Of a stretch of DNA of 40,458 nucleotides, positions 1 to 40,458 are shown one piece after another. The notes beneath the pieces were generated by a model. That model was not told where the DNA came from, made no database searches, and saw nothing but the letters and a program-made list of their open reading frames with translations. The stretch is from an uncultured Erysipelotrichaceae bacterium (GTDB taxonomy: Bacteria; Bacillota_I; Bacilli_A; Erysipelotrichales; Erysipelotrichaceae): NCBI GenBank assembly GCA_903789495.1, contig CAIFEQ010000018.1:1-40458 (forward strand). The letters run 5' to 3'. The position numbers were made by a program, and so were the translations under genes. The stretch's first letter is position 1. Each line of letters begins with the position of its first letter.

Positions 1-1923
1 TCCCATGGTCGCCGGCATGAACATGGCAAACAGGATCACGCACACGACGGTGTAGACCCTTACCCAGCGCAGGCGCTGCGGCTTTTCCGCCACCAGCTGG
101 CGCACCCAGTAGACGATCGCCATGATCATGAAGAAGCTGGTCGGATAGAAATGATAGGCAAAGACACAGCGGTCCACCAGCATCCAGGGCAGGAAGGCAC
201 TGAGATAGCCGACGGCAATCAGATAGGCATTCCAGGAACGGGTGCGGAAGAAGGACACGATCGTATAGAGGATGGCAATCAGGCCCGCCCAGCAGATGGC
301 CGGATTCGAGAAACAGGAAATGGAATGCTGCACGACCGGGAAGAAGGTGCCCGAGTAGTACCAGATCGGCCGGGCATCCACCAGCCACATATACCAGGTG
401 GACTGATAGGGATGGGTGGCCTTCAGGTTGATATGGTAATGATAGATGTAGTCAATCTGCTCCAGTACATGGGCGATGCTCCAGCCGTCCGACCAGACCG
501 GTGTGAAAAGATAGACCGCAAAGTAGATCACCACCGGAATCCCGATGAAGAACAGGAAACACCAGGCGATGATCTTCCGGAAACAGGGCCCGAACTGATC
601 CCGGATGGCTGCCAGCTGCTGCTGCTGCAGCGGACTGAGATCCGGATTCTCCGCCAGTTCCCGCACGGCTTTTTTCTTTTCCTGCCAGCGCCGGATCAGG
701 TTGGTGAACAGGATGACGGCCAGGCCGACCGCACTGTAGCAGGCGGTCCACTTGGTCGCAATACCCAGCCCCATGGCCAGACCGGACCTGAACAGCAGCT
801 TCAGCTGTTCCCGGACATCGGTATCGTAGAAACTGGTCTTGAAGAAACGGATCATGTACCAGTACATGAGCAGGATGAAGAAGACACTGAACGGCTCCAG
901 GGTGGCGATGCGGGAAGTGGTGACATGCATGAAATCCGCCGCCAGCAGAATGGTGCCGAACAGGGCCGAACGGCTGCTGACAAACAGCGACTTCAGCACC
1001 GCATACATCAGCGGCACCAGGGCAATCCCGGTCAGGGCGCCCGGCAGCCGCCAGGCCAGCGGATTCATGCCGAACAGCCTGATCGAAAGGGCAATCAGAC
1101 AGGTGCCCAGCAGGGGATGCACATGTGCGTACATCCGGATCCCGTTGGCAATCTCCCAGGCGTTGCGGGGATGATAGACCTCATCAAAATAGCTCTCATC
1201 CATATAGGTCGGTTCCAGGACGAGCTGATCCTGTTCATCGATGACCAGCTCCGCCGGATAGTCGGAATCCGCTCCTTCATCTTCGAGGACCTGCACGGCC
1301 GCAAAGCCGGCATCGTCCGAAGTCCGGAAGCCGATCTCGCTCAGGGTGGTCAGGGAATTGATCGCCGTGATGCGGTAGTAGCGGTAATTCCAGCTGCCTT
1401 CCAGAATGTCGTACTGATAGATGGCCCCTTCCTCATCATAGGAATGGACCGTTTCCCAGGTGGTCAGATCATTGGAGCCTTCCAGCAGCAGGCCATGGTA
1501 GCCCAGCTGATAGGAACTCTCCAGCAGATTGTTGTCCCCTTCGCCATAGATGGTATAGATGGCATCGATGTCCGTCCGGTCCGTCAGTTCCAGGATAAAA
1601 GACTGCGGCACCTCCTGGGTCGGCTGCCAGGTGGTGGAAGGCATCCGGGTACCGCCCAGCTGCCAGAGAGAAACGATGCCGTAGAGCACCGTCACGACGG
1701 TCACATAATACCAGTCCTTATGTGTATAGACCGGCATGTACCGGCTGGCCTGCAGAAACGGAAAGGGTGCTTCCTTATTCGGACGGGGTTCCACCTTGCG
1801 CTGCGGCAGGTGCAGGAAAAGCAGCTTCAGCAGCCCATAGGCCAGCAGACAGATCAAAAGCAGGGGCAGAAGCTCCGAATCGGCAAATACCTGAAAACTG
1901 AAATTCCGCAGCGTGTCCAGCAT
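1..1923 (-). CDS. PMT-family (GT-C) mannosyltransferase, partial
   Basis: Open reading frame of 641 codons from ATG at 1923, still open at the left edge, so the C-terminus is missing. A first hydrophobic segment lies at about residues 19-38 and a second at about 70-88. Residues about 105-215 form an extracytoplasmic insert that reads like a discoidin/F5-8C-type beta domain. The family signature follows (YFDEVYH at about 246-252, the acidic motif of protein-O-mannosyltransferases), then several membrane spans. The family transfers a sugar from a polyprenyl-phosphate-sugar donor to a protein or glycan on the outer face of the membrane. The GtrB-like donor synthase at 13942-14868 could supply that donor (inference). 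A TATAAT box 15 bases before the ATG implies a very short leader. The family call is fairly firm; the acceptor is unknown. Confidence 0.8.
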   Translation of the reverse strand, partial: MLDTLRNFSFQVFADSELLPLLLICLLAYGLLKLLFLHLPQRKVEPRPNKEAPFPFLQASRYMPVYTHKDWYYVTVVTVLYGIVSLWQLGGTRMPSTTWQPTQEVPQSFILELTDRTDIDAIYTIYGEGDNNLLESSYQLGYHGLLLEGSNDLTTWETVHSYDEEGAIYQYDILEGSWNYRYYRITAINSLTTLSEIGFRTSDDAGFAAVQVLEDEGADSDYPAELVIDEQDQLVLEPTYMDESYFDEVYHPRNAWEIANGIRMYAHVHPLLGTCLIALSIRLFGMNPLAWRLPGALTGIALVPLMYAVLKSLFVSSRSALFGTILLAADFMHVTTSRIATLEPFSVFFILLMYWYMIRFFKTSFYDTDVREQLKLLFRSGLAMGLGIATKWTACYSAVGLAVILFTNLIRRWQEKKKAVRELAENPDLSPLQQQQLAAIRDQFGPCFRKIIAWCFLFFIGIPVVIYFAVYLFTPVWSDGWSIAHVLEQIDYIYHYHINLKATHPYQSTWYMWLVDARPIWYYSGTFFPVVQHSISCFSNPAICWAGLIAILYTIVSFFRTRSWNAYLIAVGYLSAFLPWMLVDRCVFAYHFYPTSFFMIMAIVYWVRQLVAEKPQRLRWVRVYTVVCVILFAMFMPATMG

Positions 1924-1937
1924 AGGTCAACGAACAG

Positions 1938-1943
1938 ATTATA
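1938..1943 (-). promoter_or_regulatory. -10 box of the PMT-family gene
   Basis: A perfect TATAAT on the minus strand ends 15 bases before the ATG at 1923. Transcription would start near 1931 and leave a leader of about 8 nt with no Shine-Dalgarno. No clear -35 is visible. Confidence 0.5.
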
Positions 1944-2002
1944 AACCAGAATGACGAGATGCGCGGCCTTCCCGGACAGGTTTGCACATTCCGCAGGAAA
2001 AC

Positions 2003-2029
2003 TTAGCACTCCTATTGACAGAGTGATAC
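2003..2029 (+). promoter_or_regulatory. CIRCE operator 1 (HrcA site)
   Basis: TTAGCACTC, nine bases, then GAGTGATAC. The left arm is a perfect CIRCE half and the right arm matches 7 of 9. The spacer contains the groE -35 box, so HrcA bound here would block RNA polymerase. Confidence 0.85.
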
Positions 2030-2042
2030 TCTGTGCTATACT
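2015..2042 (+). promoter_or_regulatory. groESL promoter (sigma-A type)
   Basis: TTGACA at 2015-2020, a 16-base spacer and TATACT at 2037-2042. It overlaps CIRCE 1 and lies upstream of CIRCE 2, the usual arrangement for HrcA-repressed chaperone operons. Confidence 0.85.
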
Positions 2043-2050
2043 CAGTCTTG

Positions 2051-2077
2051 TTAGCAAACATAGCACTTGAGTGCTAA
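2051..2077 (+). promoter_or_regulatory. CIRCE operator 2 (HrcA site)
   Basis: TTAGCAAAC, nine bases, then GAGTGCTAA. Here the right arm is perfect and the left arm matches 7 of 9, the reverse of operator 1. It lies in the transcribed leader just before the groES ribosome binding site (AGGAGG at about 2080-2085). Confidence 0.85.
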
Positions 2078-2092
2078 TAGGAGGAACTGAGC

Positions 2093-4016
<1,924 letters not shown>

Positions 4017-4032
4017 TCCGGAAGAAACAGAT

Positions 4033-4069
4033 ACCGGGAACGGAAAAGGATTCCGCTCCCGGTTTTTTT
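4033..4069 (+). terminator. Rho-independent terminator of groESL
   Basis: A 13-base stem (4033-4045 with 4051-4063, one mismatch), a 5-base loop and a run of T residues to 4069. Confidence 0.9.
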
Positions 4070-4083
4070 CGTTCTGAGGGCTG

Positions 4084-4092
4084 TGTTATATT
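4084..4092 (+). promoter_or_regulatory. Extended -10 promoter before the 4104 gene
   Basis: TGT followed by TATATT (TGn-TATAAT type), ending 11 bases before the ATG at 4104. Predicted leader is about 5 nt. Confidence 0.4.
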
Positions 4093-4103
4093 GAATAGGT
4101 GCT

Positions 4104-6149
4104 ATGTCCTTAATTGCCTGTTTTCTGGTCCTGCTTGTTCTGATCAGCGAAGCCTACGGGCTCTACCTGCAGAACAGACTGCAGATCCCGGTGCGCGGCT
4201 ATTCGGCGCCGCTGGGATTTGCCCTGATCCTGGCAGTCTGCCAGATTTTTTACTATCCGGTGCAGATCTGCAACGCCTCGTTCTCCTGGATCATCGCCAT
4301 CACCAGTCTGGTTCTGGCGGTGGGGATCTGCCTGCTGGTGCGCAGCTGGAAACAGGTGCTGGCCCAGGTGAAACAGAAGCGGACCCTGCTGGTCCTGCTG
4401 GCCGTGGCGGTGTATGCGGCGGTGCTGTACCAGCTGTACGTGGATCTGGAATATTCCGATGCGCCAATGTACCTGAATGACATTGCCCAGAACATCAACA
4501 CGGATCATCTGAACCTGTTCAATCTCTACACCGGCGAGATCGGTGAGGAATGGGATGCCCTGTATCTGTATCAGGGCTATTATCACTTCTGCTCCTACAT
4601 GGTCTGGCTGCTGAACCGGATCCGGCCTGTCGAGACGCTCAAGGCCGTGGTCTGGGGCATGTGTCTCCTGTATGCCCTGATGAGCACCATGCTGTTCAGC
4701 AGCATCCTCTCTGCCCTGCCGTCGACCGGGAAGGTCTTCAGAGGCATCATGGCAGTGTTTGCCTGTTTCTATCTGAACTTCTACTACTGGCGGCTGATCT
4801 ATGGCTTCTACGGCAATACCTGGCGCAGCCTCTGGATCACGTTCCTGATGTTCAGCATCTGGCGCTGGCAGAAAGGGGAAATGGGGAAGAATGCCCCGTA
4901 TCTGCTGATGATCGTCGGCTTTGCCGGCTGTGCCTGCTCGTCGTCCTATCTGTTCATTTCCTTTGCCGTGCTGTCTTTGCTGGCCGCTCACCTGTGGATC
5001 GAGAAGAAACAGAATGTGACCGGCACGATGTCGGAGATCGTCATCCCGCTGGTCATCTATGCCTGTGTCCTGCTGGCCAGAAGGGGCCGGCTGGGTCTGG
5101 TACTGGCGGCGGTCTTTGCGGCCTACTACATCCTGTATTTCAACGGCTTCCTGAGCCGGGCACTGAACGGACTGGACCGACTGCTGGAGAAGAAGCCGCA
5201 GCGGCTGTTCGGAATCTTTGTTCCGGCCTTCATTGCCGTGGTTTCCTTCGTGATCATCCGCCGGCATCCGGATTTCCTGTACGGCTATGCATATTTCTTC
5301 AACAATCATCAGACCTACGACATGGTCAAGGATTACTTCTTCGTCTATTCCACCTGGTATGACAACATCGTCAATGTCATCCGCTGGGCAGGCGTGATCC
5401 TGATCATCCGCAAGGCCGCGAAGAGCGAAGAACGCTATCTGAAACACACCTTTATCGGGATGCTGCTGGTGTTCATGAATCCGCTGTGCACCCCGGCGGT
5501 GGCGTATTTCATCGCCTCCAACGTGTTCTACCGGGCCTGGGAGGTGCTCTTCAATCCGTTTACCGAACTCTGCTGCATCGTGGCAGTCTATGAAGCCCTG
5601 CGCACCAGAACGCTGCGCGGCGTACTGGCCTGCGGTCTGATTGTCCCGCTGGCGGTGACCAATGTGCTGTCCTTCCAGGGCGACCGGGAGAGCGCCTATG
5701 GTCTCTACTACAAGGAGGCCCAGGCAGACTATCTGAAACTGCAGAAGATGCAGCCGGAGGCCCTGGATGCCATCCTGTATCTGGAAGAGCAGCTTGCGGA
5801 GAACCCGATCGAAGGCCGGCAGACGGTGGTCATCTCGCAGGCAGAAGGCACCCGGGTCTATCTGCCCCAGGTCATTCAGCTGGTGACCGCCCGGGATACG
5901 TATTACCCCTGGACAAGGGTCAACGAAGATCTCTACCAGATAGCCAGGCGGCATCACTCCTATGACCCGCCGGAAGACGATATTCCGTATGAGGAAACCT
6001 GCAGTCTCATGCAGGAATACAATGTGGATTACGTGATCGACCGCTACTACGAAAACAGCGAATTCGATACGGCCCTGGACGGCTGCTCAGTTATTCTCTA
6101 CCAGAATGCACAGTTCCGGGTCCGTCAGATTACCAGCGAAGCCCCCTGA
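4104..6149 (+). CDS. Large polytopic membrane protein, GT-C-like (DUF6077-like)
   Basis: A 681-residue protein with roughly a dozen hydrophobic segments from residue 1 to about 530 and a soluble C-terminal part of about 150 residues. The first loop after the early spans carries an acidic stretch (DLEYSDAPMYLNDIAQNI, about residues 113-130), the place where GT-C transferases keep catalytic acids. The C-terminal part (TRVYLPQVIQLVTARDTYYPW and onward) resembles the outer domain of YfhO-like and DUF6077 membrane proteins. The gene stands alone between the groE terminator and a convergent terminator, opposite the GH9 gene. A role in wall-glycan glycosylation is inferred from the fold and neighbours. 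I am not certain of the family number. Confidence 0.6.
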   Translation: MSLIACFLVLLVLISEAYGLYLQNRLQIPVRGYSAPLGFALILAVCQIFYYPVQICNASFSWIIAITSLVLAVGICLLVRSWKQVLAQVKQKRTLLVLLAVAVYAAVLYQLYVDLEYSDAPMYLNDIAQNINTDHLNLFNLYTGEIGEEWDALYLYQGYYHFCSYMVWLLNRIRPVETLKAVVWGMCLLYALMSTMLFSSILSALPSTGKVFRGIMAVFACFYLNFYYWRLIYGFYGNTWRSLWITFLMFSIWRWQKGEMGKNAPYLLMIVGFAGCACSSSYLFISFAVLSLLAAHLWIEKKQNVTGTMSEIVIPLVIYACVLLARRGRLGLVLAAVFAAYYILYFNGFLSRALNGLDRLLEKKPQRLFGIFVPAFIAVVSFVIIRRHPDFLYGYAYFFNNHQTYDMVKDYFFVYSTWYDNIVNVIRWAGVILIIRKAAKSEERYLKHTFIGMLLVFMNPLCTPAVAYFIASNVFYRAWEVLFNPFTELCCIVAVYEALRTRTLRGVLACGLIVPLAVTNVLSFQGDRESAYGLYYKEAQADYLKLQKMQPEALDAILYLEEQLAENPIEGRQTVVISQAEGTRVYLPQVIQLVTARDTYYPWTRVNEDLYQIARRHHSYDPPEDDIPYEETCSLMQEYNVDYVIDRYYENSEFDTALDGCSVILYQNAQFRVRQITSEAP

Positions 6150-6177
6150 CAGACATCCATGCAGGCAGACACAGAAA

Positions 6178-6222
6178 AACGGACGGGCTCTCTTCGAAGA
6201 GAAGATCCTGTCCGTTCTTTTT
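6178..6222. terminator. Bidirectional terminator between convergent genes
   Basis: Long inverted repeat AACGGAC...GTCCGTT with an inner stem around TTCGAA. T residues follow on the plus strand and an A-rich flank serves the minus strand. It separates the membrane protein gene from the convergent GH9 gene. Confidence 0.8.
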
Positions 6223-6228
6223 CCGTAC

Positions 6229-8523
6229 CTAAGGCTGCACCGAGCTGTCAGTCATGGCCAGCAGCGTCAGCAGGGCACTGTTCCAGTAAATGGCAATCTC
6301 ATTGGTGGAATAGCTGTTTTCATCGTCGGCATAGATCTTGGCGTCGGCGGTATCTTCCGGCAGGGCCTGAGTCACCTCATCCTCGCGGTAGCTGTCCGCA
6401 CCGCCTACCAGGGCACCGGGATACAGGGCATTGGCCGCGATGGACAGCCGGGAATGCACATGCTCCGGACAGAGGCTGCCATAGCCGCTGACAAAGCAGT
6501 AATTCAGACTGTTCCGGCCCAGGACATAGTTCAGCTGTTCGCTGGCCGCGTTCTGATACTCCGTGCTGCCGCTGATCTGGAATGCCATGGCCAGCACGAT
6601 GCCGTTGTTTGTGATGTCGCCATTGGAACCCCAGCCGTAGGTGGTCACGGAGACCCGGTAGGAAGAGCCGCTCAGGAAGCTTTCCAGAACTCCGGCCTCG
6701 GCCGTGAGTCTGGCTCTGAGCAGCCGGGCAAAGGCCGGATCCTTCTCAAAGATGCGGGAGTGGGTGAGCAGGATGTAGCGGCCATAGCCGCCCTGGGCCT
6801 GCCAGCTGACCCCGCTGTCGGCCTGCGCATTTTCCGTCAGCAGGCTGCGGGCACTGCGCAGGTATGCGATATCGCCGGTGGCGGCATACAGGGCTGCCTT
6901 GGCATAGAAGCGGGCATCCGCGTCATCCTCATCGTAATAGGTGCCGGCCTGAAAGTCGGAGGGATTGCGGACGACAATGACGTCCGTCTGCTGATCCAGC
7001 CAGCTGTCTGCTTTTTGCGCTGCCTGCAGGCAGGTCTGGGCAAAGGCGGCATCCGTCTGCTGATAGACTATGAAGGCCAGCGCCATGACCCCGGCAAAGT
7101 CCCCGGCCGTGGCCGTATCCGGCCCCAGCACATAGAGCTGGGCGGTATCGGCAGCCGGGCTCTCAAAGCCGGCGTAGGCCGCCGTGACCACCTTGCTGTA
7201 GACACTGCCGTCGGCCGCCTGCATCTTGAGCATCCATTCCAGCTCCCAGCGGGCTTCATCCAGGATATCCGGGATGCCGTTGCCGCTGTCCGGGGAACCG
7301 GTGTCATCGCTCCAGCTGTCCGGACTCATGCTGTAGGCCAGCAGGAGGTCGCTGACGGTCTTCGTGCCGGTCTTGACATAGCGGCCGTAATCCCCGGCAT
7401 CGTGCCAGCCGCCGCTGACCTCCAGCGTTTCATCTGTGCCGTAGAGCAGGGCCGTGCTGCTGTGACAGAGATCATGACTCAGTTCTCCCGCCCAGTCAGC
7501 CGAAGCCGCAATGCCGCAGCGCTGCAGGGCAAGCATGTGCAGCAGACCGGTTTCCAGTGCCTCATAAGGCTGATCGGCAATCGTGAACCAGTTCGATACG
7601 ATGCCGATCTGCGTACGGATGTAATAGGTGCCGGCGGTGGTGAAATCGGAGAAGTCGCCCAGGTAGTCCCGTTCACCGGTGCTGCTGTCATCGACGCCGT
7701 CCAGCAGAACTCCTGTATAGACCACCTCACCCGTATCCGCATTGACCACATCAAAGGTATCCCCGCCCTGATAGGGCACGGTGATCTGTTTTTCTCCGCT
7801 GCTGTAGTAGCCGATCTGGTTCACATGCACATCCAGCGAGGGCAGGCTGGAGACGACACGGATCTGCTGCAGCGAGATTTCCGCATAGGCATCCGCTCCC
7901 TGACCGTCATTGCCCAGGGCAAAGCACAGCCGGCCGTTGAGCGTGCCGGTCTTGCCGGGCTCAAAGCTCAGCGTATAGGTCTGCAGGTCGGCGGACAGGG
8001 CCACATCCTGTGTATACAGAACCTCGGCGGTATCCGCATCCAGGGCTTCCACCCGGATGGTCCGCGCGGAAGCGCAGGCGGCCGCAAAGCTGACCGTGAT
8101 GACCGAGCCGGCCGCAAAGGGAATGCCATCCCGGTAATACTGGACGGAATCAAAGTCCTGGCCGCTGTAGGAAACGACCAGATCGGCACGGTCGGCAGCC
8201 GTGCTGGCACTCACGGCGCCATCCGAGGCCGAGGCATACCAGCCGCTGACAAAGCCGGTCTCCGTATCCGGCTCGCTCAGGGAGCCGTCATATTCATGCC
8301 AGCTGGGAATATACCAGCGGCTGAGGGAACCGGTCACGACTGTTCCGGAGGTGTCGGTCTCCTGTTCGGCCGTCTCTTCCGTGCCGCCGGCAAAATGAGT
8401 GATGAGGCCGACGATCAGACAGCCGCTCAGGAGCAGCAGCAGGAACAGGGCAGTGACTCTGGTCCAGCGCACCCGTCTGCGGCTGCGGTTCTTTTTTCTG
8501 GGGGCGGTTTTCTTCCTGCTCAT
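6229..8523 (-). CDS. Membrane-anchored GH9 glycoside hydrolase (endoglucanase type)
   Basis: A 764-residue protein. The start at 8523 (MSRKKT) was chosen because the upstream extension runs through the divergent promoter region. Order of parts: an Arg/Lys-rich N-terminus, one membrane anchor at about 22-44, a CBM4/9-like beta-sandwich at about 65-225, a CelD-type Ig-like domain (VHVNQIGYYSSGEKQ) at about 228-315, then the GH9 barrel. Catalytic signatures are visible: GGWHDAGDYG (nucleophilic-water Asp pair) at about residue 370, EHVHSR near 694, and DDENSYSTNEIAIYWN near 731-746 with the general-acid Glu. GH9 enzymes cleave beta-1,4-glucans with inversion. Anchoring to the cell and the position within a wall-glycan locus suggest it may act on the cell's own polymer. 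A dietary-glucan role is equally possible. Confidence 0.9.
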   Translation of the reverse strand: MSRKKTAPRKKNRSRRRVRWTRVTALFLLLLLSGCLIVGLITHFAGGTEETAEQETDTSGTVVTGSLSRWYIPSWHEYDGSLSEPDTETGFVSGWYASASDGAVSASTAADRADLVVSYSGQDFDSVQYYRDGIPFAAGSVITVSFAAACASARTIRVEALDADTAEVLYTQDVALSADLQTYTLSFEPGKTGTLNGRLCFALGNDGQGADAYAEISLQQIRVVSSLPSLDVHVNQIGYYSSGEKQITVPYQGGDTFDVVNADTGEVVYTGVLLDGVDDSSTGERDYLGDFSDFTTAGTYYIRTQIGIVSNWFTIADQPYEALETGLLHMLALQRCGIAASADWAGELSHDLCHSSTALLYGTDETLEVSGGWHDAGDYGRYVKTGTKTVSDLLLAYSMSPDSWSDDTGSPDSGNGIPDILDEARWELEWMLKMQAADGSVYSKVVTAAYAGFESPAADTAQLYVLGPDTATAGDFAGVMALAFIVYQQTDAAFAQTCLQAAQKADSWLDQQTDVIVVRNPSDFQAGTYYDEDDADARFYAKAALYAATGDIAYLRSARSLLTENAQADSGVSWQAQGGYGRYILLTHSRIFEKDPAFARLLRARLTAEAGVLESFLSGSSYRVSVTTYGWGSNGDITNNGIVLAMAFQISGSTEYQNAASEQLNYVLGRNSLNYCFVSGYGSLCPEHVHSRLSIAANALYPGALVGGADSYREDEVTQALPEDTADAKIYADDENSYSTNEIAIYWNSALLTLLAMTDSSVQP

Positions 8524-8529
8524 TGCCTC

Positions 8530-8535
8530 ATTATA
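8530..8535 (-). promoter_or_regulatory. -10 box of the GH9 gene, leaderless
   Basis: A perfect TATAAT on the minus strand ends 7 bases before the ATG at 8523, so the start codon falls at or next to the predicted transcription start. No ribosome binding site is possible. Confidence 0.5.
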
Positions 8536-8559
8536 CAACGGCCGCTGTCTGGCATCCGG

Positions 8560-8588
8560 TTGAGGATTCGCGAGGCGTCCTGTATAAT
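8560..8588 (+). promoter_or_regulatory. Sigma-A promoter of the HAD-GT operon
   Basis: TTGAGG at 8560-8565, a 17-base spacer and TATAAT at 8583-8588, followed by GGAGGA and the ATG at 8610. It diverges from the GH9 promoter. Confidence 0.8.
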
Positions 8589-8609
8589 ACAGCAGTCTGG
8601 AGGAACGGT

Positions 8610-9170
8610 ATGAACGTCTATGATTTTGATGAAACCCTGTTCTACGGGGATACCGAAATACAGTTTGTGCCGTACTGCTGGCTGCACTGTCCGGCAACGC
8701 TGAAGAACCTGCCGCGCACCGCAGGCAGCGGCCTGCTCCTGCTGCTGCGGGTCATCTCCGTGCGGGAATTCAAGGAAAACGTGTTCCACATGCTGCGGTA
8801 TATTCCGGATGTGGAACATTTTGTGGATCACTACGTGGAAGTCAAGCTCAGCCGCGTCAAGCCCTGGTATGCGGCCCAGCAGAAACCGGATGATCTGGTC
8901 ATCTCGGCTTCGCCGACCTTCCTCATCAGCCGTTTCTGCCAGGCCATGGGGATTCAGAACTGTCTGGCCACCGAGATGGATATCCATACCGGCCGGATCA
9001 GCGGGCTGAACTGCCATGATGAGGAAAAGGTCAGACGCTTTTATGAGGCCTATCCGAAAGGAAAGGTGGATGCCTTCTATTCGGATTCCCGCAGTGATAC
9101 GCCGCTGGCCCGGATTGCCAGCCAGGCCTACCTGGTCAAGGGAGATCAGATCAGACCCTGGAAATTCTGA
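8610..9170 (+). CDS. HAD-IB family phosphatase (PSP/PgpC-like)
   Basis: A 186-residue protein. The start at 8610 follows GGAGGA 6-8 bases upstream; the longer in-frame reading to 8523 overlaps the promoter and was rejected. Motif I is DFDETLF (DxDxT/V nucleophile) at residues 5-11. Motif II is the Ser in ISASPTFLI near 95. Motif IV is YSDSRSDTPL near 154, followed by VKGDQI. It resembles the phosphoserine phosphatase / phosphatidylglycerophosphatase C branch, which removes a phosphate from a small molecule or lipid. Being first in a glycosyltransferase operon, it may act on a phosphorylated sugar or lipid intermediate (inference). No membrane segment is seen. Confidence 0.85.
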   Translation: MNVYDFDETLFYGDTEIQFVPYCWLHCPATLKNLPRTAGSGLLLLLRVISVREFKENVFHMLRYIPDVEHFVDHYVEVKLSRVKPWYAAQQKPDDLVISASPTFLISRFCQAMGIQNCLATEMDIHTGRISGLNCHDEEKVRRFYEAYPKGKVDAFYSDSRSDTPLARIASQAYLVKGDQIRPWKF

Positions 9171-9200
9171 GGATGAGGGATCCTGGTGTTGAGGGGAAAT

Positions 9201-10160
9201 ATGACGAGAACAAGCGTGATCGTACCGGTTTATAATGTGGCTGCCTATCTGCCGGCCTGTCTGGATTCCCTGCTGGCCCAGACCGACCCGGATTTTGAGA
9301 TCGTGGCGGTCAATGACGGTTCCACCGATGGCTCGGCGGACATCCTGTTTCAGTATGCCGACCGGGACAAGCGGGTGCGTATCATCTCCAAGCGCAACGG
9401 GGGTCTCAGCGATGCCCGCAATGCCGGCATTGCCCAGGCCAGAGGACGCTATATCGCCTGTGTCGACAGCGATGATCTGGTGCGGGAAGACTTCCTGGCC
9501 TCCCTGGTCAAGCAGCTGGAGGAAACCGGCAGTCAGATCGCCGTCAGCGACATGGAATATTTCTGTGAAGACGGACACACCAGCGCGTCAAGCGGCGGCG
9601 ACTTCACCGTCTCGGATGTCCGCCGGAATCCGCAGCTGATTGCGATCAACAACAGTGCCTGCAACAAGCTGTATCAGAAGGAACTGTTTGCCGGCCTGCA
9701 GTTTCCGGTCGGCCGCTACTATGAGGACCTGGCCCTGATCCCGATTCTGCTCTACCGGGCCGAACGGGTCTGCAAGGTCCCGGCACCGCTGTACCGCTAC
9801 CGGCAGCGCAGCGGTTCCATTGCCCATACGGCCAGTCCGAAGATTTTTGACATCTACGATGCCATCGATGATGTGGTGGACTATGTCCGCAGCCACGGGA
9901 ATGAACCGGCCGTGCTGACGGAACTGTATCATTTATATATCGTGCATGGTCTGGACCTGACGACCCTGCGGATCAGAGACTTCGATGACCGCAGTCTGCG
10001 GGCCTCGTATCTGCGTCAGAACATGGCGCGTCTGAGGCAGTCTTACCCGGACTTCGAGAAGGACAGTGCCTGCCGGAAGGCACCGTTCCGGAAAAAGATC
10101 CTCTTTCACCTGCTGAAAGAGGATAAAATGGAACAGGTACTGAAGATCTATGACCGCTAA
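9201..10160 (+). CDS. Glycosyltransferase family 2
   Basis: A 319-residue GT-A fold enzyme. It opens with SVIVPVYNVAAYLPACLDSLLAQ, carries VNDGSTDGS and the metal-binding DSDD near residue 93, and has the GGLSDARNAGI block. The ATG at 9201 sits just after GAGGGG; an in-frame GTG at 9186 is less likely. The family adds a sugar from a nucleotide-sugar donor to a lipid-linked acceptor at the cytoplasmic face. The C-terminal region is like those of wall and capsule rhamnosyl/galactosyl-type transferases, but donor and linkage cannot be read from the sequence. It overlaps the next gene by 11 bases, so the two are translationally coupled. Confidence 0.92.
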   Translation: MTRTSVIVPVYNVAAYLPACLDSLLAQTDPDFEIVAVNDGSTDGSADILFQYADRDKRVRIISKRNGGLSDARNAGIAQARGRYIACVDSDDLVREDFLASLVKQLEETGSQIAVSDMEYFCEDGHTSASSGGDFTVSDVRRNPQLIAINNSACNKLYQKELFAGLQFPVGRYYEDLALIPILLYRAERVCKVPAPLYRYRQRSGSIAHTASPKIFDIYDAIDDVVDYVRSHGNEPAVLTELYHLYIVHGLDLTTLRIRDFDDRSLRASYLRQNMARLRQSYPDFEKDSACRKAPFRKKILFHLLKEDKMEQVLKIYDR

Positions 10161-11304
10161 GATCCGGATCCTGTTTGTCAACGATGAGATGAAGATGGGC
10201 GGTGTCGCCCGGGTGCTGAACAACCTCATGCAGGCACTGCCCCGGGACCGCTATGACATCGACCTGATGGTTCTTCATAAAGAAGGCATGCTGCTGAAGG
10301 AGATCCCTGACGATGTCCGTGTTTTCGAAGGCAGTGCTTTTTTCCATCCCGTGGATGAAACGCTGCTGGATCTGCTGCACAGTCACCGCTGGGGAGAGGT
10401 GCTACGCAAGCTGCGTCTGCTTTTTTATATGAAGACCGGCCTGATCCGGGGCCGGATCCGGAAGGAACGGGCCGCCAGGCACCTGGAACATTACGATGTG
10501 GAAGTAGCCGCCAAGGAAGGCTTCTGCACCATCTTCACCGCCTGCGGGGATTCCCGGAAGAAGATCAACTGGGTGCTCACGGACTACAGCGTGCGCAATT
10601 ACAGCAAGAACCACATGCACCTGGTCCGGCAGGCCCTGAAGCATATCGATCTGAATATTGCGGACTCGGAACAGGCACTGATCGCCTATGAGACCGTCTT
10701 CCGCGTGAGCAACGGCATGACGATTCATAACCTGATGGATGACCGGAAGGTACGGCAGGCCAGAGATCTGCCCCTGGAACAGCCGCTGGAACCGGGTCTG
10801 ACCATCATCAACATTGCCCGTTTCCATCCCCAGAAGGGACTGGAGCGGCTGATCCTGGCCAGTCAGGCGGCGCTGGAAGCCGGCTGTCCGCATACCCTGT
10901 ATCTGGTGGGGGGCGGGGAAGAGGAACAGAAGCTGCGGGATCTGGTGCAGTCGCTGCACATGACAAACGTCCGCTTCCTGGGCTATCTGGCCAATCCCTA
11001 TACACTGCTGGCGCACTGCGACCTGTTTGTGCTGAGCAGCTACTACGAAGGCTTTGCGACCATTGTCAATGAGAGTCTGATTGCCCATACCCCGGTGCTG
11101 ATGACCAGTGTCGGCGGCTGCCGGGAACAGCTGACCAGACCCGAGCACGGCTGGATCGTCGCCAATAATCAGGAAGCCCTGAACCAGGGCCTGGTGAAGG
11201 CTCTTAAGGATCCGGACCGGCTGCACGAGATGAAACAGCAGCTGCAGAACTACGAATACCCCAACCAGGAAATTCTGGAACGTTTCATGGAGATTCTTCA
11301 GTAA
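10150..11304 (+). CDS. Glycosyltransferase family 4
   Basis: A 384-residue GT-B fold enzyme. The N-terminal half starts IRILFVNDEMKMGGVARVLNNL (acceptor side, with the typical GG loop). The C-terminal half begins with INIARFHPQKGLERLI, and the donor-site motif SYYEGFATIVNESL shows the family E-x7-E pair near residues 298-306. It would use a nucleotide sugar to extend the lipid-linked glycan. The start lies inside the previous gene and the stop is directly followed by the next ATG, so it is a middle member of the operon. Specificity is unknown. Confidence 0.92.
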   Translation: MTAKIRILFVNDEMKMGGVARVLNNLMQALPRDRYDIDLMVLHKEGMLLKEIPDDVRVFEGSAFFHPVDETLLDLLHSHRWGEVLRKLRLLFYMKTGLIRGRIRKERAARHLEHYDVEVAAKEGFCTIFTACGDSRKKINWVLTDYSVRNYSKNHMHLVRQALKHIDLNIADSEQALIAYETVFRVSNGMTIHNLMDDRKVRQARDLPLEQPLEPGLTIINIARFHPQKGLERLILASQAALEAGCPHTLYLVGGGEEEQKLRDLVQSLHMTNVRFLGYLANPYTLLAHCDLFVLSSYYEGFATIVNESLIAHTPVLMTSVGGCREQLTRPEHGWIVANNQEALNQGLVKALKDPDRLHEMKQQLQNYEYPNQEILERFMEILQ

Positions 11305-12888
11305 ATGAACAGAGAAGTTTCCGGAAAAGAAAAGATCCTGCATCGGCTGACCCTGCTCTTTGTGGCCATTCAGCCGCTGATCGATCTGGATTATCTGGCC
11401 TATACCTGGCTGGATCAGTACGGTCTGCCCCGGCCTTCGACGATCATCCGGTTTCTGATCCTGCCGGCTCTGATCCTGGCCTGCTTTTTCCTGCGGGAAA
11501 AGAAGCGCAGGAAGGTCTTTCTGCTGGCTCTGGTTTACGGACTCCTGCTCGGGGTGTATTTTGTCCTCCACTGCCGGCAGTGCAGTGCCCTGGTGGAAAA
11601 GCTGGATCTGACCGATAACTTCTACTTCAGCACCTGGCAGGAGCTGACCTATGTGCTCACGCTGGTGCTGCCATACGGCATGATCTATCTGTTTGTGCGG
11701 GAACAGGTCAGCCGGCAGGAACTGCAGAAGATCTGTGAGTGTCTTTCCCTGATCATCTCGGTGCCCATCCTGCTCGGCGATCTGTTTGTCTTCGGCATGA
11801 GCACCTACTACGGCTATACGGTGGCCAACTTCTTTGCCTGGTTCACCGGGATCTACGACTGGTATCATCCCCGCACCCTGGCTTCGAAGTTCTTCTTCAA
11901 TGAGGGCAATACCATCGGCATTCTGCTCTTCATGATCCTGCCGCTGCTGTATGCCTTCTATCTTCGAAGCGAGGATCCCAGAGAACGGCGGCGGCTGGGT
12001 ACGGAAATCTTCGTGCAGAGCCTGAGCATGCAGATCCTGGCCACCCGGGTGGCGACCTACGGAGCCGTGCTCATGCCTGCCTGCATGCTGGTGCTGTGGG
12101 CTCTGGATCATCTGCTGCACCGCAAGGAACATCCATCCCGGCTGGCCCGGGGCAGGATCGTCTTCTGCCTGTGCGCCGTGGGGGTCTTCGGCGGCATGCT
12201 GAACTGGACCCCGGCGGTACAGAATCAGAAGGTGGATGCGGTCAATGATACCGCGCTGCTGCATAACGGGATGGCCGCGGCCGGCATGGAAGAGCTGGCC
12301 AATGCCGAAGATCTGATCCCCGGCACGGCAGAATACATCAACTTCTATGTCTACATGTTTGAAACCTACGGCATCAACGCCCGCTATATCCAGAGCGTGC
12401 CGTCCATGTACTATACCGAATACTATTCCTACCAGCATGACCCGAAGTTCTGGGTGGATGTGACCTTCATGCCGGTCTTTGACCGGGTCAGCGGCAGACA
12501 GATCGAGCAGATCTTCTTCAGCTACAAGTACCAGAATCTGACCGGAACGGAGAAGATCCTGGGCATGGGCTATTCGACCTTCATGAATGGTTCCATCGTG
12601 CTGGAGAAGGACTTCAAGCAGCAGATCTATACGCTGGGCTATGCCGGCTTCCTGCTGTGCGTGTTCCCCTGGATTGCCGTGATCCTGTACGGGCTGTACT
12701 GGTTCCTGCGGAAACACCGGCAGCTGTTTACCTTTGAGAATGCTTCGCTGGTGGTGGCCCTGATGGCCGGCATGGGTGCGGCCTGGCTGAGCGGGCATGT
12801 GCTCGACCAGTTCCTGACCACAAGCTTTGCGGCCCTGCTGGTTGCCCTGCTGCTGGGCAGGGTCCGGGAGGCGCGTCATGCGGCCTAA
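11305..12888 (+). CDS. O-antigen polymerase/ligase-like membrane protein (Wzy/WaaL-like)
   Basis: A 527-residue polytopic protein with about ten membrane segments and a large outer loop (about residues 300-425) before the last two or three spans, the usual layout of O-antigen ligase family proteins. The N-terminus (ILHRLTLLFVAIQPLIDLDYL) is typical of the Firmicutes branch. It would polymerise or transfer lipid-linked repeat units on the outer face. It starts one base after the GT4 stop and overlaps the next GT2 by 11 bases. Polymerase and ligase cannot be told apart here; no Wzz-type chain-length gene is nearby. Confidence 0.72.
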   Translation: MNREVSGKEKILHRLTLLFVAIQPLIDLDYLAYTWLDQYGLPRPSTIIRFLILPALILACFFLREKKRRKVFLLALVYGLLLGVYFVLHCRQCSALVEKLDLTDNFYFSTWQELTYVLTLVLPYGMIYLFVREQVSRQELQKICECLSLIISVPILLGDLFVFGMSTYYGYTVANFFAWFTGIYDWYHPRTLASKFFFNEGNTIGILLFMILPLLYAFYLRSEDPRERRRLGTEIFVQSLSMQILATRVATYGAVLMPACMLVLWALDHLLHRKEHPSRLARGRIVFCLCAVGVFGGMLNWTPAVQNQKVDAVNDTALLHNGMAAAGMEELANAEDLIPGTAEYINFYVYMFETYGINARYIQSVPSMYYTEYYSYQHDPKFWVDVTFMPVFDRVSGRQIEQIFFSYKYQNLTGTEKILGMGYSTFMNGSIVLEKDFKQQIYTLGYAGFLLCVFPWIAVILYGLYWFLRKHRQLFTFENASLVVALMAGMGAAWLSGHVLDQFLTTSFAALLVALLLGRVREARHAA

Positions 12889-13855
12889 ACTCAGTGTGAT
12901 CGTGCCCTGCTATAACGCCGCGGCGACGGTGGAACGGGCGCTGGATTCCCTGGCGGCACAGACCCTGCCGGATCTGGAGATCATCGCCGTCAATGATGGC
13001 AGTACCGACCAGACCATGGCGGTGCTGCAGCACTACCAGCAGAATCATCCGGATCTGAATCTGCACCTCTATACCAAGCCGAACGAAGGCATCGCGGCCT
13101 GCCGCAACTATGCCCTCGACCGGGTCAGCGGCGAGTATCTCGGCTTTCTGGATGCGGACGATGAGACCGTACCGGAAATGTTTGCCGAGATGACTGCCGC
13201 CGCGGATCAGAGTCAGGCCGAAGTGGTCGTCTCCGATTTCTTCTGGAAGAACTCGAAAGGGGAGAAACTGGAGAAGGAAGGACCGTATGAGACCGGTCCG
13301 GACATGATGGTGCATCTGTTTGCCACCCTGTGGAACAAGATCTACCGGACGGATTTCGTCCGCCAGAGCGGGGTGCGCTTCCCGGACGGCTGCCGCTATG
13401 AGGATGACTGTTTCCTCTACCGGCTGGTCCGGCATGTCCATCAGCTTTATTTCATGAACCGGCCCTATGTCCGCTATTATCAGGTCGGAGCCAGCATCAC
13501 GCACACCAGCAACGAGCAGGTACGCAACATGATCCGGGTCTTTGAACTCATCACGCAGGACTACCGGGACAGCGGTACCTTCGCGCAGTACCACGATGCC
13601 CTGGAATACATCCATATCCGGGCCTTCCTCGGCAGCAATTTCCTGCGCAGTGCCCGCATCGAAGACCGCCAGGAGCGGAAAGAGACGATCCTGCTGGGCT
13701 GGAACCTGCTGAATGAAACCTTCCCGCACTGGCGTCAGAATCCCTACCTGCGCAGCATCGGCGGGGCGAAGAACCGCTATTTCCGGATCGTGAACCGCGG
13801 CAACCTGATGTTCTTTGCCTGGCTGTTCCGGCACTTCCTGCCGGAAAATCTTTAA
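12878..13855 (+). CDS. Glycosyltransferase family 2
   Basis: A 325-residue GT-A enzyme starting MRPKLSVIVPCYN, with VNDGSTDQT, the DADDE metal site near residue 91 and a GIAACRNYAL block. The ATG at 12878 follows GGGAGG and overlaps the end of the Wzy/WaaL-like gene; the longer reading to 12827 has no family similarity. It is the last gene of the operon started at 8560. The C-terminal third (HIRAFLGSNFLR...WNLLNETFPHW) matches the tails of the other GT2 enzymes here, which suggests duplication within the locus. Donor unknown. Confidence 0.9.
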   Translation: MRPKLSVIVPCYNAAATVERALDSLAAQTLPDLEIIAVNDGSTDQTMAVLQHYQQNHPDLNLHLYTKPNEGIAACRNYALDRVSGEYLGFLDADDETVPEMFAEMTAAADQSQAEVVVSDFFWKNSKGEKLEKEGPYETGPDMMVHLFATLWNKIYRTDFVRQSGVRFPDGCRYEDDCFLYRLVRHVHQLYFMNRPYVRYYQVGASITHTSNEQVRNMIRVFELITQDYRDSGTFAQYHDALEYIHIRAFLGSNFLRSARIEDRQERKETILLGWNLLNETFPHWRQNPYLRSIGGAKNRYFRIVNRGNLMFFAWLFRHFLPENL

Positions 13856-13879
13856 GATTGTGCCATTTCACCGCCCGGT

Positions 13880-13909
13880 TTGTGTTCGGACACGACGGTA
13901 CGCTATAAT
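13880..13909 (+). promoter_or_regulatory. Promoter of the GtrB-LCP operon
   Basis: TTGTGT at 13880-13885, an 18-base spacer, TATAAT at 13904-13909. An AGGAG box follows before the ATG at 13942, so this unit has a normal leader. Confidence 0.65.
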
Positions 13910-13941
13910 ACTATGGATCTTCTGATCAGAAGGAGTCGGAC

Positions 13942-14868
13942 ATGTCACTGCTGTCGGTCGTCGTACCATGTTTCAATGAAGAAGAAACGGTTCAGCTTTT
14001 CTATGACGCGGTTACCCCGGTCCTGGAAAAGCTGCCTCAGGAATATGAACTGATCTTCGTGAACGATGGTTCCCGGGATCACACCCTGGCTCTGCTGCAG
14101 GAACTGTACCAGAGTCATCAGGACACGATCCGGGTGATCGACTTCAGCCGCAACTTCGGCAAGGAGTCGGCTCTGCTGGCCGGTCTGCGGGCCGCTCAGG
14201 GGGACTATGTCATCGTCATGGATGCCGATCTGCAGGATCCGCCGCAGCTGATTCCGAAGATGTTTGAAACCATGGAAGCCCATGACGATGATGTCGTCGG
14301 CACCCGCCGGGTCACCCGGGAAGGAGAGCCGAAGATCCGCAGCTTCTTCGCCCGGCAGTTCTACAGACTGATCAACCGCTGGACCGAAGTGGAGATCGTC
14401 GACGGGGCCCGGGATTTCCGGCTGATGAAGCGCCCCGTTGTCGATGCGATCCTGTCCCTGCAGGAATACGGCCGCTTCTCCAAGGGCCTGTTTGCCTGGG
14501 TCGGCTTCCGCTGCGAATATCTGGAGTATGAAAACGTAAAGCGGGCCGCCGGGGAGACCAAGTGGTCCTTCTGGAAACTGTTCCGCTATGCCATAGACGG
14601 CATTGTCGAATTCACCAGCGCACCCGCGGTTCTGGCCGCCAGGGCCGGCATTCCGCTCACCGCGGTCATGCTGGTGGTGCTGATCGTGGAGCTGATTCTG
14701 GCCCTGTGCGGCAGGGCAGTCACCTTCGAAGCCCTGCTGCTGTCCGTCATTCTCTTCCTTGCCGGTCTGATCCTGAGTGCCATCGGTATTCTGGGGGAAT
14801 ATCTGAGCAAGACCTATAATGAGACCAAGAAACGTCCCAGTTACATCATCCGGAAATTTTACCACTGA
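13942..14868 (+). CDS. Polyprenyl-phosphate glycosyltransferase (GtrB/DPM1-like GT2)
   Basis: A 308-residue protein. A GT-A domain at residues 1-225 has VVPCFNEEETV, FVNDGSRDHT, IDFSRNFGKE and the MDADLQDPP metal motif, all typical of the GtrB/DPM1 branch. Two C-terminal membrane helices follow at about 232-255 and 265-290. Such enzymes move a hexose from a nucleotide sugar to undecaprenyl phosphate. After flipping, GT-C enzymes use that lipid donor outside the cell; the PMT-family gene at 1-1923 and the membrane protein at 4104-6149 are candidate users. It opens a transcription unit with the anchored protein and the LCP ligase. Confidence 0.9.
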   Translation: MSLLSVVVPCFNEEETVQLFYDAVTPVLEKLPQEYELIFVNDGSRDHTLALLQELYQSHQDTIRVIDFSRNFGKESALLAGLRAAQGDYVIVMDADLQDPPQLIPKMFETMEAHDDDVVGTRRVTREGEPKIRSFFARQFYRLINRWTEVEIVDGARDFRLMKRPVVDAILSLQEYGRFSKGLFAWVGFRCEYLEYENVKRAAGETKWSFWKLFRYAIDGIVEFTSAPAVLAARAGIPLTAVMLVVLIVELILALCGRAVTFEALLLSVILFLAGLILSAIGILGEYLSKTYNETKKRPSYIIRKFYH

Positions 14869-14889
14869 GCTGAATCGGGAGAGAGTCAC

Positions 14890-15654
14890 ATGAGCAATAA
14901 AACTGCAGAAAAGAAGACGGCAAATGCCGATACGACAACGGCGACCGCCCGCCGCCAGGAGAAACGCCGGCGGGCCCGGATCAACACCCGTCTGGAAGTC
15001 ACGCTGCTGGCGGTATCGTGTGCCGTTGTGGCCGCACTGATCTTCAACCTGGTGCGGATTGCGCGGACCGGTGTTTTTGCCTCGGGCACCGACACGACGC
15101 TGACCCTGGATACGGATAATTCCATGTCCAACGATGAGTACACCATCGGCAACAACCCGACGGATCTGGAAAAGGAATATTTCCAGGAACTGACCGATGC
15201 CATGGAAACCGGCGACAGTCTGGCGATCTCCGAGGCGCTGTGCAAGGAGTTTGCGGCCGACTATCTGACCTGGCGCAACAAGGACGGCACCTATGAAGTC
15301 GGCGGTCTGCAGTATATCTACGGCCCCCAGTATGTGGCCTTCAACAACTACAGCCGCTGGAACTATATGAATGACTTCGATCTGTATCTGTCCCAGTATG
15401 GCCGGGATCATCTGCCCCAGGTCGCTTCCGTGGAAGTGACAGACAGCTATGACAATGGTTCCTTTGAGGTCAAGCTGGAAGATCCCCGCCGGACACTGGA
15501 CAGCTACTATGTGGCGGTGACGATTACCTACGAAGCGGACAGCGTCCTGGATCCGAGCCGTTTCGTGGATCATGGCACCTTCGTCGTCGTCAACAATGAC
15601 GGCCGCTATGAGATTGCTGAAATCTATCTGTTTCAGCCGGGAGTAGAAGAATGA
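14890..15654 (+). CDS. Membrane-anchored extracytoplasmic protein of unknown function
   Basis: A 254-residue protein I do not recognise. A basic, Thr/Ala-rich cytoplasmic tail (about 1-35) leads into one membrane span (about 36-58), then an outer domain. That domain has an alpha part rich in acidic residues (DLEKEYFQELTDAMETGDSLAISEALCKEF) and a beta-rich part ending in VVVNNDGRYEIAEIYLFQ, reminiscent of NTF2-like or SnoaL-like folds. The stop overlaps the ATG of the LCP gene by four bases (ATGA), so the two are translationally coupled and probably act together in wall-polymer attachment (inference). Confidence 0.75.
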   Translation: MSNKTAEKKTANADTTTATARRQEKRRRARINTRLEVTLLAVSCAVVAALIFNLVRIARTGVFASGTDTTLTLDTDNSMSNDEYTIGNNPTDLEKEYFQELTDAMETGDSLAISEALCKEFAADYLTWRNKDGTYEVGGLQYIYGPQYVAFNNYSRWNYMNDFDLYLSQYGRDHLPQVASVEVTDSYDNGSFEVKLEDPRRTLDSYYVAVTITYEADSVLDPSRFVDHGTFVVVNNDGRYEIAEIYLFQPGVEE

Positions 15655-17831
15655 CTGCAGAAAAGAAGAAAAAGAACGGCTCCCGGGTCAGAAACAATGT
15701 TCTGCTGACCGTCCTGACCATTCTGGCCAATGCCGCCGTCATCTATGTGCTGTTCAATACGACCCAGTACTCGAACCTGAGCAAGCGGGCCTTTGTGCTG
15801 GCCAACATCCTGCTCATCGTGCTGCTGCTGGTGATGAATGTCTCGCTGATGCTGGCCATCCGGTCACACAGGAAGAGCACCTATGTGATCAACATTGTCC
15901 TCATGTGCCTGTTCCTGGCGGCCGGCGGCTATGGTACCTATGCGGTGACCCGGGCCAACTCCGCCGTCAGCAAGATGACGAGCACGACCAGCACCGAATC
16001 CGTCTCGACCAGTCTGGTGGTCTATTCCGAGGACGGGACGCAGACCATCACCGACATTTCCGAGCTGGACGGCAAGACGGTCGGCTATGCGACCGACACC
16101 AGCACGGCGGAACTGGGTCAGAACCAGATCACCGCGGCCGGCGTGAATGTTTCCTACAAGCAGTACACTGACTACTCCTCGCTGATTGTCGGCCTGCTGA
16201 GCAACGAAGTGCAGTGTGCCATTCTGCCGACCAACTATACCTCGATCTTTGCCAATGAGACCGGCCTGCAGGACTACCTGGCCAATACCGCCAGCATCGC
16301 AGACTTCACGGATGAGGTCACGGTGACCAGTGAGGCCGGAGATGAGCAGGATCTGACCTCGGAACCGTTTACCGTGCTGCTGATCGGCAACGCGGACGGT
16401 CTGTCGGACACGATGATTCTCTGCTCGGTCAACCCCATCAGCATGCGGGTGACGATGTCCTCGCTGGCGCGTGACTCCTATGTGCCGATTACCTGCTATG
16501 GCGGGGCCTACAACAAGCTGAACTCTGCCAACGCGGTCAGCCGTGACTGCCTGATCAGTACCATTGAAGAACTGGTCGGGGTCAGTATCGACTACTATGT
16601 CGAAACCAACTTCGAGGGCGTCGTGGAAATCGTCGATGCCCTGGGCGGCATCGTCGTGGACAACGATACGGAATTTGTCGGCCAGACTTCTTCTTCCACC
16701 CGCGGCACCTATACCGTCTGGGTACCGGCCGGCGATGATGTGGTGCTGAACGGCGAGCAGGCGCTGGCCTTTGCCCGGGAGCGCTATGCCTATGCGACCG
16801 GTGACTTTGCCCGTCAGGAACATCAGCAGCAGGTGATCGAGGCGATCATCGCCAAGATCATGCGGACCCGGGATGTCAATACCTTCCTGGATGTGCTGGA
16901 TGCGGCCGGGGACAACATCAAGACCAACATCTCGATCAGTCCGATGCCCAGCTTCGTCAAATACGCCATTCAGAAGTCGAACCGTCTGTATGACAAGAAC
17001 CACGTCGAGAATGTCTTTGACATCATCACCTCCAGGGTGACCGGCTATTCTTCCGGTCTGTGGGATGAAAGCCTGCAGCTGTCGCTGTATATCTACCGGC
17101 TGTGGCAGGGTTCCCTGGATGATACAAAGGCAGCCATCGTGCGCAATACCGACATGACCTCCACCCCGTCCGATGAGCTGGAAGTGGTATGGTCCTGCAA
17201 CTGGATCATCTCCGAGCCGGTCATCTCGCAGGATTACTATTCCGAAACGCAGATCGAATCGGAGGTGCCTGCAGAAGCGGTTGAGAGTACCGAAGCCGGA
17301 TGCCTGACGGCGGGCAAGTACTGGTACAACGATACCTGCAACGACTATCCGGAGAGCACCGATACCACCACGACAACGGATACGACGACGACAACGGATA
17401 CGACGACGGAGGATACGACAACGGATTCGTCCGCTTCATCCTCAGCGTCAGCTGATTCGTCTGCCAGTTCTACAGCGGATTCGACGACCGATACGTCATC
17501 CGGTTCCTCTTCGTCACCGTCCAGTGATTCGAGTACCTCTTCTGATACAACGGATGACAGCTCGTCCACCGATCCAGGCACGAGTGACTCTGGTTCCACG
17601 GATACCAGTTCGGATGGGACCTCCACCGATGATGGGTCGACAGACACCTCGTCGGATACGTCCACGGACACCTCCACAGATACCGGAACGGATACGTCAA
17701 CGGATACATCAACGGATACGTCTACTGACACTTCCACGGATACGTCAACCGATACCACAACCGATACGACGACCGATACAACCACAACGACGGACAGCAC
17801 CACAACCACTTCCACAGCCGCCAGCGGATGA
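15651..17831 (+). CDS. LytR-CpsA-Psr (LCP) wall-polymer ligase with extra domains
   Basis: A 726-residue protein. Three membrane spans lie at about 14-37, 44-66 and 74-96. Residues about 110-230 (VYSEDGTQTITDISELDGKTVGYATDTSTAEL and on) look like a periplasmic-binding-protein-type lobe. The LCP domain spans about 236-405, with the LLIGNADGLSDT start, SLARDSYVPI with its Arg-Asp, the DALGGI strand, LNGEQALAFARERY and GDFARQEHQQQ; these supply the conserved Asp and Arg residues that bind the pyrophosphate lipid. From about 565 the tail is almost only Thr, Ser and Asp. LCP proteins transfer undecaprenyl-pyrophosphate-linked glycans to peptidoglycan, which fits the locus. The binding-protein-like insert and the very long tail are unusual. 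A terminator follows. Confidence 0.9.
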   Translation: MTAEKKKKNGSRVRNNVLLTVLTILANAAVIYVLFNTTQYSNLSKRAFVLANILLIVLLLVMNVSLMLAIRSHRKSTYVINIVLMCLFLAAGGYGTYAVTRANSAVSKMTSTTSTESVSTSLVVYSEDGTQTITDISELDGKTVGYATDTSTAELGQNQITAAGVNVSYKQYTDYSSLIVGLLSNEVQCAILPTNYTSIFANETGLQDYLANTASIADFTDEVTVTSEAGDEQDLTSEPFTVLLIGNADGLSDTMILCSVNPISMRVTMSSLARDSYVPITCYGGAYNKLNSANAVSRDCLISTIEELVGVSIDYYVETNFEGVVEIVDALGGIVVDNDTEFVGQTSSSTRGTYTVWVPAGDDVVLNGEQALAFARERYAYATGDFARQEHQQQVIEAIIAKIMRTRDVNTFLDVLDAAGDNIKTNISISPMPSFVKYAIQKSNRLYDKNHVENVFDIITSRVTGYSSGLWDESLQLSLYIYRLWQGSLDDTKAAIVRNTDMTSTPSDELEVVWSCNWIISEPVISQDYYSETQIESEVPAEAVESTEAGCLTAGKYWYNDTCNDYPESTDTTTTTDTTTTTDTTTEDTTTDSSASSSASADSSASSTADSTTDTSSGSSSSPSSDSSTSSDTTDDSSSTDPGTSDSGSTDTSSDGTSTDDGSTDTSSDTSTDTSTDTGTDTSTDTSTDTSTDTSTDTSTDTTTDTTTDTTTTTDSTTTTSTAASG
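17347..17828 (+). repeat. Low-complexity Thr/Ser/Asp-coding repeat
   Basis: Degenerate 6- and 12-base units based on GATACGACNACN and GATACGTCAACG encode (S/T)D(T)(S/T) repeats. The densest parts are 17359-17420 and 17640-17810. It is in frame with the LCP gene and resembles a Ser/Thr-rich wall-spanning stalk. Confidence 0.85.
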
Positions 17832-17835
17832 ATCT

Positions 17836-17867
17836 GCAGAACTGCCTTCACCGGCAGTTCTGCTTTT
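17836..17867 (+). terminator. Rho-independent terminator after the LCP gene
   Basis: A perfect 11-base stem (17836-17846 with 17853-17863), a 6-base loop and TTTT. Confidence 0.85.
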
Positions 17868-17903
17868 ATTCGTTCTTCCGCCTGCTTATCTTCACATAAG
17901 CTA

Positions 17904-17912
17904 TGTTAGAAT
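17904..17912 (+). promoter_or_regulatory. Extended -10 promoter of the dTDP-sugar operon
   Basis: TGT plus TAGAAT (TGn-TATAAT type), with AAGGA at 17925-17929 before the ATG at 17940. No good -35 is seen. Confidence 0.5.
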
Positions 17913-17939
17913 AGACGGTACTGAAAGGAACAATTGGCC

Positions 17940-18851
17940 ATGAAAGGAATTATTCTCGCCGGCGGCAGCGGAACCCGGCTGTATCCCCTGACCCGGGTGA
18001 CTTCCAAGCAGCTTCTGCCGGTATATGATAAGCCGATGATTTACTATCCGCTCAGCACCCTCATGCTCGCAGGGATCCGGGATATTCTGATCATTTCCAC
18101 CCCGCATGATCTGCCGAACTTTGAAAAACTGCTTGGCGACGGCAGTCAGTTCGGGGTTTCCTTTACCTATCAGGTTCAGGAACATCCGGACGGTCTGCCG
18201 CAGGCTTTTATTCTCGGGGCGTCCTTTATCGGCAGGGATAATGTCTGCCTGATTCTGGGCGACAACATCTTCTACGGCAACCACTTCACCGGCATGCTCA
18301 GGGAAGCGGTGGAGAATACGGAAAAGAACCACCGGGCCACGGTATTCGGCACCTACGTGAATGATCCGGAACGCTATGGCGTGGCGGAGTTTGACGAGAC
18401 GGGCCGGGTGCTGTCACTGGAAGAAAAGCCGGCCGCGCCGAAGTCCAACTATGCGGTGACAGGTCTGTATTTCTTTGACAACCGGGTCATTGAGTATGCC
18501 CGGACCCTGAAGCCAAGCGGTCGGAATGAGCTGGAGATCATGGATCTCTGCCGCATCTACCTGAATGACCAGGAACTGGACATGCGGGTCCTGGGCCGCG
18601 GGTTTGCCTACATGGATACCGGGACGATTGATTCCCTGTCCCAGGCGGGCGACTATGTGCGGCTGGTGGAAGAAGTGCAGGGCATCAAGATCTCGGTACC
18701 GGAAGAGATCGCCTACTACAACGGCTGGATCACGGTGCAGCAGGTGCTCGAGGCGGCGGACCAGTATGGCCACAGCCCCTACGGAACGCATCTGAGAAAG
18801 ATCGCCGCCGGCAGTATCAGGACGACTTATACGAAGAAGGAAAGGCGCTGA
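17940..18851 (+). CDS. rfbA: Glucose-1-phosphate thymidylyltransferase
   Basis: A 303-residue RmlA of normal length. It shows the nucleotide-binding start [17 protein letters not shown], the [18 protein letters not shown] block, LGDNIFYG near residue 104 and [20 protein letters not shown]. It makes dTDP-glucose from dTTP and glucose-1-phosphate. The ATG at 17940 follows AAGGA; an in-frame ATG six bases earlier is less well placed. It is the first gene of a tight four-gene operon, its stop overlapping the next start by one base (TGATG). No rfbC or rfbD is present, so the end product is probably not dTDP-L-rhamnose. Confidence 0.97.
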
Positions 18852-19741
18852 TGCGGGTCATCTTTCTGGGCTGCGGCTATCTGGGCTATAACCTTTCTGT
18901 CCGGCTTCCGGCCGGCACTGACATGGAGATGTGGGGCATCACCAGTCCCTACAGTGACCGGCAGCCGGCTTTTAAGCTGGTCAATGTGCTGAACCGGGAA
19001 GAACTCTGCCGCCAGAACGTCCAGGATGCGGTGATCGTGGATACCGTCGGCCTGATCGCCCGCAGTGAGAAGGCGGACGATGAGGCGGAAAAGCTGGAAC
19101 GGCTGAAACAGAAACAGGAAGAACTGCTGGCCGTGCTCAGACAGGGCGGCGCCCGGCGCTATGTGTTTCTGAGTTCCGGGGGCACGATCTATGGCTCCTC
19201 GGCTGTTCCGGTCAGGGAAGAGGATCCGCTGCAGCCGCAAACGCTCTATGCCCGTTCCAAGAGGATCGGCGAACAGGCCGTGCAGGAAAGCGGCCTGCCG
19301 TATCTGATTCTGCGGCTGGCCAATCCCTATGGCGGTTATCAGGATGCGGCCAAGAAACAGGGCGTGATTCCCATCCTGCTGCGCAAGGCGCTGAAAGGGG
19401 AAGTCTTCGAGCAGACCACGGCGGACAGCTCGGTCCGGGACTATCTCTACATCAGCGATCTTTCGGCGGTACTGAACCGGCTGCTGGAACTGGGGACAGA
19501 AAACGAGATTCTCAATGTCGGCAGCGGCCGGGGCACAACTCTGCTGGAAATCAAGCAGACCGTGGAACAGGAGACCGGCCGGAAGCTGAAAGTTGTCAGT
19601 CATCCCGATCCCGGCCAGGTGGCACAGATCGTGCTGAATACCGGCAAGCTGCGGCGCCTGACCGGTTTTGTCCCGCAGGTTTCGCTGCGGGAAGGGATCC
19701 ATCGGGAAGCGGAACGGATCCGCTGGGAGGAAGGACTATGA
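18851..19741 (+). CDS. NAD(P)-dependent SDR reductase/epimerase, candidate dTDP-4-keto-6-deoxyglucose reductase
   Basis: A 296-residue extended short-chain dehydrogenase. The nucleotide-binding motif FLGCGYLGYNL is at the N-terminus, the catalytic Ser-Tyr-Lys set appears as FLSSGGTIYG near 114-123 and YARSKRIGE near 140-148, and RLANPYGGY follows. It sits between rfbA and rfbB in an operon ending with a Glf-like mutase, matching the rmlA-rmlB-fcf1-fcf2 gene set known for dTDP-D-fucofuranose. The likely step is therefore reduction of dTDP-4-keto-6-deoxyglucose at C4 to dTDP-D-fucose (Fcf1-like). This rests on context. A C4-epimerase or 6-deoxytalose route is the main alternative. Confidence 0.75.
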   Translation: MRVIFLGCGYLGYNLSVRLPAGTDMEMWGITSPYSDRQPAFKLVNVLNREELCRQNVQDAVIVDTVGLIARSEKADDEAEKLERLKQKQEELLAVLRQGGARRYVFLSSGGTIYGSSAVPVREEDPLQPQTLYARSKRIGEQAVQESGLPYLILRLANPYGGYQDAAKKQGVIPILLRKALKGEVFEQTTADSSVRDYLYISDLSAVLNRLLELGTENEILNVGSGRGTTLLEIKQTVEQETGRKLKVVSHPDPGQVAQIVLNTGKLRRLTGFVPQVSLREGIHREAERIRWEEGL

Positions 19742-20760
19742 AATTTCTGGTTACCGGCGGGGCCGGGTTCATCGGGGGCAATTTCATTCTGGAAATGGTC
19801 AGAACCCATCCGGAAGACACCTATGTGAATCTGGACAAGCTGACCTATGCCGGCAGTCTGGAGACCCTGAAGGAGGTCGAAGGTCGGCCGAACTATCGTT
19901 TCGTGAAAGGCGATATCTGCGACCGGGATCTGGTGGAGCAGCTGTTTGCCGAAGAACACTTCGATGCGGTGATCAACTTTGCGGCAGAGACGCACGTGGA
20001 CCGTTCCATCGAAGATCCGCATCTCTTCCTGAAGACCAACATCATCGGGGTGCAGGTGCTGATGGATGCCTGCCGGAAATACGGCATCGGCCGCTATCAT
20101 CAGGTCTCCACCGATGAGGTGTATGGCGATCTGCCGCTGGACAGGCCGGATCTGCTGTTCCGGGAAGACACGCCTCTGCATGCCTCTTCCCCGTACTCGG
20201 CCTCCAAGGCCAGTGCGGATCTGCTGGTGCTGGCCTATCACCGCACCTATGGTCTGCCGGTGACGATCTCGCGCTGTTCCAATAACTACGGCCCCTATCA
20301 GTTCCCGGAGAAGCTGATTCCGCTGATGATCATCCGGGCCCTGCATGATGAATCCCTGCCGGTCTACGGCAAAGGGCAGAATGTGCGGGACTGGCTGTAT
20401 GTGACGGATCACTGCGAAGCCATTGACCTGGTGGTGCGGAAGGGCCGGGATGGCGAGATCTACAACATCGGCGGTCATAACGAAAAGAGCAATCTTGAGG
20501 TCGTGCGCACCATCCTGGCCCAGCTGCACAAGCCGGAAAGCCTGATTCACTTCGTCAAGGACCGCCCCGGTCATGATCTGCGCTATGCGATGGATCCGGG
20601 CAAGATCGAACGGGAACTCGGCTGGCGTCCGAAACATGCCTTCGCCGAAGGCATTCAGGAAACCGTCCGCTGGTATCTGACGCACGAAGACTGGTGGCAG
20701 AACATCATCAGCGGTGCCTATCAGACCTACTACGAAAGGATGTATAAGGATCGGACATGA
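19738..20760 (+). CDS. rfbB: dTDP-glucose 4,6-dehydratase
   Basis: A 340-residue RmlB of standard length. It has VTGGAGFIGGNF for NAD binding, AAETHVDRSI near residue 82, STDEVYGDLP with the catalytic Asp-Glu pair near 122, YSASKASADLLV with the catalytic Tyr-Lys, and the SRCSNNYGPYQFPEKLIPL block. It turns dTDP-glucose into dTDP-4-keto-6-deoxyglucose. It overlaps both neighbours by four bases (ATGA), so translation of the whole operon is coupled. Confidence 0.97.
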   Translation: MKFLVTGGAGFIGGNFILEMVRTHPEDTYVNLDKLTYAGSLETLKEVEGRPNYRFVKGDICDRDLVEQLFAEEHFDAVINFAAETHVDRSIEDPHLFLKTNIIGVQVLMDACRKYGIGRYHQVSTDEVYGDLPLDRPDLLFREDTPLHASSPYSASKASADLLVLAYHRTYGLPVTISRCSNNYGPYQFPEKLIPLMIIRALHDESLPVYGKGQNVRDWLYVTDHCEAIDLVVRKGRDGEIYNIGGHNEKSNLEVVRTILAQLHKPESLIHFVKDRPGHDLRYAMDPGKIERELGWRPKHAFAEGIQETVRWYLTHEDWWQNIISGAYQTYYERMYKDRT

Positions 20761-21929
20761 AAAAGGAAGCGCTGATTGTCGGGGCAGGCTATGCCGGCAG
20801 CGTCTCGGCCCGGGTACTGGCCGAAGCCGGCTGGCAGGTCACCATTCTGGAGAAACGGAATCACATTGCCGGCAATGCCTATGACTATATCGATGAAAAC
20901 GGCGTCCGGCGGCATCAGTACGGCCCGCATATCTTTCATACCAGCAGCCAGCAGGCAGTGGACTTTCTGTCCCGCTTCACGGACTGGTATCCGTATGAAC
21001 ACCGGGTGCTGGGCTATATCGAGGGACAGCTGGTGCCGATTCCCTTCAATCTGACCTCCATCGACAGGCTGTTTGAACAGGAGAAGGCAGAACATCTGAA
21101 GCAGGTGCTCACGGACAGCTACGGCCGGGAAACCAAGGTGCCCATCCTGCAGCTGCGGCAGAGCAGCGATCCGGAAGTGCGCCGGCTGGCCGAGTATATC
21201 TACGAGCATGTCTTCAAGTACTACACGATGAAGCAGTGGGGCTATTCGGCCGAAGAGATCGATCCGGCCGTGACGGGCCGGGTGCCGGTGCATATCTCCT
21301 ATGACGACCGCTACTTCCAGGACAGCTTCCAGAAGATGCCTGCCGAAGGCTTCACGGTCATGTTCCGGAAGATGCTGGATCATCCGCGGATCCGAGTGCA
21401 GCTGAATACCGAAGCCTGCGAACATATCCGGATTGATCTTTCCCAGCAGAAGATTCTGGTGGACGGGCAGGTGTTTGACGGCCTGCTCATCTATACCGGC
21501 CTGATCGATGAACTGCTGCAGTACTGCCAGGGAGATCTGCCGTACCGCAGTCTGGAGTTTGAGATCCAGACCCATGAGGGGGACTATCAGCCGGTGGGCA
21601 CGGTCAACTATCCCACCCCGGCTTCCCAGCATCCCTACACGCGGATCTCGGAATACAAGAAACTGATGCGGCCCGATACCCAGCCGAAGGACAGGACCAC
21701 GATTGCCATCGAATATCCCTGTGTCTACCAGCGTAACGGCCAGAAGGGCAGGGTGCCGTACTATCCGGTATTCACTGCGGCCTCCCGGGCGCAGTATGAA
21801 GCCTATCGGGCCCAGGTGGCCGGGATGGAAAATCTGCTGCTGTTAGGCAGACTGGCGGAATACCGCTACTACAACATGGATGCGGCGGTCGTCAGTGCCC
21901 TGAAAGCCTGTGAAGCCTATCTGGACTGA
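20757..21929 (+). CDS. Flavin-dependent pyranose mutase (Glf/Fcf2 family)
   Basis: A 390-residue UDP-galactopyranose mutase family protein. An FAD-binding GAGYAGSVSARVLAE start is followed by EKRNHIAGNAYDY and YGPHIFHT. The active-site Trp lies in KQWG, the mobile-loop Arg in GRVPV, a Tyr in DDRYF, the second Arg in YTRISEYK, and GRLAEYRYYNMD closes the flavin site. The family converts a nucleotide-linked pyranose to a furanose. Glf (UDP-Gal) and Fcf2 (dTDP-fucose) belong to the same family. Placement as the last gene of an rfbA/SDR/rfbB operon favours dTDP-fucopyranose as substrate; UDP-galactopyranose remains possible. A terminator follows. Confidence 0.88.
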   Translation: MKKEALIVGAGYAGSVSARVLAEAGWQVTILEKRNHIAGNAYDYIDENGVRRHQYGPHIFHTSSQQAVDFLSRFTDWYPYEHRVLGYIEGQLVPIPFNLTSIDRLFEQEKAEHLKQVLTDSYGRETKVPILQLRQSSDPEVRRLAEYIYEHVFKYYTMKQWGYSAEEIDPAVTGRVPVHISYDDRYFQDSFQKMPAEGFTVMFRKMLDHPRIRVQLNTEACEHIRIDLSQQKILVDGQVFDGLLIYTGLIDELLQYCQGDLPYRSLEFEIQTHEGDYQPVGTVNYPTPASQHPYTRISEYKKLMRPDTQPKDRTTIAIEYPCVYQRNGQKGRVPYYPVFTAASRAQYEAYRAQVAGMENLLLLGRLAEYRYYNMDAAVVSALKACEAYLD

Positions 21930-21936
21930 ATCTTAA

Positions 21937-21961
21937 GAAGAGCCTCAGGGCTTTTCTTTTT
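21937..21961 (+). terminator. Rho-independent terminator of the dTDP-sugar operon
   Basis: An 8-base stem with one G-U pair (21937-21944 with 21949-21956), a TCAG loop and TTTTT. Confidence 0.75.
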
Positions 21962-21969
21962 GCCTGCCA

Positions 21970-21978
21970 TGCTATAAT
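21970..21978 (+). promoter_or_regulatory. Extended -10 promoter of the first flippase
   Basis: TGC plus TATAAT, a perfect extended -10 box, ending 12 bases before the ATG at 21991. The leader would be about 6 nt with no ribosome binding site. It lies just after the upstream terminator. Confidence 0.6.
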
Positions 21979-21990
21979 GACAGACGTCAT

Positions 21991-23439
21991 ATGGACAGAA
22001 GACTGCTCAGAAACTATCTGTACAATATCCTCTACCAGGTCGTAAAGATCGTCCTGCCGCTGATCCTGGTCCCCTATACCGCCTCGCATATCGGCGAGGG
22101 TGCCCTGGGCATCTATCAGTATGCCGGTTCGATCATGAACTGGTTCATCCTCTTCGGCATCCTGGGCGTGAATACATACGGAAACCGGGAGATTGCCAAG
22201 GTACGCAACGATAAGGAAAAGCTGAACCGGACCTTCTTTGAGATCTTCGCCATGCAGGTCACGGACATGCTCATCGCCATGGCGGCCTTCTTCCTGTTCA
22301 TCCATTTCTTCGTCACGGAGAATGCCTTCTACTATAAGCTGACCGGTCTGACAATGATCGCATCCATGCTGGACATCACCTGGTTCTTCTATGGCGTGGA
22401 GGACTTCAAGAAGGCCAGCATCCGGAACATCATCGTCAAGTTCCTGGGTGTGGTGCTGATCATGAACTTCTGCCACACCCCGGATGACCTGGATCTGTAT
22501 ATTCTCTTCAATGTCGGGGCCGAGCTGGTGGGACAGGCGATCATGTTCGTGCAGCTGCGCCAGTACATTACCTTTGAGAAGATCTCCCTGCGGGATGCCT
22601 ACCGGCATCACTTCAAGGCGACCTTCCAGCTGTTTATCCCCACCATTGCGATCTCGGTCTATACGATGTTTGATCAGACCATGATCGGGGCACTGTACAA
22701 CAGCGATCACGTGGTCTACTACAATACCTCGATGAACATCGTCAAGATGTTCCTGACCTTCATCACGTCGATCGGCTCCGTGATGCTGCCACGGGTGACC
22801 AATGTCTATTACAATGAGAACGACGGCCTGGCCAAGGCCGAGCATCTGATCCGACAGACAATGAAGATTGCCTGGCTGCTGGCCTTTCCGATGTGCTTCG
22901 GCATGATGGCCATCGCTCCGAACTTCATCAGCTGGTATCTGCCGGAATGGCCGATCGTCGCCCAGCTGATCGTGCTGGGCTGCCCGATCATCATCTTCAT
23001 CTCAACCTCCAATGTCACCGGCACCCAGTACATGGTGCCGACCGGCATGTATAATCAGTACACAGCCAGCGTGGTGGCCGGCAGCTGTATCAACTTCTGC
23101 ATCAACTGGATCCTGATTCCCGAGTATGGTGCCTTCGGAGCCATCATCGGGTCCGTCGCCGCGGAATTCTCGGTGATGATGATCCAGATGATCCTGATCC
23201 ATGACAAGGTCACGATCGGCTTCCGCAGCCGCTCCTACCGGATCTATGTGCTCGGCTCGCTGCTCATGTATGCCATCGTCTCCGTCCTGGGCTGGCAGCT
23301 GCCGGCGGATGTGCTGGGCACGGTGATACAGATCCTCTGCGGCGTGCTGATCTACGGATTGGTGCTGATTCTGACCAGGGAAGAGCTGACCATGAAGATC
23401 CTGCGGCACCTGAAAGAAAGAAGAACCCGTCATGCCTGA
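21991..23439 (+). CDS. Wzx-like oligosaccharide flippase
   Basis: A 482-residue member of the polysaccharide transport (PST/MOP) family with about 12-14 hydrophobic helices. The N-terminus (LLRNYLYNILYQVVKIVLPLI), the IGEGALGIYQYAGSI loop and the FNVGAELVGQ region are typical of Firmicutes flippases. It would move undecaprenyl-pyrophosphate-linked glycan units to the outer face of the membrane. The start is fixed by the family N-terminus even though there is no Shine-Dalgarno. The stop overlaps the next GT2 start by eight bases. A second flippase lies at 26480-28015. Confidence 0.9.
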   Translation: MDRRLLRNYLYNILYQVVKIVLPLILVPYTASHIGEGALGIYQYAGSIMNWFILFGILGVNTYGNREIAKVRNDKEKLNRTFFEIFAMQVTDMLIAMAAFFLFIHFFVTENAFYYKLTGLTMIASMLDITWFFYGVEDFKKASIRNIIVKFLGVVLIMNFCHTPDDLDLYILFNVGAELVGQAIMFVQLRQYITFEKISLRDAYRHHFKATFQLFIPTIAISVYTMFDQTMIGALYNSDHVVYYNTSMNIVKMFLTFITSIGSVMLPRVTNVYYNENDGLAKAEHLIRQTMKIAWLLAFPMCFGMMAIAPNFISWYLPEWPIVAQLIVLGCPIIIFISTSNVTGTQYMVPTGMYNQYTASVVAGSCINFCINWILIPEYGAFGAIIGSVAAEFSVMMIQMILIHDKVTIGFRSRSYRIYVLGSLLMYAIVSVLGWQLPADVLGTVIQILCGVLIYGLVLILTREELTMKILRHLKERRTRHA

Positions 23440-24412
23440 GTTCAGCGTCATCGTTCCGGTCTATAATGTCGCGGCTTATCTGCCGCGCTGCCTGGATTCC
23501 CTGCTGGCCCAGACGTTTGAGGATTATGAAGTGGTCGTGGTCAACGACGGCTCCACGGATGAAAGTCCGGCGATCCTCCGGGAATATGAAAAGAAGGATC
23601 CCCGGATTCACGGGATCAGCCAGGCCAACGGCGGTCTGTCCGCGGCCCGCAATACCGGCATCCGCGCCGCCCAGGGGCAGTATTTCTGCTTCGTCGACAG
23701 CGATGACTTCGTGGAGAAGGATCTGCTGGCTGCGGGACACCAGTGCCTCAGCCAGACCAGTGCGGACTTCATCAGCTTTGACTATTATCAGTACCATGTG
23801 CAGGACGGCAGCCGGGAGATCATCTCCTCCGGCCTGGCGGAAGGGCAGGTCTACACCCTGGCACAGCATCCGGAGATCATCGTCCGGCTCAAGAATGCGG
23901 CCTGGAACAAGTTCTATGCCCGCTCCCTGTTCCAAGCAAACGACATCTGGTATCCGCCCGGGTCCTATTACGAGGATCTTGGTACGACGTACCGGCTGCT
24001 GGCCCGGGCCGAGCGGATCTGTTTTCTGCATCAGCCTTACTACAACTACCTGGTCGACCGGCCGGGGAACATCACGCTGCAGTTCAACCAGAGAACCTAT
24101 CAGATTTTTGATATGATACAGATGGTTCTGGATGACTACCGTACGCTCGGCCTGGATCAGCAGTACTATGAAGAGCTGAAATACCTCGGCGGTGTGAATA
24201 TTCTGGAATGTCTGAAAAAGACCAGAAGCTGCGCGGATCTGAAGGCGGATGATGCCTTCATCGATGCCGCTTTTGCGTTTCTGCAGGAACACTGGCCGGA
24301 GTTTCCGGCCTGCCGGTATCCGATTCTGCAGCAGAAACATGATGCGATCTATGCCAGTCCGCGGAAGCTGAAGGCGTATCTGCGGCTGCGGCGGCTCAGA
24401 AGGGGGAAATGA
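23432..24412 (+). CDS. Glycosyltransferase family 2
   Basis: A 326-residue GT-A enzyme starting FSVIVPVYNVAAYLPRCLDSLLAQTF, with VNDGSTDES, GGLSAARNTGI and the DSDDFVEKD metal site near residue 91. The C-terminal half holds the YYEDLGTTYRLL acceptor-side motif common to capsule and wall GT2 enzymes. It is translationally coupled to the flippase before it and three bases from the next GT2. Donor and linkage are unknown. Confidence 0.92.
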   Translation: MPEFSVIVPVYNVAAYLPRCLDSLLAQTFEDYEVVVVNDGSTDESPAILREYEKKDPRIHGISQANGGLSAARNTGIRAAQGQYFCFVDSDDFVEKDLLAAGHQCLSQTSADFISFDYYQYHVQDGSREIISSGLAEGQVYTLAQHPEIIVRLKNAAWNKFYARSLFQANDIWYPPGSYYEDLGTTYRLLARAERICFLHQPYYNYLVDRPGNITLQFNQRTYQIFDMIQMVLDDYRTLGLDQQYYEELKYLGGVNILECLKKTRSCADLKADDAFIDAAFAFLQEHWPEFPACRYPILQQKHDAIYASPRKLKAYLRLRRLRRGK

Positions 24413-24415
24413 AGG

Positions 24416-25465
24416 ATGAGTGCTCAAGTCACAGTGATTGTTCCGGTATACAAAGTAGAGAATTACCTGCGCAGATGTCTGGATTCCCTGCTGAAGCAGG
24501 ACTGTCCGGATCTGCAGATCCTGGTGGTCAACGACGGTTCCCCGGATGGCTGCGGCGACATCATCCGGGAATATGTCGAGGCCAACCGGGAGAAGATGGC
24601 CGGCATTGAGAAGAAAAACGGCGGCTGGGGCTCGGCGATTCAGCTGGGCATCCGGGAATGCAGGACTCCGTATTTTCTGGTCTGCGACGGGGATGACACC
24701 CTGGAGCCGGACTGCATCTCCACCCTGCTGAATCTGGCCAAAGTAAGCGGGGCCGATCTGACCTGCGGTGCCCGGATGGTGCTGCGCAAGGGCAGTCCGG
24801 ATAAGACCTACGACTGCGGATACAATAAGGACTATGTCAGCCTGAAGAGCAATACGGTCTACAACAAGGGCACGGCAGCCTTTGATGATCTCTTCTACCT
24901 CAACCCGGCGCCGCATGCCAAGCTGTACCGGAAGGAGATTGCCGAGAACATCCGCTTCACCGAACGGGTGGGCTATTGCGACAACATGCTGTTCTTTCTC
25001 AGTCTCCTGCAGGCCCGCAAGGTCATCTATACCGACAAACCCCTGGCCGATTACCTGATTGACCGGGAAGGCAATTCGATGACGGATGTCAGCTATGCGG
25101 CCATGAATGCCCAGATCCTGGTATTCAAGAATCTGGTCAACCAGGCCGAGCGGCTGCCGGAGGTACCGGACTTCTTCTGGTACCGGATGTTTGAAAGCTA
25201 CAAGTATCTGCTCTACGAGAGCCGGAACATGAAGGGAACTCGGGAGGAGTACGAAAGCATCCTGAACTACCTCGGCACCTTCATGCAGAAGATCAGCCGG
25301 CATGGCCAGGCGGTGATGAAGTATTACCGTTCCCGCAGCAAGTCTGCATTCCTGGAGCAGATCAGCGATCGTTTTCTGCTGAATCCCGCCCGCTTTGAGA
25401 AGGCCTATGCCCGGATCGTGCGGAAGATGAGCGAAGCCTTCCAGCCAAGCCAGAAGGCGGACTGA
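24416..25465 (+). CDS. Glycosyltransferase family 2
   Basis: A 349-residue GT-A enzyme starting VTVIVPVYKVENYLRRCLDSLLKQ, with VNDGSPDGC and a DGDDTLEPD metal site near residue 93. It differs from its neighbours: the usual GLSxARN block is replaced by KKNGGWGSAIQLGI, and the tail is longer, with a Lys/Arg-rich end. So it is a distinct branch within this locus. The ATG at 24416 follows AAGG at a short distance. It closes the operon begun at 21970 unless transcription continues into 25510. Confidence 0.9.
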   Translation: MSAQVTVIVPVYKVENYLRRCLDSLLKQDCPDLQILVVNDGSPDGCGDIIREYVEANREKMAGIEKKNGGWGSAIQLGIRECRTPYFLVCDGDDTLEPDCISTLLNLAKVSGADLTCGARMVLRKGSPDKTYDCGYNKDYVSLKSNTVYNKGTAAFDDLFYLNPAPHAKLYRKEIAENIRFTERVGYCDNMLFFLSLLQARKVIYTDKPLADYLIDREGNSMTDVSYAAMNAQILVFKNLVNQAERLPEVPDFFWYRMFESYKYLLYESRNMKGTREEYESILNYLGTFMQKISRHGQAVMKYYRSRSKSAFLEQISDRFLLNPARFEKAYARIVRKMSEAFQPSQKAD

Positions 25466-25483
25466 GGCAGCCGGCGTTCCCGG

Positions 25484-25492
25484 TGGTATGAT
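25484..25492 (+). promoter_or_regulatory. Extended -10 promoter before the 25510 GT2 gene
   Basis: TGG plus TATGAT ending 18 bases before the ATG, with a GAGG box at about 25498-25501 right at the predicted transcription start. Confidence 0.4.
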
Positions 25493-25509
25493 TTCAGCGA
25501 GGTTCTGTC

Positions 25510-26469
25510 ATGAAGCTTTCGGTAATTGTCCCCATGTACAATGTGGCGGCCTATGTCGACCGCTGCCTGCAGTCGCTGCAGGCCCAGACCCTGAAGGATC
25601 TGGAAGTGATTCTGGTCGATGACGGCTGCACGGATGAAACGCCGCAGATCGCCGCCCGCTATGCGGAAGCGGATCCGGAGCACTTCCGGCTGATCCACAA
25701 GGCCAATGGCGGCCTCAGCGATGCCCGCAACGCCGGCCTGCCGCTGGCGCAGGGACAGTATGTGGCCTTTCTGGACTCCGATGACTGGATCGAACCGGAC
25801 TGCTATGAAAAGATGGTCCGGGCTCTGGAAGAGCAGGGGGGCGATGTGTGTCTGGCGGATCTGGAATGCTGGTATCCGGACGACGCGCAGCGCTGCCATG
25901 TCATGAAAGGGCTGAGCAGCTGGCCGGCGGCCAGCCGGAACAGGCAGGCGTTTCTTTCACCGCTGTTTGCCTGGAACAAGGTCTATGACCGCCGCTTTTT
26001 CTTTGCCGGGCAGCTGCGCTATCCGGTCGGCAGCTGGTATGAGGATATTCCGGTGAGCACGCTGATCTTTGCCCGCAGCCGGCAGATTGTCTATGTGCCG
26101 GACTGTCTGTTTCATTACCGCCAGCGTTCCGGCAGCATCATGGCAAACACCAGCGATCCCCGGCTCGGGCAGATCTTCGACATCATGGCCCTGCTGCGGC
26201 AGGAGTTCGAAGATGCCGGCCTGGCCGAGGCCTACCACGATGAACTCGAATACCTGCATGTGGAGCATCTCTGTCTCTACGGCATGTTCCGCTTCATCCG
26301 TTCCGATTCCTGGAAGACCTATTACCGCCGGGCCCGAGATGTCATGGCGGTCTGCTATCCCGGCTGGAAGAAGAATCCGTATCTGCGGAATCTCTCCGCC
26401 AGGAACCGCTTCTTCCTGAAGTGGTATAATCCTCTCACAGCCGGTCTGTTCAACCGGAAGATCCGTTAA
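25510..26469 (+). CDS. Glycosyltransferase family 2
   Basis: A 319-residue GT-A enzyme starting KLSVIVPMYNVAAYVDRCLQSLQAQ, with VDDGCTDET, GGLSDARNAGL and the DSDDWIEPD metal site near residue 93. A C-terminal region has WYEDIPVSTLIF and HLCLYGMFRFIRS. It is closest in layout to the enzymes at 9201 and 12878. Its stop overlaps the ribosome binding site of the second flippase, so the two form one unit. Donor unknown. Confidence 0.92.
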   Translation: MKLSVIVPMYNVAAYVDRCLQSLQAQTLKDLEVILVDDGCTDETPQIAARYAEADPEHFRLIHKANGGLSDARNAGLPLAQGQYVAFLDSDDWIEPDCYEKMVRALEEQGGDVCLADLECWYPDDAQRCHVMKGLSSWPAASRNRQAFLSPLFAWNKVYDRRFFFAGQLRYPVGSWYEDIPVSTLIFARSRQIVYVPDCLFHYRQRSGSIMANTSDPRLGQIFDIMALLRQEFEDAGLAEAYHDELEYLHVEHLCLYGMFRFIRSDSWKTYYRRARDVMAVCYPGWKKNPYLRNLSARNRFFLKWYNPLTAGLFNRKIR

Positions 26470-26479
26470 GGAGAAACAT

Positions 26480-28015
26480 ACGCGTACCCGTTATTCGTTC
26501 TATAACTTCCTGGTCTCTACGATCGCGGCCATTCTGATCCCGCTGCTCGGGGTCATCAAAGTCCGTCTTTTCATTGACTTCTACGGCTCGGCCCTGAACG
26601 GCCTGCAGGTCACCATCGCCCAGGTCATCACGTTCCTGAACATCTGCGAGCAGGCCTACTCCCTGGCGTTCCGGCAGCTGCTGTTCAAGCCGCTGGCGGA
26701 AAACGATCAGGAAGAAGTGAAGCGCATCTACTACGGAGCGGTGCGGATCTTCCGGCGTACCGGTGTGGTGGTCATTGCGGCCTCCGTCGTGGTTGCACTG
26801 CTGTTCCCGTACTTCCAGGATTCGCCGCTGAACTATGCGGAAACGGCCGGCACGTTCCTGCTGCTGGCCCTGCCTTACGGGATTTCCTATTTCCTGATGG
26901 GACCGAACTTTGTCATCATGGCGGATCAGAAGGAATACCGGATCAACATCTGGATTCAGATGATCGCCATCCTGCGCATGGTGTTCATGGTCGTGGCCAT
27001 CCGTCTGCAGAAACCCTTTGTCTGGATCCTGATCATCGAGGCCTGCAATATCCTCTTTGCCAACGGCGGGGCACGGGTTATCGCCCTGAAGGCCTATCCC
27101 TGGCTGAAGGAAAAGCCGGCCGACCGGAACAATCATGAATTCCAGAAGAAAGCGCCTTATGCGATGGCCCAGCGGCTTTCCGAACTGGCGACGACCCAGA
27201 CCGACAACATCGTCATCACGGCTTTCATGGGCTATGAGATGACATCGGTCTATTCGACCTACAGCTATCTGACCGATTCGATCTCCAAGATCACGCAGTC
27301 CATGGTCACGTCGCCCATGAACTCGTTCGGCAATCTGTTCAATGACAAACGGGCCGATGCCTACAGCATCTTCACGGAGTTCTTCAACTTTGCGGCCTTC
27401 CTGTCCACGGTGGTGGCCACGGTGATCTTCATCGTCATGCCCCAGTTCGTGCATATCTGGCTGAACAAGCCGATGTATGAGGTCAGTACGGTTATCTGTC
27501 TGGCCTTCTCGCTGAATATCTTCTACATGACCCTGCGGCAGCCGATCATCATCTGCCGGGATGCCAACGGGCTCTATGTCAATGCCCGGAAGAATGCCGT
27601 CCTGCTGGCCGTGGTCAAGATCGTGCTGTCCATCGTGCTGATCCAGCAGCTCGGTCTGCTGGGCGTCATCCTGGCCACCGCCATCGCCAACTGGACCGTG
27701 GATTTCCTCTACAATCCGCGCCTGGTCTACCGGGAGGTCTTCCATCTGCCGGTCCGGCGGTATTACTTCATGGTCGGAGTAAGACTGCTGCTGGCGCTGG
27801 TTCTGGGCGGCGGAGGCTACTTGGTCTGGCAGCACATGCTCTCATATGCTGCAGGGAGTCTGGCGCATTTTGTGCTGGCGGTCCTGCTCCTGGGTGTCTG
27901 CATGCTGGCAGTCACGGCTGTTCTCTACAGCCTGGCCTTCCGCTCCTTCCGGCATCTCTATGTCCGTCTGAAGAGCATCCTGCAGCGGCGCCGCGGGGCC
28001 CGGAAAGCGGAGTAA
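26480..28015 (+). CDS. Second flippase-like PST/MOP transporter, apparent ACG start
   Basis: A 511-residue polytopic protein. The first in-frame ATG, at 26717, would remove the first two to three helices. The coding frame clearly extends upstream (RTRYSFYNFLVSTIAAILIP, then IKVRLFIDFYGSALNGLQ), which matches the usual N-terminus of flippase-family proteins. AAGGAG at 26468-26473 is followed six bases later by ACG at 26480, where family members have ATG; one T-to-C change at 26481 would explain it. So either ACG is the real, weak start codon or there is a sequence error. The protein would flip a lipid-linked glycan. Why two flippases are needed is unclear; a separate glycan is the simplest idea. 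Confidence 0.8.
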   Translation, partial: TRTRYSFYNFLVSTIAAILIPLLGVIKVRLFIDFYGSALNGLQVTIAQVITFLNICEQAYSLAFRQLLFKPLAENDQEEVKRIYYGAVRIFRRTGVVVIAASVVVALLFPYFQDSPLNYAETAGTFLLLALPYGISYFLMGPNFVIMADQKEYRINIWIQMIAILRMVFMVVAIRLQKPFVWILIIEACNILFANGGARVIALKAYPWLKEKPADRNNHEFQKKAPYAMAQRLSELATTQTDNIVITAFMGYEMTSVYSTYSYLTDSISKITQSMVTSPMNSFGNLFNDKRADAYSIFTEFFNFAAFLSTVVATVIFIVMPQFVHIWLNKPMYEVSTVICLAFSLNIFYMTLRQPIIICRDANGLYVNARKNAVLLAVVKIVLSIVLIQQLGLLGVILATAIANWTVDFLYNPRLVYREVFHLPVRRYYFMVGVRLLLALVLGGGGYLVWQHMLSYAAGSLAHFVLAVLLLGVCMLAVTAVLYSLAFRSFRHLYVRLKSILQRRRGARKAE

Positions 28016-28018
28016 GCG

Positions 28019-28047
28019 TTGAAGGAAAATGGCGGAACGCCTATAAT
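28019..28047 (+). promoter_or_regulatory. Promoter of pduL
   Basis: TTGAAG at 28019-28024, a 17-base spacer, TATAAT at 28042-28047, then GGAGGA and the ATG at 28073. Confidence 0.8.
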
Positions 28048-28072
28048 AAGGTCGTTTAATGGAGGACTGAAG

Positions 28073-28648
28073 ATGGAGAAGTTTCTGGTTGAAGTTTCCG
28101 CACGTCACATTCATCTGAACCGCGAAGACATGGATCTGCTGTTCGGCAAGGATTCCGAACTGCATCCCAAGAAGTATCTGTCCCAGCCGGGCCAGTTTGC
28201 CAGCGAGGAAAAGGTCACGCTGAAGGGCCCGCGGGGCGAGATGTCCGTCCGGGTTCTGGGACCGCTGCGTTCCAAGACCCAGGTCGAACTGTCGCTGACC
28301 GATGCCCGGACGCTGGGCGTCACGGCACTGATCCGGGAGTCCGGTGATCTGGAAGGCACCCAGGGCGGTCTGACGCTGGTCGGTCCGGCCGGCGAGAAGG
28401 CGATTGACAGCGGCGTCATTGCGGCCAAGCGTCATGTCCATATGACCCCGGCCGATGCCCAGGCCTATGGCGTCTCCAACGGCGACATCGTCAATGTCCG
28501 GATTCAGACGGAAAACCGTTCCCTGGTCTTCGGGGATACGGTGATCCGGGTTTCCGATCACTTCAAGCTGGCCATGCACATCGATACCGATGAGGCCAAT
28601 GCGGCCGGCATCAGCGGCACTGCGGAAGGCGAAATCATCAAGCTGTAA
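28073..28648 (+). CDS. pduL: Phosphate propanoyltransferase (PduL-type phosphotransacylase)
   Basis: A 191-residue PduL. The two metal-binding histidine clusters are SARHIHL near residue 8 and KRHVHM near 119, and the duplicated barrel layout is visible (VKLKGPRGEM-like and VNVRIQTENRSLVFGD-like strands). It swaps CoA and phosphate on acetyl or propionyl groups, feeding acetate kinase. No shell-protein genes or N-terminal encapsulation peptide are seen, so it is probably the cell's general phosphotransacetylase rather than a microcompartment enzyme. The start at 28073 follows GGAGGA; the longer reading from 28019 overlaps the promoter. A single-gene unit with its own terminator. Confidence 0.95.
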   Translation: MEKFLVEVSARHIHLNREDMDLLFGKDSELHPKKYLSQPGQFASEEKVTLKGPRGEMSVRVLGPLRSKTQVELSLTDARTLGVTALIRESGDLEGTQGGLTLVGPAGEKAIDSGVIAAKRHVHMTPADAQAYGVSNGDIVNVRIQTENRSLVFGDTVIRVSDHFKLAMHIDTDEANAAGISGTAEGEIIKL

Positions 28649-28676
28649 GGCTGAAGAAACAGCCAGAAAGAATCAG

Positions 28677-28700
28677 GCTGCCGGGCACGGCAGCTTTTCT
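28677..28700 (+). terminator. Rho-independent terminator of pduL
   Basis: A perfect 7-base GC-rich stem (28677-28683 with 28688-28694), a GGCA loop and TTTT. Confidence 0.8.
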
Positions 28701-28727
28701 GTCGGCCGGTTTCCGGCATGGCTCAGA

Positions 28728-28736
28728 TGGTATAAT
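28728..28736 (+). promoter_or_regulatory. Extended -10 promoter, leaderless
   Basis: TGG plus a perfect TATAAT ending seven bases before the ATG at 28744. The predicted transcript starts at or one base before the start codon. Confidence 0.6.
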
Positions 28737-28743
28737 GGGATAG

Positions 28744-29352
28744 ATGAAAAAGAGAACAGCGGCCTGGCTGCTCCTGCCTCTGATGCTTGGCGGGTGTCAG
28801 GACAACAGCGATGTGCAGATGGTGCAGACCTATGATGAGGTGGCTCCCTATATCAATCTGAGTACCTATGTTTTCAATACGCCGGTCGGTTCGCCGATCG
28901 ATTTTTCCAACGTGACGGCCTATGATGATGTGGACGGCCTGGTGACGACCTATTTCCGCGGTAATGTGGATTACAGTACCGCCGGCACCTATACGGGCGA
29001 GATCTATGCCGTGGATACCAGCGGCAATGAGTCTTCCGTGAGCATCACGATCTATGTCTATGAACTGCCGGCGGAAGCGGCCACGCCGACCCCGACTGCT
29101 GAGGCCACGGCCAGCGCCGAGACCATCAGCGGCTGTCCCTACCGCTACGCGGTTGATCCGGAGCTGGACTGCGATGTGGTGCCCTCCGAGAATCTGAGCG
29201 CCTATGTGACGGTCTACGTCGGCCGGGAAGGGCTGCAGGAAGCGCAGAATGATGCCGGCGATGCGGAAAATGCCGTCATTGAAATCATCCGCACCAACAG
29301 CGGCCGCTTCTGGGGCTATGGACTGCGTTACGAAGAAGATTCTGCCGGCTGA
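28744..29352 (+). CDS. Small lipoprotein with an Ig-like (DUF5011-type) domain
   Basis: A 202-residue lipoprotein. The signal peptide ends in the lipobox LGGC with Cys at residue 19. Residues about 35-100 form a single Ig-like repeat (DEVAPYINL...GSPIDFSNVTAYDDVDGLVTTYFRGNVDYSTAGTYTGEIYAVDTSGNESSVSITIYVYE), the DUF5011/HYR pattern of surface proteins. An Ala/Thr/Pro/Glu linker leads to a C-terminal part with two cysteines (GCPYRYAVDPELDCDVV) that may form a disulfide. It would sit on the outer face of the membrane. Partners are unknown. Its stop lies in the loop of the following terminator. Confidence 0.88.
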   Translation: MKKRTAAWLLLPLMLGGCQDNSDVQMVQTYDEVAPYINLSTYVFNTPVGSPIDFSNVTAYDDVDGLVTTYFRGNVDYSTAGTYTGEIYAVDTSGNESSVSITIYVYELPAEAATPTPTAEATASAETISGCPYRYAVDPELDCDVVPSENLSAYVTVYVGREGLQEAQNDAGDAENAVIEIIRTNSGRFWGYGLRYEEDSAG

Positions 29353-29373
29353 GCAGAATCTTCTGTTTTTTTT
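29334..29373. terminator. Bidirectional terminator
   Basis: A perfect 12-base stem (29334-29345 with 29353-29364), a 7-base loop and eight T residues. It overlaps the end of the lipoprotein gene and lies at the 3' end of the convergent gene at 29372. Confidence 0.9.
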
Positions 29374-30454
29374 AACTTTCGGTACCGCTCAGAATGACCA
29401 GGTTGGTCAGCTTCCAGGCGCCCCGGCTGTTCTGGACAAAGTAGAGCTGGTAGACACTGCTGTAGGTCCTGGTGGTCGAGGTTGCGGTGACCACATAGTC
29501 AAACGAGATCGAACCGATGAAGGCCGTATCTCCCAGGGGCATCACATCATAGATGCGGACATTCTCATAGGAAGTCGAAGTGTGGGTGCTGAACCACTGG
29601 TTGTCGAAACCGGAGATGTTGTTGTAGAACTCCGTATCGGGATAGAGATGCTGGTTCAGGGCATAGAAGGTGCCGTCTTCGGTGATATAGGCACAGTACG
29701 CGAAAGCCGTATCCTCGATCTCGGCCGAGAACTCCTGATACTGTTCGTCGGTCGGGGCAGGGCCGATGTAGATCGTCTGGCTGAGTTCATCGAGTACCGC
29801 CATGTCATCGGCTGAAGCACAGGTGACTTCCGGGGCCTCGATCAGGCCGCTGATTTCATAGCGGCTCACATCGGTCAGATCGTCGTTCAGACCGAGATCG
29901 ATGAAGCCTCTGGGGGCCTCCCGCACATCACTGCTGAAGTTGTCCGGAATATCGATGCCGCGGACGGAGAAGTCTTCGCCATTCATCGTTTCAAAGGCAT
30001 ACATCGTTTCCGGCGCCAGCCGGGTCCGCCATTCCGAATCACTGGCGTCCTGGGTGGTTTCCAGCACACAGAGGTAGCTGGAACCGTCCTTGATCAGGTA
30101 GAAGCGGCTCTTGCCGGAGGTGTAGTAGAGGGAGTCGGTCAGACTGTCCACATCCCTGCCGGAGAACAGTTCTTCCAGTTTCTGGGTCATCGCTTCTTCG
30201 CTGTTGAGTTCCAGAAAGTAGGTATCCGCTTCCTCATACAGCCTGGCGTATTCGCCGCTGACGGCCTGCCTGAGGTAGGTGCGGATGGCACCCTGCGGCG
30301 AGCGGGCCTCATAGCGGGCCAGCCAGAACCACAGATAGCCCAGGCCGGCACAGCAGACAATGGCCGCGGTCAGGAAAAGACGGAAAAGGAAGTGGTAGAA
30401 CTGCTTTCCCGCTTTCATGCGTTCTTCATAGCTTTTCGAGTGATTGCTGCTCAT
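29372..30454 (-). CDS. Membrane-anchored extracytoplasmic protein of unknown function
   Basis: A 360-residue protein I do not recognise. A cytoplasmic tail with basic residues is followed by one membrane span at about 24-47 and a large acidic outer region. Two parts look alike in layout, each a helix followed by a curved beta-sheet (AIRTYLRQAVSGEYARLYEEAD...YLCVLETT and a C-terminal YSSVYQLYFVQNSRGAWKLTNLVIL), as in NTF2-like domains. The start overlaps the stop of the NAGPA gene by four bases, so it is co-translated with that enzyme and may help anchor or guide it (inference). Its style recalls the anchored protein at 14890-15654. Confidence 0.75.
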   Translation of the reverse strand: MSSNHSKSYEERMKAGKQFYHFLFRLFLTAAIVCCAGLGYLWFWLARYEARSPQGAIRTYLRQAVSGEYARLYEEADTYFLELNSEEAMTQKLEELFSGRDVDSLTDSLYYTSGKSRFYLIKDGSSYLCVLETTQDASDSEWRTRLAPETMYAFETMNGEDFSVRGIDIPDNFSSDVREAPRGFIDLGLNDDLTDVSRYEISGLIEAPEVTCASADDMAVLDELSQTIYIGPAPTDEQYQEFSAEIEDTAFAYCAYITEDGTFYALNQHLYPDTEFYNNISGFDNQWFSTHTSTSYENVRIYDVMPLGDTAFIGSISFDYVVTATSTTRTYSSVYQLYFVQNSRGAWKLTNLVILSGTES

Positions 30455-31461
30455 TGCACCAGCCAGGCTGTCGGAACATTCCTGTCTCCGTTCAGGGATA
30501 CTACGTTATTCACGATCTCGCCGTTGTAGACCATTACCGAACTGCTGCCGCCGTCCAGGTTGGCGGCGTTGATGGCCCCGTATTCCAGCATGATCTGAAT
30601 GCAGTCGTCATAGGTTGCGCCAAGACTCGTGGTCTGCCGGCCGTCGATGACCAGCAGGAGGACGGTCCCGTCGCTGGTCTGGCCGATCACCGTACGGGGG
30701 TTCAGACCGCCGCCGGTGCCGGTGACGGTTGCGGCCACGCCGTTGGCGATCAGCACCGGACCGAAGGTCACGGCGTTGACCAGACCCCAGTCCAGGGCCT
30801 GCTGTCCCGTCATATTGCCGACGATCAGATGATTGGTGCTGTTGAAGCCGATGATGCAGCCCCAGTCATCCACGCTGCCGGCAACCATTTCACCGTCCTT
30901 GATGACCACGCCCATGGGGATCGAACCGTCCCCCTGGCCGTTGGGATCATCAAAGCCGCCGGCGTTGATCCCGGCCACCGCACCGGCATTCTCGACATAT
31001 TCCAGGACCGAGAAACCGGAGCTGTTGTAGTCCGGCATCAGGGTATTGACGCCCAGGGAGATCCGGGAAGGATCCCGGACGATCATCAGCTTGCCCTGGA
31101 AGGTCGAACCGGAGACATCGACGATGGTCAGGTCATCCTTCTCATCATCAGGAATCACGAATTCCTCATCGGTGTTGTAGGTGACCGCATCTTCGATCTC
31201 CAGATTGTTCTTGTATTCGATCTGCTGGATCTCTTCCTCCGTGTAGAACAGGCGTACCAGATAGCGTCCCCGCCGGCTTTCCAGCAGGGTCGTGGCGGCA
31301 TAGTCGCTGAAGGTGCTGGACGGCCCCTTGAGGATGATGAGCAGGGCGAAGTAGCCGAAAATCATGACCGTCACCAGGACGGTCAGGATGATCAGGAGGG
31401 TCTTGCGGCTGGCCCGGCGGATCGTGGACCGCAGCCGTCTTTTTTTCTTTTTTCCTGCCAT
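30451..31461 (-). CDS. Phosphodiester glycosidase (NAGPA domain), membrane-anchored
   Basis: A 336-residue protein with a very basic N-terminus, one anchor at about 20-43 and a linker. The NAGPA domain runs from about residue 110 to the end. The signatures are AGINAGGFDDPNG, GVVIKDGEMVAG, the FGPVLIANG turn, NPRTVIGQTSDGTVLLLVIDGR and NLDGGSSSVMVYNGEIVN. The family cleaves sugar-phosphate diester bonds, such as GlcNAc-1-phosphodiesters, and in Gram-positives is often tied to exopolysaccharide or teichoic-acid-like polymers. It could trim phosphodiester-linked sugars on the wall glycan made upstream. It is first of a two-gene minus-strand unit with a short leader. Confidence 0.92.
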   Translation of the reverse strand: MAGKKKKRRLRSTIRRASRKTLLIILTVLVTVMIFGYFALLIILKGPSSTFSDYAATTLLESRRGRYLVRLFYTEEEIQQIEYKNNLEIEDAVTYNTDEEFVIPDDEKDDLTIVDVSGSTFQGKLMIVRDPSRISLGVNTLMPDYNSSGFSVLEYVENAGAVAGINAGGFDDPNGQGDGSIPMGVVIKDGEMVAGSVDDWGCIIGFNSTNHLIVGNMTGQQALDWGLVNAVTFGPVLIANGVAATVTGTGGGLNPRTVIGQTSDGTVLLLVIDGRQTTSLGATYDDCIQIMLEYGAINAANLDGGSSSVMVYNGEIVNNVVSLNGDRNVPTAWLVQ

Positions 31462-31477
31462 GCCGGAATATGACGCT

Positions 31478-31486
31478 ATTATACCA
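31478..31486 (-). promoter_or_regulatory. Extended -10 promoter of the NAGPA unit
   Basis: TGG plus TATAAT on the minus strand, ending 17 bases before the ATG at 31461. Predicted leader about 10 nt, without a Shine-Dalgarno. Confidence 0.55.
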
Positions 31487-31566
31487 TAGCTGTCTGAAGC
31501 CAGAGAGGCCGGTGCCGGGCAGGATGCTATGCTATGATAATCATGATTGCAGAGAGGTAAATTCCT

Positions 31567-32289
31567 ATGAAACTGATACGTGTCAGAGACTACGGTGAGC
31601 TCAGCAGCGAGGCTTTCCGGGTCATGCAGCAGGCATTAAGCAGCGAAAGGCCGGTCCTGGGACTGGCCACCGGTTCCAGTCCCATCGGCCTTTATAAGAA
31701 GATGATCGCGGATCATAACTCGGCCGGCACGTCCTACGACCAGGTGCTGACCTGGAATCTGGATGAGTATGTCGGACTGCCGAAGCAGGCGGATCAGAGC
31801 TACTGGACATTCATGCACGAGAATCTGTTCCTGGGCATCGAGATCCCGGAGAAGAATGTCCACCTGCCCAGCGGCGAGGCCGCAGATCTGGCTGCGGAAT
31901 GCGCCCGCTATGAGGCATCCCTGCAGCAGGTGCAGATCGATCTGCAGGTGCTGGGCATCGGCGTCAACGGCCACATCGGCTTCAATGAGCCGGGGACGTC
32001 CTTCGACAGTCAGACCCATATCGTGCAGCTGACGGAGCAGACCCGCCAGGACAACAAGCGTTTCTTTGGCGGCGAACTGGACCGGGTGCCGACCCAGGCC
32101 ATCACGATGGGCATTGCGGATATTATGCGGGCCAGAAAGATCCTGCTGCTGGTTTCGGGAGAAAACAAGGCCGCGGCTCTGCAGCAGGTCATGCAGGGAG
32201 AGGTCAGCGAGCAGTGTCCGGCCACGATCCTGCAGCGACATGAGAATGTGATCATCATCGCCGACGAGGCAGCCTGCAGCAGGCTCTGA
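31567..32289 (+). CDS. nagB: Glucosamine-6-phosphate deaminase
   Basis: A 240-residue NagB of the short Gram-positive type. It has LGLATGSSPIGLYKKM (phosphate loop), NLDEYVGL with the catalytic Asp near residue 63, GIGVNGHIGFNEPG with the catalytic Asp/His region near 127-140, and QAITMGIADIMRARKILLLVSGENKA. It converts glucosamine-6-phosphate to fructose-6-phosphate and ammonia, linking amino-sugar use to glycolysis. An AGAGAGG box precedes the ATG. The promoter is unclear: a TATGATAAT stretch lies at 31533-31541, next to a 10-base palindrome AATCATGATT at 31539-31548. nagA is not in the window. Confidence 0.96.
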   Translation: MKLIRVRDYGELSSEAFRVMQQALSSERPVLGLATGSSPIGLYKKMIADHNSAGTSYDQVLTWNLDEYVGLPKQADQSYWTFMHENLFLGIEIPEKNVHLPSGEAADLAAECARYEASLQQVQIDLQVLGIGVNGHIGFNEPGTSFDSQTHIVQLTEQTRQDNKRFFGGELDRVPTQAITMGIADIMRARKILLLVSGENKAAALQQVMQGEVSEQCPATILQRHENVIIIADEAACSRL

Positions 32290-32298
32290 GCAAACTGC

Positions 32299-32326
32299 TT
32301 GCCGCTCTGTTCGTTTATGGGATAAT
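32299..32326 (+). promoter_or_regulatory. Promoter of trxA
   Basis: TTGCCG at 32299-32304, a 16-base spacer, GATAAT at 32321-32326. AAGGAG precedes the ATG at 32362. Confidence 0.65.
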
Positions 32327-32361
32327 GAGCATGGACTGAAAAGTCAGAAGGAGAACAGAAC

Positions 32362-32673
32362 ATGCAGATTATCAAGAACAAAGCAGAATACGAACAGGTC
32401 CTTAAGGATAACAAATCGGTCTTCGTGGATTTCTATGCCGACTGGTGCGGTCCCTGCAAGATGGTGGCCCCGGTGGTCGAGAGCCTGGCCGGCAAACACC
32501 CCGGTGTGACCTTCGTCAAGGTCAACGTGGATAACTGTCCGGATATCGCCGAGATGTACGGGATCATGTCCATTCCGACGATGATCGCCTTCAAAAACGG
32601 TGAAATCGCCGCCCAGACGCTGGGCTTCCAGCCGGAAGAGTCCCTGGAGAAGATCGTCAAAGCAGCCGAATAA
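32362..32673 (+). CDS. trxA: Thioredoxin
   Basis: A 103-residue thioredoxin of standard length with the redox motif WCGPC at about residues 28-32, the preceding FVDFYADW strand, the cis-proline loop SIPTMIAF near 72-79 and a closing helix. It reduces cytoplasmic disulfides using thioredoxin reductase, which is not in this window. The start is fixed by AAGGAG. A single-gene unit with a strong terminator. Confidence 0.97.
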   Translation: MQIIKNKAEYEQVLKDNKSVFVDFYADWCGPCKMVAPVVESLAGKHPGVTFVKVNVDNCPDIAEMYGIMSIPTMIAFKNGEIAAQTLGFQPEESLEKIVKAAE

Positions 32674-32696
32674 GCCGCAGTTTCAGCAGCAGAACC

Positions 32697-32720
32697 GGCC
32701 GGGAATTTCCCGGCCTTTTT
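32697..32720 (+). terminator. Rho-independent terminator of trxA
   Basis: A perfect 7-base GC stem (32697-32703 with 32709-32715), an AATTT loop and TTTTT. Confidence 0.9.
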
Positions 32721-32761
32721 CTTGCCCGGAAAGGGCATTTTATGACGCTAAACAAAAAGTT

Positions 32762-32781
32762 TGAAAAACAATTGCTTTTCA
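32762..32781. promoter_or_regulatory. Inverted repeat overlapping the -35, possible operator
   Basis: TGAAAA, eight bases, TTTTCA. The right half covers part of the -35 box of the regulator-pot operon, a natural place for autoregulation by the XRE-cupin protein. No family consensus is claimed. Confidence 0.4.
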
Positions 32782-32799
32782 GGCAGATTTCCCTATAAT
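32772..32799 (+). promoter_or_regulatory. Promoter of the regulator-potABCD operon
   Basis: TTGCTT at 32772-32777, a 16-base spacer, TATAAT at 32794-32799. A leader of about 54 nt follows, containing the second copy of GTATCTGT (32800-32807 and 32833-32840) and a GGGGGGAGAGG ribosome binding site. Confidence 0.8.
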
Positions 32800-32859
32800 G
32801 TATCTGTTTCATAACATGACATTGCCAGTTTAGTATCTGTAAACAAGGGGGGAGAGGCC

Positions 32860-33399
32860 ATGGATATCGGCAGACGCATCCGACAGCTGCGCATCAAGAA
32901 CGGGCTGACGCTGGAAGAACTGGCCAGCCGCACCGAACTGACGAAGGGATTCCTGTCTCAGCTGGAGCGCAATCTGGCATCGCCGTCCATCCAGACGCTG
33001 GAGGACATCACGGAAGCGCTGGGGACAACCATGTCCCGCTTCTTCGCCGATGAGGAAGAGGACAAGGTGGTCTTCACCGCCGAAGATGAGTTCACCGATG
33101 AACGGACGGAACAGACCATTCACTGGGTCGTACCCAATGCCCAGAAGAATGCCATGGAGCCGATCGTGCTGGAACTCAGAGGCGGGGCGGACTCCAAGGT
33201 CATCGAACCGCACGAAGGGGAAGAGTTCGGCTATGTGCTCAGCGGCCGCATCAGTCTGATGCTGGGAAGCAACCGCAAGGGACTGCCCGTGAAACGGGGC
33301 GAGGTCTTCTATCTCAATGGCGATCAGGCACATTATCTGCATAACCCGGGGGAACGGCCGGCGGTCGTTCTCTGGATCAGCACACCGCCCATATTCTGA
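32860..33399 (+). CDS. XRE-cupin transcriptional regulator (PuuR-like)
   Basis: A 179-residue protein. The N-terminal helix-turn-helix (about 6-60) has IRQLRIKNGLTLEELASRTELTKGFLSQLERNLASPSIQTLEDITEALG, and the C-terminal cupin (about 105-175) has EPHEGEEFGYVLSGRISLML and GDQAHYLHNPGE. This pairing is typical of polyamine- and amino-acid-related regulators such as PuuR. It is the first gene of an operon with potABCD, 18 bases ahead of potA, so it most likely senses a polyamine or related ligand through the cupin and controls its own operon (inference). Confidence 0.92.
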   Translation: MDIGRRIRQLRIKNGLTLEELASRTELTKGFLSQLERNLASPSIQTLEDITEALGTTMSRFFADEEEDKVVFTAEDEFTDERTEQTIHWVVPNAQKNAMEPIVLELRGGADSKVIEPHEGEEFGYVLSGRISLMLGSNRKGLPVKRGEVFYLNGDQAHYLHNPGERPAVVLWISTPPIF

Positions 33400-33417
33400 G
33401 CGGTTCAGGAGGGGAAG

Positions 33418-34983
33418 ATGAAGAAATTTGTTCAGATCAGGAATCTGGTCAAGACCTTTGACGGTCAGCAGGTCCTGAAAGGCATCTCACTGGATATCGA
33501 TGAGAATGAATTTGTCACCCTGCTGGGCCCTTCCGGCTGCGGCAAGACGACGCTGCTGCGGATGATCGGCGGGTTTCTGGAGCCGGATCAGGGCCAGATC
33601 ATCATCGACGGTGAGGATATTTCCGGCGTGCCGGCCTATCAGCGGGACATCAACACGGTCTTTCAGCGCTATGCTCTGTTTCCGCATCTGGATGTCTATG
33701 ACAACATTGCCTTCGGCCTGAAGATCAAAAAGATGCCAAAGGACATCATCAACCAGAAGGTCATGCGCATGATCTCTCTGGTCGGCCTGGAAGGCTTCGA
33801 GCACAAGGATGTCACCCTGATGTCCGGCGGTCAGCAGCAGCGGGTGGCGATTGCCCGGGCTCTGGTCAACGAACCCAAGCTCCTGCTGCTGGATGAACCG
33901 CTCAGTGCCCTGGACAAGAACCTGCGCAAGGAGATGCAGCTGGAGCTGAAGGAGATTCAGCAGGAAGTCGGCATTACCTTCATCTTTGTCACGCATGATC
34001 AGGAAGAAGCCCTGACGATGTCCGACAAGGTCGTCATCATGCGCAGCGGTGAGATCGAACAGATCGGCACTCCGACGGAAGTCTACAATGAACCGGTCAA
34101 TGAATACTGTGCCCGGTTCGTCGGCGACTCCAACATCATGGACGGCATCATGAAAAAGGATTATCTGGTTTCCTTCGATGATCATGACTATGCCTGTGTG
34201 GACAAGGGCTTCAAGGAGAATGAACCGGTCGACATCATGATCCGGCCGGAGGATATCGACATCGTGCCCCGGAACAAGGGCCTGATCAACGGCGAAGTCA
34301 AGGAAGTCCTCTTCAAGGGCGTCCATTACCAGGTCATCGCCGAGACCACTTCCGGTACCTCCAAGACCGTCATGATGCATGTCACGGGCGAGCATGACGT
34401 GGTCAATGAAGAAGCCCATGAACGCATTTCCGCTTCTTCCTTCACCATGGACCTGGAAGATGTGCCGTCGCTGTCGCCTGGCGAAGTCATTGCCCGGGCC
34501 AATGCCCAGGCCTGGAATGAGCAGAATGAAGATCTCTCCCTGACCACCGTGGAATACGACGTGAAGGAAGAGGTCGGCACCTATTCCTGCCGCTTTGCGA
34601 CCGAGAAGGGCACCAGCGTGACGATCCGGATCAATGTCGTCAAACCCAAGGCCGTGGAAAACCGGCGCAAAGAGGAAGCCATTCAGGCCTTCGACTTCTA
34701 CCGCACGGTGGATGAGATCAAGGAAAGCGTGGCCCTGGATACGGATCTGATCCGCTGGGCCGATGCGACGGCCTGGAACCTGGAAGACGATTCGCCGGTG
34801 GAAATCTGGGATGTGCGCTATGACTTCGATGATGAGAACATCACCGAGGGCGACTATCCGATCACCTTCTCCACCCAGGGCCGGGAGTTCCGCATGGAGA
34901 CAACGGATCAGATCGAAGTGGGGCAGCGCGTCGGTCTGAAGTGGAATCCGGAAGACATCCATGTGATGCACAAGAAGGACTGA
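33418..34983 (+). CDS. potA: Spermidine/putrescine ABC transporter ATPase with duplicated insert
   Basis: A 521-residue protein, about 150 residues longer than usual PotA. The ABC domain (about 1-235) is complete: Walker A GPSGCGKTT, Q-loop FQRYALFPH, signature MSGGQQQR, Walker B LLLLDEPLSALD and the His switch VTHDQEEA. The C-terminal TOBE-type region starts near 265 (PVDIMIRPEDIDIV). It is then split by an insert of about residues 335-498 and resumes in VGQRVGLKWNPEDIHVM. The insert holds two similar Ig-like units, one around residue 360 with NAQAWNEQ and VEYDVKEEVGTYSCRF, the other around 447 with DATAWNLE and VRYDFDDENITEGDYPITF. It powers polyamine import with PotB, PotC and PotD. The role of the insert is unknown. 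Confidence 0.95.
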   Translation: MKKFVQIRNLVKTFDGQQVLKGISLDIDENEFVTLLGPSGCGKTTLLRMIGGFLEPDQGQIIIDGEDISGVPAYQRDINTVFQRYALFPHLDVYDNIAFGLKIKKMPKDIINQKVMRMISLVGLEGFEHKDVTLMSGGQQQRVAIARALVNEPKLLLLDEPLSALDKNLRKEMQLELKEIQQEVGITFIFVTHDQEEALTMSDKVVIMRSGEIEQIGTPTEVYNEPVNEYCARFVGDSNIMDGIMKKDYLVSFDDHDYACVDKGFKENEPVDIMIRPEDIDIVPRNKGLINGEVKEVLFKGVHYQVIAETTSGTSKTVMMHVTGEHDVVNEEAHERISASSFTMDLEDVPSLSPGEVIARANAQAWNEQNEDLSLTTVEYDVKEEVGTYSCRFATEKGTSVTIRINVVKPKAVENRRKEEAIQAFDFYRTVDEIKESVALDTDLIRWADATAWNLEDDSPVEIWDVRYDFDDENITEGDYPITFSTQGREFRMETTDQIEVGQRVGLKWNPEDIHVMHKKD

Positions 34984-34986
34984 ACG

Positions 34987-35781
34987 ATGAAGAGTTTCCG
35001 CAAGCTGGTCATTCCCTACGCCGTCTGGATGGTGATCATGATCGTGCTGCCCATGCTCATGATCGTGCTGTATGCCTTTACGACCAAGGGAAATGATGTC
35101 CTGACGTTCCGCTTCACCCTGAGCAACTTCACGCGTTTCTTCTCGGATGCGGTCTTTCCCAGCGTCCTCTGGCGCAGCCTGAAGATGGCCTTCTTCACGA
35201 CGCTGCTCTGCATCCTCATCGGCTATCCGGCAGCCTTCTTCATCGCCCGGGCCAGACCGCATTCGCAGCGGATCATGATTCTGCTCATCACCCTGCCGAT
35301 GTGGATCAACATGCTGGTACGGACCTATGCCTGGCGGGGCATCTTAAGCAACCTGGATGTTTCGGCCGAGTTCAAGGTCTATGTCGGCATGGTGTATAAC
35401 TTCCTGCCGTTCATGATCCTGGAGATCTATACGGCCTTGAGCAAGATCGATCCGTCCCTCATCGTGGCCGCCCATGATCTGGGTGCCGACAACAAGCAGA
35501 CCTTCCGCAAGGTCATTCTGCCGCTGTCGCTGTCCGGCGTGGTCAGCGGGATCACCCTGGTGTTCCTGCCGGCGGTCTCCAGCTTCTTCATTCCCAAGCT
35601 GCTGGGCGGCGGACAGTATGTGCTGATCGGCAACCTGATCGAGGATTACTTCATCTCGTCGGGTGACTGGAACTTCGGTTCCGCCATCAGCCTGATCATG
35701 GCGGTCATCATCCTGATTTCAATGCGGATTACCAGAAAGCTCGATGCCGAAGAGGGCAGACAGGAGGCGATCTCCGACTGA
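34987..35781 (+). CDS. potB: Spermidine/putrescine ABC permease PotB
   Basis: A 264-residue permease with six hydrophobic segments. The EAA-type loop that contacts PotA is visible as AAHDLGADNKQTFRKVILPLSLSGVVSGI near residues 159-187. It starts three bases after potA and its stop overlaps the potC start by one base. It forms the membrane channel with PotC. Confidence 0.95.
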   Translation: MKSFRKLVIPYAVWMVIMIVLPMLMIVLYAFTTKGNDVLTFRFTLSNFTRFFSDAVFPSVLWRSLKMAFFTTLLCILIGYPAAFFIARARPHSQRIMILLITLPMWINMLVRTYAWRGILSNLDVSAEFKVYVGMVYNFLPFMILEIYTALSKIDPSLIVAAHDLGADNKQTFRKVILPLSLSGVVSGITLVFLPAVSSFFIPKLLGGGQYVLIGNLIEDYFISSGDWNFGSAISLIMAVIILISMRITRKLDAEEGRQEAISD

Positions 35782-36611
35782 TGGAAAAGAAAAAGAGAAC
35801 CTCTGACAGGATCTATCTGGCGCTGATCCTGCTGTTCTTCTATGCCCCGATTGTCTATGTGGTCATCTTCAGCTTCAACAGCACGAAGTCGCTGACACAC
35901 TTCACCGGCTTCTCACTGCGCTGGTATGAAAGCATGTTCAGCAACCGGACGATCATGGAGAGTATCGGGTATACCGTAGCCTGTGCCGTGATTGCCACGG
36001 CGGTCTCGACCTTCGTCGGCACGATCACTGCGATCGGTCTGTCCAAAAGCCGGAAGATCGTGCGGGAAGTGATCACCCAGGTCAACAGCCTGCCGATCCT
36101 GAATCCCGATATCGTCACGGCCATCGGGCTGATGCTGTTCTACACGTCGCTGCATATCAAGACCGGCTTTGCCACGATGGTGCTGGCGCATATTGCCTTC
36201 TGTATTCCCTATGTGATCCTGTCCATCATGCCCCGGCTGCGGCGGCTGGATCCCAATCTGGCCGAGGCGGCGCTGGATCTGGGCTGTACGCCGGCCCAGG
36301 CGCTGTTCAAGGTCATCATTCCGGAGATCAAGGAGGGCATCGTGGCCGGGGCGCTGGTTGCCTTCTCGATGTCCTTCGATGACTTCGTCATCTCCATGTT
36401 TACGACCGGACCGGGTGTGAACAACATCTCGATCTATGTCTATGCCAACGTCAAGCGTGTCAATCCGACCATCAATGCCTTATCCGCCGTCATCGTCTAC
36501 GTCATCACCGCTGTTCTGCTGATCATCAATATCGTGCCGGTTATCCGGGAGAAGAGGAAGGAACGCAATCATGTCAAAGAAGAGGGTCTGGAAGGTACTT
36601 CTGGCAGCTGA
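35781..36611 (+). CDS. potC: Spermidine/putrescine ABC permease PotC
   Basis: A 276-residue permease with six hydrophobic segments and the EAA-type loop EAALDLGCTPAQALFKVIIPEIKEGIVAGA near residues 162-191. It also has the FSMSFDDFVISMF segment typical of PotC. The charged C-terminus runs 41 bases into potD in another frame, so the two are translationally coupled. Confidence 0.95.
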   Translation: MEKKKRTSDRIYLALILLFFYAPIVYVVIFSFNSTKSLTHFTGFSLRWYESMFSNRTIMESIGYTVACAVIATAVSTFVGTITAIGLSKSRKIVREVITQVNSLPILNPDIVTAIGLMLFYTSLHIKTGFATMVLAHIAFCIPYVILSIMPRLRRLDPNLAEAALDLGCTPAQALFKVIIPEIKEGIVAGALVAFSMSFDDFVISMFTTGPGVNNISIYVYANVKRVNPTINALSAVIVYVITAVLLIINIVPVIREKRKERNHVKEEGLEGTSGS

Positions 36612-37674
36612 TCTGGCTCTGCCGCTGGCTGCCTGCAGCGGCAGCACCAGCAATGCCGATGCACAGGATGCCATGGAGCTTTACGGCTGCAATGTCATCA
36701 ACGTCTACAACTGGGGTGAGTATATCGGGGAAAATACCATCGCGGATTTCGAAGCGGCTTACAATGCCAAGGTCAACTATGATCTCTTTGATTCCAACGA
36801 GACCATGTATACCAAGCTGCTGGGCGGCAGTTCCTATGATGTCCTGATTCCCAGCGACTACATGATTGAGAAGCTGATTGCCGAAGACATGCTTCAGCCG
36901 CTGGATCTGGAACAGATGACCAACCTGGATCAGCTGTCCGAAGAAGTGACGGCCATGCAGGCTACCTATGATCCGAACGGAGAATATTCGGTTCCCTATC
37001 TCTGGGGCAGCGTGGGTCTGGTGTATGACACCACCGTGGTGGATCCGGATCTGATTGAGGAAAAGGGCTGGGATATCCTGCTGGATACCGACTTTGCCGG
37101 CAACATCTTCATGTATGATTCCCAGCGGGACTCCTTCATGGTTGCTTTCAAGGCCCTGGGCTATTCAATGAATACCGACAACACGGATGAGATTCAGGCG
37201 GCCTATGAATGGCTGCAGCAGGTCCATGAGACCATGGATCCGGCCTATGTCACCGATGAGGTCATCGATGAGATGGTCAACGGCAGCAAGGCCATTGCGG
37301 TCATGTATTCCGGCGATGCGGCTTATGTGCTGAGCCAGAACCCGGATATGGCCTATCTGGAACCCAGCCAGGGCACCAACATCTGGTCTGATGCGATGGT
37401 CATCCCGGCCAACGCATCCTGCCCGGGTCTGGCCAATGCCTATATCAACTTCGTGACCGGCTATGAGGAAGCCCTGGATATTTCCGAGACGGTCGGCTAC
37501 ACCAGCGCCAATCAGCAGGTCATCGATGAACTCTCGAGCGGTTCCGGCATGTACAGCGGCATCTCTGCCTATCTGCCCCGGGAAGGGTATGAGAAGGATG
37601 AGGTCTTCCGCTATAATGAAGTGCTGCGGGAGACGCTGTCCGATCTCTGGAACAAGGTCAAGATCGGTCAGTAA
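36571..37674 (+). CDS. potD: Spermidine/putrescine-binding lipoprotein PotD
   Basis: A 367-residue binding protein. The signal peptide ends in the lipobox LAAC with Cys at residue 22. The mature part begins with VINVYNWGEYIGENTIADFEAAY, the classic PotD start, and has TMYTKLLGGSSYDVLIPSDYMIEKL, YLWGSVGLVYD and WSDAMVIPANA. It captures polyamines outside the membrane and hands them to PotBC. The ATG at 36571 lies inside potC after AGGAAGG. A terminator closes the operon. Confidence 0.96.
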   Translation: MSKKRVWKVLLAADLALPLAACSGSTSNADAQDAMELYGCNVINVYNWGEYIGENTIADFEAAYNAKVNYDLFDSNETMYTKLLGGSSYDVLIPSDYMIEKLIAEDMLQPLDLEQMTNLDQLSEEVTAMQATYDPNGEYSVPYLWGSVGLVYDTTVVDPDLIEEKGWDILLDTDFAGNIFMYDSQRDSFMVAFKALGYSMNTDNTDEIQAAYEWLQQVHETMDPAYVTDEVIDEMVNGSKAIAVMYSGDAAYVLSQNPDMAYLEPSQGTNIWSDAMVIPANASCPGLANAYINFVTGYEEALDISETVGYTSANQQVIDELSSGSGMYSGISAYLPREGYEKDEVFRYNEVLRETLSDLWNKVKIGQ

Positions 37675-37685
37675 CCGGATGTCTG

Positions 37686-37719
37686 AGCGGCTGACTCCGA
37701 AAGGGAGCGGCCGCTTTTT
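37686..37719 (+). terminator. Rho-independent terminator of the pot operon
   Basis: Imperfect GC-rich stem (AGCGGC...GCCGCT outer part) around a GAAA loop, followed by TTTTT. Confidence 0.75.
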
Positions 37720-37922
37720 CATTCCTGCCGGAAGAAAAAAATCTGAGCATGGTCAGAAAAATGCCGGTTTCTCTGAGAGGGCTTCTTACAAGATCAGTCC
37801 GGATACCGGCTGATGCATGCATGGCGGTGCAGATGAAATTTATCCTCCATACCTCATTCTGTAAAAGGGTGGTGCTCCTGACTGTCTGATCGAAGACATA
37901 ACAAGAGGCCGTCTGACAGGCT

Positions 37923-38849
37923 TTATTCTTTCACGACTTCGAAATCCTCTGCCAGTTCAGCAGCGCCTTCTGCGGAAATCCGCGCATATTCTCCATTCAT
38001 ATAGAAACTGTAGGTGCCATCACTGTGCTCAATGATGTAGGAACCCATTTCCTGCATCTCTGCAATATCATAGGCGCCATCGGCACGGGCAATATAGTTA
38101 TAGTTTGGCGAATCAGAAGGGTAATGACCGCCAGGTTGATTTTCTTTCTGCTCTTGGTATTTCATGGTCCTGCTGTCATCGGCTATCATCTGGTTTGCAA
38201 GTGTATGATCCTGCGGCGTATCCTGGCGGCTGCAGATCTGCTGCAGCTCAAGCAGATCCTGCGCATAGACGGCGGTCTGGGGATCATGATTCCGCAGATG
38301 CTGGCTTTCGTGTTCCATGATGTTCTGCATCTGCTGTGAAGTGAAGGGGTAATCAGACAGCATGATCACCTGATACAGTCCCAGCACCATGGGATCCCGG
38401 ACCATATCTGAAATTCATACCTCATAGTCATCCTTATCCGGTACGGGCATAAATTCAGAAACTTTATGATGTGATGAATGCTGCTGAATCATACGATATA
38501 CTTTTCCGGTGTAATGAATTCTGCTCAGATAGCGGATCAGACTGACCAGACTGCCGATCAGCCAGATGAAAAGCAGAATGTTTTCCGCCGTCCAGCTGTC
38601 TGTAACAGGCATCTCAAGGAACTGATCCATGTTCATGAACAGACCGATGCACACCGTTACGGTAAAAGGCAGCTCGATCGGAAACAGCAGACGCAGACAG
38701 ATCAGGACTGCCAGTATGCTGATCACATCAATCCGGAACAGCCGGTAACTTTTGCTGTGAGTCAGGATGTAATTCAAAAACAGGTTCAGAATGGTGGACA
38801 TGACCAGGGCAATGAACAGGGAAGAAAAAGAGAATCTCAGTTCATGCAT
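37923..38849 (-). pseudogene. BlaR1/MecR1-like M56 sensor protease, broken
   Basis: Reading from ATG 38849 (a GTG at 38858 also fits) gives a BlaR1-type N-terminal half with three to four membrane spans. The frame is cut by TGA at 38417-38415 and then continues without a frameshift. It goes on with SDMVRDPMVLGLYQVIMLSD and the zinc motif HESQHLRNHD, the expected continuation of an M56 protease. After that motif about 70-80 residues usual for the family, including a membrane span and the second Glu site, seem to be missing, and the chain passes to a tail ending ELAEDFEVVKE. The full family senses beta-lactams or other wall stress and cleaves its BlaI partner. This copy is probably not functional unless TGA is read through. 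Confidence 0.72.
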
Positions 38850-38850
38850 G

Positions 38851-39213
38851 TCAGTCACCTAACTCCTTTTTCTTTTCTTCGATCAGTTTCTGCAGCTGTT
38901 CAAGTTCGTCAGGATCTGAGCTGCTTTCCACAAAGTTCTGAACGAGCGGGAAACTGTTTTTCCGGGAGAGCGCAGACTGAATGAATTCTGCCTGGCTCAC
39001 GACAGGTACAAAGTAGCGGGCAAGTGCCTAGCCTTTCATGCAGACTCTTTCCACGCGGATCAGTCCCTTGCTCAGCAGACTTTTCAAGGACTGCTGAATC
39101 GTACGCATGCTGAGATGACCTGATGCCTGCAGAATATCTCCGGCTGCCAGCGGTTCGCTGCTGTTCCAGAGAATATTCAGGACTTCTTCTTCCCGATGTG
39201 TGATTTTCTGCAT
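38851..39213 (-). pseudogene. BlaI/MecI-like repressor with in-frame amber stop
   Basis: From ATG 39213, after AAGGGA, comes a winged-helix start typical of BlaI (KITHREEEVLNILWNSSEPLAAGDIL and MRTIQQSLKSLLSKGLIRVE). A TAG at 39030-39028 stops it after 61 residues. Past the stop the same frame gives YFVPVVSQAEFIQSALS, then an acidic ELEQLQKLIEEKKKEL end, as in BlaI dimerisation domains, to TGA at 38853-38851. The restored length of about 120 residues is normal. The stop overlaps the BlaR1-like start, as in intact blaI-blaR1 pairs. A short DNA-binding-only product could still be made. Confidence 0.75.
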
Positions 39214-39245
39214 GATCAGTCCCTTAATCGTAATCTGTCGAACAG

Positions 39246-39279
39246 TGCAAGAAACTGCAACGAATGCAAAAAATTGCTT
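39246..39279. repeat. Helically phased TGCAA repeats upstream of the blaI-like gene
   Basis: TGCAA at 39246, 39256 and 39265, and TGCTT at 39275, spaced 10, 9 and 10 bases, lying 33 to 66 bases upstream of the blaI-like start codon. The phasing suggests one face of the helix and thus a protein-binding site. Confidence 0.5.
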
Positions 39280-39492
39280 GCGTAAAAACATATTGCGAAA
39301 CAGGAAGCTCCTATGTCTTCAGGGTGAAGCGGCACGATCATCGGTAATTGCCGCCTGAAAGGGCCAGGCAGTATATCCTGTTTCAGGTTCGTCAGCGGCA
39401 GAATCATGAATCATATCTGGAATCAAAATCCGGCAGTATCTCTGAACGTACCGAATGTGAAGTTGGACAGATGATAAAGAAAGGATCTGTTT

Positions 39493-40133
39493 ATGAAAAT
39501 GCAAAAATATCTGAGCAGTTTACTCCTGATATTCCTCTGCTGCAGCGGCTGTTCCAGCCGGAAGAAACTGCTGTGTCCACCGCAGCAGCGGCTTCTCCCG
39601 CGGAGTTCACTGCTGCACCCACACCTGATGAAAGTGCCTGGTAGGCGGCAAATGTCTCACCGGAACCGGTCAAGACGCTGGATGATGAAGGAATCATACT
39701 TCTTCTGAAAGCCTATGAGAGTGTCATGAATGAATCATACGGGGCGGAACTCGGAGAGCAGCTGGACTCGGAAGTTTACGGGAGTACAGCGGAAGAAAAA
39801 GGGTCCTGCTCATTCTATGAAGTGCTGAATTATACGGAACCGGAACAGGCATTGAATTTTGTTTCCGCCTATGCGGACAGTTCACTGTATCAGGAAGATG
39901 CCGTTCTGAGTTTGTTTGCTGTCAGAAATGGCATTCTGGTCAGGATAAGTGAAGCCAGAGGTTACGGGTATTGCGGACTGGATCCGTACCAGTGGACGAA
40001 AACCAGTGATACTTCTGTATCTGCACAGCAGCTGAACTTAGGCGATCCTCTGGAAGGCAAATACGTTGAGGTGGAATTTGCCCAGGATGAGGAGGGGAAC
40101 TGGAAAGTCTCCAAGGCAGCTGTGCAGGACTGA
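39493..40133 (+). pseudogene. Lipoprotein gene with frameshift and in-frame stop
   Basis: From ATG 39493, after AAAGGA, a lipoprotein signal is read (KYLSSLLLIFLCCSGCSS, lipobox CSGC). Near 39557-39570 the coding frame must shift by one base, as if one base were lost, to join a Thr/Ala/Pro-rich linker (AVSTAAAASPAEFTAAPTPDES). That frame then meets TAG at 39642-39644 and continues as NVSPEPVKTLDDEGIILLLKAYESVMNES and an outer domain to TGA at 40131-40133. The domain, with a GYGYCGLDPYQW stretch, is not one I recognise. An internal ATG at 39726 could give a 135-residue product without a signal peptide, which is unlikely to be useful. Confidence 0.65.
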
Positions 40134-40201
40134 GCAGATTCCGGGAACAGGCAGAGACCTGTCTGGATCTGCACCGTCAGCAGCAATGGCAAAGACCAAA
40201 G

Positions 40202-40232
40202 CGGAGAACAGCGGCATGCTGTTCTCCGTTTT
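40202..40232 (+). terminator. Rho-independent terminator
   Basis: A perfect 11-base stem (40202-40212 with 40218-40228), a 5-base loop and TTTT, after the broken lipoprotein gene. Confidence 0.88.
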
Positions 40233-40458
40233 ACGGAGTGCGATCCTGAAGAGGGAAGGACCGCTGTCAGAGAATGACCGCAGCGGCTGCAGAAATGCTG
40301 AAAAGATACCTGAAAACCGGCTCAGATGGATCCTGCGGAAGGCAGAAAAATGGCCCACCAGCCGGGAACTGTTTTGGTTGCAAACCCTTGTTCACCTGCA
40401 TATAACCTGACTTTCGGGACACAGATTGAAAAATGGTGCTGCAGCACAGGATCAAAAC

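Follow-up and report, generated by a model that had tools for sequence, protein, structure and literature searches.

A conserved rmlA-SDR-rmlB-mutase operon in Erysipelotrichaceae and its possible role in dTDP-D-fucofuranose synthesis for a wall glycan

Gene organization of the locus

The window, by which we mean the whole analyzed stretch of 40,458 nt and to which all coordinates refer, carries on its forward strand four tightly packed genes, namely rmlA, an extended short-chain dehydrogenase/reductase (SDR) gene, rmlB, and a gene for a Glf-family mutase (Table 1). Successive genes overlap by 1, 4, and 4 bases, in agreement with the overlaps of 1-4 bases given in a preliminary description of this DNA. 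Profile matches above cut-off identify RmlA and RmlB and place the mutase in its family; the latter also matches PF03275, the Glf family with an FAD motif. We read rmlA from the ATG at 17940, while the list of open reading frames instead begins it at a TTG at 17934.

A terminator-like hairpin separates rmlA from the upstream LCP gene, so that transcription of the operon probably begins anew. A terminator scan of 15500-27000 returned nine terminator-like sites against 6.7 expected in shuffles, and this hairpin has the longest stem among them (11 pairs; the next has 7). No promoter was reported ahead of rmlA in a promoter scan of the same region; by eye only, an extended -10-like TGTTAGAAT can be placed at 17904-17912 and a Shine-Dalgarno-like GAAAGGA at 17923-17929.

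The surroundings are those of a glycan cluster. A Wzx-type flippase, glycosyltransferases, an O-antigen ligase/polymerase-like membrane protein (with zero NCBIfam matches), and an LCP transferase lie nearby and support the wall-glycan setting that had been proposed for the operon.

Table 1. Features of the operon and the surrounding glycan cluster
Feature	Position	Strand	Evidence
Family 2 glycosyltransferase	9186-10160	+	part of the cluster
Group 1 glycosyltransferase	10150-11304	+	part of the cluster
O-antigen ligase/polymerase-like membrane protein	11305-12888	+	PF13425, 165 bits
PgfS-like glycosyltransferase	13942-14868	+	NF047588, 307.7 bits, below cut-off 500
LCP (LytR-CpsA-Psr) glycopolymer transferase	15651-17831	+	TIGR00350, 111.4 bits, cut-off 62.3
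Terminator-like hairpin	17836-17863	+	11-bp stem, then TTTTATT
rmlA (rfbA), glucose-1-phosphate thymidylyltransferase	17940-18851	+	TIGR01207, 438.6 bits, cut-off 360.65
SDR, proposed dTDP-4-keto-6-deoxy-D-glucose 4-reductase (Fcf1-like by function)	18851-19741	+	extended SDR, below NCBIfam cut-offs
rmlB (rfbB), dTDP-glucose 4,6-dehydratase	19738-20760	+	TIGR01181, 496.8 bits, cut-off 365.1
Glf-family FAD-dependent pyranose-furanose mutase (Fcf2-like by proposed function)	20757-21929	+	TIGR00031, 413.3 bits, cut-off 303.75
Wzx-type flippase	21991-23439	+	PF01943, 86 bits
Family 2 glycosyltransferase	23432-24412	+	PF00535
Family 2 glycosyltransferase	24416-25465	+	PF00535
Family 2 glycosyltransferase	25510-26469	+	PF00535

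The SDR and other users of the RmlB product

The SDR misses every NCBIfam cut-off listed, its best score being 71.8 of 262.3 bits for galE, and the copies of two cultured relatives likewise fall below all of them. Its YxxxK motif (Y133, K137) is invariant across 31 aligned sequences. The AlphaFold model has a pLDDT of 94; a Foldseek search with this model, like a profile search against sequences from the PDB, led to GalE, RmlB, and other extended SDRs, and a reductase was not singled out. By eye, the SDR seems to have no acidic residue after the second strand, where RmlB and GalE possess one. This would fit an NADPH-dependent reductase, but the hint is too weak to be counted among the evidence.

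The remainder of the genome, which is 94.8% complete, narrows the choices. GalE is encoded elsewhere (446 bits, above cut-off), so the SDR is not needed in that role; given this and the low galE score, we reject the reading of the SDR as GalE itself. Neither RmlC (PF00908) nor FdtA has a match in the whole genome, no GMD scores above cut-off, and DegT is represented only by two fragmentary matches that cover 79 positions (34.5 bits) and 109 positions (27.4 bits) of the 360-position profile, although both exceed the cut-off of 19.8 bits. The SDR is therefore the only evident enzyme for the product of RmlB. The RmlD-type profile PF04321 matches in four places, all accounted for: the SDR and rmlB of the window, GalE, and an HpnA-like SDR elsewhere that is below every NCBIfam cut-off. 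Thus the absence of rfbC and rfbD, noted at first for the operon, holds genome-wide as far as profile matches can tell. It is no general rule, since 7 of 15 same-genus genomes with the SDR have an RmlC match.

A pathway to L-rhamnose in which rmlC and rmlD had escaped notice and the SDR was a divergent RmlD could appeal to the incompleteness of the genome and to a 40-bit match of the SDR to RmlD_sub_bind. However, the SDR reaches only 41.5 bits against the RmlD model TIGR01214 (cut-off 224), the RmlC count is zero here, and RmlC likewise has no match in the other 8 of the 15 SDR genomes; we reject an RmlD with a hidden RmlC for the window genome and consider the rhamnose pathway very improbable. 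The SDR might also yield another dTDP-6-deoxyhexose, either through the opposite C4 stereochemistry (D-quinovose) or through an added epimerization (6-deoxy-D-talose or similar), with the mutase forming the matching furanose. The low NCBIfam scores of the SDR and of its two cultured counterparts allow for this, as does a fold search whose top matches contain no reductase of known stereochemistry. In the available text of PMC12369002 and PMC3624792, however, the Glf-family mutases with named substrates act on galacto- or fuco-configured sugars, except that of HS:41.17, which also takes 6-deoxy-L-altrose (PMC12369002), and we regard such a product as improbable. The 4-reduction that we assign to the SDR, and the stereochemistry of its product, are to be read as predictions.

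Distribution of the operon among relatives

A pattern-based scan found 36 loci of the SDR family, titled Erysipelotrichaceae (including Solobacterium, Holdemania, and Anaerorhabdus), with two titled Firmicutes; the earlier view of a Gram-positive locus is borne out by their occurrence in a Gram-positive family. The SDR sits between rmlA and rmlB in 34 loci (in L151, it is preceded by a cut rmlA remnant), rmlB follows it in 35, and a mutase of the operon class directly follows rmlB in 28, those of Holdemania and Anaerorhabdus included. As the same order recurs across the family, the arrangement exceeds chance, and the operon is conserved at the sequence level. Four of seven loci from a phylum sample are contigs already among the 36 and were not counted as extra support. 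The operon is also present in two cultured organisms, Holdemania filiformis DSM 12042 and Anaerorhabdus furcosa ATCC 25662, whose walls are thus open to direct chemical analysis.

In 36 genomes of the genus, every one of the 16 operon-class mutases adjoins an rmlB homologue, and 13 of the 15 genomes with the SDR also have this mutase (Fisher p 2e-5, kinship ignored). The two others (G003 and G005) encode an E. coli-type mutase elsewhere in the genome. Operon-class and E. coli-type mutases never occur together, being found alone in 16 and 10 genomes, respectively (p 8e-4, kinship ignored). Five of the 36 SDR loci have no mutase (L130, L136, L137, L138, and L150), and four of these retain wzx and the three downstream glycosyltransferases at similar identity. 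In L125 the mutase slot is filled by an E. coli-type UDP-galactopyranose mutase (UGM) that is 59% identical to E. coli Glf, and in one relative (L215) the E. coli-type class lies inside an rmlA-rmlB-rmlD-rmlC cluster. Beyond the SDR scan, three family members have mutases of 54-57% identity, and the cluster includes the SDR in only one of them (G303); in G205, rmlA-rmlB occurs without such an SDR, and G152 has no rml genes on a 15-kb stretch that ends at the contig end, 0.9 kb upstream of the mutase.

Affiliation of the mutase

The mutase, the only GLF-family gene of its genome, exceeds the cut-off of the "UDP-galactopyranose mutase" model TIGR00031 and would be labelled as UGM, as had been expected. 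In the tree, the operon mutases form a clade of their own (support 99/97), apart from the UGMs of E. coli, Klebsiella, and actinobacteria, yet on the side of the Deinococcus radiodurans UGM (DrUGM); firm clustering with UDP-galactose mutases, named beforehand as grounds for refutation, is ambiguous. DrUGM is the closest characterized relative (44% identity, 296 bits), and its UDP-Galp contact residues, as tabulated in the accessible part of PMC3624792, are kept in ten aligned operon members except for F175, which is replaced by V. This conservation is uninformative as a substrate test and cannot discriminate, because these positions may be conserved in enzymes of the Fcf2 type as well. Same-genus members of the E. 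coli-type class are 56-62% identical to E. coli Glf and 31-33% to the window mutase (12 sequences aligned); five of those aligned reach 60-62% to E. coli Glf.

It is conceivable that two sugars are made, with rmlA, the SDR, and rmlB supplying dTDP-D-fucopyranose and the mutase, an ordinary UGM, giving UDP-Galf to the same glycan. The position near DrUGM, the kept contacts, the TIGR00031 score, the presence of GalE, and the relatives G152 and G205, whose sequenced surroundings of the mutase, as far as read, contain no such SDR, are consistent with this. Moreover, SDR loci that keep the same glycosyltransferases without the mutase, the E. coli-type UGM in L125, the mutual exclusion of both classes, and the state of G003 and G005 would also be expected of interchangeable UGMs. 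Against it stand the fixed place of the mutase right after rmlB in 28 of 36 loci (in the window the two genes share 4 bases), the fact that the family also possesses a distinct UGM of the E. coli type (with rmlABDC in L215), and the ambiguity of the contacts. On balance, we judge the two-sugar arrangement somewhat unlikely.

Proposed pathway and its implications

We consider it moderately probable that the operon supplies a wall glycan with dTDP-D-fucofuranose; dTDP-D-fucose is a likely product, and its furanose form is our best reading. RmlA would produce dTDP-glucose and RmlB dTDP-4-keto-6-deoxy-D-glucose, which the SDR would reduce at C4 to dTDP-D-fucopyranose. The mutase with reduced FAD would then contract the ring, dTDP-D-Fucp being its presumed substrate. 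Glycosyltransferases could use the resulting sugar, Wzx could flip the lipid-linked repeat, and the LCP protein could attach the polymer to what would be the wall. The preliminary description had named this sugar and this destination. The gene set, the absence of rfbC and rfbD, the conservation of the operon, the co-occurrence of SDR and mutase, the pathway logic established for E. coli O52 (PMC10888714), the glycan context, and a mutase that does not group with the UGMs of actinobacteria, Klebsiella, or E. coli speak for it, and the proximity of DrUGM, with its contacts kept but for F175, speaks against it.

In six of the 36 same-genus genomes (G001, G007, G022, G023, G029, and G033), a GT10 gene abuts the mutase. 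The GT10 family is known for fucosyltransferases that depend on GDP-L-fucose. Only one of the six (G033) has a GMD above cut-off and none has fucokinase/GDP-fucose pyrophosphorylase (PF07959), at 80-98% completeness; a GDP-L-fucose route by GMD or fucokinase was thus not seen in five. Erysipelotrichaceae might run a version of the dTDP-D-fucofuranose pathway peculiar to them, in which the 4-reductases form a lineage-specific family, and in one sub-lineage GT10 might transfer D-fucofuranose from dTDP-D-Fucf; taken together, we regard this as a doubtful proposition. The neighbour nevertheless offers a way to ask whether the GT10 family is tied to GDP-L-fucose.

If the proposed pathway is true, the surface glycans of many members of a gut-bacterial family contain D-fucose or its furanose form, the annotation "UDP-galactopyranose mutase" conceals these sugars, and Galf predictions for such genomes are wrong. 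D-Fucf is rare; the accessible text of PMC10888714 reports it from E. coli O52, Pectinatus, Pseudomonas syringae, and Eubacterium saburreum.

Comparison with known systems

Counterparts of the E. coli O52 genes were sought in 5,426 E. coli genomes by DNA search, in which the window mutase and the SDR of L142 had no match. With the mutases of L135, L142, and L148, the matches listed were either glf-annotated genes or glf together with a gene of the DarT type and an unrelated gene for a hypothetical protein; the K-12 glf query gave glf-annotated matches alone, at 64.8-100% identity (60 of 610 listed). Five of the seven E. coli regions read are labelled O96, O116, O124/O164, O132, and O85, and none O52; L176 contains no O-antigen locus. 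L171, which has no O-type label, encodes rfbB, rfbA, glf, and an SDR that is 23% identical to the window SDR over 204 residues; owing to its gene set, including a true rfbC (53% to the rfbC of L175), it was not accepted as O52. On translation, the five glf genes taken from these regions share 62-74% identity with K-12 Glf. Plasmid protein searches (40 and 60 matches listed) were made, and loci from Ensifer and Nostoc were examined; neither of the two loci read has rml neighbours. Literature searches on Erysipelotrichaceae wall sugar or the E. coli O52 genome found nothing useful among the papers listed.

DrUGM (3hdq) resembles the window mutase in its UDP-Galp contacts and falls outside the operon clade; within 5 kb of its gene nothing matches the window SDR, rmlA, or rmlB, and another SDR is annotated there. 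The E. coli-type Glf class of the same genus shares family and reaction type with the window mutase but is never found in one genome with the operon class (36 genomes). The Campylobacter jejuni HS:41 pathway to CDP-D-fucofuranose, as far as PMC12369002 was available, likewise places a C4-reductase and an FAD-dependent pyranose/furanose mutase after a dehydratase, but its sugar is carried on CDP rather than dTDP, and which product forms is governed by a 3,5-epimerase. Finally, the E. coli O52 pathway to dTDP-D-fucofuranose, described in the available part of PMC10888714, comprises RmlA, RmlB, Fcf1, and Fcf2, and an Fcf2 relative is annotated there as UGM. The four activities proposed for the window operon form the same set, whereas the operon differs in its Bacillota host, its gene order rmlA-SDR-rmlB-mutase, and its wall-type LCP cluster.

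Operon organization

The rmlA, SDR, rmlB, and Glf-family mutase genes overlap successively by 1, 4, and 4 bases, in agreement with the preliminary description. The hairpin between the LCP gene and rmlA suggests that transcription probably starts anew for the four genes. A promoter scan ahead of rmlA, after the hairpin, reported no promoter; -10-like and Shine-Dalgarno-like motifs were spotted there by eye. Profile searches of the window placed a flippase and then three GT2 genes downstream of the mutase, and PgfS-like, LCP, O-antigen ligase/polymerase-like, and more GT genes upstream of the operon. Three large ORFs (151-1944, 6106-8613, and 26717-28015) had no Pfam match at E 0.001, and the last had no NCBIfam match either.

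Table. Features of the window operon and GT10 genes adjoining related mutases (L, locus)
Feature	Position	Strand	Assignment
rmlA	17940-18851	+	above curated cut-off TIGR01207
SDR	18851-19741	+	above no curated cut-off among those listed
rmlB	19738-20760	+	above curated cut-off TIGR01181
Glf-family mutase	20757-21929	+	above curated cut-off TIGR00031
hairpin, 11-bp stem and T-rich tail	17836-17863		between upstream LCP gene and rmlA
GT10 gene	L103:5526-6524		PF00852, plus FucT_N
GT10 gene	L109:10163-11161		PF00852
GT10 gene	L105:7968-8969		PF00852
GT10 gene	L106:405-1403		PF00852
GT10 gene	L113:2456-3454		PF00852
GT10 gene	L114:1847-2845		PF00852
GT10 gene	L119:9076-10074		assigned by similarity

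Candidate enzymes for the RmlB product

The YxxxK pair (Y133, K137) and the GxGxxG-type glycines are kept in an alignment of 31 SDR sequences. The predicted structure is confident (pLDDT 94.1). UDP-glucose 4-epimerases and RmlB-type dehydratases make up most of its closest fold matches, and RMD-type reductases appear at ranks 20 and 35. We infer the function of the SDR, a proposed dTDP-4-keto-6-deoxy-D-glucose 4-reductase, solely from gene position and pathway.

The genome, 2.1 Mb in 60 contigs and 94.8% complete, has the window as its contig 18; neither RmlC nor FdtA has a match anywhere in this genome. The RmlD_sub_bind family matches at four places, namely the operon rmlB, the operon SDR, a GalE (446 bits against a cut-off of 262), and an HpnA-like SDR that falls under every cut-off. 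The lack of rfbC and rfbD first reported for the operon thus extends to the whole genome, which leaves the operon SDR as the one evident enzyme acting on the product of RmlB. Since GalE is encoded separately, the SDR is not needed in that role. Two partial DegT-type aminotransferase matches (34.5 and 27.4 bits, family cut-off 19.8) span just 79 and 109 of 360 positions and are taken as putative other PLP enzymes. PF03275 has a single match, inside the operon; a second protein match (19 bits over 36 residues) looks like the FAD motif only. RmlC was found in 7 of the 15 same-genus genomes with the SDR, and its absence is therefore a feature of the window genome and not a general rule.

Conservation of the operon

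A scan of an 84,980-species collection with the SDR alignment and two peptide patterns matched 75 stretches, 36 of which were confirmed; the scan is not exhaustive, as the SDR of genome G303 (36% identical) is missing among them. The 36 loci are labelled Solobacterium sp., Erysipelotrichaceae, Holdemania, or Anaerorhabdus furcosa, except L142 and L145, which are labelled 'uncultured Firmicutes'. The rmlB gene lies immediately 3' of the SDR in all loci except L149, which has no rml genes, and rmlA lies 5' of it in 34, a cut remnant remaining at a contig end in L151. An operon-class mutase follows rmlB in 28 of the 36 loci, truncated at a contig end in L122 and L134. An E. coli-type UGM takes this place in L125, five loci have no mutase there (L130, L136, L137, L138, and L150), and the L121 contig stops within rmlB.

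Whole genomes were counted among 60 relatives, 36 of which belong to the same genus, own genome included; as 18 of the 36 SDR loci lie on contigs equal in length to contigs of the genomes counted here, the two sets are not independent. A full SDR match occurs in 15 of the 36 (43-53% identity apart from its own), with a fragment at a contig edge in G029, and an operon-class mutase in 16 (63-70% apart from its own; partial in G020). All 16 mutases adjoin an rmlB homologue, which in G009 is diverged (55% to the window rmlB) and lies on a 3166-base contig (L076, G009:C231) that ends just upstream. The SDR and the mutase occur together in 13 genomes (Fisher p = 2e-5, uncorrected for kinship). The SDR operon is present in G003 and G005 but lacks an operon-class mutase; a full SDR is missing from G001, G009, and G029, which carry the mutase on contigs that end in or just past rmlB or in the SDR. 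In a phylum sample of 392 genomes, seven others carried mutases that were 54-63% identical, all in the same family. The SDR and rmlB lie beside the mutase in L178, L179, L180, and L182, which repeat the contigs of L139, L143, L140, and L148, and in G303 the order is rmlA-SDR-rmlB, one gene, then the mutase.

Mutase classes and the sugar produced

In a tree of 48 proteins, for which the program warned of long-branch joins, 27 operon mutases form a single clade (99/97). Its sister is a third Glf class from three genomes of the same order (L099, L100, and L101 in G038, G043, and G048), 47-48% identical to the window mutase; a GT gene lies alongside, and the window rmlA, rmlB, and SDR are unmatched on the stretches examined. 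A PAP2 gene (Pfam) adjoins the Glf gene in L099 and L101. The Ensifer, Nostoc, and D. radiodurans mutases branch outside these two groups, and the E. coli, Klebsiella, and actinobacterial UGMs lie across a 100/100 branch. The operon mutases, as a clade of their own, thus lie apart from the latter three and on the same side as the D. radiodurans enzyme.

The other Glf class of the genus is probably a true UGM, since its five same-genus members in the alignment share 60-62% identity with E. coli Glf; the proteins of G003 and G035 give similar scores. This class is present in 10 of the 36 genomes (G012, G021, and G034 being placed solely by 32-34% identity to the window mutase) and the operon class in 16, and none has both (p = 8e-4, uncorrected for kinship). 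Such exclusion is also expected if the two classes are interchangeable UGMs, and the operon would then make dTDP-D-Fucp beside a separate UDP-Galf. PMC3624792 tabulates the UDP-Galp contacts of D. radiodurans UGM; those listed there are retained in the ten operon-clade members compared save F175 to V, which would be compatible with UDP-Galp as substrate. Slight variation occurs on the FAD side, where F39 is Y in the window and L140 and Y371 is F in L116. The Galf reading is favored by L125, where an E. coli-type UGM (5369-6490, 59% to E. coli Glf) fills the mutase slot behind rmlA-SDR-rmlB, and by the mutase-free L130, L136, L137, and L138, which keep wzx and three GTs at similar identity. Likewise, G003 and G005 carry an E. 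coli-type UGM on a separate contig, where the window wzx is unmatched on the stretch examined, and two genomes of the phylum sample have the mutase without the SDR beside it: G205, with rmlA-rmlB in the cluster and no SDR of the operon kind, and G152, where rml genes are absent on the stretch examined. Pointing the other way is L215 of G035, in which an E. coli-type UGM sits within an rmlA-rmlB-rmlD-rmlC cluster with wzx; rhamnose enzymes are paired there with the E. coli-type UGM, whereas the window SDR is paired with the other mutase. It is likely that the operon yields dTDP-D-fucose when the furanose and the pyranose-plus-Galf readings are summed, and dTDP-D-fucofuranose is the best single reading, held at slightly better than even confidence.

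A GT10 gene overlaps the mutase 3' end by 4 bases in six same-genus loci and in L119. GMD above cut-off is absent in five of these six same-genus genomes and PF07959 in all six; GT10 is unmatched in the window genome.

Comparison with known systems

No paper on D-Fucf in Erysipelotrichaceae was among the open-licence matches listed. According to PMC10888714, D-Fucf is recorded for Pectinatus and Eubacterium saburreum, and therefore it is not new to Bacillota as chemistry. A cluster of E. coli 1916D18 O-antigen genes (L171:2145-13789) contains rfbB, rfbC, an unassigned SDR, glf, and rfbA, with rfbD not annotated, and possibly makes another unusual dTDP-deoxysugar. In C. jejuni HS:41, a reductase and an FAD-dependent mutase act on CDP sugars, as described in PMC12369002, which gives accession Q5M6T4 for HS:41.17. 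PMC10888714 also describes dTDP-D-Fucf synthesis by RmlA, RmlB, Fcf1, and Fcf2 in E. coli O52. Fcf2, for which it gives accession AAS99162, shares 51% identity with a UGM-annotated protein of Ochrobactrum, and the paper also names a mutase, KAA9371156, with its neighbour KAA9371157. The window operon would work like the O52 pathway, with its SDR and mutase as candidate functional counterparts of Fcf1 and Fcf2.
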